Positions 1-64,000 of a stretch of 64,000 nucleotides of DNA are shown piece by piece. Source of the DNA: Leucobacter aridicollis (GTDB lineage: Bacteria; Actinomycetota; Actinomycetes; Actinomycetales; Microbacteriaceae); assembly GCF_013409595.1 (NCBI RefSeq), contig NZ_JACCBD010000001.1:1984001-2048000 (forward strand), read 5' to 3'. The position numbers were made by a program, and so were the translations under genes. Position 1 is the stretch's first letter, and each line of letters opens with the position of its first letter. Below the pieces are notes generated by a model. It was not told the DNA's origin, made no database searches, and was given only the letters and a program-made list of their open reading frames with translations.

Positions 1-1
1 G

Positions 2-859
2 AGGCGGGTCCTCCTGCCGCCCCTGTCGGAGCGGGCGGGCCTGCCCATCGAGCGCTCCATCGGCTTCCTCGACGGCACGAGCCGCCTGTCCTCGCTGCTC
101 GGGGCACCGCTCGCTGGGATCCTGGTCGCCGCGGTCGGTCCGTACCCGGCGCTGTATGTGACGGCGGCGGCGTTTGCGGCCTCGGCGATCCTGACGGCGA
201 CCCTCGTCCGCCTCCCCGCGACCGCCGTCCCAGCCTCGAGCGCGCAGAGCTACTGGCGGGACCTGCGAGACGGCTTCCGCTTCGTCACCCGCGACCCGCT
301 CCTCGTGCGCATCGTCGGCCTCGTGCTCCTCACCAACGCGCTCGACGCCGCGCGCTCCGGCACACTCATGCCGCTGTACGCCGCCGAGGAACTGGGCGGG
401 GCAGCGCCGCTCGGGATCATCGTCGGAGCCTTCGGCGCGGCCGCGCTCGCGGGCACCGTCGGCTTCGGTTTCGTCGCGCACCGGCTCCCCCGCCGCGTGC
501 CGTTCGCCCTGTGCTTCACCGTCGCCGGCGCGTTCGCGCTCGCCCCGGCCCTGGGCTTCCAGGTTCCCGGGATGGTCGCGACCGCCGTCGTCTGCGGGCT
601 CGCTGCCGGCGCGATCAACCCGATCCTCGGCGCCGCCCAGTTCGAGCGGATCCCGACGGAGCTTCGCGGCCGGGTGCTCGGGCTCGTCACCGCCGGCGCG
701 TGGGCGGGCATGCCGTTGGGGAGCCTGCTTGGCGGCGTTGGGGCCGAACTCATCGGCGTGCGGGCGAGCTTCGCCGTGATCGGTGTCGTCTATGTGGGCG
801 CCACGCTGACGCCGCTCTTCGACCGCGGCTGGCGCCGCATGGAACGCGGGACGGCCTAG
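2..859 (+). CDS. MFS transporter, 3' part only
   Basis: This is the C-terminal part of a major facilitator superfamily transporter; the reading frame is open from the window edge, so the start lies upstream. About 285 codons are visible. Hydrophobic helices alternate with short basic loops, and a longer cytoplasmic stretch near residues 75–95 (counted from the edge) reads DGFRFVTRDPLLVRI, as in the mid-loop of the DHA3-type MFS group. The final residues overlap the convergent gene on the minus strand by 4 bp. The substrate cannot be told from this portion. Assignment to MFS is firm from its transmembrane pattern; drug export is only a family-level guess. Confidence 0.85.
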   Translation, partial: RRVLLPPLSERAGLPIERSIGFLDGTSRLSSLLGAPLAGILVAAVGPYPALYVTAAAFAASAILTATLVRLPATAVPASSAQSYWRDLRDGFRFVTRDPLLVRIVGLVLLTNALDAARSGTLMPLYAAEELGGAAPLGIIVGAFGAAALAGTVGFGFVAHRLPRRVPFALCFTVAGAFALAPALGFQVPGMVATAVVCGLAAGAINPILGAAQFERIPTELRGRVLGLVTAGAWAGMPLGSLLGGVGAELIGVRASFAVIGVVYVGATLTPLFDRGWRRMERGTA

Positions 860-1476
860 GCGGGCGTAACCGGCTGGCGCAGCAGGGTGCGCATGCGCTC
901 CGGCGCCACCTTGCGCGGGTCGCTGAAGTAGACCTCGTGGTGGATCCCGCGCAGTGCGAGCCCCCGGCCCGGAATGACGACGTCGTGCATCTCGGCGAGC
1001 ACCGGCGCCTCGTCGTCGTACGAGCCGACATGCAGAGTCTGCACGCACAGGCCCTCGGCGAGTGTGTCGAATCGCACGTCGCCAAGCCGAGCGGGAGCGT
1101 CCTTCTCGCCGGCGAGCGCGACCGCCCGCTCGAACGCCGCGCGATCGAGCCAGTCCGGGACCATGAGCATCATCGTCCAGTCCCACTGCGACTTGTCGCG
1201 CCCGACGGTGAACGCCTCCATGTCGGCGGCCCACCAGAGCCCCTCGAGCGGCGGCACGACGTAGTCTCGTGCGAGCTCTCGCTTGCTCGCGAACTTCAGC
1301 TTGTACGCGACCGGGTAGAGCGCCGCGAGCGCCGCCGCATACTCGGGGCTCGTGTTCGGGTCGCCGTGACCGTCAATCATGAGGTACTGGAGCTCGGGCA
1401 CGTCGACCACGCGGAACTCGCCACGCTTGGCCTGGTAGCTGTTGAGCGTCTTCTTGAAGTCGACCTTCTCGGTCAT
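856..1476 (-). CDS. GyrI-like small-molecule-binding protein
   Basis: A 206-residue protein of the GyrI-like (SOUL/GyrI small-molecule-binding) family. It starts MTEKVDFKKTLNSYQAKRGE, and the family's typical sequence follows: VPELQYLMIDGHGDPN near residues 25–40, then YPVAYKLKF near 54–62. Such stand-alone GyrI proteins bind or hydrolyse small hydrophobic compounds; this is family knowledge and not shown here. It is soluble with no signal peptide. It follows the DUF1648 gene on the same strand after 30 bp, so the two probably share a transcript. Confidence 0.82.
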   Translation of the reverse strand: MTEKVDFKKTLNSYQAKRGEFRVVDVPELQYLMIDGHGDPNTSPEYAAALAALYPVAYKLKFASKRELARDYVVPPLEGLWWAADMEAFTVGRDKSQWDWTMMLMVPDWLDRAAFERAVALAGEKDAPARLGDVRFDTLAEGLCVQTLHVGSYDDEAPVLAEMHDVVIPGRGLALRGIHHEVYFSDPRKVAPERMRTLLRQPVTPA

Positions 1477-1506
1477 GGCTGGCTCCTCGGGGGTGCGGAC
1501 GAAGGA

Positions 1507-2031
1507 TCAACGTGCGGCGGCAATGAGCCGGGAGATCCCGACGCCGGTTGCCGCGAGTGTGGCGACTATGCACAGCATAATCGGGACGCCCATATTCATC
1601 GCGCTTGTCGAGGACAGTACGAGGAGCGGAAAGAAGACGGCGATCGCGAGCGTCACCCACACCATCATGCGTTCGCTCTCGCGATAGAGTGCCTGCGCAT
1701 TCTCGGGCCGTATAGCAACGGGATAGTTGAACAGCTGCGGCGCCCGAGACAGCCCTGCCGTCCCGACGGTGAGCCCGGTCAGCACCCCGCCGAGCGCCAG
1801 CAGTGATCGCTTCGGCCCCCAGCCGTCGACGGTGCCCGACATCGCGAAGTGCGTCGGAACTTCGTCTGGCAGCGCGCGGTAGCTCACGAGCAACCCGATC
1901 CACGTGAGCACTACCACCGCGAGTGCGGCGCGGCGAAGCCAGCGCGTCACCGACCCTGTCTCGAAGTCACGGCCTGGCCGACGACGCGCCGCGCTGCGCA
2001 CGGGATCGGAGGCGGCGGGATCTGCTGGCAT
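1507..2031 (-). CDS. DUF1648 membrane protein
   Basis: A membrane protein of about 174 residues with a DUF1648 segment (VPTHFAMSGTVDGWGPKRS), the domain shared with SdpI-type immunity proteins. The N-terminal 35 residues are polar and basic; four hydrophobic helices follow. I chose the ATG at 2031 (MPADPAASD). A longer frame upstream would run into the promoter of the divergent methyltransferase gene. It lies just upstream of the GyrI-like gene and probably forms an operon with it. Its function is unknown. Confidence 0.7.
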   Translation of the reverse strand: MPADPAASDPVRSAARRRPGRDFETGSVTRWLRRAALAVVVLTWIGLLVSYRALPDEVPTHFAMSGTVDGWGPKRSLLALGGVLTGLTVGTAGLSRAPQLFNYPVAIRPENAQALYRESERMMVWVTLAIAVFFPLLVLSSTSAMNMGVPIMLCIVATLAATGVGISRLIAAAR

Positions 2032-2097
2032 CTTCCGACCATACCACCGGGCACCACACACCTGTCGCGCAAATCGCCCGTTGCGCGGCGCACGAGA

Positions 2098-2103
2098 TAC
2101 ACT
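2098..2103 (+). promoter_or_regulatory. -10 element of a probable leaderless promoter
   Basis: TACACT lies 6 bp before the GTG at 2110. A transcript from it would begin at or next to the start codon. No Shine–Dalgarno sequence is visible before the GTG, and no convincing -35 element is seen. Confidence 0.4.
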
Positions 2104-2109
2104 GCGAGT

Positions 2110-2880
2110 GTGGGCATCACTCATAGCGCGGGCGCTCCCGGCATCGCGAGCACGGCCGTCGCGACGCCACGCGAAGACGAACGGCTCGGCCCCGGCGGCG
2201 GGGCGTCACCACTCGATGCGGCCCTGTTCGCCTCGCACTCGACGTTCGAGGCTGAGCGCCCCGCTGCGGCCGACGAAGACGTGCACATGATCGCCGCAAT
2301 CGTCAACCACATCATCGAGCGCTGCACCGCGCCGGACGACCTCGTCATCGACCCGTTTGCCGGGTTCGGCACGACGCTAGCCCGCGCGGCGGCGCTCGGG
2401 CGGCGCGCGTTCGGGGTTGAACTGCTCCCCGAGCGCGTCGAGCACGTGCGCCGCGCCTCCCCCGCCGTCACCGTCGTAGAGGGCGACGCGCGCGAACTCC
2501 TGCGTCTCGCTCGCACAACGACACCCACCGTCTCCGACGGCTCGGCCGCGCTGATTCTCACCTCCCCGCCGTACATGACGGCGAACGACCACGACGCCGA
2601 CCCGCTGACCGCGTACGAGCGCGACGGGGGCGACTACGAGCGGTACCTCACCGAGCTCGGGCTCGTCGCCGCGCAGTGCGCGCGGCTCGTGCGCCCCGGC
2701 GGATACGTCGTCTGGAACGTCGCCGACATCCGCCACGGCGGCTCGACAACGCCGCTCATCGCAGATTGCACGCGTGCACTGAACCGTCATCTCGCCCACG
2801 CGGGAACGACTGAGATCCGGTGGGACACGTACCCGCACGATCTCGTCGCCGACGCCCTGCTGGTGTTTCGCAGGGCGTAG
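2110..2880 (+). CDS. solitary SAM-dependent DNA methyltransferase-like protein
   Basis: A protein of about 256 residues with both hallmarks of an amino-methyltransferase: the SAM-binding motif DPFAGFGTT (about residue 78) and the catalytic motif TSPPY (about residue 152). SPPY is typical of N4-cytosine or N6-adenine methylation. The SAM motif precedes the catalytic motif here, unlike the beta-class order whose DPFxGxGTT signature it otherwise resembles. I chose the GTG at 2110 because a -10 element sits 6 bp upstream; a longer frame would enter the divergent gene. No restriction endonuclease is adjacent. It could also be an RNA methyltransferase; the substrate is not determined. Confidence 0.72.
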   Translation: MGITHSAGAPGIASTAVATPREDERLGPGGGASPLDAALFASHSTFEAERPAAADEDVHMIAAIVNHIIERCTAPDDLVIDPFAGFGTTLARAAALGRRAFGVELLPERVEHVRRASPAVTVVEGDARELLRLARTTTPTVSDGSAALILTSPPYMTANDHDADPLTAYERDGGDYERYLTELGLVAAQCARLVRPGGYVVWNVADIRHGGSTTPLIADCTRALNRHLAHAGTTEIRWDTYPHDLVADALLVFRRA

Positions 2881-2961
2881 CCGCTCGCGGCGGCACGCCG
2901 CAGCTGACCGAGCCGCCGGCTGCCCCTTGACCGGCGTTCGTCGCAGCGAGACGATACACGT

Positions 2962-3432
2962 ATGTCACGGACCCTTCGCTTCGATCACATTGGCATCACG
3001 GTGCGGCAGCTGGAGCCAGCGATCGCCTTCTTCGAATCCCTCGGGTTGGCGGTCGAGGGCCGCACGGTCGTCGAGGGCGATTTCATCGGCACAGTCACTG
3101 GCATCCCGAATTCGCGTTCAGAGATCGTCATGCTCTCGATTCCTGGGCGCCCAAGCGGCGGTGCGTTCACCGCGATCGAGCTGTCGAGCTTTACGCGCCC
3201 GGAGCACATGATCGGGTCCGTCGCGCCCATGGCCAACGAGGTCGGCCTCCGCAGTGTCTCGTTCGAGGTCTCTGATCTGGATGCGCGTGTGAGCGAGCTG
3301 GCGGCCGACGGCTACGGTCTTGTCGGCGGCATCGGGGAATACGACGGCGGCTGGCGCATGGCCTATGTGCGAGGGCCAGAACACATCATTGTTGCGCTTG
3401 CCGAGCGCGAGTCGGGCACGCCCGCGCACTGA
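2962..3432 (+). CDS. VOC (glyoxalase-like) family protein
   Basis: A 156-residue vicinal-oxygen-chelate fold protein. It opens with RFDHIGITVRQLEPAIAFF, the usual first beta-alpha unit carrying a metal-ligand His, and has a second repeat from about residue 95 (LRSVSFEVSDLDARVSEL). Late residues YVRGPEHIIVALAE carry the Glu region typical of the fourth ligand. Members include glyoxalases, dioxygenases and resistance proteins; the substrate here is unknown. The gene stands alone, 81 bp after the methyltransferase gene. Confidence 0.85.
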   Translation: MSRTLRFDHIGITVRQLEPAIAFFESLGLAVEGRTVVEGDFIGTVTGIPNSRSEIVMLSIPGRPSGGAFTAIELSSFTRPEHMIGSVAPMANEVGLRSVSFEVSDLDARVSELAADGYGLVGGIGEYDGGWRMAYVRGPEHIIVALAERESGTPAH

Positions 3433-3487
3433 ACACGCGCGGCCCTGACTCGCGTCGAACAGCTGCGCGCGAGGGCGCGCAGCCGGA

Positions 3488-4036
3488 CTACCGAGCCTCG
3501 AAAGCCTGGTCGCCCATCCCGGCGACGTACGTTGCTTGGGCGACGTGTTCGAGGGCGTCGGCCGAGATGCTCACGAGGCGCACCCCGAGCGTCACCACCG
3601 GATCCCAGCGCTCGTCGATGATGCGCGCAAGGTCAGTCTCGCTGAGTGACGCAATGAACGCGACCTGCGCCTCGACGACGGCGCTCAGATGGTCAATGAG
3701 GAGATCGCCATCATGGACGACGATGGCCCGCGCCTGCTCCGGCGTGTGCCCGTACCCGAGATCCCCCGGCTCGACGTCAAGTCCGAACTTTTCGGCGTAG
3801 CCCTCCGCGACCCACACCGATTCGTTTCCGGTGAGCGCGGCGAGCTGCACGTCGATCTCTCGGGCGGCGTGCCACAGGAGCCAGGCGATCGAGTTGTCGT
3901 GGTGCGGGTGCGCGTTGAGGAGTTCGGGTTCCAGCTTCCCGCGAAGCATTTCTGCTGCCTCCTGTGGGCGACGGGCGAGGTTGATCAGTACCGCTGTTGC
4001 ATCCATGTACGCCACCATATGCCCGTCGGCAGACAT
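3488..4036 (-). CDS. DinB-like / mycothiol-dependent maleylpyruvate isomerase-fold protein
   Basis: A helical protein of up to 182 residues resembling the DinB superfamily. It has HHDNSIAWLLWHAAREIDVQ (the metal-binding His on helix two) and a C-terminal DALEHVAQATYVAGM. In Actinobacteria such proteins are often mycothiol- or bacillithiol-dependent transferases; that activity is an inference from the family. Three in-frame ATGs exist at 4036, 4018 and 4006. The last is preceded by a weak GGTGG and is also plausible. It follows the small lipoprotein gene on the same strand after 20 bp, suggesting co-transcription. Confidence 0.72.
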   Translation of the reverse strand: MSADGHMVAYMDATAVLINLARRPQEAAEMLRGKLEPELLNAHPHHDNSIAWLLWHAAREIDVQLAALTGNESVWVAEGYAEKFGLDVEPGDLGYGHTPEQARAIVVHDGDLLIDHLSAVVEAQVAFIASLSETDLARIIDERWDPVVTLGVRLVSISADALEHVAQATYVAGMGDQAFEAR

Positions 4037-4056
4037 CCGAAAGGGCAGCGAGACCG

Positions 4057-4392
4057 TCAGCCGGTAAGCGTGCAGCCGCTGTCTTCGAGGACGAGTCGCA
4101 TCGTCGGGTTGAGCTCGTTCATTTGGCTCGCCACCGAACAGAAGTCTGTCGCTTCGATCTCGGTGTGACCGAGTGGAACCTCTTCAAGCGCGATTGTCGT
4201 TCCGCTGTCGAGCGTCAGCGTCTCGTAGATCTCACCGTTGGCACGAACGGTGATGTCGATGGGCTTCCCTGCAATGTCTTCCGGGAGGCTCCTCACCTCG
4301 ACTGTCACCGTCCCTGTCGGGACCGTGGAGCAACCAACGAGCGCGAGCGCGGGCACTGCCGCCAAGGCAGCTGCAATGAGTTTCCGGTGCAT
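4057..4392 (-). CDS. small secreted lipoprotein, unknown function
   Basis: A 111-residue predicted lipoprotein. The start at 4392 gives a short basic N-region (MHRK), a hydrophobic core and the lipobox LVGC, so Cys20 would be lipidated. The mature part looks like a small beta-rich domain (TVTVEVRSLPEDIAGKPIDI) with two further Cys residues that could form a disulfide. I do not recognise a family. It sits between the aceA terminator and the DinB-like gene, on the same strand as both. Confidence 0.68.
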   Translation of the reverse strand: MHRKLIAAALAAVPALALVGCSTVPTGTVTVEVRSLPEDIAGKPIDITVRANGEIYETLTLDSGTTIALEEVPLGHTEIEATDFCSVASQMNELNPTMRLVLEDSGCTLTG

Positions 4393-4465
4393 AGCCTCAG
4401 TATTCCATGGCGCTGGGCATCGGTGTCGGCGGACCCGATCGGGTCCACGCATCTGCCGGACAACA

Positions 4466-4501
4466 CACACGGGGGTCCGGCGTAAGCCGAACCCCCGTGT
4501 G
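4466..4501 (-). terminator. hairpin terminator after aceA
   Basis: A 16-bp arm at 4466–4481 pairs with 4486–4501 around a 4-nt loop (gtaa), with one mismatch (C/T). It begins 45 bp after the aceA stop and separates aceA from the downstream lipoprotein gene. No long U-tract follows. Confidence 0.75.
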
Positions 4502-4545
4502 CGGGAAATTTGTTCGTCTGTGCGGGCGTCAGCCCGGGAGACGGA

Positions 4546-6138
4546 TTAGAACTGGTTCATCGTGTTGTCTTTACCACCCGCCTTCAGCGCTGCGTCACCT
4601 GCAAAGTACTCCTTGTGGTTGTCGCCGATGTCGCTGCCGGCCATGTTCTGGTGCTTCACCGTCGCGATGCCCTGGCGGATCTCCTCGCGCTGAACGTCGC
4701 GAACGTAGGTGAGCATGCCCTCGTCACCGAAGTAGCCCTTCGCGAGGTTGTCGGTCGACAGCGCCGCGGTGTGGTAGGTCGGGAGGGTGATGAGGTGGTG
4801 GAAGATGCCGGCGCGTGCCGAGCCGTCCTTCTGGAACGTGCGGATCTTCTCGTCGGCCAGTTCAGCCAGCTCGGTTCCGTCGTATTCGACAGCCATGAGC
4901 TTGTCGCGGTCGTACGCCGAGACGTCCTTGCCCTCCGCCTCGAGCTGATCGAACGCCTGCTGGCGGAAGTTCAGCGTCCAGTTGAACGACGGGCTGTTGT
5001 TGTAGACGAGCTTCGCGTTCGGGATGACCTCGCGGATGCGGTCAACCATGCCAGCGATCTGCTCGACGTGCGGCTTCTCGGTCTCGATCCAGAGGAGGTC
5101 AGCGCCGTTCTGCAGCGAGGTGATGCAGTCAAGCACGCAGCGGTCCTCGCCGGTGCCCTTCCGGAACTGGTACAGGTTCGACGCGAGGCGCTTCGGGCGG
5201 AGCAGCTTGCCGTCGCGCTTGATGACGACGTCGCCGTTGCCGAGCTGGTCTTCCGAGATCTCCTCGACGTCGAGGAACGCGTTGTACTGGTCGCCGAGGT
5301 CGCCCGGGGTGTTCGTGACGGCGAGCTTCTGCGTGAGGCCTGCGCCGAGCGAGTCGGTGCGGGCAACGATCACGCCGTTATCGATGCCGAGCTCGAGGAA
5401 CGCGTAGCGGACCGCATTGATCTTCGCGAGGAAGTCCTCGTGCGGGACGGTGACCTTGCCGTCCTGGTGGCCGCACTGCTTCTCGTCGGATACCTGGTTC
5501 TCGATCTGGATGGCGCAGGCGCCGGCCTCGATCATCTTCTTCGCGAGCAGGTAGGTCGCCTCGGGGTTACCGAAGCCCGCGTCGATGTCGGCGATGATCG
5601 GCACGACGTGAGTCTCGAAGTTGTCGATCTGCGACTGCACGAACTCGACCGCGGTCTCGTCGCCGGCGACGCGAGCATCGTCGAGCTGGGTGAAGAGGAG
5701 GTCGAGCTCGCGGGCGTCGGCCTGGCGCAGGAAGGTGTAGAGCTCCTCGATGAGGGCCGGCACCGAGGTCTTCTCGTGCATCGACTGGTCGGGCAGCGGG
5801 CCGAACTCGGAGCGGAGAGCGGCGACCATCCAGCCCGAGAGGTACAGGTAGCGCTTGTTCGTCGTCTTCAGGTGCTTCTTGATCGAGATGAGTTTCTGCT
5901 GGCCGATGAAGCCGTGCCAGACGCCGAGCGACTGGGTGTAGACCGACGAGTCGGCGTCGTACTCGCCCATGTCCTTGCGCATGATGTCGGCGGTGTACTG
6001 CGCGATCTCGAGACCGGTCTTGAACCGGTTCTGGGCGCGCATTCGAGCAACGTACTCAGGATTGATCTGCTCCCAGCCGGCGCCGTGCTCGGCCTTGAGT
6101 GCCTCTACTGCCTCGAGATCGTCTTTGAATGCAGTCAT
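4546..6138 (-). CDS. aceA: isocitrate lyase
   Basis: Isocitrate lyase cleaves isocitrate to glyoxylate and succinate, the first step of the glyoxylate shunt used on acetate or fatty acids. The 530-residue protein is of the longer type. IADIDAGFGN at about 182–191 is the phosphoenolpyruvate-mutase-superfamily metal site. DEKQCGHQ at about 218–225 carries the catalytic Cys222; the familiar KKCGH reads KQCGH here. QNMAGSDIGDNHKEYFAG closes the C-terminal region. AAGGAG lies 6 nt before the ATG. Malate synthase is not in the window. An inverted repeat upstream (6233–6260) could bind a carbon-source regulator. Confidence 0.97.
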   Translation of the reverse strand: MTAFKDDLEAVEALKAEHGAGWEQINPEYVARMRAQNRFKTGLEIAQYTADIMRKDMGEYDADSSVYTQSLGVWHGFIGQQKLISIKKHLKTTNKRYLYLSGWMVAALRSEFGPLPDQSMHEKTSVPALIEELYTFLRQADARELDLLFTQLDDARVAGDETAVEFVQSQIDNFETHVVPIIADIDAGFGNPEATYLLAKKMIEAGACAIQIENQVSDEKQCGHQDGKVTVPHEDFLAKINAVRYAFLELGIDNGVIVARTDSLGAGLTQKLAVTNTPGDLGDQYNAFLDVEEISEDQLGNGDVVIKRDGKLLRPKRLASNLYQFRKGTGEDRCVLDCITSLQNGADLLWIETEKPHVEQIAGMVDRIREVIPNAKLVYNNSPSFNWTLNFRQQAFDQLEAEGKDVSAYDRDKLMAVEYDGTELAELADEKIRTFQKDGSARAGIFHHLITLPTYHTAALSTDNLAKGYFGDEGMLTYVRDVQREEIRQGIATVKHQNMAGSDIGDNHKEYFAGDAALKAGGKDNTMNQF

Positions 6139-6232
6139 CGTGACTCCTTTGTAGTGATTGCTAGATCTGTGGTGAATGCCAGATCACTTTTCGGTGATCG
6201 TTGCGGGCTACTTCTCACTCTGCACCCCCGCA

Positions 6233-6260
6233 ACCGGCCGAGATGCACATTCCGGGGGTG
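6233..6260. promoter_or_regulatory. inverted repeat upstream of aceA
   Basis: CACCCCCG at 6233–6240 faces CGGGGGTG at 6253–6260, a perfect 8-bp inverted repeat with a 12-bp spacer, about 100 bp before the aceA start. It is a candidate operator for control of the glyoxylate shunt. A short 6-bp hairpin (GATCAC/GTGATC, 6182–6199) lies between it and the gene. Confidence 0.35.
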
Positions 6261-6368
6261 AAATATGCGGGTATTTCTACTCGCTAGAAGAATCGGCGCG
6301 TGCGGCGCAGACGATAGCCACATGACCACGCTGACGCATGCTGCCCCTCGACCTCCGAGGAGTATCCG

Positions 6369-6689
6369 GTGAAAGTGCCGAGGCGAGCTGAGAACGTACG
6401 CGGTCCGCTCGCGCTTTTCGCCACCTGGGCCCTGCACGACGTCGAAGAGGCGCTGGCATTCCCGGCAACCTGTGACACCCACATCGCAGCTTCCCTCGCG
6501 CAGCGTCGCTACACGGCGGGAGCCGCGACCGCGGTGCCGATCATGTTGCCCGGGGCCGTTGCTGCCCGCCGCGAGCTCAAAGGTGCAGGCGAGCCGCTAC
6601 GTTCCCCCGACTATGCTCGTGGAACCGCGATCCTTCTCCCTGCCGCGCTCCTCAGCCAGGCCCTGGCGCGAATCCTCCCGCTGAGGTAG
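6369..6689 (+). CDS. internally deleted HXXEE-domain protein
   Basis: A 106-residue frame whose N-terminal part carries LFATWALHDVEEALAFP, the diagnostic His-x-x-Glu-Glu motif of the HXXEE membrane family. That family is usually about 150–200 residues. Shortly after the motif the sequence jumps to RRYTAGAATAVPIMLPG, which resembles the C-terminal conserved block (RYTPG…T). The intervening transmembrane part seems to be missing, so this is an in-frame internal deletion. An AGGAG at about 7 nt before the GTG start is intact, so it may still be translated. The stop codon lies inside an 11-bp duplication (6681–6702). It is probably a decaying gene. Confidence 0.5.
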   Translation: MKVPRRAENVRGPLALFATWALHDVEEALAFPATCDTHIAASLAQRRYTAGAATAVPIMLPGAVAARRELKGAGEPLRSPDYARGTAILLPAALLSQALARILPLR

Positions 6690-6702
6690 CGCTGAGGTAG
6701 CG
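6681..6702 (+). repeat. 11-bp tandem duplication across a stop codon
   Basis: CTGAGGTAGCG occurs twice head to tail (6681–6691 and 6692–6702). The TAG in the first copy is the stop codon of the HXXEE remnant. Compare the repeats at 38151 and 45215. Confidence 0.8.
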
Positions 6703-6717
6703 CTGGCTGAGACTCGG

Positions 6718-7170
6718 CTACTCTGGATCAGCCTCATCCCGCCCGCTCGCCTGGGCGCGCCGAAGCATCGGCCAGAACGGTGCGAAGTAACAGGCCACGC
6801 CAAGCGCTCCAGCCCACCCGAACGACGCTGCTCCCAACCCGATGAGCTGGAAGCCTGCCTGCGCAACCCAGAAGACGCCTAAGGCGACGGGTGCCGGCCA
6901 AGTCCAGGAGAAGCCGGTTCTACTCGCAACAAACACTGTGATGAAATGTCCCATCACGAACGTTACGACGGCGGCAACGAGGGCGAACCCAAAGGGGCCA
7001 AGCGACCAGCCTGGGGTACCGTCAATGTCCCAGTGCATCACGATCCCCTCGGCGGGAATAACAAGCCAGCTGCCCCAGGCCGCGACGAGTGCGATCACCG
7101 CTTCGACCACGACTGGGTTCGCACTGGGCTGCTGCTTGGCGGGCTCCGGTGGCTGCTCATTGGCTTGCAT
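6718..7170 (-). CDS. four-helix membrane protein, DUF1648-like
   Basis: A 150-residue membrane protein with a Pro/Gln-rich cytoplasmic N-terminus (MQANEQPPEPAKQQP) and about four hydrophobic helices. The stretch VMHWDIDGTPGWSLGPFGF after the first helix recalls the DUF1648 pattern (short polar loop with a Gly-x-Pro/Asp-x-Trp core), but no SdpI domain follows. I chose the ATG at 7170; residues further upstream are not conserved-looking. The gene ends 57 bp after hipA starts its own downstream side and shares its strand. Function unknown. Confidence 0.62.
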   Translation of the reverse strand: MQANEQPPEPAKQQPSANPVVVEAVIALVAAWGSWLVIPAEGIVMHWDIDGTPGWSLGPFGFALVAAVVTFVMGHFITVFVASRTGFSWTWPAPVALGVFWVAQAGFQLIGLGAASFGWAGALGVACYFAPFWPMLRRAQASGRDEADPE

Positions 7171-7226
7171 CGCTGCCAGCCTAGCAACGCCCCGGAATTC
7201 GCCGGGGACAGCGCGCACACGCCGCG

Positions 7227-8468
7227 CTAGGCCCGCCCAGCGGCTCCGCGCACGGCCTCCAGCCGCGGGTCGATCGAGTCGGCAAACAGTGAGATCTCCT
7301 GCTCACGAACTCCGTTCCTCCGCGCGCGCTCTCGCCAGTCGGCGATCGCATCGGCGACTGCCCGCATGCGTGCCCGAGCTTCCGCAATGGTCAGGCTGCA
7401 GGAGGCCGCCAGGTCAAGCAATGCGTCGGCCTCGTTCTCGATGCTATCAGCGCCCATAATCGACGTTGAACGCCGCTGCCAGAGGTCGGGGTTGGGGTTG
7501 ACATCGAACGCAGGGCTGAGCGCCCAGAAACGACGGGCGGCGAGGAATCCGTGGTTCCTCAGGTGATCGTCGGTATTGCCGAGCGCTACCGAGGCCACCA
7601 CCCGGCCGAACAGTTCGTGGTGATCGCCGACGAGGTCATCCGAGAGATCTCGCATGGCATCTGCGAGCTCGCCATAGTCGCGATGCTCGCCGTCCGCAGC
7701 TCCAAGCGCGGTCATCGCGCTGATGTATCCGATGCGTCCGCCCGCAGCTGCGCGATCGAAGCGGCGAAGCAGCAGCACGCTTCGCTCTCCGACTGCGGTC
7801 AGCCGTCGGCTGGGGGTGCGTAGACCGGCATCGCCCAACAGATCGAGCGCTGTCGCCTCCCAGGCCATGACATCCCACCTGTCGCTCCCGTGCGGGAACT
7901 TCGCGATCGCGAGCGCGCCGTCTTCGAGCCGCACGGAAGCCTTTGGCCGTGCCCCTCCGAGCCCCGTCGTGCCGGTATCGAGAAGCTGCTTGATCGCCCC
8001 ACGCGGATCCTCATCCGCCACGAGCGCGTCAGAGGCGCGAAGCAGCTCCGGGAGGGAAACCAGTTGTGGAACGGTCGATGGCGGGCCACTAAAGCCCGTT
8101 TCGCCGGCGAGGCGAAATCGCAGCGCACCCTGACGGGTGTCGTCGCTCACGCCCAGGAGAAAGTCGAGGTCGTCAAGGCCGCGCGGTGATCGACCCTCCG
8201 AGCGCGCACGCGACCGCTCTGCCTTTTCGATGAGGTTTCTACCCCAGCGATCAGGAGCGCTGTCCGCGAAGGCGCGCACAAGCCCCGGCTGGTATTGCGC
8301 TCCTGTCACGAGCGGAAGCGCAGGATCAATGCTCGCCGCACCGCCCGCAAGGTACCCCGGGGCGTAGAGGAACGTTGTCGAGACCTGGCCGCGTTGCCGC
8401 GTGACGTGCGCCTGCCCGACGATTGCGGGGCCTCCCTCGCGATCAACGAACACCTCAATGGTGGTCAT
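7227..8468 (-). CDS. hipA: HipA-type serine/threonine kinase toxin
   Basis: HipA toxins are kinases; the Escherichia coli protein phosphorylates glutamyl-tRNA synthetase and causes growth arrest and persistence. This 413-residue protein has a HipA N-terminal domain (about 1–145), the Gly-rich nucleotide loop GTTGLGGARPKAS (166–178), the catalytic stretch NTDDHLRNHGF (298–308) and the metal-binding FDVNP (321–325). All expected active-site residues are present, so it should be functional. Its ATG overlaps the stop of hipB by 4 bp (ATGA), which is typical of toxin–antitoxin pairs. Confidence 0.93.
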   Translation of the reverse strand: MTTIEVFVDREGGPAIVGQAHVTRQRGQVSTTFLYAPGYLAGGAASIDPALPLVTGAQYQPGLVRAFADSAPDRWGRNLIEKAERSRARSEGRSPRGLDDLDFLLGVSDDTRQGALRFRLAGETGFSGPPSTVPQLVSLPELLRASDALVADEDPRGAIKQLLDTGTTGLGGARPKASVRLEDGALAIAKFPHGSDRWDVMAWEATALDLLGDAGLRTPSRRLTAVGERSVLLLRRFDRAAAGGRIGYISAMTALGAADGEHRDYGELADAMRDLSDDLVGDHHELFGRVVASVALGNTDDHLRNHGFLAARRFWALSPAFDVNPNPDLWQRRSTSIMGADSIENEADALLDLAASCSLTIAEARARMRAVADAIADWRERARRNGVREQEISLFADSIDPRLEAVRGAAGRA

Positions 8469-8752
8469 CGCGCACGCTTCTTTTCAAGATTTCCGGCACG
8501 CAGCCTGCCGATGTCGCTGTTCAGCGGATCGGCGGCGCTCACGACCTGATCAAGCACACCAAGCGCACGCAAGACCTGAGCGACGTTCCCAAATCCTGCG
8601 CCCGATTCGCCATTCTCAATTTTGCGCAGCGTCGATCGCGTGATCCCGGCGCGCTCGGCGACCTGCTGCGCGGTCAACCCAAGCACCATCCGCCAGCCCC
8701 GGATGTGTTCGCCGAACTCCCTAAGTTCCCGGTCGATCCGATAGCCACTCAT
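8465..8752 (-). CDS. hipB: HipB-type XRE antitoxin
   Basis: A 95-residue DNA-binding antitoxin with an XRE helix-turn-helix (LGLTAQQVAERAGITRSTLRKIE, about 25–48 after the chosen start). HipB represses the hipBA promoter and holds HipA inactive. A longer frame begins at 8767, but a strong GGAGGT ends 7 nt before the ATG at 8752, so that start is preferred. The C-terminus is basic (LEKKRAR). The gene is first in the operon and overlaps hipA by 4 bp. Confidence 0.9.
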   Translation of the reverse strand: MSGYRIDRELREFGEHIRGWRMVLGLTAQQVAERAGITRSTLRKIENGESGAGFGNVAQVLRALGVLDQVVSAADPLNSDIGRLRAGNLEKKRAR

Positions 8753-8775
8753 GCAAGGCACCTCCAATGGCTATT

Positions 8776-8809
8776 ATTCTATTCACATATACCCAATATG
8801 GCTAGCATA
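8776..8809 (-). promoter_or_regulatory. hipBA promoter and candidate operator
   Basis: On the minus strand the -10 TAGAAT (8776–8781) and -35 TAGCCA (8799–8804) are 17 bp apart in an AT-rich patch. An inverted repeat TATG-GCTAG-CATA (8797–8809) overlaps the -35. TGGCTA recurs at 8768 and 8799, 31 bp apart. These are candidate HipB sites. Confidence 0.5.
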
Positions 8810-8885
8810 ATCACCATTACTGAGAGCCGCGATCCTGATCATCGAGCGCCCCAGCTCACCGCCGCAACGCCGCCCGTGCCCCGCG

Positions 8886-9581
8886 CTACCCGCGCGCGCT
8901 GAGCGAGGTCGCCGAGGCGGGCGGCGCGCCGATCTCCTCGACGGTGTGCCCGGCGCACGCCTCCGTGGTGGCGCGCGCACTCACGATGCGGGAGATGAGA
9001 AACCAGCGCATCGCGTCGCGCAGTCGGCACCACCCGATGAGATACCAGCGGCCGCCAGTCGAGGCGAAGATCACGGGCTCGACGTCTCGGACGGTCTCGT
9101 CGCCGGCGGCCGAGCGGTACCGGATCCGCGCGACGCGCTGCTCCGCCAGCGCCTCCTCGAGCGCGGAACGCACCGGACGCGAAGTGGCGCCGTCCCCACT
9201 CACCCAGATGCGCTGGGCGAGGTCGTCCGCCCGGGCACGCGTGCCGGGGTCGAGCACGTCGAGGATCTTGCGCACCCCCGCAGAGGCGAGGTCAGCGTAG
9301 GGCGCATCGGGCGCCGCGGATACGGCGGCGAGCAGCGCGACGGCTTGTGCCGGGCTCAGGCTGATGGGCGGGAGATTTCCCTGCGGCAGCATGCCATACC
9401 CTCCGCCCGGGCCGGGGCGCGCCCAGATCGGCAGCCCGCTGTTCTCAAGGGCGTCGATGTCGCGCTTCACCGTGCGCAGGGACACCCCGTACTCCGCCGC
9501 GAGCCTGTCGGCGGTGACACCGCGCGCGCCGCTCCGGCGCAGCGATTCCGTCATGGCGTGCAGCCGCTCCGATCGCCTCAT
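8886..9581 (-). CDS. YafY-type HTH/WYL-domain transcriptional regulator
   Basis: A 231-residue regulator with an N-terminal winged helix-turn-helix (RGVTADRLAAEYGVSLRTVK, about 20–40) and a C-terminal WYL domain (RWYLIGWCRLRDAMRWF, about 176–192). WYL domains sense ligands, often nucleotides or single-stranded nucleic acid. It is divergent from the alpha/beta hydrolase gene at 9662, with an 80-bp shared region containing TGACA repeats. Control of that hydrolase and of itself is the likely role, by inference from the arrangement. Confidence 0.9.
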   Translation of the reverse strand: MRRSERLHAMTESLRRSGARGVTADRLAAEYGVSLRTVKRDIDALENSGLPIWARPGPGGGYGMLPQGNLPPISLSPAQAVALLAAVSAAPDAPYADLASAGVRKILDVLDPGTRARADDLAQRIWVSGDGATSRPVRSALEEALAEQRVARIRYRSAAGDETVRDVEPVIFASTGGRWYLIGWCRLRDAMRWFLISRIVSARATTEACAGHTVEEIGAPPASATSLSARG

Positions 9582-9622
9582 GGGCCCCTCCGATCACGTT
9601 GCTCAAATCATGACAGAAATGG

Positions 9623-9638
9623 TGACATGAGGGTGTCC
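9623..9638. promoter_or_regulatory. candidate operator between WYL regulator and hydrolase
   Basis: TGACA (9623–9627) faces TGTCC (9634–9638) with a 6-bp spacer, a near-perfect inverted repeat. Another TGACA lies at 9611. The site is in the 80-bp divergent region, 23 bp before the hydrolase start. Confidence 0.35.
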
Positions 9639-9661
9639 CCACCCCGGGAGATGATCGATGC

Positions 9662-10396
9662 ATGACATCACACACCGAGACCACCCCGATCATCCTCGTT
9701 CCCGGGCACTGGCTCGGCGCCTGGGCCTGGGACGAGGTCGTCGAACACCTCGCCGCCACCGGGTACCGCGCCAGCGCGCTCACGCTCCCTGGCCTCGATC
9801 CGGCAGATCAGGATCGCGCCAAGCGCATCCTCACCGACCAGGTTGCGGCGCTCGACACCGCGGTCCGAGCGTGCGGCGCTCCCGTCACCCTTGTCGCGCA
9901 CAGCGGCGCGAACGGGCCGGTAACGACGCTGCTCGACCGCTCCCCCGAACTCGTGGAGCGGGTGGTCTGGGTCGACAGCGGACCCGCCTCCGACGGGTTG
10001 GCCTTCGCGCCGGACTTCCCCGAGGACCTCGCGGGGCTCCCGCTCCCCGACTTCGATGCGCTCGGCGAGCAGGCCAGCCTCGCTGGACTCAGCGAAGCCA
10101 CGCTCGACAGGTTTCGCGAGCGCGCGGTCGCAGAACCCGCGGGGGTGCTGCGCGAGCCGGTGCGACTCGGCAACGATGCCCGGTACGAGGTGCCGACGAC
10201 GTTCGTGTGCTGTTCCCTCCCGAGCGCGCAGGTGCGGGAGCTCGCGACCGCGGGCCACCCCATGTTCGCCGAGGTCCCGCGCTTTGCTGACGCCCGCTAC
10301 GTCGACCTCGCGACCGGGCACTGGCCGATGTGGAGCCGCCCGCGCGAGCTCGCGGAGATCATCGCCGCAAAGGCTGGGGCGCGTCCCGCGAGATGA
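9662..10396 (+). CDS. alpha/beta hydrolase
   Basis: A 244-residue alpha/beta hydrolase. The oxyanion strand IILVPGHWLGAWAWDEV opens the fold. The nucleophile elbow is AHSGANG near residues 79–85; Ser is present, but the usual G-x-S-x-G begins with Ala. The catalytic His is in LATGHWPMWSRP near the C-terminus. The mature sequence most resembles esterase-like members; the substrate is unknown. GGGAG lies 11–12 nt before the ATG. The last 38 bp overlap the convergent fusion gene. Confidence 0.85.
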   Translation: MTSHTETTPIILVPGHWLGAWAWDEVVEHLAATGYRASALTLPGLDPADQDRAKRILTDQVAALDTAVRACGAPVTLVAHSGANGPVTTLLDRSPELVERVVWVDSGPASDGLAFAPDFPEDLAGLPLPDFDALGEQASLAGLSEATLDRFRERAVAEPAGVLREPVRLGNDARYEVPTTFVCCSLPSAQVRELATAGHPMFAEVPRFADARYVDLATGHWPMWSRPRELAEIIAAKAGARPAR

Positions 10397-12170
10397 CTTC
10401 CGCGAGTTGCGCGGGGTGAGTGAGATGTGGATGGTGTCCCGCATCCGGGATCGTCACCACCTCGGTGGCGGGGCGTTGCGCCAGGATGCCGGCGACGTCT
10501 GTGTCGAGCGGATCGCGTGCTCCGACGACGACCCGCAGCGGGCCGTCGTAGTGGAGGAGCGCATCCTGAAGGTCGGCTCGCCACCGGGACGAGGCTGCCT
10601 GGTCGAGCTGCGCTGCGACACGCTTCGCACCGCCACGCCTGAGGTCCATCACTGTCGACGCCAGCGAGACCTCTGCGCCAGTCGTGCCCGTCAGCCGTGT
10701 CGAGAGGCGTGCGGCACTCACTGTCCGGAGGTATCCCGCCACCATCCACCGGGGCGCCGCACGGAGCGCTGGGCGCGGTTGCAGGAAGAACGGCGAGACG
10801 AGCGTCAAAGATGACACGGCCGCAGGGTTCAGCTGGGCCGCGCGAAGGGCTGCGGCTGCACCGATCGAGTGCCCGACGAGATGAACACCTGCGCTCGGCA
10901 TGACGGCCGGCAGCCACGTGTCCCAGTCGACAGCGCCCCGCCCACCGCTGAGACCGAGGCCAGGCAGGTCAACGACCGTTCCCGACAGACGATCAGCAAC
11001 ACCGGCCCACGTGTCCGCGTTGATGGGCAGGCCTGGGAAGACGAGCAGGCGCGGCTCCTCAGCCCCCAGTGCGAACGTGCGCACGCCGGCAGCGCTCGCA
11101 ACGCGACGCCCCGTGCCAGCCGCTTCTCCGAACCGGTGAGCCGCAAGATAGTCGGCCCACCGTTCAAGCGACGCGAGGACGTTCGGATGGACGAGTCCGT
11201 GCCGCGCCGCAAGGGTCCGCGCCGATCCGGTCGGATACCGATCGGTCGACATGAACGACAGCGTCTCAGGGTCCGCCTTCGTCAGCCACCGCGGCAACCG
11301 CCGAATGGCGGACACGGGAAGCCGCAGTCGGGGCACTGCGACCTCGAGGTGGTGGCCGACGTGGGTGAGCAGGTCGCCGAGTGCCGGGGTATCCTCGTCG
11401 AGCACCCAGTAGGCCTGCCCAGCCGCGGCAGGGTCCCCAGCTGCCCGCTCCATGAACGCGGCGAGGTAGTCAACGGTAACCACGGGGAGAAACACATCAC
11501 GACCCCCGGGAAGCGCCGCAATCTCGCCGCGATACAGCTGTCCGATTGTCGACGCGAGGCCGATAAGCTGATCCGATTCCCCGGAGACACTGTGCCCGAT
11601 GACGCTCGACGGATTCAGCACCGTCCAGGGAATTCCCCGCTCGGTGGCGAGCGCCTGGAACACAGCGTCCGACTCCATCTTCGATCCCTCGTACGCGCCG
11701 GCCTCGACATACACCTTCGACCGATGGCGGTCACTCCAGGGTACGGATGCCGGATCCTGCCCTCCGACCCGGTACCCGGAGACGTGCAGCACCCGCTGGA
11801 GACGCGGCAGCTTGGCCGCGCACTCAAGGATTCGCTCGACGATCCCGACGTTCGCCTCGCGTGCCTCTTCAATGCTCATGCCGAAGCGATAGAGCCCCGC
11901 GCAGTTATGAATCTCGGTAATCGAACCGAACTGGCTGAGGCCGCCGGCGAACATCTCCGGCGCGGCGAAGTCGACGAGGGCAGTGCGAAGCTCACCGCGG
12001 GCTTCCCGTTCCCGCACCCAACGCTCGAGTGTGGATCCCGATTCCGCGGTTCGGACGGCAGCAACAACGCTCACCCCTGCACGCACGAGCTGGAGCACGA
12101 GGTGCTTCCCGACGAGGCCCGACGCCCCAAACACCAGCGCATGCCGAGACGTCGGCTCCGCACCGCTCAC
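10359..12170 (-). CDS. SDR–alpha/beta hydrolase fusion protein
   Basis: A 603-residue two-domain protein. Residues 1–345 form an extended short-chain dehydrogenase/reductase with the NAD(P) motif GASGLVGKH (about 15–23) and the active-site YEGSK motif (about 160). From about 365 an alpha/beta hydrolase follows, with RLLVFPGLPINADTWAGVA, the nucleophile elbow GHSIGAA (about 443) and the late DAGHHPHL catalytic His. Both active sites look intact. The combination suggests sequential reduction/oxidation and ester or thioester hydrolysis of one substrate, which is inference. Its ATG overlaps the stop of the TetR gene by 4 bp, so the two form an operon. The 3' end overlaps the convergent hydrolase gene. 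Confidence 0.82.
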   Translation of the reverse strand: MSGAEPTSRHALVFGASGLVGKHLVLQLVRAGVSVVAAVRTAESGSTLERWVREREARGELRTALVDFAAPEMFAGGLSQFGSITEIHNCAGLYRFGMSIEEAREANVGIVERILECAAKLPRLQRVLHVSGYRVGGQDPASVPWSDRHRSKVYVEAGAYEGSKMESDAVFQALATERGIPWTVLNPSSVIGHSVSGESDQLIGLASTIGQLYRGEIAALPGGRDVFLPVVTVDYLAAFMERAAGDPAAAGQAYWVLDEDTPALGDLLTHVGHHLEVAVPRLRLPVSAIRRLPRWLTKADPETLSFMSTDRYPTGSARTLAARHGLVHPNVLASLERWADYLAAHRFGEAAGTGRRVASAAGVRTFALGAEEPRLLVFPGLPINADTWAGVADRLSGTVVDLPGLGLSGGRGAVDWDTWLPAVMPSAGVHLVGHSIGAAAALRAAQLNPAAVSSLTLVSPFFLQPRPALRAAPRWMVAGYLRTVSAARLSTRLTGTTGAEVSLASTVMDLRRGGAKRVAAQLDQAASSRWRADLQDALLHYDGPLRVVVGARDPLDTDVAGILAQRPATEVVTIPDAGHHPHLTHPAQLAEVISRDAPQPLRR

Positions 12171-12832
12171 GCTCCGGCCACCTGACCGGTGCGCATCGCG
12201 ATCATGTCGGCGAGGAGATCAGCGGTCGACTCAAGCGGCTGCGTCGTGCGCATGGCCCGGGACAGCACGACTGCCCCCTCTACTGCAGCAACGATTGCGG
12301 TTGCGAGCGACAGTGCGTCCGCGGCGCTCAGCCCCTCGGACTGCAACAGCCCCGCCGTCGGCTCGATCCAGGAGCTGAAAGCGCGCTCGCACGTCGCGCG
12401 AAGTCGATCGCTCTCGGCGCCCATCTCGAGCGTCACAACGGAGACTGGGCACCCCAGTCGGTAGTCGCTCTCGCTCACGATTGTGGCGACCGCGGCAATG
12501 ACCGCCCGGACCGAGCCGGCGACGCTCCCCTCGGACTGTGCTGCCTCGCGCAGCAGCTCCTCAAACTGCGCCTGAGCGAGCTCGACGGCGGCGGCACCGA
12601 GGCCCTCCTTGCCGTCCGGGAAGTGAAAGTACATCGAGCCCTTCGGTGCCCCAGCATGCTCCGTGACAGCCGCAAGCCCGGTGCCGCTGTAGCCGTTGAG
12701 CTGGATGAGTTCAAGCATTGAATGGACGAGACGGGCTCGCGTTCGCTCCCCTTTGGAGAGCCCGTCCGCCGAGGAGGAAGCCGCCGCAACTAAGGCCCGG
12801 GCCACGCTGGAATCTGATTCAGTGGGTTGCAT
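12167..12832 (-). CDS. TetR regulator, LmrA/YxaF-like
   Basis: A 221-residue TetR-family repressor with the N-terminal helix-turn-helix (GYSGTGLAAVTEHAGAPKGSMYFHFP). The C-terminal region ESDYRLGCPVSVVTLEMGAES matches the LmrA/YxaF-type ligand domain. The upstream palindrome ATAGAC-CA-GTCTAT contains TAGACC, which is also the half-site core of Bacillus LmrA/YxaF operators. That supports autoregulation plus control of the overlapping SDR–hydrolase gene. I chose the ATG at 12832, since a -10 TATTAT (12839–12844) leaves only 6 bp to it; a longer frame would start inside the operator region. Confidence 0.88.
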   Translation of the reverse strand: MQPTESDSSVARALVAAASSSADGLSKGERTRARLVHSMLELIQLNGYSGTGLAAVTEHAGAPKGSMYFHFPDGKEGLGAAAVELAQAQFEELLREAAQSEGSVAGSVRAVIAAVATIVSESDYRLGCPVSVVTLEMGAESDRLRATCERAFSSWIEPTAGLLQSEGLSAADALSLATAIVAAVEGAVVLSRAMRTTQPLESTADLLADMIAMRTGQVAGA

Positions 12833-12841
12833 GATTCCATA

Positions 12842-12855
12842 ATAGACCAGTCTAT
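12842..12855. promoter_or_regulatory. TetR (LmrA/YxaF-type) operator
   Basis: A perfect inverted repeat ATAGAC-CA-GTCTAT begins 10 bp before the TetR start and overlaps the -10 element at 12839–12844. Binding here would block initiation directly. Confidence 0.68.
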
Positions 12856-12928
12856 ATATTTTCTTCACATACGTGTGCGCCAGGCCCGACCCGGACGAGC
12901 GACACGGCGGCGCTTTGCGGGCCCCGCG

Positions 12929-13432
12929 TCAGGGCCCGAAGACCAACCGGGTCACGAGTTCGTGCCGGTCGCGTGACTCGTCGCCCAGGGATGCGAGGAA
13001 GCCGGCGAGGCTCTCGGCAACGACCGTCGACTCCTCGAACTCCGGCTCCTCGCCGTACACAACGGCGCCGTCAGCGCGCACAGCCAAGTAGGCGTAGTGG
13101 CCGCGAACGCAGAGCAGGATCGGCACGTGCGCGCTCCAGAACTCCCGAACACGAGCGGCCTCGCGTTCAGTCGCCGCCACCTCAAGGCTAAGCGTTTCGA
13201 ACGCGTTCCACGCGAAGGCGTCATCCGTTTGGCCACCGTAGTCAGCTAGGCTCAAGAACCACACCGCGTCGTCCGGAGCCGACAGCGAGGCGAAGGCCGA
13301 AACCCAGTCCACGAGACCGTCCGGCGCGCCAGCGAGCGGCCGGGGTATGGCCTCATCGCGCGGTCGGTGGGCGGGGGCGCTCACCCACCCCGATCCCGCC
13401 AGGTGAGCTATGGCCTCTGCTGCGGCATTCAT
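12929..13432 (-). CDS. SMI1/KNR4 (SUKH)-like protein
   Basis: A 167-residue acidic soluble protein whose second half (DAVWFLSLADYGGQTDDAFAW, then VPILLCVRGHYAYLAVRADG and FEESTVVAESLAGFLASL) fits the SUKH superfamily. Many SUKH proteins are immunity proteins for polymorphic toxins; no toxin gene is beside this one. I chose the ATG at 13432, as the longer frame upstream runs through duplicated mutM sequence in the wrong frame. It lies immediately outside the mutM-bounded segment. Confidence 0.6.
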   Translation of the reverse strand: MNAAAEAIAHLAGSGWVSAPAHRPRDEAIPRPLAGAPDGLVDWVSAFASLSAPDDAVWFLSLADYGGQTDDAFAWNAFETLSLEVAATEREAARVREFWSAHVPILLCVRGHYAYLAVRADGAVVYGEEPEFEESTVVAESLAGFLASLGDESRDRHELVTRLVFGP

Positions 13433-13466
13433 CGTTCGAACAGTGTAAGGCACTCGCGACGCGTAC

Positions 13467-13553
13467 CTACCGCTTACGTTGGCACCGCGGGCAGTAGTGG
13501 CTCGACCGCCCACCAAACGGGACGCGCTTGATCGCGGTGCCGCAGCGCGGGCA
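13467..13553. repeat. left copy of the mutM-end direct repeat (possible att site)
   Basis: An 87-bp direct repeat starting at the stop codon of the mutM remnant; it matches 20388–20474 at 86 of 87 positions. The two copies lie 6,921 bp apart and bound a segment of accessory genes. Confidence 0.85.
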
Positions 13554-13611
13554 TGCCTCTCCCCCCGCGCCCGTAGGCGTTCAGCGAGTGCGCGAAGTGC
13601 CCCCGCTGTCC
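13467..13611 (-). pseudogene. mutM: mutM 3'-end remnant
   Basis: This stretch repeats the last ~145 bp of the intact mutM at 20388–21338, same orientation. From the stop codon inward the first 87 bp match at 86 positions; the next ~57 bp match at about three quarters and carry one extra C in a C-run (six against five). The frame therefore reads FAHSLNAYGRGG as in MutM and then shifts, destroying the zinc finger. Nothing upstream is MutM-like. It is best explained as the other half of a recombination that duplicated the mutM 3' end. Confidence 0.88.
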
Positions 13612-13918
13612 TCGTGTGAGACATTCAAGTTGGATAGGGGCCATCGCATACCCGTCCAAGATCACTAACAAGTTGGCGTGTGGATGTCGTTGGCAACCCA
13701 CACTCAGACCAGCGATGCCCGTCGCAACGCATCGCATCGCATGCGAGCACCGATCGGGTCCGCCACGGTATCGCTGATACGACCCAAGTACTTCAAGTCG
13801 TTTTGCAAGCTGCCTGTGGGCCTCGGATGGCTGGTCTTTCGCCGCCTGCTCCCGACAAGCCGATCCGCAACCAGCAAAGCGCCGAGCGCCTGAGACTGCA
13901 CTGCCCCAACGTTGCCAG
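13612..13918. other. no gene recognised (307 bp)
   Basis: This stretch lies inside the left end of the mutM-bounded segment. Only short frames without recognisable domains are present on either strand. It may contain decayed element DNA. No transposase or integrase similarity is apparent to me. Confidence 0.5.
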
Positions 13919-14704
13919 CTACTGGGCATGAAGTGCGCGTGTAATCGCTTCCTCGATCTTGTCCGCCCTCAAGACGGTAGACCCTTGCCCATTCGCGTAG
14001 TGGTGCATTCGAATGACGCGCTGGTGCGCTCCATCCCCAAGAACCAGATCGACGGCATCCGCGATGCGACGGTCGCGGCTCCTATGCGCCCCCGTCAACC
14101 AGTCGTGCGCCGCCTTCCCCATCCCGACGAGAACTGGTGGTTGGCCCCCTGTTCCAGCAAGACAAAGGCGTAGCTCCTCTTTCAATATCTCCGCACACCG
14201 AGCGACATGATCAACACCCACCTCCATGTCACTCTTGATCTTCGATTCGAGGTCCTGGGCATTCGGCGTCGCAACCAGCTTGAATACGTCGGTCATGTAA
14301 AACGCTGGAATCGGCGTACTGAATCGCCGGAGACTTTCCGCAAAAGACTTTGACAGGGTCGTATCCGGCCCGTGATTGTGAAAATTCGCCCAATCGGGAA
14401 TCGTGGACGGGATATCAGTGCCACCCATGTTTATGCCGAAAAACACCACCCCAGTCGAGAACGGTTCCAGCGCGGTGAAGTCGGCTTCGTTGTCTGCAGT
14501 AATCGGTGCGAGTTCCTGCGTGGTTACCCCCCATCGGGACCACGACGCTATTTGCCCCATTCGCCACAAATTGGCATATTCCGGGTGCGTCAACGACAGA
14601 TCACGTAGCCCTTGATAGATGGAAAACGGGATGCTCAGGGTGGGCATAGTAGCGAACCTTTCGTCTGCTGGAATGCTAAGGCGGATCTGATTTACCAGTC
14701 TCAT
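13919..14704 (-). CDS. uncharacterised protein, possibly uracil-DNA-glycosylase superfamily
   Basis: A 261-residue soluble protein. Several stretches fall in the order seen in UDG-superfamily enzymes: TGVVFFGINMGG (about 84–95; compare the GINPG-type motif A), PAFYMTDVFK (about 133–142), PVLVGMGKAAHDWL (about 188–201) and a late RMHHYAN (about 231–237; compare the H-P/S motif). NFHNHGPD near 107–114 is also distinctive. These resemblances are by eye only, and substrate and activity are unknown. Base composition is lower in G+C than the surrounding genes, and it lies in the mutM-bounded segment, so it was probably acquired. It has no strong Shine–Dalgarno sequence. Confidence 0.5.
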   Translation of the reverse strand: MRLVNQIRLSIPADERFATMPTLSIPFSIYQGLRDLSLTHPEYANLWRMGQIASWSRWGVTTQELAPITADNEADFTALEPFSTGVVFFGINMGGTDIPSTIPDWANFHNHGPDTTLSKSFAESLRRFSTPIPAFYMTDVFKLVATPNAQDLESKIKSDMEVGVDHVARCAEILKEELRLCLAGTGGQPPVLVGMGKAAHDWLTGAHRSRDRRIADAVDLVLGDGAHQRVIRMHHYANGQGSTVLRADKIEEAITRALHAQ

Positions 14705-14988
14705 GACAATTGGTCTGCGTGCGCAAGTGGGGTTTGATGCTCGTGTGGGTCGTCTCCCGGAGAAGGCTTGCTGACCTGAGCCGAGACCGGCCTGCTACAG
14801 GGCCACTGGGTCATCTGTTCGTATAGGGATCGGCTGCCCAGACGAGACGGATAAATCCGCGTCCTCGGGAGTAGTTCCAATCACCGTGCGGAGAAGGCGG
14901 GCATTGATCTCGTTGGGGTCCTCCAAAGCCTTGGAGCGGCAGTTCGCATTCCTTCTGCGTCGAACCGTTCTCGGCGCGAGGTCACAGA

Positions 14989-15984
14989 TCACCAGGCGTA
15001 GGACATCGGAGCGACACCCGGGCCGGGCCAGATCTTGTCCAGCTCCGCCAGCGTTTCGGCGTCGAGCTCGATGCTCAGCGCGTCGACAGCAATTTCAAGC
15101 TGTTGTGTTGTCCGGGAGCCTGCGATGACCGTTGAGACAATCGGCTGGTGCAGCAGCCATGCCTGAGCGACTTCGGCCGAACTGTGCCCCAGCTTCGCGC
15201 ACAGCGCTTCATATTCGGTCAACTGGTCGGACAGTGCCGCGTAGGCTTCGCTCTGCAGCGCACGGCGCTCGGTCTTCTCGCCCTCCCGGGGGCGCCCGGC
15301 CAGGACGCCCATCGCCAGCGGACTCCAGGGGATCAGCCCGATCCCGAAGTGCCCAAGCGCCGGGATAAGCTCCTGCTCAACCGCGCGATTGATGAGGTTG
15401 TAGCGACTCTGTTCGGACACGAGTCCGAGAATGCTGCGGTGATGAGCCGTCAGCTGGGCAGTGGCGACGTCCCAGCCTGCGAAGTTCGAGGAACCGACGT
15501 AAGTGATCTTGCCTTCGGCGACGAGCTGGTCCATAGCCTGCCAGATCTCCTCGAACGGTGTCGCACGGTCAACGTGGTGCATCTGGTAGAGGTCGATGTG
15601 GTCGGTCTGCAGCCGTCGCAGGCTGGCCTCGCAGGCGCGCTTGAGATGGTACGCCGAGAGCCGTCGGTCGTTTGGCCCGAGACCCATCGGCTGATAGGCC
15701 TTGGTCGCGAGCACGATATCGTCCCGATGGCCGGACTTCTTCAGCCAGCTTCCGACGATCTCCTCGGAGGTGCCGTAGCCCTGGGCCATGTCGGGCCTCT
15801 GAGGGCCTCCGTAAACGTCGGCGGTGTCGAAGAAGTTCACGCCGAGCTCGATCGCCCGATCCATGATCTCGAATGCCTCGGGCTCATCTGTGGCATCGCC
15901 GAAGTTCATGCAGCCCAGCCCGATCGCGCTGACGAGAAGCCCTGATCGGCCGAGGTGCCTGTATTGCATAGTGTTCTCGGTCAT
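14989..15984 (-). CDS. aldo/keto reductase
   Basis: A 331-residue NADPH-dependent aldo/keto reductase. The catalytic tetrad is recognisable: Asp and Tyr in NFFDTADVYGGPQ, Lys in IVLATKAY and His in DLYQMHHVD. YVGSSNFAGWD and the C-terminal STVIAGSRTTQQLE form the cofactor pocket. ATGs at 15984 and 15969 are both possible; I list the former. It lies in the mutM-bounded segment next to a broken cyclophilin-like gene. These two families, with an XRE regulator, often travel together in bacterial accessory clusters. Confidence 0.92.
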   Translation of the reverse strand: MTENTMQYRHLGRSGLLVSAIGLGCMNFGDATDEPEAFEIMDRAIELGVNFFDTADVYGGPQRPDMAQGYGTSEEIVGSWLKKSGHRDDIVLATKAYQPMGLGPNDRRLSAYHLKRACEASLRRLQTDHIDLYQMHHVDRATPFEEIWQAMDQLVAEGKITYVGSSNFAGWDVATAQLTAHHRSILGLVSEQSRYNLINRAVEQELIPALGHFGIGLIPWSPLAMGVLAGRPREGEKTERRALQSEAYAALSDQLTEYEALCAKLGHSSAEVAQAWLLHQPIVSTVIAGSRTTQQLEIAVDALSIELDAETLAELDKIWPGPGVAPMSYAW

Positions 15985-16115
15985 GCGTTCCACGGTATGG
16001 AGTCGAACGAAGCCGAGGGAGACTCTCTCGGTACCCCCACCGAGCGGAACTCCCCAGGCTCTGCCGAACATGATTGCCTAGATTTCCAAGTCCACTGCAC
16101 CACAGGGAGCGCGCT

Positions 16116-16528
16116 ATGAATACGAGACCCAGCATCGCCGCCCTGTCAACAGCCGCCGCGATGTCTGCCGCATTCGCCTCATGCGGCGCTCAGGGCCCCG
16201 AGACGAGGCCAACCACATCTTCTGAACGATCCGAGCCGTCAGAGTCTACGCCGGAATGGAAAAGATCAACTATCCGCCACGGAGGTTCGGCGCCACGGGC
16301 AACGCGGGGATGGCACCTGAGGTCGGCGATCTATTCTCCTGCGTACCGTGGAGCAACTTGGGCTTCTTCTACGAGACCGGATTGCTCGGCCAGTCCCGAG
16401 ATCTCATCCGGCTGGGAACGACCGATGACCTCGAGGCAGTCATGGAGCTCGAGGGGACGGCAGTGACGATCGATATCGCGGAGTGGGCGGGCGAAACGGC
16501 GGCGCTCGCTACCTCTTTTTATCGGTAA
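16116..16528 (+). pseudogene. cyclophilin-like fold lipoprotein, deleted and frameshifted
   Basis: The 5' part encodes a signal peptide and lipobox-like site (MNTRPSIAALSTAAAMSAA… FASC), followed by a Ser/Thr/Glu-rich linker. The 3' part, in another frame, encodes the second half of a cyclophilin-like fold protein: MEKINYPPRRFGATGNAG, APEVGDLFSCVPWSNLGFFY and LIRLGTTDDLEAVM. The first half of that domain (about 60 residues) is absent. The two frames meet near 16240–16256, where VYAGMEKI continues upstream only to a stop at 16223. A deletion with loss of frame explains this. The end overlaps the convergent XRE gene by 20 bp. Confidence 0.72.
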
Positions 16529-17420
16529 GGGGAACGTCTGCGGCCCGTGTGGGCGCTGCGTACTCGCTGGCAGCCCAGGAGGCGAGCAGATGCAGTTTCT
16601 CCGCCGACTCCGATCCTGGTTCCGCGGCATAGATCGTGATCGACAGCCCCGGCTCGGATTCCATCTCCATGCCCTCGTAAGCGAGCGTCATCTCGCCGAC
16701 CACCGCATGGTGGAAGGTCTTGAACCCCGTGCCGTGATGGCGGACGTTGTGCGCGCCCCAGCGAGCGCGGAAGTCGGTGCTGCGGGTGGAGAGCTCGCCG
16801 ATGAGATCGTGCAGCTCCTTGTTGTGCGGGTCGCGACCGGCCTCAGTGCGCAGGATCGCGACCGTCACATCGGCGAACACCTCCCAGTCAGGGTAGAAGT
16901 CGTGGGCTCGCTCGTCGAGGAACGTGAAGCGGGCGATGTTCGGCGGCTGCCCCTGGATCCGGCCAGGCATATCGAAGACTTCCTTGTAGAACGCACGCGC
17001 CAAGGTATTGGTCGCGAGGATGTCCATCCGTCCGTTGCGCACGAACGCCGGCCCGCCCGTCACCGCGTCCAGCATCCACTGCAGGCTAGTATGCGGCTGC
17101 CAGCTCTTGGGATTCCTGCGCCGCGGCGGACGCGCCACAGGGCTCGCGGCGTGGGCGAGATCGAATAGGTGGGCGCGCTCGGCGTCGTCGAGGCGAAGCC
17201 CCTTGGAGATCGCGTCGAGGATCTCGGGGGACGCTCCGCTGATCGAGCCTCGTTCGAGCTTGGTGTAGTACTCGACGCTCACCCCGGCGAGGGTCGCGAC
17301 CTCAGTGCGTCGCAGGCCTTCGACGCGGCGGTTGGTGCCGGCGGGCAGCCCCACCTCGTCCGGGGTCACCCGAGCTCGGCGAGAAGTCAGGAACTCGCGT
17401 ACCTCTGCTCGATTGTCCAT
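16509..17420 (-). CDS. XRE-family regulator with MmyB ligand-binding domain
   Basis: A 303-residue regulator. The N-terminal helix-turn-helix (RRTEVATLAGVSVEYYTKLERG, about 37–58) is followed by the MmyB-like domain (about 105–275), marked by FVRNGRMDILATNTLARAFY and FRARWGAHNVRHHGTGFKTF. MmyB domains have a PAS-like fold and can bind fatty acids, which is family knowledge. It is divergent from the zinc alcohol dehydrogenase gene 177 bp away and probably controls it. This is a common arrangement in actinobacterial accessory clusters. Confidence 0.93.
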   Translation of the reverse strand: MDNRAEVREFLTSRRARVTPDEVGLPAGTNRRVEGLRRTEVATLAGVSVEYYTKLERGSISGASPEILDAISKGLRLDDAERAHLFDLAHAASPVARPPRRRNPKSWQPHTSLQWMLDAVTGGPAFVRNGRMDILATNTLARAFYKEVFDMPGRIQGQPPNIARFTFLDERAHDFYPDWEVFADVTVAILRTEAGRDPHNKELHDLIGELSTRSTDFRARWGAHNVRHHGTGFKTFHHAVVGEMTLAYEGMEMESEPGLSITIYAAEPGSESAEKLHLLASWAASEYAAPTRAADVPLTDKKR

Positions 17421-17597
17421 GCTTCAACGATACGTGGGACCGCCGAGCCAAAGGAGTCTCTGGCAGTACCCCTTTTCAGCGAGCCTCCCACTAGCACTCG
17501 AATACCCAGAACATGGATATACCTGGCGCTGTCACGCGTTGCCCGGCACCCGAGAACCATGGGATCACGGAATCCCCGAAAGAAGGAGAACCCTGCC

Positions 17598-18617
17598 TTG
17601 CGCGGAGTCATCATGCATTCCCCCGGAGACGTCCGCATCGAAGAGCGCCCTGATCCGACCATCGAGCAGCCCACCGATGCAGTCATTCGCGTCACCGCAT
17701 CCTGCATCTGCGGCTCGGACCTGTGGCCGTATCGCGGCGCAGAATCCGTTGAGGATGCACCCATGGGCCACGAATACGTCGGTGTTGTCGAACAGATCGG
17801 CAGCGCCGTCAAGGAGATCCAGGTCGGCGACTACGTCGTCGGTTCCTTCGTCGCTTCCGACAACACCTGCGAGATCTGCCTGGCGGGCTTCCAGTCACGG
17901 TGCATCCATCAGGTAATGATCGGAGCCATCGGTACCCAGGCTGAGAAGGCCCGCATCCCCTTGGCCGACGGCACTCTGGTGAAGGTCCCCGGCGAGCCCA
18001 CCGAGGCGCAGGCCAAAAGCCTGCTGGCGGCATCTGACGTCCTCGGAACCGGCTGGTTCGCCGCCGTAGCCGCAGAGACGGGCCCGGGCAAGACCGTCGC
18101 TGTCGTGGGAGACGGAGCAGTCGGGCTCCTGGGCATCCTCGCCGCCAAGCGTCTCGGCGCGGAACGCATCATCGCTTTCTCCCGCCATGCCGACCGCCAG
18201 GCCCTGGCAAAGCAGTTCGGAGCGACCGACATTGTCGAAGAACGCGGCGAGGCAGGGAACGCGAAGATCAAGGAGCTCACCGGCGGGTACGGCGCTCACT
18301 CGACCATCGAAGCGGTCGGCACCCAGGAGTCCATGCTCCAGGCCATCGGGTCCACCCGCCCCGGTGGGCACGTCGGCTATGTGGGCGTGTCCCACGGCGT
18401 CGAACTCGACGGTCTCGACCTGTTCTTCGCCACCGTCAACCTGCTCGGCGGACCCGCCCCCGTGCGCCGATTCCTGCCGGAGCTCATCGACCTGATCATG
18501 ACTGACCAGATCGACCCGGGCATCGTCTTCGACCTGAGCCTGCCGCTCGATCAAGCTGCGGAGGGCTACAGGGCGATGGACGAGCGCCGTGCCACCAAGG
18601 TGCTGCTCACCCCCTGA
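17598..18617 (+). CDS. zinc-dependent alcohol dehydrogenase family protein
   Basis: A 339-residue medium-chain dehydrogenase. CICGSDLW (Cys near residue 38) and GHEYVGVVEQIG supply catalytic zinc ligands, and the NAD(P) motif VAVVGDGAVGLLGILAAKRLGA starts near 170. The structural-zinc lobe is reduced (NTCEICLAGFQSRC). I chose the TTG at 17598 because AAGGAG lies 9 nt upstream; the next ATG (17613) has none. Substrate unknown. The MFS gene follows after a strong hairpin, so expression of the two may be unequal. Confidence 0.9.
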   Translation: MRGVIMHSPGDVRIEERPDPTIEQPTDAVIRVTASCICGSDLWPYRGAESVEDAPMGHEYVGVVEQIGSAVKEIQVGDYVVGSFVASDNTCEICLAGFQSRCIHQVMIGAIGTQAEKARIPLADGTLVKVPGEPTEAQAKSLLAASDVLGTGWFAAVAAETGPGKTVAVVGDGAVGLLGILAAKRLGAERIIAFSRHADRQALAKQFGATDIVEERGEAGNAKIKELTGGYGAHSTIEAVGTQESMLQAIGSTRPGGHVGYVGVSHGVELDGLDLFFATVNLLGGPAPVRRFLPELIDLIMTDQIDPGIVFDLSLPLDQAAEGYRAMDERRATKVLLTP

Positions 18618-18629
18618 ACCTCGCCGCCC

Positions 18630-18663
18630 GAGCGCCCCGTGGAGCACAATCCACGGGGCGCTC
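18630..18663 (+). terminator. hairpin between alcohol dehydrogenase and MFS genes
   Basis: A perfect 14-bp stem (18630–18643 with 18650–18663, arm GAGCGCCCCGTGGA) closes a 6-nt loop, 13 bp after the dehydrogenase stop. No U-tract follows, so it may only partly terminate or may stabilise the upstream message. Confidence 0.72.
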
Positions 18664-18690
18664 ATCCATGACCACGAACGAAAGCCCACC

Positions 18691-19956
18691 ATGCCCCCTC
18701 TAGACACCGCCCGCAAGGCGGGCCCTGTCCTCGCGACGCTCCTCCTACTGCTGACCGTCTTCGGTCCCATCTCGATGGATCTCTACCTGCCCGTCTTGCC
18801 AGCCCTGACCACGGAGCTCAGTGCGAGCACCTCGGCGGCGCAGTTCACCCTCACCGCCTGCCTGATCGGCCTGGCCCTCGGCCAGATGATCGCCGGTCCG
18901 CTCTCGGACCGGTTCGGTCGCAAGAGCCCCCTCATTGTCGGCCTGGTCGCCTACATTGCGGCCTCGGTGCTGTGCGCGGTGAGCCCGTCGATTGAGACGC
19001 TGGTCTCCGCCCGCCTCGTCCAGGGCCTCGCGGGTGCGGTCGGCATCGTCATCTCGCAGGCAGCAGGGCGCGACGTCTACTCGGGCAGCGCGCTGATCCG
19101 CTTCTATGGCAAAGTCACCGTACTCGGCGGCCTCGCAGCGATTATCGGTCCCTTCCTCGGCGGGCAGCTCGCCCGGTTCACTGACTGGCGCGGCATCTTC
19201 CTGTTCCTCGCGTTGTTGGGTGCCCTCATTATGGCCGCTACTCTCGCGATCTACCGGGAGACTCTCCCGAAGAACAAGCGCACCACAGGTGGCATGGCCC
19301 AGTCGACACGCGACTTCCGCACCCTATTCTCCGACAGGCTGTTCGCCGGTGCAGTCCTGATCTGCGGCCTCACCCACGCTGCATTGTTCGCCTATCTCTC
19401 GGGCGCAACCTACATCCTCCAGGACGGATACGGTCTCACTCCGCAGGGCTACGCGATGGCCTTTGGCGCGAACTCCGCCGGCTACATGGTCTTCGGCTGG
19501 CTCGGCGGCCGCCTTGCTGACCGGTGGTCCGAGCGCGGAGCTCTCGGGCTAGGTGTCCTCGTCACGGGCGTCGGATCGCTCGGTCTGCTGTACACCGGCA
19601 TGGCGGACGCGCCATTGCCGATCGTGCTGGTTTCCCTGTTCGTCCTTGCTTCCGGCGTCGCCCTCGCCGCGCCGCCTTCGGCCTCATTGGCGTTGACAGA
19701 CTACCCGGAGCTTGCTGGCACCGCTTCCTCCGTTCTGGGCTGCGCCCGTTTCGGGCTCGGGGGCATTGCCGCGCCCCTGGTCGGGCTCGGCGGCGCGACT
19801 GCAGTCCTGCCCCTAGGCATCGTGTCGGTCTCTTGCGTCGCTCTCTCGTTCCTCGCGTTCGTCCTCTTCGTCGGTCGGAATCGGGCACCAGAAAATCTGT
19901 CGCAGCGCGAAGGGGGAACGCAGAGCGAACCTCAGTGCGCAGGCTCCGCCAAGTGA
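18691..19956 (+). CDS. Bcr/CflA-family multidrug efflux MFS transporter
   Basis: A 421-residue, 12-helix proton-driven exporter. The family signature is clear: ISMDLYLPVLPAL in helix one, GQMIAGPLSDRFGRK as motif A near residue 70, and GAVGIVISQAAGRDVY in helix five. Characterised Bcr/CflA proteins export bicyclomycin, chloramphenicol, sulfonamides or cysteine; the substrate here is not known. The C-terminus is polar (GGTQSEPQCAGSAK). It is the last gene of the mutM-bounded segment and follows the alcohol dehydrogenase on the same strand. Confidence 0.93.
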   Translation: MPPLDTARKAGPVLATLLLLLTVFGPISMDLYLPVLPALTTELSASTSAAQFTLTACLIGLALGQMIAGPLSDRFGRKSPLIVGLVAYIAASVLCAVSPSIETLVSARLVQGLAGAVGIVISQAAGRDVYSGSALIRFYGKVTVLGGLAAIIGPFLGGQLARFTDWRGIFLFLALLGALIMAATLAIYRETLPKNKRTTGGMAQSTRDFRTLFSDRLFAGAVLICGLTHAALFAYLSGATYILQDGYGLTPQGYAMAFGANSAGYMVFGWLGGRLADRWSERGALGLGVLVTGVGSLGLLYTGMADAPLPIVLVSLFVLASGVALAAPPSASLALTDYPELAGTASSVLGCARFGLGGIAAPLVGLGGATAVLPLGIVSVSCVALSFLAFVLFVGRNRAPENLSQREGGTQSEPQCAGSAK

Positions 19957-20387
19957 ACAGCAGCGCTGAAGGGCCGACCACCAAGGTGAGGAATGCCAGC
20001 GGCAAGTGCACTGCCGGTCGAGCGCGATCAACGCGAAGAGGTCTCACGCAGTACATCTGCTGCTTCACGGATTCAGCTCCTACGGCCCATCCGTCAGCTG
20101 CAGCTTGCTCGCTCCACGCCGCACTCCGGAACGTTCAGTTGGCCGGCCTCGTCGAAGGCGGCGTCGATCTAACAGCCCGACTGGCCGTCGTCGAAGCTTT
20201 CGTCGGCCATGCCCACCACCGGCACGAAATCAATGGCATGAGACGAAGCAAACGCCTCACTTCCGTGGCTCGTCATACGATTCGCAGGTCTGTTCTGCAC
20301 GAGCCATTCACCCGCGAATGGAAAAGAACGAGTGATCGGTTTCGACACACAGCCTCCTCGACGCGTGTATCTAATACACCGACGCTG
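19957..20387. other. no gene recognised (431 bp), right end of the mutM-bounded segment
   Basis: Neither strand carries a convincing gene. A minus-strand frame of about 35 codons starts near 20274 and ends near 20171 (MTSHGSEAFASSHAIDF at its start) but matches nothing I recognise. A small inverted repeat at 20365–20379 lies next to the mutM end. Decayed element DNA is likely. Confidence 0.5.
20365..20379. repeat. short perfect inverted repeat at the segment boundary
   Basis: GTGTAT-CTA-ATACAC is a perfect 6-bp inverted repeat 8 bp from the mutM stop codon. It could be an operator, a weak hairpin, or an arm or core site of the recombination that built the segment. Confidence 0.45.
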
Positions 20388-20474
20388 CTACCGCTTACGT
20401 TGGCACCGCGGACAGTAGTGGCTCGACCGCCCACCAAACGGGACGCGCTTGATCGCGGTGCCGCAGCGCGGGCA
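20388..20474. repeat. right copy of the mutM-end direct repeat (possible att site)
   Basis: These are the last 87 bp of the intact mutM. They match 13467–13553 at 86 of 87 positions; similarity drops to about three quarters further into the gene. Confidence 0.85.
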
Positions 20475-21338
20475 CGCTTCTCCCCCGCGACCGTACGCGT
20501 TCAGGGAGTGTGCGAAATACCCGGCCTGCCCGTTCACGTTGACGTACTGTTCGTCGAAGCTCGTGCCGCCCTCTAAGAGGGCCTGGTCGAAGACCTCGCG
20601 GAGGTGGTGCAGCAGCGCGACGGCGCCGCGCTGGGAGACGGCAGACCCCGGGGTGTCGGGGTGCACGCGGGCACGCCAGAGGGTCTCGTCGGCGTAGATG
20701 TTGCCGACGCCGCTGACGATGCGCTGATCGAGCAGCAGCTTCTTCGCACCGACGCTGCGCGAGCGGATCGCGGCGACGAAGCCGGCGTCGTCGAAGTGCG
20801 GGTCGAGCGGGTCGCGGGCGATGTGGGCGGCCTGCGCCGGAATCGACCCGACCGGCGACGTCGGGGTGAGCGAGTCGAGCGCGAGCGACCCGAAGAGCCG
20901 CTGGTCGGAAAAGTCGAGCCGCAGCTCGCCGTGGTCGGGGTGCTCGATCCAGGTCCGGATCCGCACGTGCCGGTCATCGACCGCGTCGGTGGCTCGCAGC
21001 AGCATCTGGCCGCTCATGCCCAGGTGCGCGAGCAGCGCCGTGTCGGGGCCGGCGAGCCCGCCCGTGTCGACTGCGAGCGGGATCCATAGGAACTTGCCGC
21101 GCCGCAGCGGCGCGGTGAGGGTGCGGCCGGTGAGGCGGCGCTCGAAGTCGGCCGCCCGGCCGCGCCCAGTCTCCTCCGAGAGGGTGCTGCCGTGCCCGCC
21201 GAGGCCCGGTTCCTCGCCGAGGGGCGTGTGCCGCTTGAGCGCGCGCGGGTCCATCACCTCGACGGCGAGCACGCGTGCGCCGGTGACGGCGGGCGCGAGC
21301 CCGGCGCGCACGACCTCTACCTCGGGAAGCTCCGGCAT
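20388..21338 (-). CDS. mutM: formamidopyrimidine-DNA glycosylase
   Basis: MutM (Fpg) excises 8-oxoguanine and other oxidised purines and nicks the abasic site. The 316-residue protein begins MPELPEVE, giving the catalytic Pro2 and Glu3. RRGKFLWI holds the beta-strand Lys, and VGNIYADETLWRARVHP is the helix-two-turn-helix. The C-terminal zinc finger has CPRCG and CPRCQ pairs. A loop near 40–65 is longer than usual. It is the last gene of coaD–DUF177–rpmF–rnc–mutM. Its 3' end is duplicated at 13467, and the gene itself remains intact. Confidence 0.97.
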   Translation of the reverse strand: MPELPEVEVVRAGLAPAVTGARVLAVEVMDPRALKRHTPLGEEPGLGGHGSTLSEETGRGRAADFERRLTGRTLTAPLRRGKFLWIPLAVDTGGLAGPDTALLAHLGMSGQMLLRATDAVDDRHVRIRTWIEHPDHGELRLDFSDQRLFGSLALDSLTPTSPVGSIPAQAAHIARDPLDPHFDDAGFVAAIRSRSVGAKKLLLDQRIVSGVGNIYADETLWRARVHPDTPGSAVSQRGAVALLHHLREVFDQALLEGGTSFDEQYVNVNGQAGYFAHSLNAYGRGGEACPRCGTAIKRVPFGGRSSHYCPRCQRKR

Positions 21339-21341
21339 CGA

Positions 21342-22136
21342 CTAGCGTCCGGCGGCCTGCGCGCCGGCCTTGCTCGCGTGGCGGGGCTTGCGCTTCGCGC
21401 GGGCGGCGCGGAGTTGGGCCGCGGCGTCGCGAGCCGCGGCGAGCTCGGCGACCTTCTTGCTCGTGCCCTCACCCCGGCCGACGACGTCCCCGAGCCGAAC
21501 GGTCGAGCTGAACACGCGCGCGTGATCCGGACCGGTGCCCTCGGTGTCGTACGCGGGGCTCGGGAGCCCGCGCACGGCGGCCTCCTTTTGCAGGGTCGTC
21601 TTCGGATCGAGTACCTCGGAGAACCTGTCGGGATCGTCGAGCAGCGGCTCGACGAGCTGCAGTACGAAGCGCGCCGCGGTGTCGGGATCGGTCGAGAGGA
21701 AGACCGCGCCGATCACCGCTTCGACGGTGTCGGCGAGGATCGAATCCTTGTCGCGGCCGCCGGTCTGCTCTTCGCCCTTGCCGAGCCGCAGCTCGGCGCC
21801 AAGGTTGAGCCCCCTGGCGATCTCCGCGAGCGCGAGCGTTGAAACGAGTGCGGCGCGCCGCTTCGCGAGCTCCCCCTCGGTGAGGTCGGGGTGCTCGCGG
21901 TAGAGCTTCACCGTGACCGCCTGGCCGAGAATGGAGTCGCCGAGAAACTCGAGCCGCTCGTTGTGCGGGGCCGCCCCGTGCTCGTACGCCCACGAGCGGT
22001 GGGTCAGCGCGAGCTCGAGCAGCTCCGGCTCAACCGCAACGTCGAACGCGTGAAGAAAGCCGCCTGGCACTCCCTGAGGGGTGCCCGACGGCTCTCCGTG
22101 TTCGTGTCGCGGGAGTGAGTGATCATTCCCCGTCAC
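21342..22136 (-). CDS. rnc: ribonuclease III
   Basis: RNase III cuts double-stranded RNA, including rRNA precursors. The 264-residue protein carries the signature NERLEFLGDSILG (about 59–71) and the metal-binding Asp/Glu of DSILADTVEAVIGAVFLS. A double-stranded-RNA-binding domain follows (about 175–245), with GEGTSKKVAELAAARDAA as its last helix. The C-terminal tail is basic (AKRKPRHASKAG). mutM starts 3 bp after its stop, and rpmF lies 9 bp upstream. Confidence 0.96.
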   Translation of the reverse strand: MTGNDHSLPRHEHGEPSGTPQGVPGGFLHAFDVAVEPELLELALTHRSWAYEHGAAPHNERLEFLGDSILGQAVTVKLYREHPDLTEGELAKRRAALVSTLALAEIARGLNLGAELRLGKGEEQTGGRDKDSILADTVEAVIGAVFLSTDPDTAARFVLQLVEPLLDDPDRFSEVLDPKTTLQKEAAVRGLPSPAYDTEGTGPDHARVFSSTVRLGDVVGRGEGTSKKVAELAAARDAAAQLRAARAKRKPRHASKAGAQAAGR

Positions 22137-22145
22137 GGGTAAGTC

Positions 22146-22349
22146 TTACGCGTCAGCTACGCGACGACCCTTGTACTCGAGGAACAGAGCGTTGCCCTGC
22201 GAGTCCTCGACCACGCGGGCGCGGTGCGGGAGGCTGTACACGGTCTTGCCGTTCTCGACAGTCTTGACGAGTGCGGGTACCGAAGCCTTCCACGCCGAAC
22301 GGCGGTGACGGGTGTTCGAACGCGACATCTTGCGCTTGGGAACAGCCAT
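22146..22349 (-). CDS. rpmF: 50S ribosomal protein L32
   Basis: A 67-residue basic ribosomal protein. It begins [20 protein letters not shown], the L32 signature. The Cys-pair zinc ribbon of other L32 proteins is absent, so this is the zinc-independent (C-minus) type. I chose the ATG at 22349 because the mature protein starts with A-V-P-K-R. AAGAGAG lies just upstream. It is between the DUF177 and rnc genes. Confidence 0.96.
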
Positions 22350-22362
22350 GATGCTCTCTTTC

Positions 22363-22908
22363 CTAGTTACTCTCAGATTCGGGCACACCCGAACCTAATG
22401 ATTCTACAGCCTTGAAGTCAGCCAGTGCCGCCCAACGCGGATCAATATCCACATTAGTCGCCATCGCAGCCTCGGCATCGCGCAACTCGCCGGACTCGGG
22501 ATCGAGTCCCGGGCAGTCCGGGCGACACACAGGCTGGAACGGCAGTGCAAGCACTACCGCGTCTCGGAGCGGGGGTTCAAGATCCACGTGATCACCGTGA
22601 ACCCCATACTCGTCGGCCTCCGTAGGAGTATACGCGAAAAGTTCCTGAAATTCGACTTCGAACGGCGCGGTGAAGTCGCGCAGGCACCGTCCGCACTCCG
22701 CGTGCATGGTCGAACGCGCCGTCGCCGACACCAGGATCCCCTCGTGCACGGACTCGAGGCGCACGTCGAGCGAGAGCTTCTCGCCCTCGGGGATTGCCGC
22801 AAGGGCCTCTCCGAATCGGTCGGGCACGACGATCTCGAGCTCGCGCTCGCGCATCTCCCCCGGGCGGTTGATGATGTCGCGGACGCTCTCTTCGTACAGC
22901 CGCGCCAT
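22363..22908 (-). CDS. DUF177 (YceD) protein
   Basis: A 181-residue member of DUF177/YceD, normally located before rpmF and linked to large-subunit rRNA in plants and bacteria. [20 protein letters not shown] near residue 73 and [12 protein letters not shown] near 128 provide the paired Cys motifs (CGRC, CRPDC). The ATG at 22908 overlaps the coaD stop by one base (TAATG), suggesting translational coupling. Confidence 0.92.
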
Positions 22909-23402
22909 TATGCGGGCCTCGTCGTGGCGAGGAAGCGGGCCACCGCGGCCGGAACGTACGGGCTCACGTCGCCGCCGAGGGAGGAGACCTGGCGCACGAG
23001 CGTGCTCGAGACGTGCGCGTGCGACGGCTCCGGCAGCATAAAGACTGTCTCGACGCCCGCAAGGCTCCGGTTCATGAGCACCATCGGCGTTTCGTACGCG
23101 ACGTCGAGCTGCGATCGGATGCCCTTCACGAGCACCGACGCGCCAACCTCGGTGCAGTAGTCGACGAGCAGCCCGACCGACCACGATGCAACGATGACGT
23201 TGTCGGGGGTCTCGGGATCCTCGTCAAGCGACTGCTGGATCAGCGACATCCGCTCGGAGATCGGCAGCATCGCCGACTTTCCTGGATTGTGGACAACAAG
23301 TACGTGGACCTCGTCGAAAACGGCCGCCGCGCGCCGAATCACGTCGAGGTGCCCGAGGGTGATCGGATCGAACGACCCGGGAACCACTGCGATTTTGCTC
23401 AT
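22908..23402 (-). CDS. coaD: phosphopantetheine adenylyltransferase
   Basis: CoaD joins AMP from ATP to 4'-phosphopantetheine, the penultimate step of coenzyme A synthesis. The 164-residue length is standard. [15 protein letters not shown] carries the nucleotidyltransferase T/H-x-G-H motif, [12 protein letters not shown] is the substrate-binding segment, and HVSSTLVRQ matches the ISSTxxR motif. I chose the ATG at 23402; a longer frame upstream is not family-like. It heads the operon that ends in mutM. Confidence 0.97.
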
Positions 23403-23436
23403 GCCTCTACAGTACGCGGTCGAGCCGCAAGATGCC

Positions 23437-24153
23437 CTAAAGTCCGTGCTGCTTCGCAAAGATTACGGCGTGAACCCGGTCTCGAAGCTGCAGTTTCGAC
23501 AGCACGCGCCCAACGTGTGTCTTCACTGTGGATTCGGAGAGGAACAGCTCTGCGCCGATCTCCGAGTTGTTCTTGCCGTCGGAGATGAGTTTGAGCACGT
23601 CGAGCTCACGCTCAGTCAGCTCGCCGAGCTCGGCCGCGACGGGCCCGCCAGCCGCGGGCGCCGGCGCGGCGAAGAGCGCCGCGGGGGCGGCAGCACCCGT
23701 ATCGCGCATCCGCTCGATCATGCGGGCCGTCACCGCAGGAGCCATCGCCGCGTCGCCGCTCGCGACGCGGCGGATCGCATCGACGAGCTCCGTCGGTCGC
23801 GCGTCTTTCAGCAGGAATCCGCTCGCGCCGGCCTGGATCGCGCCGATGGCGTACTCGTCGAGGTCGAACGTCGTGAGGACGAGCACGCGAGTCGCCGGGA
23901 ACTCGGCGACGATGCGCTTCGTCGCGTCGATGCCGTTCATGCCTGGCATCCGGACGTCCATGAGCACGACATCGCAGCCGCTCCCCTCGCCCGACAGCCG
24001 TGCGAGCTCAGCGAGCGCCTCGCCGCCGTCGCCTGCCTCCGCGACGACCCCCATATCCGACTCCGAGAGCAGCACGAGCCGAAACCCCGTGCGGATCAGC
24101 TCCTGGTCGTCGACCAACATGATCCTGATCTGATGCGGATCGCTCACGATCAT
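23437..24153 (-). CDS. NarL/LuxR-family response regulator
   Basis: A 238-residue response regulator. The receiver domain (about 8–128) has the acidic pair in MLVDDQE, the phospho-acceptor Asp in [13 protein letters not shown] and Lys in FLLKDA. An Ala/Pro-rich linker (about 150–170) leads to a LuxR helix-turn-helix: [15 protein letters not shown] and [17 protein letters not shown]. It overlaps the upstream kinase gene by 4 bp and is its likely partner. The linked ABC transporter genes are the probable target. Confidence 0.95.
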
Positions 24154-25445
24154 CCCTTCTCACTCTGGTTCGTCCCCGCACCCGCGGGGAAGAACGCTCG
24201 CAACTGCCAGCCGGCGCCGTCTGGCACCGGTCCCGAACTGATGGTTCCGCCGAATACGCGCACGCGCTCCGCGAGCCCCGCGAGGCCGCGGCCGGAGCCA
24301 AGGCCCGTTGTCGGCCCAACGGTGTTCGCCGGTCTCCCGTGGTCGCGCACGACGACCTCGATGCCGTTCGGCGCGCCGCGCAGCATCACGTTCGCCTTGG
24401 CCCCGACGCCCGCGTAACGGAGCACGTTCGTCAGGCCCTCCTGCACGATCCTGAATATCGCGAGGCCCTGGAGCCTGTCGTGCAGGGTGGTGAGGTTCGC
24501 GTCGAGCGTGACCACCAGGCCGGCGTCCTCGAAGCCGCGCACTAGCCCGGGAATGTCCTCCAGGCTGGGCTGCGGGGCCATGTCGGCCGCCTCGCTCATC
24601 TGCAGCGCGCCGAGCAGGCGTCGCATCTCGGTCAGGGCCGTCCGCCCGGTCTCGGCGCTCCGCTGCATCGCGTTCGCCGCCTCGCTCGGCGCCTGCTCCA
24701 CCGCCCGCGCCGCGCCCTCGGACAGGGCGATCATGACCGACACTGAGTGCGCGACGATGTCGTGGATCTCGCGCGCGATCCGGGAGCGCTCCTCGGCGAC
24801 GGCGAGCTGCGCGAGTTGGTCGCGCTCACGGGCGAGCTGGTGCGCGCGGTCGATGATGGCCTGGAGGTAGCGCCGCCGATTGCCGAGGTTGATACCGATG
24901 AGCAGCACGGCGAGCGACCAGATCGCATCGAGCACGATCGTGCCGATGAGGCCCCGGCCCTGCGGGTTTTCGCCGAAGATCGTCGTGATTGTCGGGATCG
25001 ACGCGCCGAGGATGCTGCCGCCGACCGCGATCGCATAGGCGATCCAGCCGGTGCGCACATCGCGGTATACCGGGACCGCGTATAGCAGGAACCAGCTCGC
25101 GACCGCGTTCGCGATGATGAGCGGTCCGCCGTCACCGAACAGCGCGACCGTGACGATGATGAGGCCGAGCAGCGGCGCTCGGCGGCGGAGGATCAGCGCG
25201 ACCGTCCCGGCGGCGAGCCGCAGCGACACGACGAGCGTGTACGCGGCCGTGGCCACCACGTTCGCGCCCGACTGGTCGTAGAACACCGAGAAGATGTCGA
25301 GCAGCGCCAGCGGGATCGCGCCGATGAGATAGCAGACCAGGATCCCCATGTCGATCGCGCGCGGGTGCGCGGCGACCCACCGCCGGATCGCGCCAGGCGG
25401 GTTCGGCAGGAACGCGTCGGAGTCGCGGCTCGCGGCCTCACTCAT
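24150..25445 (-). CDS. sensor histidine kinase
   Basis: A 431-residue membrane kinase. About six helices in residues 30–190 form the sensor part without a large extracellular domain. The HisKA_3 segment carries the phospho-acceptor His in REIHDIVAHSVSVM, and the C-terminal ATPase has the N-box IFRIVQEGLTNVLRYAG and GLGSGRGLAGLAERV. I chose the ATG at 25445 (MSEAASRD). Intramembrane-type kinases of this family often sense envelope stress or antibiotics together with a neighbouring ABC transporter, which fits the two genes upstream. Confidence 0.93.
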   Translation of the reverse strand: MSEAASRDSDAFLPNPPGAIRRWVAAHPRAIDMGILVCYLIGAIPLALLDIFSVFYDQSGANVVATAAYTLVVSLRLAAGTVALILRRRAPLLGLIIVTVALFGDGGPLIIANAVASWFLLYAVPVYRDVRTGWIAYAIAVGGSILGASIPTITTIFGENPQGRGLIGTIVLDAIWSLAVLLIGINLGNRRRYLQAIIDRAHQLARERDQLAQLAVAEERSRIAREIHDIVAHSVSVMIALSEGAARAVEQAPSEAANAMQRSAETGRTALTEMRRLLGALQMSEAADMAPQPSLEDIPGLVRGFEDAGLVVTLDANLTTLHDRLQGLAIFRIVQEGLTNVLRYAGVGAKANVMLRGAPNGIEVVVRDHGRPANTVGPTTGLGSGRGLAGLAERVRVFGGTISSGPVPDGAGWQLRAFFPAGAGTNQSEKG

Positions 25446-25515
25446 CGGCGTCTCCCCCATCACACTCTTACCCTACTGGCGCGACCGGTGAACTCCCGGC
25501 GTCGTGGCCGCGAGA

Positions 25516-26385
25516 CTACTTCGCGTCGCGCGACTTCAGCACCACGAGCCCGAGCGCAGTCGGCACGGCCGCCCACAGCGCGATCGCGAGCATCGCCACC
25601 CAGTACGTCGGGTCGGACCCGGTAGCGACGTCTCCCATGCTGAGCGTGCTGCCAAGCGACATCGGCAGGTACTGGCTGACTGTCGGTACCCAGTCCCAGC
25701 CCGTCATCGACAGGAACTGGAAGCCGATCGGCAGGACAAAGATCAGGCCCGCGACGAGCGAGATGCCGCCAGCGGTCGAGCGCAGCACCGCGGCGAAGCC
25801 GAATCCGAGGAGGGCGACGCAGGCGAGGTATACGACGGCGCCCAGCGCGCCGGTTAGCACGGGGCCGGAGAAGATCTGCGCGGCGGCGGCCGGGAGGAAC
25901 GCGACGCCGATCGCGAGCCCGACGGCCACGAGCACGAGGGCGGTGGCGGCCGCGATCGCGACGAGTACGAGCGCCTTGCCGTAGTACATCGGGGTGCGGC
26001 GCGGCACGGCGGCGAGGCTCGACAGGATCATGCCGCTCGAGTACTCGCTCGAGATCACGAAGACGCCGAGCACGCCGAAGATGAGCGCCAGGAACGGCGA
26101 AGCGAAGGTCGAGACCGTCAGCAGGTAGCTCTGCAGGCCTTCGTCCGGGAGCGTGGCGACGTCGAGGCCGTCATAGCTGAAGGAGCTCTTCATCGCCCAC
26201 GCGCTGAGCAGGCTGAGCCCGGCGCTTGCGAGCAGCGTGATGAGGAGCGTGGTTCGAATCGAGCGGAGCGAGCTCAGCTTGATCCGCTCGGATTTCAGGA
26301 CACCGCCGAAGCTGAGCTTGGGCGCGCTGCCGGTGCCGGCGAACGTCTGCCGGGCGGCTGGTGGAGTGTACGTGGGGGAAGTCAT
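25516..26385 (-). CDS. ABC-2 type transporter permease
   Basis: A 289-residue permease with six hydrophobic helices. A cytoplasmic N-terminus ends in LKSERIKLSSLRSIRTTLLI, the usual start of ABC-2 permeases. ISSEYSSGMILSSLAAVPRR in the first cytoplasmic loop is a typical coupling segment. It is 46 bp downstream of its ATPase gene and 70 bp upstream of the kinase gene on the same strand. The substrate may be an antimicrobial peptide or similar compound, an inference from the linked two-component system. Confidence 0.9.
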   Translation of the reverse strand: MTSPTYTPPAARQTFAGTGSAPKLSFGGVLKSERIKLSSLRSIRTTLLITLLASAGLSLLSAWAMKSSFSYDGLDVATLPDEGLQSYLLTVSTFASPFLALIFGVLGVFVISSEYSSGMILSSLAAVPRRTPMYYGKALVLVAIAAATALVLVAVGLAIGVAFLPAAAAQIFSGPVLTGALGAVVYLACVALLGFGFAAVLRSTAGGISLVAGLIFVLPIGFQFLSMTGWDWVPTVSQYLPMSLGSTLSMGDVATGSDPTYWVAMLAIALWAAVPTALGLVVLKSRDAK

Positions 26386-26431
26386 GAGTGGGTCCAGTTC
26401 GTCGAAAAGTCGGTGGGGTCGCGTTCCGGGC

Positions 26432-27346
26432 TCAGCCGGCAGCGTACTCGAGTTCGTCGCGAGTGAGCTGGAGGTACGCATCTTCGAGGCTGCCGGTGAC
26501 CGGCGTGAGCTCGTGCAGCACGATGCTGTTCGACGCGGCGATCTGGCCGATCTCGGCCGCCGTGAGGCCCGCCGCGGAGAACCCCTCGCCGTCGCCGCGA
26601 TCCAGCGGCTGCAGGTCGATGTCAGTACGGCCCGTCATCACGAGCGAGGCGAGCTCAGCCGCCTGCGGGCTGCGAACCGTCACGCGCGCGGTGCCGTTAC
26701 CGACGAAGTCGGAGATCGGCGCGTCGGCGACGACGCGGCCGCGACCGAGCACGATCACGTGGTCGGCAGTCTGCGCCATCTCGCTCATGAGGTGGCTCGA
26801 CAGCAGCACCGTGCGGCCCTCGCTCGCGAGGTGACGCAGCAGGTTTCGCACCCACAGCACGCCGTCAGGATCGAGGCCGTTCACCGGCTCGTCGAGAATG
26901 AGCACTTTCGGGTCGCCGAGCAGCGCAGCCGCGATCCCGAGCCGCTGCCCCATTCCGAGCGAGAACCCACCAACGCGCTTGTTCGCGACGGACTCGAGCC
27001 CAGTGAGCTCGATGACCTCGTTGACGCGCTTGTCGGAGATGCTGTGCGTCGCAGCGAGCGCGCGCAGGTGGCTCCGCGCGCTGCGGCCCGGGTGCACGCC
27101 CTTCGCGTCGAGCAGTACGCCGATCTCGGCGAGCGGCGCGCGCAGCTCCGAGTAGCGTTCGCCGTTCACGGTGACGGTGCCGGCGCTTGGCTTGTCGAGG
27201 CCGACCATGAGCCGCATGCTCGTCGACTTTCCGGCACCGTTCGGCCCCAGGAAGCCTGTCACCTGGCCAGGCTTGATCGTGAAGCTGACGTTGTCGACAG
27301 CTTTCTTCGCACCGTAGTGCTTGGTGAGCCCGCGAGCCTCGATCAT
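26432..27346 (-). CDS. ABC transporter ATP-binding protein
   Basis: A 304-residue ATPase with Walker A GPNGAGKST (about 34–42), a family signature written FSLGMGQRLGIA (the usual LSGGQ is replaced, as in this subgroup), Walker B LILDEPVNGLDPDG and the switch His in LLSSHLMSEM. The C-terminal ~80 residues form an accessory domain. It is the first gene of a four-gene minus-strand unit (ATPase, permease, kinase, regulator). A 12-bp inverted repeat lies upstream. Confidence 0.94.
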   Translation of the reverse strand: MIEARGLTKHYGAKKAVDNVSFTIKPGQVTGFLGPNGAGKSTSMRLMVGLDKPSAGTVTVNGERYSELRAPLAEIGVLLDAKGVHPGRSARSHLRALAATHSISDKRVNEVIELTGLESVANKRVGGFSLGMGQRLGIAAALLGDPKVLILDEPVNGLDPDGVLWVRNLLRHLASEGRTVLLSSHLMSEMAQTADHVIVLGRGRVVADAPISDFVGNGTARVTVRSPQAAELASLVMTGRTDIDLQPLDRGDGEGFSAAGLTAAEIGQIAASNSIVLHELTPVTGSLEDAYLQLTRDELEYAAG

Positions 27347-27436
27347 GATGTCTCCTATTCGAGAGAGGTTGAGCGTATGGCTTCAGCCTAGGAAAGGAGT
27401 GGCTCGGGCGTATCCCACTTGAGTATCGGGGCCGTA

Positions 27437-27448
27437 GTACCCAGGTAC
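27437..27448. promoter_or_regulatory. candidate operator upstream of the ABC/two-component unit
   Basis: GTACC-CA-GGTAC is a perfect inverted repeat 91 bp before the ATPase start. It could be the binding site of the cognate response regulator. GTATC also recurs twice (near 27410 and 27423). Confidence 0.35.
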
Positions 27449-27508
27449 CGTTTGCGTAGGCGCCAGAACTACTCAGGAGTGGCCTCCGGCGGCGTGCGGA
27501 ACCCGCCG

Positions 27509-29722
27509 CTACGACTTCGCGAGGTTTTCGAGGTGTTCCTCTTCGCGGGCAATCATCGCCGCAAGACCGGGATGCGTGAGCAGCTCAGGGTCAACGTCAA
27601 GCAGCGCCCCGGCGAGCTCGCGCGCGTGCGCGATGAGTTCGCCGTCGTGCGTCACCCGGAGCAGCTTCAGCGTCGACTTCCCGCCCGACTGCGCAGTGCC
27701 GAGGATGTCGCCCTCCCGGCGCAGCTCAAGGTCGACCTCAGCGAGCGCGAAGCCGTCGCTCGTCGCCGCGACCGCCTCGATGCGCTCGCGCGCCGTCGTG
27801 CCCTGCTCGGCGACGCTCATGAGGAGGCAGAGCCCCGGATGTGCGCCACGGCCGACCCGACCGCGCAGCTGGTGCAACTGGGAGACGCCGAACCTGTCGG
27901 CGTCCCGCACGATCATGATCGAGGCGTTGGGCACGTTGACGCCGACCTCGATCACTGTCGTCGCGACGAGCACGTCGATCGCGCCGGCCGCGAACTCGCT
28001 CATCACGCGATCCTTCTCAGGCCCGGGCATGTCGCCGGACAACGCCTCAACCCTGAGACCGCTGAAGCGCTCCATCGCCTGGATCTCCGCGACAGAGTCC
28101 GTCACGTTCGCGAGCGGCCGCTTCGGCGGCTCGGCGCCCGGCCCCGAGGCGCCGTCGCCCACGGACGCGCTCTCGGGCTCCCCGGCGAACTCGCCCTCCT
28201 CAAGATTCGGGGTCTTGCCGCCCGAGATCGCCGGGCAGACGACATACACCTGTCTGCCAGCCTGAATGTCTTCGGCGGCGCGCTCCCAGACCCTGGCGGC
28301 CCGCCGCGGCATCTCGAGTTCGGGGACGACGAAGGTCTCGATCCCTTGCCTGCCGGGCGGCAGCTGCCTGATCGTGAGGGTCTCGAGGTCACCGAACGCG
28401 GTCAGCGCGACGGTGCGCGGGATCGGTGTCGCCGTCATCGCGAGCACGTGCGGCTGGGCGCCCTTCTGCCGGAGTGCCTCGCGCTGCTCCACGCCAAACC
28501 GGTGCTGCTCATCGATGACCGTGAGCCCGAGGTCGTAGAACGTCACGCCCTCGCTCATGAGCGCGTGCGTGCCGACGGCGACGAGCGCAGTGCCGGAGGC
28601 GAGCGAGAGCAGCGCGCGGCGCCGCTCGGCTGTCGGCATCCGCCCCGTGATGAGCACGGGATTCAGCGCGGCGGCTAGGTCGGGGCCCAGCGCTTCAACG
28701 ACCGACCGGAAGTGTTGCGCGGCGAGCACCTCGGTCGGCGCGAGCAGCGCGCTCTGCCCGCCGGATTCGGCGACCTGCAGCATCGCGCGCAGCGCCACGA
28801 GCGTCTTACCGGAACCCACCTCACCCTGCAGCAGCCGGTGCATCGGATGCGCGAGTGCGAGCTCGTCGGAGATGACCGCACCGACCGCACGCTGGTCGTC
28901 GGTGAGTTCGAACGGGAGCGCCGCGTCGAACCTGTCGAGCAGCGCGCCAGGCGGCCGCGGCGTGCTCGCCTCAGCGGCATGCTGCCGACGGCGGTACAGC
29001 AGCGCGAGCTGCAGGTCGAACGCCTCGCGGAACTTCAGGCTGCGCTGCGCGGCGCGCCAGTCGCTATCGTTCCGGGGGCGGTGCGCGGCCTCGAACGCGG
29101 CACCGAGCGCGAGCAGCCCCTCGGCGCGGAGCAGCTCGGTCGGCAGCGGGTCGGGCACCTCCGAGAGCGCGTCGAGCACCATCTCGACCGACCTCGCGAT
29201 CGTCCAGCTCGGCATCTGCGTAGTCGCCGGGTAGATCGGAACGGGCGTCTCAGCCCAGGCCTTCGCGGCGGCTTCCTCGAGTTGCGCGCCGCCGGGCACG
29301 TCGGCGTCGGAGTCGAAGAACTCGTAGTCGGGGTGCTGCAGCTGGAAGGCTCCGCGATACTCGGACACCTTGCCAGCGAAGATCCCCTGGCGGCCAGCCC
29401 GGAGCTCGTTCGCGCGGAACGGTTGGTTGAAGAACGTGAGCGTGAGCGTGCCCACGCCATCCGTGATCCGGGCCTCGACGATCTGCCCGGGGCGGCGCTG
29501 CATCCGCCGCACGCGGACGTCCAGCACCTGCGCGACGACGGTCACCTGCTCGCCCACTGGGAGCCCGACGAGCGGCGTCAGCTCTCCACGCTTCGAGTAG
29601 CGCCGCGGCAGGTGCTCGAGCAGATCCTGCGCAGTGCGCATACCAAACGCCTTCTCGAGGGCTTTCGCGCTCTTCCCACCGATGATCCCGCTGAGCGGTG
29701 ACTCGAGGGTTACGTGCGCCAT
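27509..29722 (-). CDS. recG: ATP-dependent DNA helicase RecG
   Basis: RecG reverses stalled replication forks and processes branched DNA. The 737-residue protein has the N-terminal wedge/OB domain (about 55–145), Walker A GEVGSGKT (300–307), the DEQHRFGV box (404–411) and late helicase motifs (IDVLVATTVIEVGVNVPNAS and QLHQLRGRVGRG). The RecG-specific C-terminus (LELRREGDILGTAQSG) is present. A Ser/Gly/Glu-rich insertion (about 510–545) separates helicase lobes and is longer than in most RecG. It is near rsmD, as is usual in Actinobacteria. Confidence 0.97.
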   Translation of the reverse strand: MAHVTLESPLSGIIGGKSAKALEKAFGMRTAQDLLEHLPRRYSKRGELTPLVGLPVGEQVTVVAQVLDVRVRRMQRRPGQIVEARITDGVGTLTLTFFNQPFRANELRAGRQGIFAGKVSEYRGAFQLQHPDYEFFDSDADVPGGAQLEEAAAKAWAETPVPIYPATTQMPSWTIARSVEMVLDALSEVPDPLPTELLRAEGLLALGAAFEAAHRPRNDSDWRAAQRSLKFREAFDLQLALLYRRRQHAAEASTPRPPGALLDRFDAALPFELTDDQRAVGAVISDELALAHPMHRLLQGEVGSGKTLVALRAMLQVAESGGQSALLAPTEVLAAQHFRSVVEALGPDLAAALNPVLITGRMPTAERRRALLSLASGTALVAVGTHALMSEGVTFYDLGLTVIDEQHRFGVEQREALRQKGAQPHVLAMTATPIPRTVALTAFGDLETLTIRQLPPGRQGIETFVVPELEMPRRAARVWERAAEDIQAGRQVYVVCPAISGGKTPNLEEGEFAGEPESASVGDGASGPGAEPPKRPLANVTDSVAEIQAMERFSGLRVEALSGDMPGPEKDRVMSEFAAGAIDVLVATTVIEVGVNVPNASIMIVRDADRFGVSQLHQLRGRVGRGAHPGLCLLMSVAEQGTTARERIEAVAATSDGFALAEVDLELRREGDILGTAQSGGKSTLKLLRVTHDGELIAHARELAGALLDVDPELLTHPGLAAMIAREEEHLENLAKS

Positions 29723-29834
29723 GAGTTAAGGCTAGCGCGGGGCACCGACATTTGGCCGTGCGCGACGCCGAATTCGCGGCGGGATCCCGATCCGGTTCGG
29801 CAGCGGATCTTCGCCCACGAGGTAGTGTGGGAGC

Positions 29835-30683
29835 GTGACAGATACAGTCGATCGCCGAATTCCCCTGGCAACTGTGCCCAATCTGCGGACACTCGGCGGG
29901 CTGCCCGTTGCGGGCGGGTCCGTCGCTGACGGCATGCTCTTTCGGTCAGCGACACTCGGCGCAGTCTCCGAGCACGACGGCGCTGCGCTCGTGGATCTCG
30001 GCATCCGCCGCGTGGTCGACTTCCGCACCGCTGGCGAACGGCGAAGCGCACCGGATCGACTCCCAGCGGGGGTCACCGGCGTGGACCTCGACGTGCTCGG
30101 CGACCACGCACGCGACCTGTCGGCAAGCCTCGCGCACCTGGGCATGCCCGGCGCGGAGGGCCGCGACATCACCGAGGAGCAGCTCGTCGCGATTCGCCAG
30201 CAGATGACCGAACTGCTCGGCGACGGGCGCGGCGTACAGATCCTGCAGGACTCAAACCGACTCATCGTTTCAAGCGACTCGGCGATCGCCGCGTTCCGGG
30301 GATTCTACGAGGGACTCACCGCGCCAGACGGCTACGACCCCACACTGTTCCACTGCACCACGGGCAAGGACCGCACCGGATGGGCAGCGGCATCATTCCT
30401 GCTTCTCGTTGGCGCCGACGAGGAGACTGTCATGGCCGACTATTTGCAGACGAACGTCGACATTCTCCCGATGATCGAACCGATGCTTGAGCGCGCCGAG
30501 CGAAACGGCGTCGACTCCTCCCTCATCAGGCCGGTGCTCACCGTGCACGAGAGCATGCTGCAGGCGGCCCTCGACGAGATGCGTGAGCGCTTCGGCTCCA
30601 TCGAGGGGTATTTCACCACCGGCCTGGGCTTGAGCGACGCGCAGCTCGCGCGGCTCCACGACCGCTTCGTGACGACGGGCTGA
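29835..30683 (+). CDS. tyrosine-protein phosphatase
   Basis: A 282-residue phosphatase of the MptpB-like (Y_phosphatase3) group. The P-loop HCTTGKDRTGWA has the C-x5-R signature with Cys near residue 175. RRVVDFRTAGERRSAPDR near 57–74 is the conserved N-terminal motif. Such enzymes dephosphorylate tyrosine, serine or phosphoinositides. The GTG start at 29835 follows TAGTGT (29822–29827) by 7 bp, so the mRNA is probably leaderless. rsmD starts 3 bp after its stop. Confidence 0.92.
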   Translation: MTDTVDRRIPLATVPNLRTLGGLPVAGGSVADGMLFRSATLGAVSEHDGAALVDLGIRRVVDFRTAGERRSAPDRLPAGVTGVDLDVLGDHARDLSASLAHLGMPGAEGRDITEEQLVAIRQQMTELLGDGRGVQILQDSNRLIVSSDSAIAAFRGFYEGLTAPDGYDPTLFHCTTGKDRTGWAAASFLLLVGADEETVMADYLQTNVDILPMIEPMLERAERNGVDSSLIRPVLTVHESMLQAALDEMRERFGSIEGYFTTGLGLSDAQLARLHDRFVTTG

Positions 30684-30686
30684 GCC

Positions 30687-31319
30687 GTGACACGCATCAT
30701 CGCGGGCCGGGCGGGCTCGCTGCGCTTGGAGGTGCCGAAAGCTGGCACGCGCCCAACGAGCGACCGAGTTCGCGAGGCGATCTTCTCCGCCCTCGAATCC
30801 TGGGGCGTTGTCGACGGCGCACGGGTGCTGGATCTCTACGCAGGCTCGGGCGCGCTCGGGCTCGAGGCAGCCAGCCGGGGCGCGGCGTCGGTCACGCTCG
30901 TCGAGAAGCACCCACAGGCCGCGCAGGTCGCGAGCCGCAACGCGAAGACCGTGCTGCAGGCGTGGCGTGGCGGCGCGGCTGGCGGAGCTGGCGCGACCGG
31001 CGCGACCAGTGCGACCGGCGCGTCCGGCGCGCCCACCATCGAAGTCGAGCGCCAGGCGGTGCAGACGTTCCTCGACCGCGAGCTGGCGCGCGGCGCCTCC
31101 GAGCGCTGGGACGTCGCACTGATCGACCCGCCCTACGATCTCGACGATGAGTCGCTCACCGCGAACCTCACCGCGCTCGTGCCGCTGCTGGCACCCGAGG
31201 CGGTCGTGCTCGTCGAACGGAGCAGCCGTTCCCCCGAGCCGACACTGCCTGCCGGGCTTGAGCCGATCCGCAACCGGGCGTACGGCGAGACCGTGCTCTG
31301 GTGGTCCGAACCGGCATAG
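30687..31319 (+). CDS. rsmD: 16S rRNA (guanine966-N2)-methyltransferase
   Basis: RsmD methylates G966 of 16S rRNA. The 210-residue protein has TRPTSDRVREAIFSAL, the SAM motif VLDLYAGSGALGLEAASRGA and the catalytic LIDPPYDLDD. An insertion of about 20 residues made only of Gly, Ala, Thr and Ser (about 94–113, from GGCGCGACC-like repeats) sits between the SAM fold and the catalytic motif and is not usual for the family. It is co-transcribed with the phosphatase gene. Confidence 0.95.
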   Translation: MTRIIAGRAGSLRLEVPKAGTRPTSDRVREAIFSALESWGVVDGARVLDLYAGSGALGLEAASRGAASVTLVEKHPQAAQVASRNAKTVLQAWRGGAAGGAGATGATSATGASGAPTIEVERQAVQTFLDRELARGASERWDVALIDPPYDLDDESLTANLTALVPLLAPEAVVLVERSSRSPEPTLPAGLEPIRNRAYGETVLWWSEPA

Positions 31320-31448
31320 GCGGCAGGGCCTGCCCCCAGTTCAGCCACCCCTCGGCGTTATCCACTGAGATCGGCAGCATCAATGCCAATTGCGGTGCAT
31401 CGGGGCATACCTCACGCCGATCCCAGGCGGGAGCGGCGAAACACGAGC

Positions 31449-31475
31449 GGGGCCCGGGTCAACGACCCGAGCCCC
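31449..31475 (-). terminator. hairpin terminator after gabD
   Basis: Arms 31449–31460 and 31464–31475 (12 bp, one mismatch) close a 3-nt loop, 18 bp after the gabD stop. It probably ends the gabT–gabD message. Confidence 0.7.
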
Positions 31476-31492
31476 ACAGTGTCTCCTGCGTG

Positions 31493-32959
31493 TTAGCGCG
31501 GGATGAGGGTGTACTTCGTCGAGAGGAACTCGTGGATCCCCTCGAAGCCGCCCTCACGGCCGATGCCCGACTGCTTGAGGCCACCGAACGGTGCCGCAGC
31601 GTTCGACACGAGGCCGGTGTTCAGGCCCATCATGCCGGTCTCGAGCTTCTCGATCATGCGGTGTCCGCGCGCGACGTTCTCGGTGAAGACGTAGCTCACG
31701 AGACCGTACTCGGTGTTGTTCGCGAGCTCGACAGCCTCGTCCTCGGTCGAGAAGCGGATGATGCCGAGGACGGGTCCGAAGATCTCCTCGCGCATGATCG
31801 CCGACTGCGGGCTGAGCTTGTCGATGACTGTCGGCTGGAAAAAGTTGCCGGGCCCGTCGATCGCCTCGCCACCGGTGACGATGGTCGCGCCGGTCTCGAC
31901 GGCGTCCGCGACGAGGCGGGCGGTGTTTGCCACTGCCTTCTCCTCGACGAGCGCGCCAATGTCGTTGCCCTCGTCTGCGCCGCGGCCGATGGTCATCGCT
32001 GCGACCTTCTCGCCGACGCGGCGAGCGAACTCGTCCGCGACGGACTCGTGCACGATGATGCGGTTCGCGGCGGTGCACGCCTGGCCGATGTTGCGGAACT
32101 TCGCGAGCAGCACGCCCTCAACAGCCTTATCGAGGTCTGCGTCCTCGAAGACGACGAACGGAGCGTTGCCGCCCAGCTCCATCGAGGTGCGGAGCACGTT
32201 CTGCGCAGCGGCCTGGAGCAGCGTCACGCCGACCGGCGTCGAGCCGGTGAACGAGAGCTTGCGGAGGCGCGTGTCCGAGAGCAGGGCGCTCGACTGAGCG
32301 CTCGACTTCGACGTCTGCACGACGTTCACGACGCCCGCGGGCAGGCCTGCATCCTCGAGCAGCTGCGCGAAGAACATCGTCGTGAGCGGGGTCAGCGCTG
32401 CGGGCTTGATGACCACGGTGCAGCCAGCCGCGAGCGCCGGGGCGATCTTGCGGGTTGCCATCGCGAGCGGGAAGTTCCACGGCGTGATGAAGTAGCACGG
32501 CCCGACGGGGATGTGCGAGACGACCATGTTGCCGGTGCCCTCGGGGTTCGGGCGGTAGTCGCCGCGCACGCGCACGGCCTCTTCCGAGAACCAGCGGAGG
32601 AACTCGCCACCGTAGTTCACCTCGCCGCGAGCCTCGGCGATGGGCTTGCCCATCTCCATCGACATGAGCAGCGCGAACTCTTCCTTGCGCTCCATGAGCA
32701 GGTCGAACGCGCGGCGCAGGATGTTCGAGCGCTCGCGCGTCGAGGTCGCTGCCCACTCGTCCTGTACGGCAACTGCCGAGTCGAGTGCGCGCACGGCGTC
32801 CTCGACGGTTGCGTCGGCGATCGTCTTGATGACGGCGCCGGTCGCGGGGTCCACGACGTCAAACGTCGCGCCGGAGGTCGAGTCCTCCCACTTTCCGCCG
32901 ATCGCGAGTCCCGAGGGGACGCGGTCGAGGAGTTCCTGTTCGTTGGGCTTGAGAGCCAT
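31493..32959 (-). CDS. gabD: NAD(P)-dependent succinate-semialdehyde dehydrogenase
   Basis: This enzyme oxidises succinic semialdehyde to succinate, the last step of the GABA shunt. The 488-residue protein has the aldehyde dehydrogenase features: [20 protein letters not shown], the catalytic Glu in [16 protein letters not shown] and the catalytic Cys in [25 protein letters not shown] lies near the C-terminus. It follows gabT by 52 bp on the same strand, which fixes its likely role in GABA use. Confidence 0.95.
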
Positions 32960-33011
32960 AACGGTTTCCTTTCAGCCTAGGGGTGCTGCGAGAGCGTGGG
33001 TGCAGCGAGAA

Positions 33012-34346
33012 CTAGTTTGCTGCCAGCGCGTCAGCGACGATCTGGAGGGCCTCACGGAGCAGCTCGTCGGAGATCGAGAGCGGCGGCAGGAAGCGAACCA
33101 CGTTGCCGTAGGTGCCACACGTCAGGAGGATAACACCCTCGTTTGCGGCGTGCTTTGCGATTGCGCTGGTGAGCGCAGCCGCCGGGTTCTTCGAGCCCGA
33201 CTCGACGAACTCGACTGCCATCATTGCGCCGCGGCCACGGATGTCGCCGATGCGGTCATCGCTCTTCTGGAGCTCAGCGAAGAAGTCGGCGATGATCGCG
33301 CCGATCTCGCCTGCGCGAGCTGCGAGGTTTTCCTTCTCGTAGGTGTCGATCGTTGCGAGCGCCGCGGCGCACGAGATCGGGCTACCGGTGTAGGTGCCGC
33401 CGAGGCCGCCAGCGTGAGCCGAATCCATGATCTCGGCGCGGCCGGTGACAGCCGACAGCGGCAGGCCGCCAGCGATGCCCTTGGCGGTGGTGATGAGGTC
33501 GGGAACGACGCCCTCGTGGTCGGCAGCGAAGCGGTTGCCGGTACGGGCGAAGCCGGTCTGCACCTCGTCGAGGATGAAGACGACCTTGTTCGCGGTGGCC
33601 CAGGCCTGGAGCGCGGGGAGGAAGCCCTCGGCGGGAGCGATGAAGCCGCCCTCGCCCTGGATGGGCTCGATGATCATCGCGGCGAGGTTGTCAGCGCCAA
33701 CCTGCTTCTCGATCTGGGTGATGGCAACCTGCGCCGCCTCTGCGCCGGTCAGGCCGTCGCGGTAGGGGTAGGAGGTGGGTACGCGGTAGACCTCGGGGGC
33801 GAACGGGCCGAAGCCGTCCTTGTATGGCATGTTCTTCGCCGTCATGCCCATGGTGAGGTTGGTGCGGCCGTGGTACGCGTGGTCGAACACGACGACGCCG
33901 TTCTTCTTGGTGAAGTGGCGAGCGATCTTGATCGCGTTCTCGACTGCCTCGGCGCCCGAGTTGAAGAGTGCGGAGCGCTTCTCGTGGTCGCCGGGGGTGA
34001 GCTCGTTGAGCTTCTCGGCGACGGCGATGTAGCCCTCGTAGGGGGTGACGGTGAAGCAGGTGTGCGTGAACTGCTGGACCTGAGCGGTCACGGCCTCGAC
34101 CACTGCGGGTGCCGAGTTGCCAACGCCGGTCACGGCGATGCCGGAGCCGAGGTCGATGAGCGAGTTGCCGTCGACGTCAACCATGACGCCGCCGCCTGCT
34201 GCGACGATGGAGACGGGGAGCGCGACGCCAACGCCGGCCGCAACGGCCGCGTTCTTGCGCGCGAGGATCTCCTGCGACTTCGGGCCGGGGATGCTGGTGA
34301 CGAGCTTGCGCTCCTGCGGAAGTGAGGGGCCGCCGGTGAGAGTCAT
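33012..34346 (-). CDS. gabT: 4-aminobutyrate aminotransferase
   Basis: GabT transfers the amino group of GABA to 2-oxoglutarate, giving succinic semialdehyde and glutamate. The 444-residue class-III aminotransferase has LFNSGAEAVENAIKIAR, the PLP region VVFDHAYHGRTNLTMGMT, VFILDEVQTGFARTG and the PLP Lys in LITTAKGIAGGLPLS. I chose the ATG at 34346 because AGGAGACAT lies directly upstream. gabD follows. The PucR-type regulator is divergent. Confidence 0.95.
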   Translation of the reverse strand: MTLTGGPSLPQERKLVTSIPGPKSQEILARKNAAVAAGVGVALPVSIVAAGGGVMVDVDGNSLIDLGSGIAVTGVGNSAPAVVEAVTAQVQQFTHTCFTVTPYEGYIAVAEKLNELTPGDHEKRSALFNSGAEAVENAIKIARHFTKKNGVVVFDHAYHGRTNLTMGMTAKNMPYKDGFGPFAPEVYRVPTSYPYRDGLTGAEAAQVAITQIEKQVGADNLAAMIIEPIQGEGGFIAPAEGFLPALQAWATANKVVFILDEVQTGFARTGNRFAADHEGVVPDLITTAKGIAGGLPLSAVTGRAEIMDSAHAGGLGGTYTGSPISCAAALATIDTYEKENLAARAGEIGAIIADFFAELQKSDDRIGDIRGRGAMMAVEFVESGSKNPAAALTSAIAKHAANEGVILLTCGTYGNVVRFLPPLSISDELLREALQIVADALAAN

Positions 34347-34447
34347 GGATGTCTCCTTACGTTGTGAGGGGTGAGCGCCGCAGCGGATCTCCACCACAGC
34401 GCCGGACACCTCCCAGGATAGGGCCGCATGCACCCAGCGGAGGATGC

Positions 34448-34453
34448 CATAAT
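34448..34453 (+). promoter_or_regulatory. -10 element of a probable leaderless promoter
   Basis: CATAAT lies 8 bp before the ATG at 34462 of the PucR-type regulator. No Shine–Dalgarno sequence is properly placed. Confidence 0.4.
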
Positions 34454-34461
34454 GGCGATTG

Positions 34462-35769
34462 ATGATGCAATATTTCGCCGAACCGGCAATCCATTCGTGG
34501 ATCGATCTCGAGACGCTGCTGCGCGACTACGAGCTTGGCCTCGTGGTCGTCGCTGGCGGCGACGACACGACGGGCTCCCGGCCGGTGCAATGGGTCCACT
34601 CGACCGATCTCACGGACCCCACGCCCTTCCTCACGCCGCGCACCGTGCTGCTCACGACGGGCGCGCAGTTCAAGGGCACGCTCGGGATCCGCGCCGCCGA
34701 AGCGTACGTGTCGCGCCTCGTCGCGGCGGGCACGACCGCGCTCGGCGTCGGAGTCGGGATCCGCTGGGACAGGATCCCGCCGACGCTCGTCGAGGCGTGC
34801 GAGCACCTGGGCCTGCCGCTCATCCGCGTCCCATACGACACCCCGTTCATCGCGATCACGCGGGCCGCCGCCCGGCTCATCGACGCCGCGGTGCACGCCC
34901 AGAACCTCGACAGGCTCAGCCAGTCGCACGGGCAGGGGTCCAGGTCGTCGAGCCTCGCGCGGTCTGAGGCCGCGCTCGCGACGGCGACCCTTCGGTTGCT
35001 CATGGCTGGCCACCGGGGCCTCGCCGATCAGGTCGCGGGGCCGCTGTTTCCGCGGCTCCCCCGCGGCCAGGTCTCGGTCGTCGCGCTTCCCGGCATCCAG
35101 CCGGGCCTCGAGCTTGCGGACCTCGGCGACGGCACCGCGGCGGGCGTCGTTGATGGCCGACTGCTCATCGTGTGCGAACCGGCCCAGATACCCGCGGTGA
35201 AGCGACTCGCCCGCGGGATCCCGGGCGGGCTTTCGGAGCGCGGCTCGCTCGACGACCTCGTCGAGCTCGTCGCCCAGGCGGACCGGGCGCTCGAGCACGC
35301 GCTCGCGCAGGAGCGGTCGGACGAGCCGGGCGCGGCCGCGGGGCGCGGCGGCGCTGAGGGATCAGGATCAGGATCAGGATCAGGATCACAGCCCCGTCCG
35401 GGTGCCGGCGGCTCGCCGGGAACGGCGAACCGGATCGTCGAGTATCGCCCCGCCATGCACGCGGGGCTCCTGCAGCTCATCGGCGAGAGCCAGGACGCGC
35501 GGCGCCGCGCGTCGGGGTTCCTCTCCCCCGTCCGCTCGCACGATCGCAAGCACGGCGACGAGATCGAGCGGAGCCTCGAGGCGTGGCTCCGCCACAACGG
35601 CCAGCTCTCGCCCGCGGCCGAGGAGCTCGCGATCCACAGGCATACGCTGCGGGCCCGGATCCGGACCGCGGCGAGCCTGCTGCAGCGCGACATCGACTCC
35701 CCCGACACGCGCTCGGAGCTGTGGACGGCGCTGCGTATCGCTGCGAGCGCTCCTGCCGCTCGGCGGTAG
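34462..35769 (+). CDS. PucR-family transcriptional regulator of the gab genes
   Basis: A 435-residue regulator with an N-terminal PucR sensor domain (about 14–125; VQWVHSTDLTDPTPFLTPRTV) and a C-terminal PucR helix-turn-helix (about 380–425; LEAWLRHNGQLSPAAEELAI, HRHTLRARI). In Corynebacterium glutamicum the PucR-type GabR activates gabTDP with GABA; the divergent arrangement here suggests the same role. The middle linker contains (Gly-Ser)n encoded by five GGATCA units. The start is uncertain among TTG 34459, ATG 34462 and ATG 34465. Confidence 0.87.
   Translation: MMQYFAEPAIHSWIDLETLLRDYELGLVVVAGGDDTTGSRPVQWVHSTDLTDPTPFLTPRTVLLTTGAQFKGTLGIRAAEAYVSRLVAAGTTALGVGVGIRWDRIPPTLVEACEHLGLPLIRVPYDTPFIAITRAAARLIDAAVHAQNLDRLSQSHGQGSRSSSLARSEAALATATLRLLMAGHRGLADQVAGPLFPRLPRGQVSVVALPGIQPGLELADLGDGTAAGVVDGRLLIVCEPAQIPAVKRLARGIPGGLSERGSLDDLVELVAQADRALEHALAQERSDEPGAAAGRGGAEGSGSGSGSGSQPRPGAGGSPGTANRIVEYRPAMHAGLLQLIGESQDARRRASGFLSPVRSHDRKHGDEIERSLEAWLRHNGQLSPAAEELAIHRHTLRARIRTAASLLQRDIDSPDTRSELWTALRIAASAPAARR
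35359..35388 (+). repeat. (GGATCA)5 microsatellite inside the PucR gene
   Basis: Five perfect GGATCA units encode a Gly-Ser linker. Gain or loss of units changes linker length by two residues without shifting the frame. Confidence 0.9.
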
Positions 35770-35773
35770 CGGG

Positions 35774-36400
35774 CTACTCCGCGGTGAAGGTCGCCTCGAC
35801 CTGGACGCTGACGGAGATCTGACCGACGGTGACCTCCGGTAGCGCCGCGGCGGCGCGCGCGAACCGCGCGTCGCCGAGGGGCGATGGACCGCCGCCGCCC
35901 GAGCGGCCGTCGCGAAGCGAGAGCAGCGTGAGCGCGGGCGCGCCGATCGCCGCGGAGAAGTCCTCGGCCGCGGTCCGGGCATCCTGCACGGCAGCGCTTC
36001 GCAGGTTGCGGGTCCACTCGTCGCGCAGCGCGGAGCTGAGTTCCCACTGGACGCGAACGTCAGCACCGCTCTCGGTGAGCTGCGCGGCGACCTCGCCAAC
36101 GCGATCGAGCGCGGTCAAGACGATCTGCACGCTCGCATGCGCCTGATGCTCGACGACAGTGTTGCCGTTCTCGTCTCGCCACGTATTCGAATAGGTCGAG
36201 ACGGGGTCAGCGACGTACTCGATCGCGGCGCCCTCCGCCACGAGGTCCTTCGCGCGCGCAACGAGTTCCGCGTGCGCGGCGTTCGCGGCCTGGAGCGCGG
36301 CCTCACGCGACTCGTCACGACTCGCCACTGAAGCGAACACATCGGCCTGGTCGGCAGGCACGCGCGCCTCGGCGGCACCCATCACGGTAATGTTCGTCAT
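35774..36400 (-). CDS. SIMPL (DUF541) domain protein
   Basis: A 208-residue SIMPL/DUF541 protein. It opens with TNITVMGAAEARVPADQADVFASV, the family's first strand and helix, and has TWRDENGNTVVEHQAHASVQI in the middle. Bacterial relatives form oligomers in the periplasm or cytoplasm with unclear function. No signal peptide is visible, so a cytoplasmic protein is likely. It ends 5 bp from the convergent PucR gene. Its stop codon context is GCGGAGTAGC, also seen at terC. Confidence 0.85.
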   Translation of the reverse strand: MTNITVMGAAEARVPADQADVFASVASRDESREAALQAANAAHAELVARAKDLVAEGAAIEYVADPVSTYSNTWRDENGNTVVEHQAHASVQIVLTALDRVGEVAAQLTESGADVRVQWELSSALRDEWTRNLRSAAVQDARTAAEDFSAAIGAPALTLLSLRDGRSGGGGPSPLGDARFARAAAALPEVTVGQISVSVQVEATFTAE

Positions 36401-36450
36401 CCGGAGATCCTCCTCAACTGGCGCCCTGGGCGACCGCAGCGTCCGCCAAG

Positions 36451-37512
36451 CTAACTGCTCAGCGTCGTGAGCTTATTGTATGGATCCCACCCACCCGGAG
36501 CATAGGTTTCACCGTTCACGCTCAGCGAACCCAGCGCGGGATCGTCGGTCGAGTTCACGGCCTCGCCAACCACACCGGCCTCGCCAACTACACCGGCCTC
36601 GCCAACCTCGCCGATCGGCAGGAATCCGGCGGGAAGCGCGGCGCCAGCGGGGAAGGTTGCGAGCAGGCCGTGATCCTCACCGCCCTCGAGCATCGCCCGC
36701 AGCGGCACAACGACGCCCTGCTGCGCTCCGAACCCGGCCTCCAACAGCTCGCCGCTGAGCCGCACCTCGACGCGTGAGGCGCGCGCCAGCCGCGCCGCGT
36801 CAAGCGCGAGCCCGTCGGAGACGTCCATCATCGCTGTCGCGCCGGCCGCGCTCGCGGCGCGGCCGCCGGCGATCGGCGACCGCGGCGCGAACTGGGCCGC
36901 GAGCTCGGCGCCGTGCGACGACCTCAGCTCCGCGAGCCCGTCTGAGTGCGCGACGCCGGCATCGTCGGCGCTGCGCTCGAACAGGAGCGCGAGCCCCATA
37001 CCTGCCAGGCCGAGCGTCCCCGAATAGGCGACGACGTCGCCGGGGCGCGCACCCGAGCGCAGCACCGGGGCGCGGCCCTCGAGGTCTCCCAGCGCGGTGA
37101 CGGCCGCGGTGAGCACCGGCGCCTGCCCGAGATCGCCGCCGACGACGCCGCACCCGGGCGCGAGCTCCGCGCAGGCCGCGCTCAGACCGCGCGAAATCTC
37201 CTCGAGCAGCGCGACGGGCGTCGACTTCGGGCACGCGAGCGCCACGGTGAGTGCGGTCGGCGTCGCTCCCATGGCGGCGACGTCCGAGAGGTTCGTCGCG
37301 GCGAGCTTCCAGCCGAGATCGAACCCGTCGTGCCAGGCGAGGCGGAAGTCTGGCCCCTCGATCATGGTGTCGGTCGTGACCACGATGTCGCCGGCGCTCG
37401 TGAGCACTGCACAGTCGTCGCCCGGGCCGACAGTCGCGGCGGCCGCGGGTGACAGCCGCGCAAGAATTCGGGCGAGCACGCCCGCCTCACCAAGTTCTCC
37501 TACTGTCTGCAC
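36451..37512 (-). CDS. thiL: thiamine-monophosphate kinase
   Basis: ThiL phosphorylates thiamine monophosphate to the active diphosphate. The 353-residue protein has VGPGDDCAVL, VVTTDTMIEGPDFRLAWHDG and LGWKLAATNLSDVAAMGATP near the N-terminus, MMDVSDGLALDAARLA in the middle and MLEGGEDHGLLATFP later; all metal- and nucleotide-binding motifs are present. An 18-bp tandem repeat in the 3' part encodes three copies of a Gly-Glu-Ala-Gly-Val-Val unit in a loop near 300–318. It is divergent from the DUF3515 gene. Confidence 0.95.
   Translation of the reverse strand: MQTVGELGEAGVLARILARLSPAAAATVGPGDDCAVLTSAGDIVVTTDTMIEGPDFRLAWHDGFDLGWKLAATNLSDVAAMGATPTALTVALACPKSTPVALLEEISRGLSAACAELAPGCGVVGGDLGQAPVLTAAVTALGDLEGRAPVLRSGARPGDVVAYSGTLGLAGMGLALLFERSADDAGVAHSDGLAELRSSHGAELAAQFAPRSPIAGGRAASAAGATAMMDVSDGLALDAARLARASRVEVRLSGELLEAGFGAQQGVVVPLRAMLEGGEDHGLLATFPAGAALPAGFLPIGEVGEAGVVGEAGVVGEAVNSTDDPALGSLSVNGETYAPGGWDPYNKLTTLSS
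36558..36611 (-). repeat. 18-bp tandem repeat within thiL
   Basis: Three units beginning CGGCCTCGCCAAC (36558–36575, 36576–36593, 36594–36611) differ at one to a few bases. They add in-frame copies of a six-residue motif to ThiL. Confidence 0.8.
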
Positions 37513-37598
37513 AGCACCACGCTACCGCGGCGCCGGGCGGCGCGCCCCACTCAGCCCGTTCACCGGCTCCCGGACCGCCCACCGGATAAGGTTGAAGC

Positions 37599-38156
37599 GT
37601 GAAAACTCGGACCGTTCGTACCGCCGCCCTCGTCCTCGCAGCAGGAGCCGTCACGACGATGCTCACAGGCTGCTCTGGCGACGTCCCGATGATCCCCGCC
37701 GACGACGCGAACAACCCCGCGTGCGCCGACGTGATCGTGCGGCTCCCCTCGACCGTCGACGGACTCGACCGCCGCTACACGAACGCGCAGTCCACCGGCG
37801 CGTGGGGCGATCCCGCAAGCGTGCTGCTCTACTGCGGTATCGAGCCGAGCGGCCCGACGACCGACAGCTGCGTCTCCGTGAACGGCGTGGACTGGATCAT
37901 CGACGACTCGCGTGCACCGATGTTTCGGTTCGAGGCGTACGGCCGCAGCCCCGGGCTTGAGGTCGTCGTGAACTTCGACGACGACGTCTCGGGAACGAAC
38001 GTCATCACCGAGCTCAGCGCTTCGGTGAAGAAGCTCCCGCAGGAACGCAAGTGCACGACCATCGCCGACACGATCGACGACTCCCAGTTCGGCGACGCGC
38101 CGCAGGCCGACGCGCCGCAGGCCGACGCGCCGGGCGAGGAGCCCGCCGGCGAGTAG
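37599..38156 (+). CDS. DUF3515 lipoprotein
   Basis: A 185-residue actinobacterial lipoprotein of family DUF3515. The N-terminus has a signal peptide and the lipobox LTGC (Cys25). NPACADVIVRLPSTVDGLDRR, TGAWGDPASVLLYCGIEPSG and VDWIIDDSRAPMFRFEAYGR are the expected blocks, and four Cys residues could pair outside the membrane. The C-terminus has two repeats of QADAP. The GTG start follows GATAAG closely and may be leaderless. The gene is usually near ddl and thiL, as here. The stop codon lies in a 20-bp tandem repeat. Confidence 0.9.
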   Translation: MKTRTVRTAALVLAAGAVTTMLTGCSGDVPMIPADDANNPACADVIVRLPSTVDGLDRRYTNAQSTGAWGDPASVLLYCGIEPSGPTTDSCVSVNGVDWIIDDSRAPMFRFEAYGRSPGLEVVVNFDDDVSGTNVITELSASVKKLPQERKCTTIADTIDDSQFGDAPQADAPQADAPGEEPAGE

Positions 38157-38230
38157 CCCCGCGGCACGGCGAGTAGCCCAGCGGCACAGCGAGTAGCCCA
38201 GCGGCACGGCGAGGAGCCACGCGGCACGGC
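38151..38230 (+). repeat. four 20-bp tandem repeats across the DUF3515 stop codon
   Basis: Unit GAGTAGCCCAGCGGCACGGC occurs four times with few changes (38151, 38171, 38191, 38211). The TAG of the first unit is the stop codon, and units two and three repeat it. The array lies between two convergent genes. Confidence 0.92.
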
Positions 38231-38253
38231 GCGGCTACTCCCCGATTCGCGAT

Positions 38254-39423
38254 CTAGTAGGCGGGGAGTTTCTCGAGCGCGAGCTCGATGAGCTCGGTGA
38301 TCAGCTCCGAGTAGCTCATGCCTGACGCCTCCCAGAGCATCGGGTACATCGACGCGGGGGTGAATCCCGGCAGCGTGTTCAGCTCGTTGAGCACGGGCCC
38401 GTCCTCGGTGAGGAAGAAGTCGATCCGTGAGAGCGTGCGCGCCTGCGTGCCCTCGAACGCGCGCACCGCGGCGTCCTGGATCGCCGCGAACTCCGCGTCG
38501 GTGACCTTCGCAGGCAGCACGAGCTGCACGCCCGAAGCTCCGAGGTACTTCGCCTCGAAGTCGTAGAAGTCTCGCCCGGTCACGACGATCTCGCCGATCA
38601 CGCTGCTTGTGCGCGTCGGCTGGCCCTCGCGCCCCTCGAGCACGGCGATCTCGACCTCCCGGCCGGTGATGCCGGACTCGATGAGCACCGTGCGATCCTC
38701 AGCGAACGCGACCTCGAGGGCGGCGGGGATCTCGCTCGCCTCGGTGACGCGGCTCACGCCGACGGACGATCCCGCGCGCGCTGGCTTCACGAACAGCGGG
38801 TACGTGAGTCCCGCGTCGATCGTGTCGAGAATCGCGGGGTTCCGGTCAAGCTCGCCGCGGGTGACTGTGCGCCACGGCGCGACCGGGATCCCCATGCTCT
38901 GCAGCACGACCTTCACGAGGTGCTTGTCCATGCACAGTGACGACCCGAGCACGCCCGAGCCAACGTAGGGCATGTCGATCAGGTCGAGCATGCCCTGGAT
39001 GGTACCGTCCTCGCCGTAGGGGCCGTGCAGCATCGGCATCACGACGTCGATCGCTCCGAGGGAGCTCAGCGAGCCGTCGCTCGACACGAGGGTGAGCGCG
39101 CGGGTGTCCACCGACGCGGGCCAGATGACGCGGGTGCCGTTGTCGCGCACCTCGGGAAGCGCCGGGGCGTCGAGGCGGTAATCGGCGAGATCGCCCTCGT
39201 GCATGAGCACCATCGCGCCCCGCTTCGTGATGCCGACGAGGGTCACGTCGAATCGCTCCCTGTCGATGGCGCGGAGGATCCCAGCGGCGGTGACGCAGCT
39301 GATCCCGTGCTCGCTCGACCGCCCGCCGAAGACGAGGGCGACGCGATGCTTCGCGCCCGATCCTGACCGGTCGGCCTGCTCGTCGAGCTGCTGGTTGAGA
39401 TCCTCAGCCTGGACTACGCTCAC
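38254..39423 (-). CDS. ddl: D-alanine–D-alanine ligase
   Basis: Ddl makes the D-Ala-D-Ala dipeptide of peptidoglycan. The 389-residue ATP-grasp enzyme has VALVFGGRSSEHGISC, PMLHGPYGEDGTIQGMLDL, YPLFVKPARAGSSVGVSRV and FFLTEDGPVLNELNTLPGFT with the metal-binding Glu and Asn. I chose the GTG at 39423 because it overlaps the gpsA stop in GTGA; a longer frame runs into gpsA. It is last in plsC–gpsA–ddl. Confidence 0.96.
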   Translation of the reverse strand: MSVVQAEDLNQQLDEQADRSGSGAKHRVALVFGGRSSEHGISCVTAAGILRAIDRERFDVTLVGITKRGAMVLMHEGDLADYRLDAPALPEVRDNGTRVIWPASVDTRALTLVSSDGSLSSLGAIDVVMPMLHGPYGEDGTIQGMLDLIDMPYVGSGVLGSSLCMDKHLVKVVLQSMGIPVAPWRTVTRGELDRNPAILDTIDAGLTYPLFVKPARAGSSVGVSRVTEASEIPAALEVAFAEDRTVLIESGITGREVEIAVLEGREGQPTRTSSVIGEIVVTGRDFYDFEAKYLGASGVQLVLPAKVTDAEFAAIQDAAVRAFEGTQARTLSRIDFFLTEDGPVLNELNTLPGFTPASMYPMLWEASGMSYSELITELIELALEKLPAY

Positions 39424-40520
39424 TGTGTGCGCTCCTTCCGGCGCCCGAACAGGCGCCGCCAACCCGGCTTCGAGTCGCGCTTCAGCACGAGCTCTCGGCG
39501 CGGAATTCCGTCTTCGGTTGCGAGATGGGGGCCAAGGTTCTTCGGCTCCATCTCGCCGTCAAGCACCATCGCCACCTGCTGCACGATCGGCATGACGATG
39601 CCGCGCGACTTCGCAAGCTCGAGCACGGGCGCGACCGAGGTGATGCCCTCGGCGACCTGCTGCATCTGCTCCCTGGTCTCCTCCTGCGAGTAGCCCTGGC
39701 CGATGAGCCGGCCCGCGGTGTTGTTGCGCGAGAGCGGCGACTGGCAGGTCGCGATGAGGTCGCCGAGCCCTGCGAGGCCCGAGAGCGTGATCGGGTCGCC
39801 GCCCTGTGCCACGGCGAACTCGGTCATCTCCGCGAGTCCGCGCGTGATGATCGACGCCTTCGTGTTCTCGCCGTAGCCGACGCCGTCGACGATCCCGATC
39901 GCGAGCGCGATGAGGTTCTTGAGCACCCCGCCGAGCTCCGTACCGACGACGTCGTGGTTCACGTACGTGCGGAAGTAGGGCGCGGAGCAGGCCTGCGCGA
40001 CCTCCTGGGCGACGGCGATCGACGCGCACGACGCGACGGCGCCGGTCGGCTGCTCTTTCGCGATCTCGAGCGCGATGTTGGGCCCGGAGACGACGGCGAT
40101 CCTGTCGGGTTCGAGGTCGAGCGTGTCATGAATGACCTCGCTCATGCGCATCGTCGTCGTGCGCTCGACGCCCTTCACCAGGCTGACAAGCACGCTCGTC
40201 GGCTCGAGGTACGGCTCGATGTCGTGCAGGTTCTGGCGCAGCGACTGGCTCGGTACCGCGAGGAACACGAGGCGCGCGCCGCGCAACGCGTCCGCGAGGT
40301 TCGCGGTCGCCTTCAGAGTCTTCGGGAGGTTGACCCCCGGCAGGTACTGGCTGTTGCGCTTCGCGACCTGGATCTCGTCGGAGACCTCACTGCGCCTCGC
40401 CCAGATCGTCACGTCGGAGCCGGCGTCGCAGAGCACCTTCGCGAACGTCGTGCCCCAGCTTCCTGCTCCGATGACGGCGACCTTCGCGCCGCGCGGTGAT
40501 CGCGTTGCTGCCGAGTTCAA
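39420..40520 (-). CDS. gpsA: NAD(P)H-dependent glycerol-3-phosphate dehydrogenase
   Basis: GpsA reduces dihydroxyacetone phosphate to sn-glycerol 3-phosphate for phospholipid synthesis. The 366-residue protein has the NAD motif VAVIGAGSWGTTFAKVL near the N-terminus, VSGPNIALEIAKEQPTGAV, and the catalytic-Lys region GGVLKNLIALAIGIVDGVGYGENTKA. No ATG is suitable. The TTG at 40520 overlaps the plsC stop as TTGA and gives a normal N-terminus, so it is the best start. The C-terminus is basic (WRRLFGRRKERTQ). Confidence 0.95.
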   Translation of the reverse strand: MNSAATRSPRGAKVAVIGAGSWGTTFAKVLCDAGSDVTIWARRSEVSDEIQVAKRNSQYLPGVNLPKTLKATANLADALRGARLVFLAVPSQSLRQNLHDIEPYLEPTSVLVSLVKGVERTTTMRMSEVIHDTLDLEPDRIAVVSGPNIALEIAKEQPTGAVASCASIAVAQEVAQACSAPYFRTYVNHDVVGTELGGVLKNLIALAIGIVDGVGYGENTKASIITRGLAEMTEFAVAQGGDPITLSGLAGLGDLIATCQSPLSRNNTAGRLIGQGYSQEETREQMQQVAEGITSVAPVLELAKSRGIVMPIVQQVAMVLDGEMEPKNLGPHLATEDGIPRRELVLKRDSKPGWRRLFGRRKERTQ

Positions 40521-41290
40521 AAACGCCCCGTCTCGTTCTGCTGATGCTTCGCGGGATCCCAGCGCTCTTCCGGCGCCTTCTCGTCCCGCAGGCCCTCGAG
40601 GAGCGCGGTGATCTCGTTCATGAGCTTCTTCGTCGCCTCGTTGATGAGCTTCTGGTCGATGTGCCGGCCCTCGAACTCGCTCATGTCCATCGGCTCGCCG
40701 ATGGCGACCTCGATGGTCTTCCGCGGGAACGGGCGAATGGACTTGCCGTAGCGCGGCATGAGTTCCTGCGTGCCCCAGTGGGCCGCGGGGATGAGCGGGA
40801 TACCGCTCTCGAGCGCGAGCCGGACGGCCCCGCTCTTGCCGCGCATCGGCCACAGATCAGGATCGCGGGTGAGCGTCCCCTCGGGGTACACGATCACGCC
40901 GCCCTGGTTCTCGATGAGCTTGCTCGCCGAGCTCATCGGGTTGTCGAGTCCCGTCGAACGGGTCGCACCGGCGCGTTCAACGGGGATCTGGCCGCTCTTG
41001 CGCATCATCCAGCCGAGCACGGGAACCTTGAACAGGCTCTCCTTGGCCATGAAGTGGGGCACGCGCCCCAGGTGCCAGATCGCCGCGCCCATCGCGATGG
41101 GGTCGATCTCACTGAAATGGTTCGGCGCGAGGATGAACGGGCCGGACTTCGGAAGCTTCGACTTCGGCGTAAAGCGGTAGCGAACCATCAGCGACCACAC
41201 GGGCAGAATGAGCCCCGCGAGCAGCCAAAACATCGAGGGCTTGCGCTTCTCCGCCCCGGGCTGGCTTCGCAGCTTCACCGTTTTCGTCAT
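40517..41290 (-). CDS. plsC: 1-acyl-sn-glycerol-3-phosphate acyltransferase
   Basis: PlsC acylates lysophosphatidic acid to phosphatidic acid. The 257-residue protein has an N-terminal membrane segment (FWLLAGLILPVWSLMV), the catalytic NHFSEID (H-x4-D), the substrate-binding YPEGTLTRD and PLIPAAHWGTQE. It precedes gpsA with a 4-bp overlap, so glycerol-3-phosphate formation and acylation are coupled. A 77-bp gap separates it from murA upstream. Confidence 0.92.
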   Translation of the reverse strand: MTKTVKLRSQPGAEKRKPSMFWLLAGLILPVWSLMVRYRFTPKSKLPKSGPFILAPNHFSEIDPIAMGAAIWHLGRVPHFMAKESLFKVPVLGWMMRKSGQIPVERAGATRSTGLDNPMSSASKLIENQGGVIVYPEGTLTRDPDLWPMRGKSGAVRLALESGIPLIPAAHWGTQELMPRYGKSIRPFPRKTIEVAIGEPMDMSEFEGRHIDQKLINEATKKLMNEITALLEGLRDEKAPEERWDPAKHQQNETGRF

Positions 41291-41367
41291 GGTTCAATTA
41301 TCCCCGAATCCCGCGCACGCAACTGCATAAGCGCCAGTGCGGCGCGGGACTCACGAATATTCGTGCC

Positions 41368-42813
41368 CTAGGCCTCGAAGACGAAGTCGGCGCCGAGCAG
41401 GCGGAGCTTCTCAATGAAGTTCTCGTACCCGCGCGCGATGATGCCGATGTTCGACACCTTCGACTCGCCCTCCGCGATCATTGCTGCGATGAGGTGGCTA
41501 AAGCCGCCACGCAGGTCGGGGACGACGACGTCTGCCGCGGTGAGCGGGGTCGGCCCGGTGATGACCGCGGCCTGCTCGAACTCGCGGCGCTTCACGCGGC
41601 GACCGGCCTCGCTCAGGCCGTTCGGGTGCACGACGATGTTCGCGCCCATCGTGTTCAGCGCGTCGGTGAACCCGAAGCGGTTCTCGTAGACGGTCTCGTG
41701 GATCGTCGAGGTGCCGTTCGCCTGCGTGAGCGCGACGACGAGGGGCTGCTGCCAGTCGGTCATGAAGCCGGGGTGCACGTCGGTCTCGATCGTGACGGGC
41801 TTCAGGTCGCCGCCCGGGTGCCAGAAGCGGATCCCGTCGTCGTGCACGTCGAAGTCGCCGCCGACCTTACGGTACGCGTTCAGGAAGGTCATCATCTCTT
41901 CCTGACGCACGCCACCGACGAAGATATCGCCCTTGGTCGCGAGCGCGGCTGCTGCCCAGCTCGCGGCCTCGTTCCGGTCGAAGATCGCCTTGTGGTCGTA
42001 GCCGCGGAGCTCGTCGACGCCCTCGATGAGGATCACGCGGTTCGGCTCCATCGAGATGATCGCGCCCATCTTCTGCAGGATGCAGATGAGGTCGATGATC
42101 TCCGGCTCGATCGCCGCGTTGCGCAGCTCGGTCTGGCCCTCAGCGAGCACCGCGGTCAGCAGCACCTGCTCGGTCGCGCCGACAGACGGGTAGGGCAGCT
42201 CAATGTTCGCACCCTTCAGGCCGTTCGGCGCGGTCAGGCTGATGCCGCTCGGGAGCTTCTCGACGACGGCGCCGAACTCGCGGAGCGCGTCGAGGTGGAA
42301 GTCGATCGGGCGGTCGCCGATCCGGCAGCCGCCGAGATCAGGGATGAACGCCTCGCCGAGGCGGTGAAGCAGCGGGCCGCAGAACAGGATCGGAATGCGC
42401 GATGACCCCGCGTGTGCGTCGATGTCGGCCTTGTGGGCGACCTCAACGTTCGACGGGTCGAAATGCCACTCGTCGGCGTCCTCGCCCTTGGTGATGAGCA
42501 CGCCGTGCAGCGCGAGCAGTCCGGCGACGACCCGCACGTCCGAGATGTTCGGAACGTTGCGCAGCACGCTCGGGGTCTTCCCCAGGAGCGTCGCCACCAT
42601 GGCCTTCGTTGCGAGGTTCTTCGCGCCGCGGACCTCGATGCGGCCCTTCAGCGGAGTACCGCCCTTGATGATGATCTCATCAGAGGTGAGGCCGACCTTC
42701 GCGCCCTGGTTTGCGGCGTCGTGCTGGAGGGCCCTGGATGCGGTCTCCTCCTCGTTCGGCTTCGTCAGACCCTCCGGGATCTCCGGTGCGTCCGTCTGCT
42801 CTGCGTTGCTCAA
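41368..42813 (-). CDS. murA: UDP-N-acetylglucosamine 1-carboxyvinyltransferase
   Basis: MurA commits UDP-GlcNAc to peptidoglycan synthesis with phosphoenolpyruvate. The 481-residue protein has a polar N-terminal extension of about 45 residues before the fold starts at DEIIIKGGTPLKGRIEV. The catalytic Cys (about 163) is kept in LGGCRIGDRP, so fosfomycin could in principle react with it. VRGAKNLATKAMVA and the C-terminal DLRGGFSHLIAAMIAEG are conserved. leuD lies 12 bp upstream, and transcription may continue from the leu genes. Confidence 0.95.
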   Translation of the reverse strand: MSNAEQTDAPEIPEGLTKPNEEETASRALQHDAANQGAKVGLTSDEIIIKGGTPLKGRIEVRGAKNLATKAMVATLLGKTPSVLRNVPNISDVRVVAGLLALHGVLITKGEDADEWHFDPSNVEVAHKADIDAHAGSSRIPILFCGPLLHRLGEAFIPDLGGCRIGDRPIDFHLDALREFGAVVEKLPSGISLTAPNGLKGANIELPYPSVGATEQVLLTAVLAEGQTELRNAAIEPEIIDLICILQKMGAIISMEPNRVILIEGVDELRGYDHKAIFDRNEAASWAAAALATKGDIFVGGVRQEEMMTFLNAYRKVGGDFDVHDDGIRFWHPGGDLKPVTIETDVHPGFMTDWQQPLVVALTQANGTSTIHETVYENRFGFTDALNTMGANIVVHPNGLSEAGRRVKRREFEQAAVITGPTPLTAADVVVPDLRGGFSHLIAAMIAEGESKVSNIGIIARGYENFIEKLRLLGADFVFEA

Positions 42814-42825
42814 CGTGGGTGCCTC

Positions 42826-43428
42826 CTAGGCGTTCGTGGCGGGCAGTGTCGTGGGCATCCAGCCCGGGCGACGCGCCTCAAACTCAGTAATTGCGGACTC
42901 GTTGCGTAGTGTCAGGGAGATGTCGTCGAGACCCTCCATGAGCCGCCACCGAGTGTAGTCGTCGATGTCGAATGAGACTGTCAGGTCGCCGGCCGTCACG
43001 GTGCGGTCCTCAAGGTTCACCGAGACCTGCGTCGCGGGGTCCGCCTCGACGACGGCCCACAGCCGCTCGACGTCGGCCTCGGCGACCTGGGCTGCGAGGA
43101 GCCCCTGTTTGCCCGAGTTCCCGCGGAAGATGTCGGCGAAGCGGGCCGAGATGACGACCTTGAACCCGTAGTCGCGCAGCGCCCAGACGGCGTGCTCGCG
43201 GGACGAGCCCGTACCGAAGTCGGGGCCGGCGATCAGGATCTCGGCACCCGCGTACTCGGGCTGGTTCAGCACGAACTCGGAGTCCTGGCGCCAGTGATAG
43301 AAGAGCGCGTCGTCAAACCCTGTCTTCGTGACGCGCTTCAAGAAGACCGCGGGGATGATCTGGTCGGTGTCGACGTTCGAGCGGCGCAGCGGGACTGCGG
43401 TCGCGTTCAGCGTGGTGAACTTTTCCAT
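42826..43428 (-). CDS. leuD: 3-isopropylmalate dehydratase small subunit
   Basis: LeuD with LeuC isomerises 2-isopropylmalate to 3-isopropylmalate in leucine synthesis. The 200-residue protein starts [20 protein letters not shown] at 43428 and has [13 protein letters not shown] and [20 protein letters not shown], the substrate-binding swivel-domain motifs. It begins 2 bp after the leuC stop, so the two are coupled. Confidence 0.96.
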
Positions 43429-43430
43429 GA

Positions 43431-44888
43431 TTACGCCTCCACCTTCTCGTTCGCGCTGGCTTCGGGCGCATCGGCCTGCAGGTCCCACGGGCTCGACAGC
43501 GTGCCGCGGATCGCGGTCGCCGCGGCGACGAGCGGCGAGACGAGGTGGGTGCGCCCACCCTTGCCCTGGCGGCCCTCGAAGTTGCGGTTCGAGGTCGACG
43601 CACAGCGCTCCCCCGGCTCAAGCTGGTCGGGGTTCATGCCGAGGCACATCGAGCAGCCCGCGAAGCGCCACTCGCCGCCGAACTCCTCGACGATCTTGTC
43701 GATTCCTTCGGCTTCGGCCTCGAGGCGAACGCGCGCCGACCCTGGCACGACCATCAGGCGCACGCCGTCGGCCTTCTGCTTGCCCTTGATGATGCTCGCA
43801 AACTCGCGGAGGTCGTCGAGGCGGGCGTTCGTGCAGGAACCCATGAAGACCGCGTCGACCTTGATCTCCTTCATCGGAGTTCCGGCTTCGAGGTCCATGT
43901 ACTCCAGCGCGCGCTCGGCGGCGGCTCGCTCGTTGGCGTCGGCGATCTCGGCGGGGTTCGGTACGGTCTCGCTCAGGTGCACGCCCTGGCCGGGGTTGGT
44001 CCCCCAGGTTACGAACGGCTCGAGCGTGCTCGCGTCGATGGTGACCTCGGCGTCGAAGACGGCGCCCTCGTCGGTCGGCAGCGTCTTCCAGTACTCGACC
44101 GCTGCATCCCAGTCCGCGCCAGTCGGAGCCGCCTCGCGGCCCTTCACGTACTCGAACGTCTTCTCGTCGGGGGCGATCATGCCGGCGCGCGCGCCGGCCT
44201 CGATCGACATATTGCAGATGGTCATTCGCCCGTCCATCGACAGGTTCCGGATCGCCGATCCGCGGTACTCCAGCACGTAGCCCTGGCCGCCGCCGGTGCC
44301 GATCTTCGCGATGACCGCGAGGATGATGTCCTTCGCGGTGACGCCGGGGCGCAGTTCGCCTTCGACGTTGATCGCCATGGTCTTGAACGGCTTCAGCGAC
44401 AGCGTCTGCGTCGCCATGACGTGCTCGACCTCGCTCGTGCCGATACCGAACGCGAGCGCACCGAAGGCGCCGTGCGTCGACGTGTGGCTGTCGCCACACA
44501 CGACGGTGATGCCGGGCATGGTGAGTCCGAGCTGCGGCCCGACGACGTGGACGATGCCCTGCTCCTTGTCACCGAGCGGGTGCGAGCGCACGCCGAACTC
44601 CTCGACGTTCTTGCGGAGCGTGTCGATCTGCACGCGGCTCGTCGGATCCTCGATCTGACGGGTGATGTTCAGCGTCGGGGTGTTGTGATCCTCGGTCGCG
44701 ATCATCAGGTCGACCCGGCGCAGCGGGCGATCCGCGACGCGCAGGCCGTCAAACGCCTGCGGGCTGGTGACCTCGTGGATGAGGTGCAGGTCGATGTAAA
44801 TGAGATCGGGATCTCCCGCCTCCCCCTTCACGACAACGTGGTCGTCCCAGAGTTTTTCGGCCAGCGTACGGGGCTTCGAATCAGTCAT
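43431..44888 (-). CDS. leuC: 3-isopropylmalate dehydratase large subunit
   Basis: LeuC carries the 4Fe-4S cluster of isopropylmalate isomerase. The 485-residue protein has [20 protein letters not shown] and the three cluster Cys residues in [17 protein letters not shown] and [13 protein letters not shown]. It is the first structural gene after the leader peptide and attenuator at 44965–45029, so leucine supply probably controls it. An IclR-type LtbR regulator gene, often adjacent in Actinobacteria, is not seen here. Confidence 0.97.
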
Positions 44889-44964
44889 TGCTTCTCTTCA
44901 TTCTCTTGCGTTGCAACGCGCAAACAACGGTGGCGCGCGCTAGTGGATCGGCCGTGCAAGAACC

Positions 44965-45000
44965 CCGCGACGGGCGGCCGTTGGCTAGATCCCGTCGCGG
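44965..45000 (-). terminator. leucine attenuator hairpin
   Basis: CCGCGACGGG (45000–44991 on the minus strand) pairs perfectly with CCCGTCGCGG (44974–44965), a 10-bp stem with a 16-nt loop that holds the leader-peptide stop codon. TTCTT follows it. A ribosome held at the Leu codons just upstream would cover the first arm and prevent the stem, allowing leuC transcription. Confidence 0.7.
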
Positions 45001-45029
45001 CCACGAAGAAGCAGGTGCCGCTGACGCAT
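44985..45029 (-). CDS. leuL: leucine operon leader peptide
   Basis: A 14-residue frame, MRQRHLLLRGRDGI, starts 97 bp upstream of leuC (distance from its stop to the leuC start). Codons 6–8 are CTG CTT CTT, three Leu codons in a row, two of them rare in a high-GC genome. The -10 TAGACT lies 7 bp before the ATG, so the transcript probably begins at the start codon. The last codons form the first arm of a strong hairpin. These are the parts of a transcription attenuator; the role is inferred from this arrangement. Confidence 0.72.
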   Translation of the reverse strand: MRQRHLLLRGRDGI

Positions 45030-45036
45030 GATGAAG

Positions 45037-45042
45037 AGTCTA
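45037..45042 (-). promoter_or_regulatory. -10 element of the leu operon promoter
   Basis: TAGACT (minus strand) lies 7 bp before the ATG of the leader peptide, consistent with a leaderless start. No clear -35 sequence is seen. Confidence 0.45.
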
Positions 45043-45127
45043 ACACTCGGCCCATGCAATGAATTCCCGCGGCAGCGTTTCCAGTCCGTGTCGCGCAGCA
45101 CCCGGGCCTCGGACACCCCGACGCAGC

Positions 45128-45168
45128 GAGGCCGCCCGGATCTCCTATTGGAGGGTCCGGGCGGCCTC
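45128..45168 (-). terminator. hairpin terminator after terC
   Basis: A perfect 13-bp stem (45128–45140 with 45156–45168, arm GAGGCCGCCCGGA) with an inner CTCC-TATT-GGAG helix. It lies between the terC stop and the leu promoter. Confidence 0.8.
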
Positions 45169-45214
45169 GTGTCACGAATCGTGTGTGGCGCGGGCGTTCC
45201 GCCCCTCACGCTGC

Positions 45215-45317
45215 GCTACTGCGCCGGTTGCGCTGCGCTACTCCGCCAGCTGCGCTACGCTACTCCGCCAGTTGCGCTGCGCTACTGCGCCAGTTGCGCT
45301 GCGCTACTCCGCCCTGT
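45215..45317 (-). repeat. 22-bp tandem repeats across the terC stop codon
   Basis: Units start at 45215, 45237, 45259 and 45281, with a partial fifth at 45303. On the coding strand each unit contains GGAGTAGCGCAGCG or a near copy. The TAG of the unit nearest terC is its stop codon. The core resembles the DUF3515 repeat (GAGTAGCCCAGCG). Confidence 0.9.
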
Positions 45318-46404
45318 GCTGGCTGTCGCCGGTGCCGCTTGCGGTACCGGTACCGGTACCGGTACCGGTGCCGGTGCCGTGCTGACCGTCCTGGTGCGGC
45401 TCGGCGGCGCCGAGGTGCAGCGTCTCGCCGGTTGCCTTCGCAACCTGGCGAGCCTTCAGCACGCTCGCAACGGTCGAGATGACCATCGCGGCGAGGATGA
45501 ACAGGAGCGAGGTGCCGGTGCTGATCTCAGGCACAGGGACGTGGTTGCCGCCATTGATGAACGGCAGCTCGTTCTCGTGCAGCGCGTGCAGGATCAGCTT
45601 GACCCCGATGAACGCGAGGATCGCTGCGATGCCGTACTTGAGGTACGGCAGCTTTTCGAGGAGCCCGCCGAGGAGGAAGTACAGCTGGCGCAGACCCATG
45701 AGCGCGAACACGTTCGCGGTGAAGACGATGAACGGGCTCTGCGTGATGCCGAAGATCGCGGGGATTGAGTCGAGGGCGAACAGCAGGTCCGTCGCGCCGA
45801 GCGAGATGAGGACGAGCAGGAACGGGGTGAACATCCGCTTACCGTCGACGGTGGTGCGGAGCTTGCCGCCGTCGTACTCGTCGCTGAACGGCATGACCTT
45901 CTTCACCTGGCGGATCAGCCAGCTGTCGCCCTGGTCCTCGTGCCCGCCGGGCTTGACCTGCTGCCACGCGGTCCAGATGAGCCACGCACCGAAGATGAAG
46001 AAGACCGCGATGAAGCGCTCGATGATCGCGGCGCCGACGAGGATGAAGATGCCGCGGAAGATGAGCGCGAGCACAATGCCGATCATGAGGGCGCGCTGCT
46101 GGTAGGCGCTCGGGACCTTGAAGGCGCCGAGGATCAGGACGAACACGAACAGGTTGTCGATCGACAGACTGTACTCTGTGAGCCAGCCGGCGACGAACTC
46201 CGTCGCGTGCTGCGCGTCGCCGAGGAGGTAGATCGCCCCGGCAAATAGCAGCGCGAGCAGCACGTAGAAGCCGACCCAGAGGCTTGCTTCACGCATCGAT
46301 GGAACGTGGGGCCGCTTGATGATGAGCAGCAGGTCGACGATCAGGATCACGGTGAGCAACACCATCGATCCAACTTCGAACCAGAGAGGCAGGGCGGTTG
46401 TCAC
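45304..46404 (-). CDS. terC: TerC-family membrane protein, probable manganese exporter
   Basis: A 366-residue integral membrane protein with about nine helices. SLSIDNLFVFVLILGAFKV and LISLGATDLLFALDSIPAIFGI contain the family's conserved Asp residues that bind metal. Characterised relatives (Alx, MeeF/MeeY) export Mn2+. The start is GTG at 46404, with AAGGAG 12 nt upstream. Upstream RNA resembles the manganese-sensing yybP-ykoY riboswitch. The C-terminus ends in an HGTGTGTG stretch encoded by hexamer repeats, and the stop lies in a 22-bp repeat. Confidence 0.92.
   Translation of the reverse strand: MTTALPLWFEVGSMVLLTVILIVDLLLIIKRPHVPSMREASLWVGFYVLLALLFAGAIYLLGDAQHATEFVAGWLTEYSLSIDNLFVFVLILGAFKVPSAYQQRALMIGIVLALIFRGIFILVGAAIIERFIAVFFIFGAWLIWTAWQQVKPGGHEDQGDSWLIRQVKKVMPFSDEYDGGKLRTTVDGKRMFTPFLLVLISLGATDLLFALDSIPAIFGITQSPFIVFTANVFALMGLRQLYFLLGGLLEKLPYLKYGIAAILAFIGVKLILHALHENELPFINGGNHVPVPEISTGTSLLFILAAMVISTVASVLKARQVAKATGETLHLGAAEPHQDGQHGTGTGTGTGTGTASGTGDSQHRAE
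45343..45378 (-). repeat. hexamer repeat in the 3' end of terC
   Basis: Four GGTACC and two GGTGCC units in a row encode a (Gly-Thr)n tail. Changes in unit number would keep the frame. Confidence 0.9.
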
Positions 46405-46414
46405 GGTAGAGACA

Positions 46415-46562
46415 TTCTCCTTCGGGCTGGCGCAGGGTGCGCGAAACTCCGAAAGTCTCTTCCCAGCGCTGCCCTTGTCGACTGCGCCGCACTCGCACCG
46501 GTCGCGCGGTCTTCGCGCGGCGTATTGACGATACGAGCGAGGTGGAATACTCCCCTTCGCAG
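46415..46562 (-). ncRNA. probable yybP-ykoY manganese riboswitch
   Basis: On the minus strand GGGGAGTA (46548–46555) is followed 17 nt later by CGTCAATACG (CGTCA at 46526–46530), the two conserved loops of the yybP-ykoY class. A CGCGCG-AAGAC-CGCGCG hairpin follows. The element is directly downstream of a -10 TATAGT (46569–46574) and upstream of terC, a known target family. I matched it by eye; the 3' boundary is approximate. Confidence 0.5.
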
Positions 46563-46568
46563 TGATCA

Positions 46569-46574
46569 ACTATA
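46569..46574 (-). promoter_or_regulatory. -10 element for terC
   Basis: TATAGT lies about 7 bp before the proposed start of the riboswitch. The -35 region is weak. Confidence 0.4.
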
Positions 46575-46721
46575 GCCCGCGACCGCCGTGCCGCGCGCGC
46601 CTTTCGCCGTGATCGCGGAAACTTTCTGCTCTCCCCAGACTCACAGACGCGCCCTGGGATAACATATGACTCTATTTTTGCCGCTTCCAGCTTTTCGCTC
46701 TGAGCCCAATGGAGAACCACT

Positions 46722-47564
46722 GTGAACGACCGCTCGATGCCCCCGATCCAGCGCAGTACTGATCGTGGCCCCGGCGCCGCGTCTCGCACGCTTGCAGCGT
46801 TCATCTTCGCGAGCCGCTGGCTGCAGGCACCGCTGTACCTCGGACTGATCATCGCTCAGGGTGTCTACGTCGTGCTGTTCTTCGTCGAGCTGTGGCACCT
46901 GTTCGAGAACGTCATCATTTCGGGGAAGATCACCGAGACCGACGTGATGCTGTCTGTGCTCGCGCTCATCGACATCGTCATGATTGCGAACCTCCTCATC
47001 ATGGTCATCATCGGCGGATACGAGACGTTCGTGTCGAAGATTCGCGTGGAGGGCCACCACGACGAGCCTGAGTGGCTCTCGCACGTGAACACGAACCTGC
47101 TGAAGGTGAAGCTCGCGGTCTCGATCATTTCGATTTCGTCGATCCACCTCCTCAAGACGTTCATCGAGGTGGGGCGCATGGAAGACGGCCTCGTCATGGG
47201 CCCCAACGGCAAGGTGATCTACTCGAACGATGGCGTGTTCTGGGAGGTCATGATCCACCTCGCCTTCATCGTCTCGGCTCTGGCGCTGGCCTGGATCGAC
47301 AAGATGGCTCAGCACCACCCCGCGGTGCAGCGCGACGAGGTCACCGCCGGTGCGATCGAGGCGCAGCTCTCGGGCGCGGATGCCGCGTCACCGGCAATGT
47401 CAACACCCACGACGGCAGCACCTGCAACGGCTGCGCCTGCACCGGCGGCACCTGCGACGGCAACGCCTCTGACCGCGCATGCCGATGGCTTCGTGACCGT
47501 GCGCGTCCCTGCCGGCACTGAGCTTCCTGCTGGCGCCGAAATTGTTGACGGCCAGCGTCCCTAA
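46722..47564 (+). CDS. UPF0114 (YqhA-like) membrane protein
   Basis: A 280-residue membrane protein. Residues 28–205 form the UPF0114 core with four helices; FASRWLQAPLYLGLIIAQG, LIMVIIGGYETFVSK and KLAVSIISISSIHLLKTFIE are typical. A Pro/Ala/Thr-rich spacer (about 222–255) and a short C-terminal segment (FVTVRVPAGTELPAGA) are extra to the bacterial family. It starts with GTG after GGAG at a suitable distance. Function is not established. Confidence 0.88.
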   Translation: MNDRSMPPIQRSTDRGPGAASRTLAAFIFASRWLQAPLYLGLIIAQGVYVVLFFVELWHLFENVIISGKITETDVMLSVLALIDIVMIANLLIMVIIGGYETFVSKIRVEGHHDEPEWLSHVNTNLLKVKLAVSIISISSIHLLKTFIEVGRMEDGLVMGPNGKVIYSNDGVFWEVMIHLAFIVSALALAWIDKMAQHHPAVQRDEVTAGAIEAQLSGADAASPAMSTPTTAAPATAAPAPAAPATATPLTAHADGFVTVRVPAGTELPAGAEIVDGQRP

Positions 47565-47615
47565 ATAGCCGCCCCTCAGTAGCTCAGCGTCTGCCCTGCA
47601 CGAGGCTTCGGACCG

Positions 47616-49124
47616 CTAGAACTCGTCGTGGTGCGAAACTGGGGTGCCCTGGGTGGCGGTCGATCCGCTTTCGGCTCGCTTTCCGCGCGCTGTGGGTTCA
47701 TCGCTCGTTCTGCGGAATCTGACTCTGCTCGGCGGCTTGTCCCGATACTCACGACCCGTTGGGCTCGTCCACTTCACCACGCCACCGGGCTCCTGGGTGA
47801 CTTCCCAGTCCGTGTGGTGCTTGACGGTGTGATGCCCGCGACACAGGTGGGCCAGGTTTGTTGTTGAGGTGGGCCCTCCGAGCGCCGCGTCTACCGTATG
47901 GTCCACGTCGCATCGGATGGCTGGTACGCGGCAGCCTGGGGCGCGGCAGTGCAGATCGCGGGCGATGAGCAAACGAGTCATTTCCGCGGATGGCCTGTAC
48001 CGATCGACGGCAATCACTCGGCCTGCATCATCAACTGAGACGCGTTCCCACGCCCGCGCTCCCGCGGCGAGACCGGCAGCCGTCGCGGTGTCGATCGGCC
48101 CGTATCCGACGAGCTCGGGGACGCCGTGGGCCGGGATGACGACCTGCACGTGGGCGCGCACCTGATCCCACTCGTGTGGATTGTTGCCCCGCTTCGTGCC
48201 GGCGTCGGCGCCCGCGCCCGCCTCGGCGCCCGACCCTGAGCCCGCGTCGGCGTCGGCGTCGACGTCGACGTCGACGTCGACGAGGGCAGGGTCGAAGGTG
48301 CGCCCGAGCAGCAAGTCACGGAACACGTCAGCTCGAACCTCGTCGCGCGAACGCCGATCGACGTTCGGAGCCTCATGCGCAGGCGCAACCCCACTGGCCG
48401 CGACATCCGTCGTCGGAGCCGGCGACTGCTTTCCGAAGGATGGCACCATCGCCCCACCGGATACCGTGATCGTCCGTTTGGCGATCGCGGCGACCCGATC
48501 CTTGATTGCGTAGGCGTCCTCAGCGGGCAGATGCGCGATGAGATCGGCCATTCCGTCATCGAGCGCGACGATGCGGATACACCGCCGCTTGAGCGCTGCC
48601 TCATGCCGTTCCGCCAACGTTTCCTGGGAGTATGCGGCCGCGATCCTGCGAGCAATAGGCCGCAGCCTGTTCGGTGTCTCCTCACGCGCGAACGTGATCA
48701 CCTCACGCTCGTAGCATCGTCTGCGTTCTGCTTCGTCAGTGTCCTCGCTCGCCGAGAGCGGCGACCCCTCGTCGATGATCACCCGCAGATGGCCGGACGA
48801 TATATGCCCCGCATGCAACGCCTCGAGAGAGGTGGCAAAGCACTCCCGCGACAAGTACGCGACCGACAACAGCCGCTCAGCGTTATGCTCGCTATCATTC
48901 AGCGCGGTCGCGACCTCGAGCCTGAGAGATCGGTAGGCGAGCTCTCGATCCGCAGATTCTGGCCGCGGTCGACCGCGCCCGAACACACGCTGCAAGGCGC
49001 TCGCGAGTGCGGCCAACTGCTCCGCCTCGAGGCGCCGCTTCTTGGTTTCTTGCTTCTCAATCGAGCTAATAGCGTTCTCGATCTCGACCAGCTGAAGTTT
49101 GGAAAATCGCCCATTTGATTGCAT
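47616..49124 (-). CDS. DUF222 / HNH endonuclease domain protein
   Basis: A 502-residue protein with an N-terminal DUF222 helical region (about 50–330) and a C-terminal HNH nuclease. LLIARDLHCRAPGCRVPAIR carries a zinc Cys pair, CDVDHTVDAALGG the catalytic His, and TTNLAHLCRGHHTVKH the remaining ligands. These genes are multicopy in many Microbacteriaceae; some bear resemblance to 13E12-type repeat proteins. A linker (VDVDVDVDADADAGSG) arises from GTCGAC/GTCGGC hexamers at 48249–48287. The role is unknown. Confidence 0.93.
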   Translation of the reverse strand: MQSNGRFSKLQLVEIENAISSIEKQETKKRRLEAEQLAALASALQRVFGRGRPRPESADRELAYRSLRLEVATALNDSEHNAERLLSVAYLSRECFATSLEALHAGHISSGHLRVIIDEGSPLSASEDTDEAERRRCYEREVITFAREETPNRLRPIARRIAAAYSQETLAERHEAALKRRCIRIVALDDGMADLIAHLPAEDAYAIKDRVAAIAKRTITVSGGAMVPSFGKQSPAPTTDVAASGVAPAHEAPNVDRRSRDEVRADVFRDLLLGRTFDPALVDVDVDVDADADAGSGSGAEAGAGADAGTKRGNNPHEWDQVRAHVQVVIPAHGVPELVGYGPIDTATAAGLAAGARAWERVSVDDAGRVIAVDRYRPSAEMTRLLIARDLHCRAPGCRVPAIRCDVDHTVDAALGGPTSTTNLAHLCRGHHTVKHHTDWEVTQEPGGVVKWTSPTGREYRDKPPSRVRFRRTSDEPTARGKRAESGSTATQGTPVSHHDEF

Positions 49125-49266
49125 GTGTCTATTAGTTCATGAACCACCGACATTCACACCCGGGCGCAGGTGGCCTAAAACAAGGATCGCGGGGCACCCG
49201 TCAGACAATGTGGCGCTTCTCCCCCGCGCGACCCGATAGTCTGGGTCGGTGCCGTTCACGGCACCT

Positions 49267-49351
<85 letters not shown>

Positions 49352-49366
49352 CACAACTATGCGAGC

Positions 49367-49380
49367 GCCCCGCGCGGGGC
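49367..49380 (+). terminator. hairpin after tRNA-Leu
   Basis: GCCCC-GCGC-GGGGC is a 5-bp, all-GC stem with a 4-nt loop, 15 bp after the tRNA. No U-tract follows. Confidence 0.45.
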
Positions 49381-49489
49381 TGCCCACCTTGGCTAGTTTC
49401 CGGCAGCGGATTCGCCCACACGACCCCTTGCACCTGTCCCGCGGCCGCGACTGCGAAAACTGGTCCGCGGCCACGCCACCCCTCAGCGA

Positions 49490-49666
49490 CTACAGCTGAA
49501 AGTGCTTGATGCCAGCCTCTGTGTAGTACCGAACTGTACCGTTCACGTCGACCACGCCGTACACCTTTTCGCCATTGGACATGTCGTTAATGTCGACGAT
49601 CGTCCCCCGAGCGCCAGCCACCGCTACGACGTCGTCACCGATCTTGAGCTCCGCTGCTTCGTTCAT
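49490..49666 (-). CDS. 58-residue conserved-looking protein
   Basis: A short frame from ATG 49666 to TAG at 49490. It begins MNEAAELKIGDDVVAVAGAR and ends YYTEAGIKHFQL. LKIGDDVVAVAGARGTIVDI resembles a KOW- or SH3-like beta barrel start, so a small RNA- or protein-binding role is possible. GGGAGC lies just upstream of the ATG. The codon usage looks genuine (G/C-rich third positions). I do not recognise the family. Confidence 0.68.
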   Translation of the reverse strand: MNEAAELKIGDDVVAVAGARGTIVDINDMSNGEKVYGVVDVNGTVRYYTEAGIKHFQL

Positions 49667-49762
49667 GCTCCCACGTTACCCGTGGGTGCTGTCAGATACC
49701 TACCGTTTTAGGCGAGCGCCTGACCGGACTCAAACCGGCGGCAGATGCGATCTCGCAACGCG

Positions 49763-51133
49763 CTAGCCCCGCCCGGTGACGACGTCCGCGATCGTAGCAA
49801 TGGGCGAAGTGGTGCGCCGTCCCCGATCCTCCGCCGCGTCAGCGACCCCATACGCCGCGTACAGCCCCTTAGTGGCGATCCACCGCAGCGGTTCCGGCTC
49901 CCACTTACGCACCCGGTGGCCGACCCATGGAAGCTCCGTGAGTTGTGTCTCGTTGCCCAGAATGAGATCCGTCAGGGTCCGTCCGGCGAGGTTCGTCGTG
50001 GTGACGCCGGTGCCGACATAGCCACCGGCCCATGCGAGGCCCGTCGCCCGATCCAGACCGACCGTGGCGGCCCAGTCGCGCGGCACCCCGAGCACTCCCG
50101 ACCACAGGTGTTCAATCTCCGCGCCGGCCGTCGCCGGGAAGAATCTATGCATGATCGCAGCAAGGGTCTTCGCTGTCTCCGCGGGGGTCTCGCCGTCGAG
50201 ATCCACGCCCGATCCCCACTTGTACGGCACGCCCCGGCCCCCGATCGCGATGCGGTCGTCCGCGGTCCGTTGCGCGTACATGTAGACGTGTGCGAAGTCG
50301 CCGAGCACCTCGCCCTGATCCCACCGGAGTTCCTCCCATACCGCGGCGTCGAGCGGTTCGGTCGCGATGAGCGACGAATTCATCGGTAGCCAGAGACGCT
50401 TCAGCCCTTTGAGCCCGGCGGTGAACCCCTCGGTCGCGCGCACGACCACATCGGCCGTGACGACCCCGTGCGTCGTCCGTACGCTGCCAGGGGCGATTTC
50501 GACCGCGCGGGTGTTCTCGTAGATCTCAACGCCCAACCGCTCGACGGCCTCAGCAAGGCCCTTGACGAGTTTCGCGGGCTGGATCCGCGCCGAGTGGGGA
50601 TGCCAGACCGCCGCACGCGTGTTCGCGACGTTGATCTTTGCGGTGGCTTCGGCTGCCTCAAGCAATTGCAGGTCCGTCGACCGCCACGTCTGCTCGGATT
50701 CCGCAAACGCGCGGATCCTGACCTCCTGGGCCGGCGTGTAGGCGACGTTGAACTCGCCGCCCTTCTGAATGTCGGCGTCGATGCCCTCGGCTGCGGCGAC
50801 TCGGATCACTTCATCCACCGTCGCATTCATCGCGAGCTGGAAGCGTTCGGCAGCGTCACGCCCATGCGCGGCGACGTACTGCTCACGGCCGCCCGTGATG
50901 GCGTTCGTCAGCCAGCCTCCGTTTCGTCCGGAGGCGCCATAGCCCGCATGACGCTGCTCAATAATGACGACCCGCAGCTCGGGACGCTCCCGCTTGAGGT
51001 AGTACGCGGTCCACAGCCCGGTGAAGCCCGCACCGACGATCGCAACGTCTGCGGCGAGCGCACCGGGGAGTTCTGGGCGGGCTGCCGGCACCCCCACTTG
51101 TTGCCACCAGTGAGATACCTTGCCGTTAATCAT
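49763..51133 (-). CDS. FAD-dependent oxidoreductase (DAO/PuuB type)
   Basis: A 456-residue flavoprotein. The FAD motif DVAIVGAGFTGLWTAYYLKRE lies near residue 30, and GYGASGRNGGWLTNA near 65 is the signature of the gamma-glutamylputrescine oxidase/sarcosine oxidase-like group. A C-terminal AWAGGYVGTGVTTTNLAGR is the second FAD contact. It probably oxidises an amine; the substrate is unknown. I chose the ATG at 51133. It is divergent from the zinc-finger-like gene at 51201. Confidence 0.92.
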   Translation of the reverse strand: MINGKVSHWWQQVGVPAARPELPGALAADVAIVGAGFTGLWTAYYLKRERPELRVVIIEQRHAGYGASGRNGGWLTNAITGGREQYVAAHGRDAAERFQLAMNATVDEVIRVAAAEGIDADIQKGGEFNVAYTPAQEVRIRAFAESEQTWRSTDLQLLEAAEATAKINVANTRAAVWHPHSARIQPAKLVKGLAEAVERLGVEIYENTRAVEIAPGSVRTTHGVVTADVVVRATEGFTAGLKGLKRLWLPMNSSLIATEPLDAAVWEELRWDQGEVLGDFAHVYMYAQRTADDRIAIGGRGVPYKWGSGVDLDGETPAETAKTLAAIMHRFFPATAGAEIEHLWSGVLGVPRDWAATVGLDRATGLAWAGGYVGTGVTTTNLAGRTLTDLILGNETQLTELPWVGHRVRKWEPEPLRWIATKGLYAAYGVADAAEDRGRRTTSPIATIADVVTGRG

Positions 51134-51200
51134 TCTGCAGTCCGCTCGATTCGTCCGCGCGCACCCCACTGTGCGCCACGCAACAGCGTAGCCTGGAGGC

Positions 51201-51587
51201 ATGCCTACCCGCTACGAAGCAGCTATCCATCTCGATATTCCGTTGGAGATGGCGAAGCGCCACGGGATCCCCTCACAAATCAGCAAGGTCGACCTCGAAA
51301 AGATTGCCGCCGACCCGCCGGCGTGGCTCGTCCAGTCGCGGGCGAACCGCACGGGCAAGAAGCCCGTCTGGCAGGCGCTCACGTGCACCGTCTGCGGGGC
51401 CGAGGAGATCGCACGCCCCAAGAAATGGTGGCCCAGCTTCTCGTTCCTCGCCTGCGACCATCACGACGCGAGCGAGCTGCCCAAGCCAGCTGCCGGTGAG
51501 GAACGCGCTTTCGTCTACGGCGTCGGCACGAGCTTCTTTGGGGTCGTCGATTCCACGAGCCCCGCAAGCGACAGTTCCCACGCCTAG
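51201..51587 (+). CDS. hypothetical protein with Cys/His zinc-binding-like motif
   Basis: A 128-residue protein, MPTRYEAAIHLDIPLEMAKR at its start. ALTCTVCGAEEIARPKKWW and FLACDHHDASELPKP give a C-x2-C … C-x-H-H arrangement that could bind zinc. The C-terminus is Ser/Ala-rich. No membrane segment is present. I do not recognise the family; similar proteins appear to be limited to actinobacteria, as far as I can recall. Confidence 0.72.
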   Translation: MPTRYEAAIHLDIPLEMAKRHGIPSQISKVDLEKIAADPPAWLVQSRANRTGKKPVWQALTCTVCGAEEIARPKKWWPSFSFLACDHHDASELPKPAAGEERAFVYGVGTSFFGVVDSTSPASDSSHA

Positions 51588-51619
51588 CCCCCGCTCGGGG
51601 GCTCAACTAGGGTGTGGCT

Positions 51620-51802
51620 ATGTATCCAGACAGCATGTTCTTCGCCCGCGCGTTATTCATTCAACTCTTCGTCTGCGCCCTCATCATCGCCGCCCTCTGG
51701 GTGATCATCAGAACTGCCGTACTGTCGGCACTCCGCAAGCACGCTGCAGAGCAACGTGCGCTGACGGCATCAGTGCCGGGCACGAAGGTACCTGGCGCCT
51801 AA
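51620..51802 (+). CDS. 60-residue single-pass membrane protein
   Basis: A short membrane protein, MYPDSMFFARALFIQLFVCA at its start, with one long hydrophobic helix (about 10–32), followed by a basic cytoplasmic end. A GTG two codons upstream (51614) is an alternative start. It is unrecognised. It follows the Cys/His protein by 33 bp and may share its transcript. Confidence 0.55.
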   Translation: MYPDSMFFARALFIQLFVCALIIAALWVIIRTAVLSALRKHAAEQRALTASVPGTKVPGA

Positions 51803-51851
51803 GCGAGCGGCCGGGTTCCTAGGCGCGGGCGCAGCCAAAACCGCATAGCTT

Positions 51852-52091
51852 TCAGTCAACGGAAGGCGTCCCAGCGGGCTGCGGCGCAGCGGGATTCGGT
51901 GCCGCAGCAGGCGTCGGCTCCGCCGCAGGCGTTGGCGCAGCCGCTGCAACGATATAGAACGTCGCAAACGGCCCAAGCACCAAGCTGAGCAGAAACCACG
52001 AGAACCTCGATCGGTTCTTCTGCTCTGCAAGGCCCGCGTTCACTAGCGCCAACGAGATCCAGAAGAGCCCTTGCGGCACATACTCATCCAT
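51852..52091 (-). CDS. 79-residue small membrane protein with Pro/Ala tail
   Basis: It has two hydrophobic segments (GLFWISLALVNAGLAEQK, then FLLSLVLGPFATFYIV) and a Pro/Ala/Thr-rich tail from about residue 50. The order fits a small two-helix membrane protein with a cytoplasmic or extracellular tail. RFSWFLLSLVLGPFATF recalls the antitoxin-like or superinfection-type small proteins. No family is assigned. Confidence 0.55.
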   Translation of the reverse strand: MDEYVPQGLFWISLALVNAGLAEQKNRSRFSWFLLSLVLGPFATFYIVAAAAPTPAAEPTPAAAPNPAAPQPAGTPSVD

Positions 52092-52218
52092 GCAGCCAGA
52101 CTAATGGCCGCGACGACGGGGATGGACCGGGCCACGCCCCACCCGCTCACCGCTCACAGCAGAGCCGCCCCTGGCAGAATCGCGTGACCGCCGCCGCATG
52201 ACCCGCGAGGCTTGCGGC

Positions 52219-52923
52219 ATGAGCGAATCATCCAAGCCTCCCCTGTTCACCGACCAATACCGGCGCGAACTCTTCGAGCGTCGCGTGCTCGTGCTCGACG
52301 GCGAGCTCGACGACGATAACGGCGTGCTGCTCGCGAGCCAGCTCGTTTCGCTCTCCGCCGCCGATCCCGTCACCGACATCGCGCTGTGGATCCACTCGCC
52401 CGGTGGCTCCGTGCCCGCGATGCTGGCGATCCGTGACCTGATCCGGATCATTCCCAACGACGTATCGACGCTCGCGCTCGGGATCGCCTACAGCGCGGGC
52501 CAGTTCCTGCTGACCTCCGGGACCCGCGGCAAGCGCATGGCGCTGCCCCATTCCCGCATTCTCATGCACCAGGGATCGGCGGGGATCGGCGGTACGACGA
52601 TCGACGTCGAACTCCAGGCGGCCCACCTGCGGCACACACGCGACACCGTTCTCGGCCTCACAAGCGCGGACACTGGCCAGCCGCTCGACCGGGTCTTCGA
52701 GGACTCCCTTCACGACCACTGGTTCACCGCGACCGAGGGCGTCGAGTACGGGTTCATCGACGGCATCGTCGAGTCGTTCGACGCGATCATGCCGCACACC
52801 GCGGCGCAGGCAGGATTCACGACGGGTGCCAGCAGCGCCGCCGACGCAAATCCGCACAGGAACACAGCCACAGACACAGCCACAACCACAGCCACCGACC
52901 AGACGCAGGGGGACGCACGATGA
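52219..52923 (+). CDS. clpP: ClpP-like protease subunit with complete catalytic triad
   Basis: A 234-residue ClpP-family peptidase. The triad is present: Ser92 in IAYSAGQF, His117 in RILMHQ and Asp181 in YGFIDGI. IHSPGGSVPAMLAI is the oxyanion region. An atypical Ala/Thr/Asp tail of about 35 residues follows the fold. The start at 52219 (MSESSKPPLF) is preferred over an upstream in-frame ATG at 52198. The downstream clpP-like gene overlaps by 4 bp (ATGA). Two-gene clp operons in Actinobacteria (such as clpP3–clpP4) encode mixed rings. Confidence 0.92.
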   Translation: MSESSKPPLFTDQYRRELFERRVLVLDGELDDDNGVLLASQLVSLSAADPVTDIALWIHSPGGSVPAMLAIRDLIRIIPNDVSTLALGIAYSAGQFLLTSGTRGKRMALPHSRILMHQGSAGIGGTTIDVELQAAHLRHTRDTVLGLTSADTGQPLDRVFEDSLHDHWFTATEGVEYGFIDGIVESFDAIMPHTAAQAGFTTGASSAADANPHRNTATDTATTTATDQTQGDAR

Positions 52924-53513
52924 GCGAGACCTACACGATTCCGAGCGTCGTCTCACAGAGCCCGCGCGGCGATCGCATCATGGACGTCTACTCGCACCTC
53001 CTCAGCGAGCGGATCGTATACCTGGGCACGCCCATCGACGCGGGGGTTGCGAACGCGATCATCGCGCAGTTGCTGTATCTCGACGCGACGGGCGCCGACT
53101 CAGACATCAACGTGTACATCAACTGCGCTGGCGGCGACCCGAGCGCGATGCTCGCGATCTATGACACCATGCGTTACGTCAAGGCAAGCATCGCGACGAC
53201 GTGCGTGGGTCAGGCCGTTGGCGTGGGCGCGGTGCTCCTTGCCGCAGGGGCTGCGGGAAAGCGCATGGCGCTGCCGCACACCCGCGTGATTCTCCACCAG
53301 CCCAGCAACGAGGGCAGGCGCGGCACGATCCCCGACCTCATCCTGCAGGCGGACGAGGCCGTGCGGCTCCGCACCGACCTGGAATCTGTGCTCGCGGTGC
53401 ACACCGGGCAGCCTGTCGAGAAGCTGCGGCGGGACACCGATCACGACCGCGTCTTCACCGCCTCCGAAGCGCTTAACTACGGCCTCATCGATCACGTCAT
53501 CGTCGAGAAGTAG
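52920..53513 (+). CDS. clpP: ClpP-like subunit lacking the catalytic serine
   Basis: A 197-residue ClpP-family protein. His126 (RVILHQP) and Asp191 (YGLID) of the triad remain. The serine loop, GQAASMGA in active ClpP, reads GQAVGVGA, so Gly101 replaces the nucleophile. The oxyanion loop is also changed (INCAGGDPS for INSPGGVIT). It therefore should not cleave peptides by the normal mechanism. By analogy to plastid and cyanobacterial ClpR it may shape mixed rings with the upstream protein. It starts within the stop of the first gene. Confidence 0.93.
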   Translation: MSETYTIPSVVSQSPRGDRIMDVYSHLLSERIVYLGTPIDAGVANAIIAQLLYLDATGADSDINVYINCAGGDPSAMLAIYDTMRYVKASIATTCVGQAVGVGAVLLAAGAAGKRMALPHTRVILHQPSNEGRRGTIPDLILQADEAVRLRTDLESVLAVHTGQPVEKLRRDTDHDRVFTASEALNYGLIDHVIVEK

Positions 53514-53535
53514 CGGGGCGCGGACCCCGGCCAGG

Positions 53536-53961
53536 CTAGGCGGCGAGCGCGAGCGCCGCTCCGGGGCCGGCACCCGCGGCGGAGGGAGCGTCCGGGGCCG
53601 CCAAGCGCAGCACGGAAACAGCGGCGAGCGGATTACGCGCGGCGGGAACCGCGGTCAACGATCCGGATCGGAGTTCGCCAGCCCGCAGCTCGTCCGCGAC
53701 GGCGAGCGTGAGGTCGAGCAGCGTGACGTTGAGCGCGCCGGCGACGGCAGCGATCATCTCACTCGAGGGATCCTTGCTCCCGCGTTCCATCTCGGAAAGG
53801 TATTGGGGCGACACTCCAGCGCGCCGCGCGGTCTCCCCGAGGGTCTCGCCGCGGCGGTGGCGAATCTTGCGCAGCTCGGCCCCGAGCATGTGACGCCACA
53901 GCGGCAGCGGCTGAGCAGCCGGTCGATGCCCGGCGACGGTCGTGGGGGCGCTCTCGGTCAT
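53536..53961 (-). CDS. XRE-family regulator, ClgR/PopR-like
   Basis: A 141-residue regulator. LWRHMLGAELRKIRHRRGET followed by TARRAGVSPQYLSEMERGSK and DPSSEMIAAVAGAL matches the ClgR/PopR helix-turn-helix (about 25–80). In Streptomyces, PopR activates clpP3–clpP4 and is itself degraded by Clp. This gene is convergent with the two clpP-like genes and 22 bp from them, which fits the same role. The C-terminal third is Ala-rich and ends LALAA, a hydrophobic tail of the kind Clp proteases recognise. Confidence 0.88.
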   Translation of the reverse strand: MTESAPTTVAGHRPAAQPLPLWRHMLGAELRKIRHRRGETLGETARRAGVSPQYLSEMERGSKDPSSEMIAAVAGALNVTLLDLTLAVADELRAGELRSGSLTAVPAARNPLAAVSVLRLAAPDAPSAAGAGPGAALALAA

Positions 53962-54147
53962 ACCCGATCGTAAACACGAGCCCCGCTCGGCTCGAAGCTT
54001 CTCCGCTCAGAGCAGAATTCCTGCGGCTCGCGGATCGGCACGCGGATCGGCACGCCGGTCTCCCGGCGGCACCCAGCCCACTCCGGGCGCCACGGGCGCG
54101 TGTCGCTGACGATACCGCCGCGACTCGTCTCCTGGCAGACTGAGCGC

Positions 54148-54594
54148 ATGACACGCACGTTCACCGTCACGACCCGAGCCCGGGTGCCGCTCGAGGAGCT
54201 CTTCGACGCGTCCCTCAGTGTCGACGCCCATGTCGCCTCGATGTCCGCGAGCGGTGAGCGTGCGGTTGCGGGCGTCACGTCGGGCATCATGCGCCTCGGC
54301 GACAGCGTCACCTGGCGGGGACGCCACTTCGGGGTGTGGTTCACGATGACCTCGAAGATCACGGAACTTGAACGCCCGAACGTCTTCGTTGACGAGCAGC
54401 AGCGCGGCCCGTTTCGGCGGTTCCGCCACGAGCACCGATTCGAGCACGAGGACGGCGTCACCGTGATGCGCGACATCATCACCGTCGCCTCCCCCGTGTT
54501 CGGGCAGCTCGCCGAGCGCCTCGTGCTCGTGCCGTATCTGCGCACACTCATTCGCGAACGCGGCGAGCATCTCGTTCGAAGCCTCGGAGGTTAG
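54148..54594 (+). CDS. SRPBCC-family protein
   Basis: A 148-residue START/Bet v1-like fold protein. TFTVTTRARVPLEELFDASL (about 3–22) is the first strand and helices, SVTWRGRHFGVWFTMTSKI the central sheet, and RFEHEDGVTVMRDIITVASP the later strands. Members bind hydrophobic ligands. I chose the ATG at 54148 over one at 54100. No partner gene is evident; the function is unknown. Confidence 0.82.
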   Translation: MTRTFTVTTRARVPLEELFDASLSVDAHVASMSASGERAVAGVTSGIMRLGDSVTWRGRHFGVWFTMTSKITELERPNVFVDEQQRGPFRRFRHEHRFEHEDGVTVMRDIITVASPVFGQLAERLVLVPYLRTLIRERGEHLVRSLGG

Positions 54595-54645
54595 CGCCCC
54601 GCTCACCCGCCTCACACGTGCGCCCCGAGCGAACAGGTCACGATT

Positions 54646-54665
54646 TTTTGGACACATGTCTAAAA
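54646..54665. promoter_or_regulatory. TetR operator candidate
   Basis: TTTTGGACACATGTCTAAAA is an inverted repeat with 9 of 10 pairs matching (centre CA/TG). It begins 39 bp before the TetR start and covers TTGGAC, the likely -35 of the -10 TAGACT at 54673–54678. Confidence 0.6.
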
Positions 54666-54672
54666 TATCGCC

Positions 54673-54678
54673 TAGACT
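54673..54678 (+). promoter_or_regulatory. -10 element of a leaderless TetR promoter
   Basis: TAGACT lies 6 bp before the GTG at 54685. TTGGAC at 54648–54653 is a reasonable -35 with a 19-bp spacer. Confidence 0.5.
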
Positions 54679-54684
54679 CAAATC

Positions 54685-55365
54685 GTGCCCCATCCGACGC
54701 CCCCGCCTACTCCGCCCCGAGACACTGATGCGGCCACGCCCGGATCCCCGATCCTCCGTGCACCCGACCCGCGCACAGCGCGCACCCGGGCCGCAATTGT
54801 CACCGGGTACAGCAAGCTCCTCCGCGAGGGCAACTGCGACGCGAGCGTGCGTGAGGTCGTCGCCGAGGCTGGCATCAGCCGCGCGTCCTTCTACACCCAC
54901 TTCAGCTCGGTCGATGAGGTCGCGCTGATCCTGATCAGGGACATGTTTGTCGGCCTCGCCGATACTCACCTCGCCGAGCACATCAGGCTCGGCGGACGCA
55001 CGAACGAGTCAGTCCGTGGCGGCCAAGAGCGCCTCGCGGACGCGTTCTGGCAGCACCGCGACACCCTGCGTCCGCTCATGGAGGGCGGCCAGGCCTCCGC
55101 TGCGTACATCGAGATCGTCCGAGCGTTCTCCGCGACCATCGAGCAGCTCCTCGGACACGAGCCCGAACGAATGCCAGCAGGGATCGACCCATACGTCGCG
55201 TCTGTCGCGATCGCGAACACGCTCGTCGGCCTCCTGACCGCATGGGTGACGGGCTCGATCGAGACGGACCGCGACACGATCGTGACCCACCTCATTGCGA
55301 TGCTCCCCGCGTGGGTGTCGCAGCCAGACTCCCCCGCTCCTCATCCACGAGGCGGGGAGAACTGA
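54685..55365 (+). CDS. TetR/AcrR-family regulator
   Basis: A 226-residue regulator with a Pro-rich N-terminal extension of about 25 residues, then a helix-turn-helix (VREVVAEAGISRASFYTHFS, about 55–74). The C-terminal region is the all-helical ligand domain. The GTG start at 54685 lacks a Shine–Dalgarno sequence but has a -10 element 6 bp upstream. A palindrome at 54646 suggests self-repression. It precedes the alcohol dehydrogenase gene by 45 bp and probably controls it. Confidence 0.92.
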   Translation: MPHPTPPPTPPRDTDAATPGSPILRAPDPRTARTRAAIVTGYSKLLREGNCDASVREVVAEAGISRASFYTHFSSVDEVALILIRDMFVGLADTHLAEHIRLGGRTNESVRGGQERLADAFWQHRDTLRPLMEGGQASAAYIEIVRAFSATIEQLLGHEPERMPAGIDPYVASVAIANTLVGLLTAWVTGSIETDRDTIVTHLIAMLPAWVSQPDSPAPHPRGGEN

Positions 55366-55410
55366 CGTGCGCAAACCCGCGCACGCCGCACTACTAGGAA
55401 AGGTGTGACC

Positions 55411-56508
55411 ATGAAGGCTTCGGTAACCACCGGCGTCGGCAACGGTTTCAAGACTGCGGACATTGAACTGGCTGAGCCCATCGGCCGCGAGGTACTTGTT
55501 GAGGTCAAGGCCTCGGGCCTGTGCGCGTCGGACGTGCACATCGAGCAGGGCGCGTCGCCAAGCGCAGTGTTCCCCGCGGTGCTCGGGCACGAAATCTCGG
55601 GCGTCGTCTCGGCGGTCGGGCCCGGCGTCACGACCATCGCTGTCGGTGACCACGTCGTCGCGAGCCTCATCCAGTTCTGTGGCGCGTGCGTCGATTGCCT
55701 GTCTGGGCGCACCTATGCATGCACGCATCCAGAGGCAACAATGCGCAGCGCGGACGAGCCCGCCCGCATGACGACCGAAGCGGGCGAGCCGCTCATGCAA
55801 CTGCTCGGCATCGGTGGCTTCACCGAGCGTACGCTGATTCACGAGAACCAGCTCGCCGTGGTGAACAAGGAGATCCCGTTCCCACAAGCCGCAGTCCTTG
55901 GCTGCGCGGTCTCGACCGGCGCCGGCGCAGCAATCAACACCGCCGGCGTAAAGGTCGGCGACTCTGTCGCAGTCATCGGCACCGGCGGCGTGGGACTGAA
56001 TGCGATCTCCGGCGCGCTCCTCGCTGGCGCGACGACGATCATCGCGATCGACATCAGCGACGAGAAGCTCGCCGTCGCGAAGCGCTTCGGAGCAACGCAC
56101 GTCATCAACTCGTCGCAGGTCGACCCCGTTGCCGAGGTCGTACGCATCACGCAGGGCGGCGTCGACCACTCGTTCGAGATCATCGGACTCCCGGCGACGC
56201 AGAAGCAGGCGGTCGACATGCGCGGCGTGCTCGGCACCGCGTACTTCATTGGCATTGCCCGCCACGGCACCTCGCTCGAGCTCACGACGGACGCGACGTC
56301 GCTCAGCGGCCAGGCCGGCGTTCGCACGGTGAAGATGGGCTCGACGAACCTCAAGCGCGACATTCCAATGTACGCCGACATGTACGTGCAGGGCCGCCTG
56401 AACCTCGACGATCTCATCTCGCAGGAGATCTCGATCGATCAGGTCGAAGAGGGCTACGAGGCGCTCAAGCGCGGCGAGGTCATACGCAGCGTCATCACGT
56501 CGTTCTAA
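55411..56508 (+). CDS. zinc-dependent alcohol dehydrogenase, class-III-like
   Basis: A 365-residue medium-chain dehydrogenase. GLCASDVHI and VLGHEISGVVSAVG bear catalytic zinc ligands, CGACVDCLSGRTYAC the four structural-zinc Cys, and VAVIGTGGVGLNAISGALLA the NAD motif. This group includes mycothiol-dependent formaldehyde dehydrogenase and aryl- or short-chain alcohol dehydrogenases. AGGAAAGG ends 7 nt before the ATG at 55411. It follows the TetR gene, and a strong terminator follows. Confidence 0.93.
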   Translation: MKASVTTGVGNGFKTADIELAEPIGREVLVEVKASGLCASDVHIEQGASPSAVFPAVLGHEISGVVSAVGPGVTTIAVGDHVVASLIQFCGACVDCLSGRTYACTHPEATMRSADEPARMTTEAGEPLMQLLGIGGFTERTLIHENQLAVVNKEIPFPQAAVLGCAVSTGAGAAINTAGVKVGDSVAVIGTGGVGLNAISGALLAGATTIIAIDISDEKLAVAKRFGATHVINSSQVDPVAEVVRITQGGVDHSFEIIGLPATQKQAVDMRGVLGTAYFIGIARHGTSLELTTDATSLSGQAGVRTVKMGSTNLKRDIPMYADMYVQGRLNLDDLISQEISIDQVEEGYEALKRGEVIRSVITSF

Positions 56509-56524
56509 TCCGGACGCATAGACC

Positions 56525-56569
56525 GCCCGGACGGCGCGAGGGCCAATCTCCCCCGCGCGCCGTCCGGGC
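56525..56569 (+). terminator. hairpin terminator after the alcohol dehydrogenase gene
   Basis: A perfect 14-bp stem (56525–56538 with 56556–56569, arm GCCCGGACGGCGCG) with a 17-nt loop, 17 bp after the stop. Confidence 0.8.
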
Positions 56570-56654
56570 TCCGCCCCGTCGCGCAACCGTCACCCAGCGA
56601 CACCAGGGCGACCCGTCGCGACAACGCGCCCCTCGCACCGCTACTGTATGAGGC

Positions 56655-57422
56655 ATGGCGCACGCAGATCACACGTTCGAGCACGGCGGCTACACGATGA
56701 AGTTCTCGAGCTACCCGGGCCCCACTTCCCGCACGTTCGTGCTCATTCACGGCATCGGCATGGGCCGCATCGTGTTCGACGAGGTCGCGGAGGTACTCAC
56801 GGCGCAGGGCGGCGTGCTCGTGCCGGACCTGCCCGGCTTCGGCGATTCCCCCGAGCCCGGGACCAAGGCCACGATCCAGGACAACGCCGAGCTCATCGAG
56901 CGCTTCATCGCGAGCCAGGCGACCGGCGATGTCACGCTCGTCGGCCACTCCATGGGCACCCAGATCGTGGCCGAGATCGCGCGGCAGTTTCCCGACAGCA
57001 TCGACACGCTCGTACTCATCGCCCCAACGATCAACAGGCACGAGCGCAGCGCCACCAAGCAGGCCGCACGCATGGTCCAGGATCTCTACGGCGAGTCTCC
57101 CAAGGTACTCGTCGAGGGCGTCGTCGAGTACGCGAAGACCAGCCCGCTGTGGTTCGCAAACAAGTTGCGCCTCATGCTCGACCACCGCATCGAGGACGTC
57201 TGCCCGCACATCGCCACGCCCACGCTCGTCATGCGAGGCGAAACCGATCACGTGTGCCCGCGCGACTGGGTGCAGGAAGTCGCGGCCGCGCTCCCCGATG
57301 CAGAGTACGAGGAGATTCCGGATCGCGGACATGAGGCCGTCATCAAGAGCCCGGAACCGGTGGCATCCATGATTCTCGAGTTTGTTGCTCGTCGCGCGCA
57401 CCGCCGCCAGCAAACTAGTTAA
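56655..57422 (+). CDS. alpha/beta hydrolase
   Basis: A 255-residue alpha/beta hydrolase. FVLIHGIGMGRIVFDEVAEV starts the core; the nucleophile elbow is LVGHSMGTQI (Ser near 97); the acid is in MRGETDHVCPRDW and the His in PDRGHEAVIKSP. Members act on esters, lactones or haloalkanes. The MarR gene begins 22 bp after its stop, and the two could share control. Confidence 0.9.
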   Translation: MAHADHTFEHGGYTMKFSSYPGPTSRTFVLIHGIGMGRIVFDEVAEVLTAQGGVLVPDLPGFGDSPEPGTKATIQDNAELIERFIASQATGDVTLVGHSMGTQIVAEIARQFPDSIDTLVLIAPTINRHERSATKQAARMVQDLYGESPKVLVEGVVEYAKTSPLWFANKLRLMLDHRIEDVCPHIATPTLVMRGETDHVCPRDWVQEVAAALPDAEYEEIPDRGHEAVIKSPEPVASMILEFVARRAHRRQQTS

Positions 57423-57444
57423 CCGCCTAATAGTATGGTCCTTA

Positions 57445-57981
57445 ATGAACTCTCTTCTGGACCACAAGCACACCCTGCTCCTCGAGCACGCTGGACTCAG
57501 CGACGCACGCGGCAGCAGCGCCGACGGCAACATCGCAGGCGGCAACAACGCCGAGCTCGTCATGGCGCTGCTGCACACCGCATCGCGCATCGACAGGGCC
57601 TGCGCGGCGCAGCTCGCCGCGTTCGAGCTCACCGAGGGGCGCCTCAGCGTCCTACTCGTCACCGCACGCCACCCGGGGGCGACCCCAGCGTTCATCGCCG
57701 ACTCCCTCGGGGTCACGCGGGCGGCCGTCACGAGCCTCCTCGACGGCCTCGAGCGGCAGGCATACATTATGCGGCGCAGCAGTGCGAGCGACCGCCGATC
57801 CTCATCGATCGAACTCACCCAATCAGGATCCGCGGCCCTCGAGCGCATCGCCCCGCTCTACGGCGACTGGCTCACCGCACTCTCGCGCGGCATCGCCCCG
57901 ACGGACGCCCGGGCGACGCTCGCCGCGCTCGACGCGCTCCACCGAAACCTCGACGCACTCGACGCCGAGGGTGCTCGGTGA
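57445..57981 (+). CDS. MarR-family regulator
   Basis: A 178-residue winged-helix regulator. The DNA-binding helices lie in PAFIADSLGVTRAAVTSLLD, and the wing in ERQAYIMRRSSASDRRSSSI. The N-terminal 35 residues, Gly/Asn-rich (DGNIAGGNNAEL), are not typical. A -10 TAGTAT (57431–57436) lies 8 bp before the ATG, inside AT-rich sequence with AACTAGTT upstream. The AlkC-like gene overlaps it by 4 bp (GTGA). Confidence 0.9.
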   Translation: MNSLLDHKHTLLLEHAGLSDARGSSADGNIAGGNNAELVMALLHTASRIDRACAAQLAAFELTEGRLSVLLVTARHPGATPAFIADSLGVTRAAVTSLLDGLERQAYIMRRSSASDRRSSSIELTQSGSAALERIAPLYGDWLTALSRGIAPTDARATLAALDALHRNLDALDAEGAR

Positions 57982-58784
57982 CGCGCGGAGGCGCCCCGCG
58001 CGGGGCGACAAGGATGGCCGACGTCACCGCCGAGCATCTCGCGGCGCTCAACGCGGGAGCGGCCGAGGCACGCACGCTCACCGAGGCGCTCGCGATCGAT
58101 CACGCAGCGCTGCTCGCCGCTACGCTGCCCGACGCAGACCCGGCGCTGCGGTCGGCAGTGGCGGACGCGCAGCCGCTCGGGATCCTCAAGCGCATGGCGG
58201 CGATCGGCGCCGCCCTCGAGACACACCTCACTGCGCGCGAGCTTGCGGCGCTGAGCGAACACCGCTCGGACACCGTGCGCGGCTGGTGGTGCTTTGCCAT
58301 CGCCGCGCGTCGCGACACATCCCACGCGGAGCTTGTCGCCGCGGCGCTCCCCCGCGTCGACGATGCCCTGTTCACTGTGCGCGAGTGGGTCTGGATGGCG
58401 CTCCGCCCCCGACTCGTCGAAGACCTCGGCGGCGCGATCGAGCTGCTCACCCCGCTGACGGTGGACGCGCGGCCGAACGTCAGGCGATTCGCGAGCGAGG
58501 CGCTCAGGCCCCGCGGCGTGTGGGCGACGCACATCGCACTCCTCAAACGTCACCCGGAGCTCGGGGAGCCGCTACTCGAGCCGCTCCGAGCGGATCCCGA
58601 GCCATACGTCCAGGACTCCGTCGCGAACTGGATCAACGACGCCTCGAAGACGGCGCCGGACTGGGCCCGAAGCCTGTGCGGCAGGTGGCTCGCAGAGAGC
58701 GATGTCCCTGAGACCAGGCGCATCGTCTCACGCGCCCTCCGGACCGTGGGTGCGTCAGGCACACACGCAGACGCGAAGCCGTAG
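57978..58784 (+). CDS. AlkC-like DNA alkylation repair protein
   Basis: A protein of up to 268 residues built of HEAT-like helices. RPNVRRFASEALRPRG, YVQDSVANWINDASKTAP and TRRIVSRALRT match the AlkC/AlkD family of 3-methyladenine glycosylases; PYVQDSVANWINDAS is the most telling. The GTG at 57978 overlaps the MarR stop; an ATG at 58014 has a Shine–Dalgarno-like AAGG too close to count. Alkylation repair is inferred from the family. Confidence 0.82.
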   Translation: MTRGGAPRGATRMADVTAEHLAALNAGAAEARTLTEALAIDHAALLAATLPDADPALRSAVADAQPLGILKRMAAIGAALETHLTARELAALSEHRSDTVRGWWCFAIAARRDTSHAELVAAALPRVDDALFTVREWVWMALRPRLVEDLGGAIELLTPLTVDARPNVRRFASEALRPRGVWATHIALLKRHPELGEPLLEPLRADPEPYVQDSVANWINDASKTAPDWARSLCGRWLAESDVPETRRIVSRALRTVGASGTHADAKP

Positions 58785-58832
58785 CTACGGGGTAGGCTTG
58801 AATCACCCGAGCGCGAATTGGAGGTGCGACAC

Positions 58833-59168
58833 ATGCTGCTTTCTCTGTGGATGATGACGCAGTTCGCGCTCCTCACAGCTGTCGTCGCGTTCGGCGCAGC
58901 CGGGCCGCAGTCGCCCGTGCAGGTCGCGCTTGTCGGCGCCGCCGGCCTCCTCGCACTCGCGCCGATCATGACAGTGTTCCTGCGTGCGCGCCGGCCGGCG
59001 GTTGTGGTTCCCTCCCTGGCCCCGGCGCCGCGTTCTCGGGCGGCCTCGTTCCGCACGTTCCGCGTCGCGGCAGACCCGGGAACCCCGGGCTCGGCGCTGG
59101 CACGCGCCCCGTCGCACGTCGTCCACTCTTCGGACGAACGTCGCACTCGCACCACCCGCACTGCCTGA
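58833..59168 (+). CDS. DUF6412-like small membrane protein
   Basis: A 111-residue protein with two helices (LSLWMMTQFALLTAVVAFGA and VALVGAAGLLALAPIMTVFL) and a long polar, Arg/Ser-rich tail. GGAGGT ends 7 nt before the ATG at 58833. Proteins of DUF6412 are commonly beside the same YidC-type gene that follows. The family name is my recollection. Function unknown. Confidence 0.72.
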   Translation: MLLSLWMMTQFALLTAVVAFGAAGPQSPVQVALVGAAGLLALAPIMTVFLRARRPAVVVPSLAPAPRSRAASFRTFRVAADPGTPGSALARAPSHVVHSSDERRTRTTRTA

Positions 59169-59253
59169 CAGGTGCGGGCCAAGCGCCACACGCGCGGCAC
59201 GTTCGTCTCGAAGGGTCTCCCGACCCCGTACGACGACTTGAAACGAGCCACCC

Positions 59254-59379
59254 ATGACGACCCCGCACACGCGACCCCGAACGCTGGCGGCACCACTGCT
59301 GCCCGCCACGACCGTTGCCCCCGACGCGAAGCACCGCCTCGCGGGCGCCGCTAGCTTCCACGCAGGAGGCGCGCGATGA
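59254..59379 (+). CDS. 41-residue frame coupled to yidC
   Basis: A short frame starting MTTPHTRPRTLAAPLLPATT whose stop overlaps the yidC ATG (ATGA). It is not clearly a real protein: the composition is simple and there is no strong Shine–Dalgarno sequence before it. AGGAGG inside its 3' end serves yidC. It could act only in translational coupling. Confidence 0.35.
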   Translation: MTTPHTRPRTLAAPLLPATTVAPDAKHRLAGAASFHAGGAR

Positions 59380-60179
59380 ACATCTACGAGTTTCTGCCCA
59401 TCAAACTGCTCATCCGCGGCGCCTACTGGCTCGTCACCACGCTGAGCGACCTCATCGAACCACTCGCTGGTGCACAGAGCGCCGCGATCGCGATCATCCT
59501 GCTCACCCTCGCGGTGCGGCTCGTGCTTATCCCCGTCGGCCGGTCGCAGGTGAAGGCGACCGTCGCCCGCCAGCGGATCGCGCCAAAGCTCGCCGAGTTG
59601 CAGCGCAAGTACAAGAACCCGGAGGTGCTCCAGCGGAAGACCATGGAGCTCTACGCGAGCGAGAAGGCGTCGCCCTTCGCGGGGTGCCTGCCCGTGCTCG
59701 CGCAGACCCCGGTGCTTATGGCCGTCTACGGGCTGTTCATCCTGCCCGAGATCGACGGCCACCCGAACGAGCTGCTCACGAAGACGTTCCTTGGCATCCC
59801 GCTCGACGCGGGGTTGGCCGCGCGGGTGGGGACCGGAACCGTGACCCTCACGCACGTCATCGTCGGCCTAGCGATTATCGTGCTCATCGGGGCGGTGACG
59901 CAGACCTCCCGGAAGCTCCTCACACCGCCGGCCCCCGAGCCTGCGGCCAAGCCCGCCAATCTCCCCGTGGGCATGCCGGACCTGAGCGGCATGACGAAGA
60001 TGATGAGCTTCGTGCCGTTCATCACCGTCGTAATCGCGGCGATCGTGCCGCTCGCTGCCGCCCTGTACCTCGCGACGACAACGACGTGGACGCTGTTCGA
60101 ACGGCTCATCCTCGGGAAGATCTATGGCACCCTCCCGAGCGCACAGCGCAGGGCCGCGGAGGGTGGCAAGACGGCCTGA
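59376..60179 (+). CDS. yidC: YidC/Oxa1-family membrane protein insertase
   Basis: A 267-residue insertase with five helices. The hydrophilic groove Arg lies in LLTLAVRLVLIPVGRSQVKA; then come PKLAELQRKYKNPEVLQRKT (cytoplasmic hairpin) and FAGCLPVLAQTPVLMAVYGL. The N-terminal periplasmic domain and the long basic C-terminal tail of the main YidC are absent. It is not next to rpmH–rnpA, so this is a second, accessory-type YidC. AGGAGG lies 6 nt before the ATG. The DUF6412-like gene precedes it. Confidence 0.92.
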   Translation: MNIYEFLPIKLLIRGAYWLVTTLSDLIEPLAGAQSAAIAIILLTLAVRLVLIPVGRSQVKATVARQRIAPKLAELQRKYKNPEVLQRKTMELYASEKASPFAGCLPVLAQTPVLMAVYGLFILPEIDGHPNELLTKTFLGIPLDAGLAARVGTGTVTLTHVIVGLAIIVLIGAVTQTSRKLLTPPAPEPAAKPANLPVGMPDLSGMTKMMSFVPFITVVIAAIVPLAAALYLATTTTWTLFERLILGKIYGTLPSAQRRAAEGGKTA

Positions 60180-60559
60180 CGGCGGTCTCGGGCCAAGGGC
60201 CCCAGGCCCCCAGGACCCCAGGACCCCAGGACCCCCGGACCCCGGACCCGAGCCACCTCACCCACCCCAAGCCGCCCAGCCACCCGGCCACCCAGCCACA
60301 CCAGCCATCCAGCCATCTCAGTTGGCACTTGTTGTCGCCATACGTGCGCGCAGACGACAACAAGTGCCAACTCCCCGGGGTCGGCGGGCGGGCCGGACCG
60401 CCGACAGGCCCGGGTGGGCCGGGTGAACCGGGCGGACCAGGCGGGGCCGGCCGGTGGGGCGGGCCGGTGGGCAGGACCGGAGGGAAGGACCGGAGGGCAC
60501 GACCGCAAGGCAGGGCAGTCCGGACCGGCCCGGACCGGCCCAACCCGTCCCCCGCGGGA
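60180..60559. other. low-complexity intergenic region between convergent genes
   Basis: This 380-bp stretch holds GGACCCC- and CCAGCCA-type simple repeats (about 60190–60319), a perfect 18-bp inverted repeat (60320–60372), and G-run-rich sequence (about 60375–60490). No gene fits. The composition would allow G-quadruplexes on the plus strand. Confidence 0.7.
60320..60372. repeat. perfect 18-bp inverted repeat (REP-like or bidirectional terminator)
   Basis: AGTTGGCACTTGTTGTCG (60320–60337) faces its exact complement (60355–60372) across a 17-nt loop. It lies between the convergent yidC and AraC genes, 140 bp after yidC. It could end both transcripts or be one copy of a dispersed palindromic repeat. 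Confidence 0.85.
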
Positions 60560-62035
60560 CTACAGCGCCGTCGTCGGCACCCGCGCCTCGCGGCCCCAGG
60601 CTGCGCGCGTCGGCCGGAGGTTCGGCACCCCCAGCCCGGCCGGCGCTGCGCCGTGCACCGCTCGGAACGCCCGCGAGAACGCGGGCAGGTGCGCGTACCC
60701 GAGCCCGCGGGAGATCTCTGAGGGGGTGTCCCCGTCCCCGAGCTGGTTGCGCGCCCGCGTCATGCGCAGCAGCCGCAGCCACGCGGCGAACTGCACGCCG
60801 GTCCGCCGCTGCACGGTGCCGCCAAGCGCGCGCTCGTCGACGCCGAGGCGCGCGGCGGCATCCGCCATACGCAGGTACGGCTCGCGCGCGTAGAGGTTCG
60901 CGACGCGGCCCAGCAGCAGGTCATCGTCCGTGATCGGCGAGCGGTCCGAGCCCGCGAGCGCGGCAGCGAATCCGCGATCAGGATCGACCTCAACGACGCC
61001 CACGTTCGTGTAACTCGCCAGCACGGACTCCACCAGCCCGGCGGTCCAGAGCCCGCCGACCGCCGCGGGCCGGAGGGGCGCCCCCACTGGCCCTGTGCGA
61101 GCCGAGCGGAACCCGAGCGGCACGAGCAGCGAACCGCGCGGAATGCTGAACTCGTTCGGTGTTCCCGCCGGAATGACGACGGCGTCGCCCTCCGCGAGCG
61201 CGATGCGCCGACTGCCGACGACGAGATCGGCACCACCAAGGGCGGCCCACACAGCGACATGCGCGCCGTTCACCCGGGTCCACGTCCGGCGGTCTGCCGC
61301 GTCGATCCCCGCCCCACTCCCGATCTCCGCGCGCGTCACCTGCATGCTCGCCGAGGCGGCGCGGATCCGCCACTGCCCTGGGGAGAGCCCGGTCGCCTCA
61401 GCGAATGCTCGGCTGAACGCGGGCACCCCGCTGTAGCCAACGTTGTGTGCGACCCATTCGATATCGCGATCGTCGGCGAGCAGCCGCGCGGCCGTGCGCA
61501 CCCGCTGGCGCCGCACCCATGCCGCGACGGTCCATCCCGTCTCCGCGAGAAACCGCCGCTGGACGGTGCGCACACTCCACCCGGGGACGGTCCGGGCAAC
61601 GGCCTCTGCCAGACGGGTTCCCGGCTGCTCAGCGAGGAGCACGGCGAGGCGTCCCAGCTCTGCGGAGGCGGGCGCGGGCGGCGGCGCGAGCGGCTCGGGG
61701 CCGCCGCCCGAAAGTTCGAGCCTGGCCGGACCGGTCGCGCCGTCGAGATGCCCCAGCACGTCGGCGAAGGCGTGCAGCAGGTTGGAGTGTGACGCCTCGG
61801 GCACGTGGAGGCGCGTCGCGACGGTCCTCCCGCCGCCCGCCACCGGTATCGGCAGCACGATCGCGCCGCGGGCCGGTCTGACTGAGACGAGATCGCCGGC
61901 GGGCACCCACACGCCGTCCTGCGCGTTCAGGCGCAGCAGTTCGCCGCCGACGCGCACCTCGGCTGAGCCGCGCAGCACGGCATAGAGCATCGGCTCCGAG
62001 AGCCGCACGGGCGGCAGCTGAACGGCTGGTAACAC
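60560..62035 (-). CDS. double AraC-type regulator of siderophore uptake
   Basis: A 491-residue protein made of two AraC regulators in tandem. The first sensor (cupin-like) covers about 10–85 and its DNA-binding part about 140–223 (YSGVPAFSRAFAEATGLSPGQ). The second sensor lies at about 258–312 (LAEGDAVVIPAGTPNEFS) and the second DNA-binding part at about 383–468 (YAHLPAFSRAFRAVHGAAP). I chose GTG 62035, with GGAA about 8 nt upstream. It is divergent from the siderophore-binding lipoprotein gene, and a DtxR/IdeR box lies between them, so it probably controls siderophore import. Confidence 0.85.
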   Translation of the reverse strand: MLPAVQLPPVRLSEPMLYAVLRGSAEVRVGGELLRLNAQDGVWVPAGDLVSVRPARGAIVLPIPVAGGGRTVATRLHVPEASHSNLLHAFADVLGHLDGATGPARLELSGGGPEPLAPPPAPASAELGRLAVLLAEQPGTRLAEAVARTVPGWSVRTVQRRFLAETGWTVAAWVRRQRVRTAARLLADDRDIEWVAHNVGYSGVPAFSRAFAEATGLSPGQWRIRAASASMQVTRAEIGSGAGIDAADRRTWTRVNGAHVAVWAALGGADLVVGSRRIALAEGDAVVIPAGTPNEFSIPRGSLLVPLGFRSARTGPVGAPLRPAAVGGLWTAGLVESVLASYTNVGVVEVDPDRGFAAALAGSDRSPITDDDLLLGRVANLYAREPYLRMADAAARLGVDERALGGTVQRRTGVQFAAWLRLLRMTRARNQLGDGDTPSEISRGLGYAHLPAFSRAFRAVHGAAPAGLGVPNLRPTRAAWGREARVPTTAL

Positions 62036-62063
62036 GGTGTCATTTCCAATCAACAGATGAAAG

Positions 62064-62082
62064 TAAGGCTTGGCTAACTTTG
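62064..62082. promoter_or_regulatory. DtxR/IdeR-type iron box
   Basis: TAAGGCTTGGCTAACTTTG matches the 19-bp consensus TTAGGTTAGGCTAACCTAA at 13 positions, including the central GGCTAAC. It lies in the divergent region, 29 bp from the AraC start and 60 bp from the lipoprotein start, and suggests repression by Fe2+. Confidence 0.65.
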
Positions 62083-62141
62083 AGGATAGCGCGCACCGCT
62101 GTGCCGCCACACAACACCAGGAACACTCGGAGGTTTCCCGC

Positions 62142-63137
62142 ATGGCACGACGCCTGCCCACCCTCGCTGCCCTCACCGCAGCCGCCCTGCTGCTCGCCGG
62201 CTGCAGCCCAGCCGCCTCAGACTCGACCGCTTCGGACGCCGCGGCCGCTGAGACCGGCGGCGCGTGGCCCCGCACGATCGAGCACGCCGCCGGCAGCACG
62301 ACGATCGACGAGCAGCCGCTCCGCATCGTATCGGTCGCGCCGTCGATCACCGGCGGCCTGCTCTCACTCGACGCGCCGATCGTGGCGACCGGAGCCGCTC
62401 CCGTCAGCCCGCTTTCCGACGAGAATGGCTTCTTCACCCAGTGGGCCGACGTCGCTATCGACCGCGGCGTTGAGGTCGCGTACAAGGATCTCGAGCTCGA
62501 TATCGACGCCGTCGATCAGTTTGAGCCCGACCTCATCATCGGTTCGGCGAACGGCGGCGACAGCACCGCCGACGCGTACGATCAGCTGTCAGAGATCGCC
62601 CCCACGGTACTCCTCGACTACGGCGACGCCACCTGGCAGGAGCTCACCGAGCAGATCGCCGAGATCACGGGGCTCGAATCGAAGGCCGCCGAGGTGCTCG
62701 CGGACTATGACGAGTGGGTCGCGGGCCAGGCGAAGCAGATCACGCTCCCCCCGCAGCCGACGACCGCGCTCGTCTACATGGGCCCCGAGGGATCGTGGCC
62801 ATTCGACCCGGCGAGCCCGCAGGCGATGCTGCTCAGCTCCCTTGGGTTTGACTACCAGCCGCCGCGCGAAGAGTTCCTCACCGAGGGCCAGGGTGGCCGC
62901 GTCGGGATCCTCACCAGCGAGAACGCCCCCGATGGCCTCGCCGACGCCGAGACAATCATGATCGTCGCGATGCTCGGCGGCGACCCCGTCGCCGAGTTTG
63001 CGAAGGATCCGCTGCTGAAGAACCTTCCCGCGCTCACGAGCGACAACGTGTACTCAATGGGCGCACAGTCGTTCCGCCTCGACTACTACAGCGCGAAGCT
63101 GACCGTCGAGCTTCTCGTCGACACGTTCTCGGCCTAG
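62142..63137 (+). CDS. siderophore ABC transporter substrate-binding lipoprotein
   Basis: A 331-residue FepB/FhuD-like (class III) binding lipoprotein. The signal peptide ends in LLAGC (Cys near 20). Two lobes are joined by a long helix: first EQPLRIVSVAPSITGGLLSL, then ALVYMGPEGSWPFDPASPQA and LTSDNVYSMGAQSFRLDYYS. It captures ferric siderophores outside the membrane. CGGAGG lies 9–10 nt upstream of the ATG at 62142. The permease gene begins 3 bp after its stop. Confidence 0.94.
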   Translation: MARRLPTLAALTAAALLLAGCSPAASDSTASDAAAAETGGAWPRTIEHAAGSTTIDEQPLRIVSVAPSITGGLLSLDAPIVATGAAPVSPLSDENGFFTQWADVAIDRGVEVAYKDLELDIDAVDQFEPDLIIGSANGGDSTADAYDQLSEIAPTVLLDYGDATWQELTEQIAEITGLESKAAEVLADYDEWVAGQAKQITLPPQPTTALVYMGPEGSWPFDPASPQAMLLSSLGFDYQPPREEFLTEGQGGRVGILTSENAPDGLADAETIMIVAMLGGDPVAEFAKDPLLKNLPALTSDNVYSMGAQSFRLDYYSAKLTVELLVDTFSA

Positions 63138-63140
63138 CGC

Positions 63141-64000
63141 GTGCCAGCTACACTGTCCGAACGGAGCGCCGTGGGGTCCCCACGGCGCTCCGCGGCGAGC
63201 CGCACCGCGATCCTGCTGGCGGCGAGCGCGACCCTGCTCGCGGTGACGGCCGTTGTGGGCATTGGCCTCGGCTCGAACCCGATTCCGCCGGCCCGGGTGA
63301 TCGATGCGCTCGTCGCGTATGATCCCGCGAACAACGATCACCTCGTGGTCGTGCTGTCGCGGTTACCGCGGATCGCGCTCGGGGTAATCGTCGGCGCGGC
63401 GCTCGGGCTCGCAGGTACGCTCATGCAGTCCGTCACACGCAACCCGCTCGCCGACCCTGGCATCCTCGGGGTGAACGCCGGGGCCTCGTTCGCTGTCGTT
63501 CTCGCGATCGCGTTTCTCGGGATCACCGACGTGAGCGGGTACATCTGGTTCTCGTTCGCCGGCGCCGCGGGCGCGGCCGCGCTCGTCTATCTGCTCGGCA
63601 GCTCCCGCGGCAACGCGGGCACCCCGGTGAGGATCGCCCTCGCGGGCACCGCAGTCAGCATCGTTATCGGCGCCCTCACCCAGATGGTGTTGTTGAGCAA
63701 CGACGCCGCGTTCAACAGTTTCAGGTTCTGGGCGATCGGCTCGCTGCAGGGCCGAGACTTCGGCGTCTCGGTGACGGTGCTGCCGTTCGTCGCGGCTGGC
63801 GTTGCTTTGAGCCTCGCGCTCATCTCGCCGTTGAACGCGCTAACCCTCGGTGACGACGTCGCGACGGCGCTTGGCACGAACGCCCTCGGGGCCCGCATCG
63901 GAGCCGCCGTGGCCGTGGTGCTGCTCGCGGGCGCCGCGACCGCCGCCGCAGGGCCGATCGGGTTTATCGGGCTCGGGGCCGCGCACATCGCCCGGTTCTT
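63141..64000 (+). CDS. FecCD-family siderophore permease, 5' part only
   Basis: The first 286 codons of an iron-siderophore permease; the gene runs off the window. LSRLPRIALGVIVGAALGLA and GTLMQSVTRNPLADPGILGVN are the FecCD hallmarks, and GPIGFIGLGAAHIARF ends the visible part. The family pattern GLxxPH reads GLGAAH here, so the usual Pro before His is Ala. The GTG at 63141 lies 3 bp after the lipoprotein gene, with AGCG but no good Shine–Dalgarno sequence; coupling is likely. Confidence 0.93.
   Translation, partial: MPATLSERSAVGSPRRSAASRTAILLAASATLLAVTAVVGIGLGSNPIPPARVIDALVAYDPANNDHLVVVLSRLPRIALGVIVGAALGLAGTLMQSVTRNPLADPGILGVNAGASFAVVLAIAFLGITDVSGYIWFSFAGAAGAAALVYLLGSSRGNAGTPVRIALAGTAVSIVIGALTQMVLLSNDAAFNSFRFWAIGSLQGRDFGVSVTVLPFVAAGVALSLALISPLNALTLGDDVATALGTNALGARIGAAVAVVLLAGAATAAAGPIGFIGLGAAHIARF

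Follow-up and report, generated by a model that had tools for sequence, protein, structure and literature searches.

The window analyzed here is a stretch of 64,000 nucleotides from the genome of Leucobacter aridicollis (G000 in the genome set described below), which consists of a single contig of 3.57 Mb. Between a gene for a protein of 170 amino acids and an intact mutM gene, it holds a segment of accessory genes together with a second copy of the mutM 3' end. The features of this region, in window coordinates, are as follows.

12929 to 13441, minus strand: 170-aa flank gene with no Pfam match; a homologue lies behind a single mutM in G020 and behind a remnant in G063.
13467 to 13593, minus strand: displaced mutM tail, 127 nt, frameshifted, with an attR-like right half (repeat search and alignments).
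13594 to 13628, minus strand: attP-type arm on the element side of the junction (15.7 bits, rank 1 of 127,932 window positions; next 6.0).
13629 to 20387, no strand assigned: inserted segment without an integrase, G+C 0.634 versus 0.69 in both flanks.
13919 to 14644, minus strand: UDG-superfamily-like protein, 241 aa, G+C 0.57, candidate DNA glycosylase.
14989 to 15963, minus strand: aldo/keto reductase (Pfam, E 1.8e-73).
16509 to 17420, minus strand: HTH regulator with a MmyB-like ligand domain (Pfam).
17598 to 18617, plus strand: zinc-dependent alcohol dehydrogenase (Pfam).
18691 to 19956, plus strand: MFS transporter (Pfam).
20388 to 20513, minus strand: present mutM 3' tail, 126 nt including the stop codon, with the zinc finger inside, native-type (alignments).
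20388 to 21338, minus strand: intact mutM/fpg, 316 aa, the integration target (Pfam Fapy_DNA_glyco, H2TH and zf-FPG_IleRS), with the junction between residues 275 and 276 (GYF/AHS).

The two copies of the mutM 3' end form a direct repeat in the same orientation (13467-13565 and 20388-20486; 97% identity over 99 nt), which was the longest repeat reported within positions 10000-24000 at the settings used, and a 301-base query over the left copy found these two places in the genome and no third. Aligned from the breakpoint described below to the stop codon, the tails agree at 33/39 positions in the first part and then at 86/87, with one inserted base in the left copy. The first-pass annotation, which had reported an 87-bp repeat with one mismatch, was right about the coordinates, orientation and identity of that core, but the full homologous unit is longer by 39 columns: it starts at a fixed point in mutM, includes the stop codon and measures 126/127 bp, and its two copies lie 6,920 bp apart. 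Its description of a broken left copy with a frameshift and an intact right copy also stands: the left copy is a 3' fragment whose frameshift is its one inserted base, and the right copy encodes all 316 residues and the three MutM domains. The zinc finger (Pfam residues 286-313) falls within the swapped part of the protein. The differences between the two tails are clustered (P 0.0035, an optimistic value computed post hoc with the breakpoint already seen), and the sharp step from 33/39 to 86/87 is consistent with a conversion tract.

Among the genes of the segment, the one at 13919-14644 encodes a product that might possibly be a DNA glycosylase, to judge from weak Pfam and fold matches: the protein matches Pfam UDG at E 0.004, below the family cut-off, 5 of 14 members of its family match Pfam UDG at E values up to 1, and the best of its fold matches to UdgX has an E value of 9e-5 with a TM of about 0.4. 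Proteins of this type form a small family, with 16 members in the protein search and occurrences in 2 of the 297 genomes of an order sample, the window's own being included in both counts. A similar regulator-dehydrogenase pair is carried by Streptomyces plasmids, and the stretch is also found elsewhere in relatives. A Pfam scan of the main cargo proteins found no relaxase or conjugation genes of the kind that characterize ICEs and IMEs. The first-pass annotation had seen no integrase, and this was borne out when a profile of the serine integrase family introduced below was run against the six frames of the whole window, including the gaps at both ends of the cargo, with a best E value of 0.37 and therefore no recognizable remnant; the window's genome as a whole has no relative of that integrase at E 1e-10.

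The MutM protein search covered 60 genomes, of which 37 belong to the genus, and 20 further genus entries, three of which had already been searched; 54 genus genomes were seen, and mutM with its downstream sequence was taken from 51 of them, G002, G009 and G026 being left out because mutM was incomplete or not found. An extra mutM tail is present in 13 of these 51 Leucobacter genomes, a count that is perhaps too low since many stretches are cut off before 20 kb or by the end of a contig: G000, G003, G004 (two), G007, G012, G023, G027, G030, G036, G062, G063, G064 and G067. The extra tails of G007 and G036 are weak matches, and those of G030 and G064 lie on a different contig from mutM. The nine same-contig remnants (G000, G003, G004, G012, G023, G027, G062, G063 and G067) have one breakpoint in common, at which the displaced tail of the window also begins. 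In all nine genomes the displaced tail starts after the codons aligned to Gly-Tyr-Phe, where YTTY is followed by GCGCACTC or a variant of it, and the exact crossover falls within the shared YTT or on its border. From that same breakpoint on, the intact mutM genes of G003, G004, G012 and G023 have a different, element-type sequence (starting with AGCAGATATCTACATTCATATGG in G003 and G012), and the displaced tails of G003, G012 and G023 are native-type. The intact gene of the window has no such element-type tail; its tail is native-type, as are, by eye, those of G007, G027, G036, G062 and G063. Two further genomes, G065 (L103) and G031 (L093), have an intact mutM with an element-type tail and no displaced tail in the stretch examined, which in G031 ends 4.1 kb after mutM. 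In G004 (L034) two displaced tails follow each other (2652-2722 and 4826-4950), as if a second element had integrated behind the first, and the inner tail, taken together with its post-stop sequence, matches the tail of the intact G067 mutM at 91% identity over 154 bp.

Outside the genus but within the family, 3 of 107 genomes have a clear second tail close to mutM, namely G092, G094 (two tails) and G157, the last of which is the Salinibacterium genome of the integrase set below and not a separate case; weaker second matches in these genera (E about 1e-8) were taken as other Fpg/Nei-type proteins. The two displaced tails of G094 (L222) also lie in a row (3540-3574 and 5075-5109), with strong attP-type arms. 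An expectation that element-borne tails from different genera would resemble each other more closely than native tails do was not clearly upheld over 120 nt (86/120, 90/120 and 85/120 for element-borne pairs versus 80/116, 75/115 and 91/120 for native pairs); only their first 45 nt are more alike, with 39/45 in each of three pairs versus 36/44, 33/44 and 37/45.

Empty sites with a single mutM end, which the first-pass annotation had proposed to look for in relatives, were found in G013 and G020, both of other species. The empty G013 and the filled G067 can be aligned through mutM (90.6%) and again from the duplicated tail (85% and 88%), and the extra stretch in G067 is one 11.7-kb island with a tail duplication; a further difference between the two, of about 0.6 kb, lies 2.5 kb downstream. 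In G020 the empty site concerns the flank gene of the window, a homologue of which follows the single mutM after 113 bp; in the window's genome and in G063 this gene comes directly after the displaced tail. G019 has a homologue with 39% identity at a distance of 2.3 kb from mutM and no remnant, and the mutM-downstream stretches examined in 47 genomes contain no match. The earlier remark that the usual neighbor after mutM is missing is thereby explained in part: the mutM-adjacent gene of G020 sits beyond the left remnant here, with G020 as the only genome in which it was found directly behind a single mutM. It is very improbable that the mutM tail was simply duplicated locally and the cargo inserted between the copies afterwards. 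Both tails of the window are native-type and 86/87 identical at the end, which favors such a history, but the same breakpoint recurs in other genomes, the gene behind mutM in G020 stands behind the left copy here, and that copy is abutted by an attP-type arm with a 5-bp shift.

Two of the Leucobacter islands, those of G003 (6.3 kb) and G012 (11.4 kb), encode a large serine recombinase of 491 and 482 aa, respectively, with Resolvase and Recombinase domains, beside the displaced tail; in a search of 15 genomes for serine recombinase domains, these were the only ones with a match at the mutM island. The G012 island also encodes a Rep-like protein (Rep_OBD, RNA_helicase). Relatives of the integrase were collected and aligned and genome contigs were scanned, and among the best 80 of 88 loci a mutM tail lies 39-225 bp from the integrase match in 6/6 loci at an identity of at least 66% (Salinibacterium, L. 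chromiireducens, two Gordonia, Nocardia thailandica and a Kocuria MAG) and in 0/74 at 45% or less, in the stretches examined, some of which end at contig ends. The integrase is found beside a displaced mutM end in seven elements, namely those of G003, G012, Salinibacterium, Gordonia (2), Nocardia and Kocuria, and the intact mutM of Salinibacterium, 11.1 kb away, has the same foreign-tail start as that of G003. In Gordonia spumicola (L123) there is a second, partial mutM tail (8183-8260) about 1.6 kb from the integrase-side tail. The integrase family is rare: at E 1e-120, a class sample of 394 genomes yielded a single one, which is probably Gordonia sp. ABSL49_1 (L125) and no extra case. More distant relatives occur in phages (28-40% identity in 11 records) and viral contigs (16 loci at 33-41%), and plasmids gave no match to the family. 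The sequences point to large serine recombinases as the probable family of the recombining enzyme. Tyrosine integrases were considered as the cause and rejected, their family being present in 54/54 genus genomes and, among the matches listed, never at mutM.

The junction in the window was compared with those of the integrase-bearing elements by means of a weight matrix built from seven integrase-side arms of other elements, a 35-nt pattern with WTSAAYGT at its far end. The arm at 13594-13628, which directly adjoins the displaced tail, ranks first in the window, as do its far 23 positions alone; the leave-one-out scores of the seven source arms are 17.9-52.4. A control scan of 521,718 bases, from the loci of 29 of the 38 remnant-free genomes, gave one chance match equal to that of the window, in G035 (15.8), with no mutM tail after it, and a next best score of 9.3. 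Compared with the matching GTSAACGT of mutM, the WTSAAYGT motif is set 5 bp farther away from the junction, which is the shift expected of an attP relative to an attB; a shift of this type between attP and attB has been reported for a Listeria phage integrase (PMC3783163). The arms of the other remnants vary: those of G004 (40.3), G067 (38.4 with one base left out in scoring, 19.0 ungapped) and G030 (35.8, at the contig start) are strong, as are G092 (26.2) and G094 (40.1 and 34.4) in other genera; those of G023, G062, G063 and G064 score at background; there is no arm at the weak remnants of G007 and G036; and G031 and G065, with element-type intact tails, gave nothing above 3.

What these islands carry differs from one relative to another. 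Predicted defence genes include a type ISP restriction enzyme (G012), AIPR/AbiU (G004), Fic (G062) and a protein kinase (G063), and the 11.7-kb island of G067 (L105), which has an attP-type arm and no serine integrase domain, encodes GmrSD, a SIR2 protein and the candidate PDC-S61. PADLOC matched 7 of 10 proteins, which had been picked by hand and so yield no rate; the three without a match are the UDG-like protein of the window and one protein each of G067 and G027. Pfam showed no defence family on the G003 island. Different elements, some with predicted anti-phage genes, occupy the same mutM site in relatives.

We consider it highly likely that a mutM-specific large serine integrase once inserted an integrative element between codons 275 and 276 of mutM and that 13594-20387 is the remainder of this element. 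The support consists of the common breakpoint, the attP-type arm, the empty and filled relatives, the cognate integrase in relatives, the element-type tails on the intact mutM genes of G003, G004, G012 and G023 and the lower G+C of the insert, and it upholds the first-pass proposal of a site-specific integration at the mutM 3' end with the displaced end on the far side. The coding sequence of mutM would have served as the attB to which the integrase joined the attP of the element; a new in-frame 3' end with a zinc finger would have come from the end of the element itself, and the old mutM end would have been displaced to the opposite side (13467-13593). In complete relatives the integrase gene starts near that junction; here it would later have disappeared. 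With no serine integrase gene beside the arm, the window contains no more than a relic or a non-autonomous member. Under this simple model the tail of the intact gene should be element-type, so a further step must be assumed, in which tails were exchanged or gene conversion took place between the intact and the displaced copy, and from which the present native-type tail and the 86/87 identity would have arisen; the first-pass statement that recombination restored the gene end is correct as to the pattern, but the 86/87 core is better read as a later gene conversion than as an att core. Against the reading as a whole stand the missing integrase or remnant of one, the native-type tail, the background scores of arms elsewhere and the lack of an arm at the weak remnants of G007 and G036, the match in G035, the fact that G020 alone has the flank gene directly behind a single mutM while G019 has its homologue without a remnant, and the origin of the empty sites from other species.

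An alternative with a sizable chance, although one short of even, is a composite history, in which the displaced tail goes back to an old insertion by a serine integrase whose element has since decayed or given way to another, mutM regained a native tail by homologous recombination, and the genes now present arrived later along different routes. It agrees with the preferred explanation on the junction and differs from it on the cargo. The native-type tail of the intact gene and the lack of an integrase would fit, as would the occurrence of the regulator-dehydrogenase stretch elsewhere in relatives and on Streptomyces plasmids and the finding that the non-coding ends of the segment match no other locus examined except for two short stretches, in G033 and G070, that do not lie at mutM. 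There is, however, no second mobile-element boundary inside the segment, where a search for repeats of at least 25 nt gave only one pair with a copy inside (27 nt, 81%). Alternatively, the island might never have had an integrase and might have moved in trans, as a non-autonomous cassette carrying a mutM tail. Such cassettes are suggested by G004 and G067, which have arms and no related integrase at the island, and by the arms in G030, G092 and G094, but the loss of an integrase explains the same facts, and we regard this history as unlikely for the window.

The mutM family resembles other elements of large serine integrases (phages, ICEs/IMEs and AICEs) in having the recombinase at one end, a shifted motif between attP and attB, a protein gene as target and specificity for a single site; it differs from them in targeting an end that encodes a zinc finger and, in the copy of the window, in the missing integrase. 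As with islands that restore the 3' ends of tRNA or protein genes, the displaced end lies at the far side and the intact gene is kept, and copies are stacked at mutM in G004 and G094; unlike in those islands, what is restored here amounts to an entire protein domain, and in several carriers the new end clearly differs from the displaced one. The islands at mutL of Streptococcus pyogenes also use a DNA-repair gene as their integration site, but mutL is disturbed by them and mutM stays an open frame. The mutT gene, like mutM, deals with oxidized guanine. Streptococcal serine-integrase ICEs target rumA and mutT, and insertion into rumA swaps the 3' part of this gene and changes the C-terminus of its product, which is the likeness to the mutM elements (PMC4701971). 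The targets of these ICEs are described as disrupted, with direct repeats of 2-21 bp (PMC4701971), in contrast to the mutM elements, which supply a homologous tail of about 42 codons so that mutM remains open; the text of PMC4701971 does not name mutM as a target. No naming of mutM as an integration site was found in the literature searched, from which most subscription papers and all supplements were outside the scope: the search terms for a mutM site do not occur in PMC10654092 or PMC5704250, mutM figures only as a typing locus in PMC13310844, and the target genes of PMC10083194, possibly including mutM, could stand in its supplement, outside the search.

The significance of these results is that a conserved DNA-repair gene contains a recurrent and recognizable integration site served by a matching integrase family; this predicts island positions in other genomes and adds one more serine integrase for which natural attB and attP sequences are available. 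Mobile elements are seen here to replace a whole protein domain of a repair enzyme. A broader and rather doubtful generalization would have the mutM 3' end as an exchangeable module, whose zinc-finger end is swapped repeatedly across the Actinomycetes by serine-integrase elements and by cassettes moved in trans, with stacking of cargo that often serves in phage defence; if this were true, the DNA-binding end of a repair enzyme would be partly of mobile origin.
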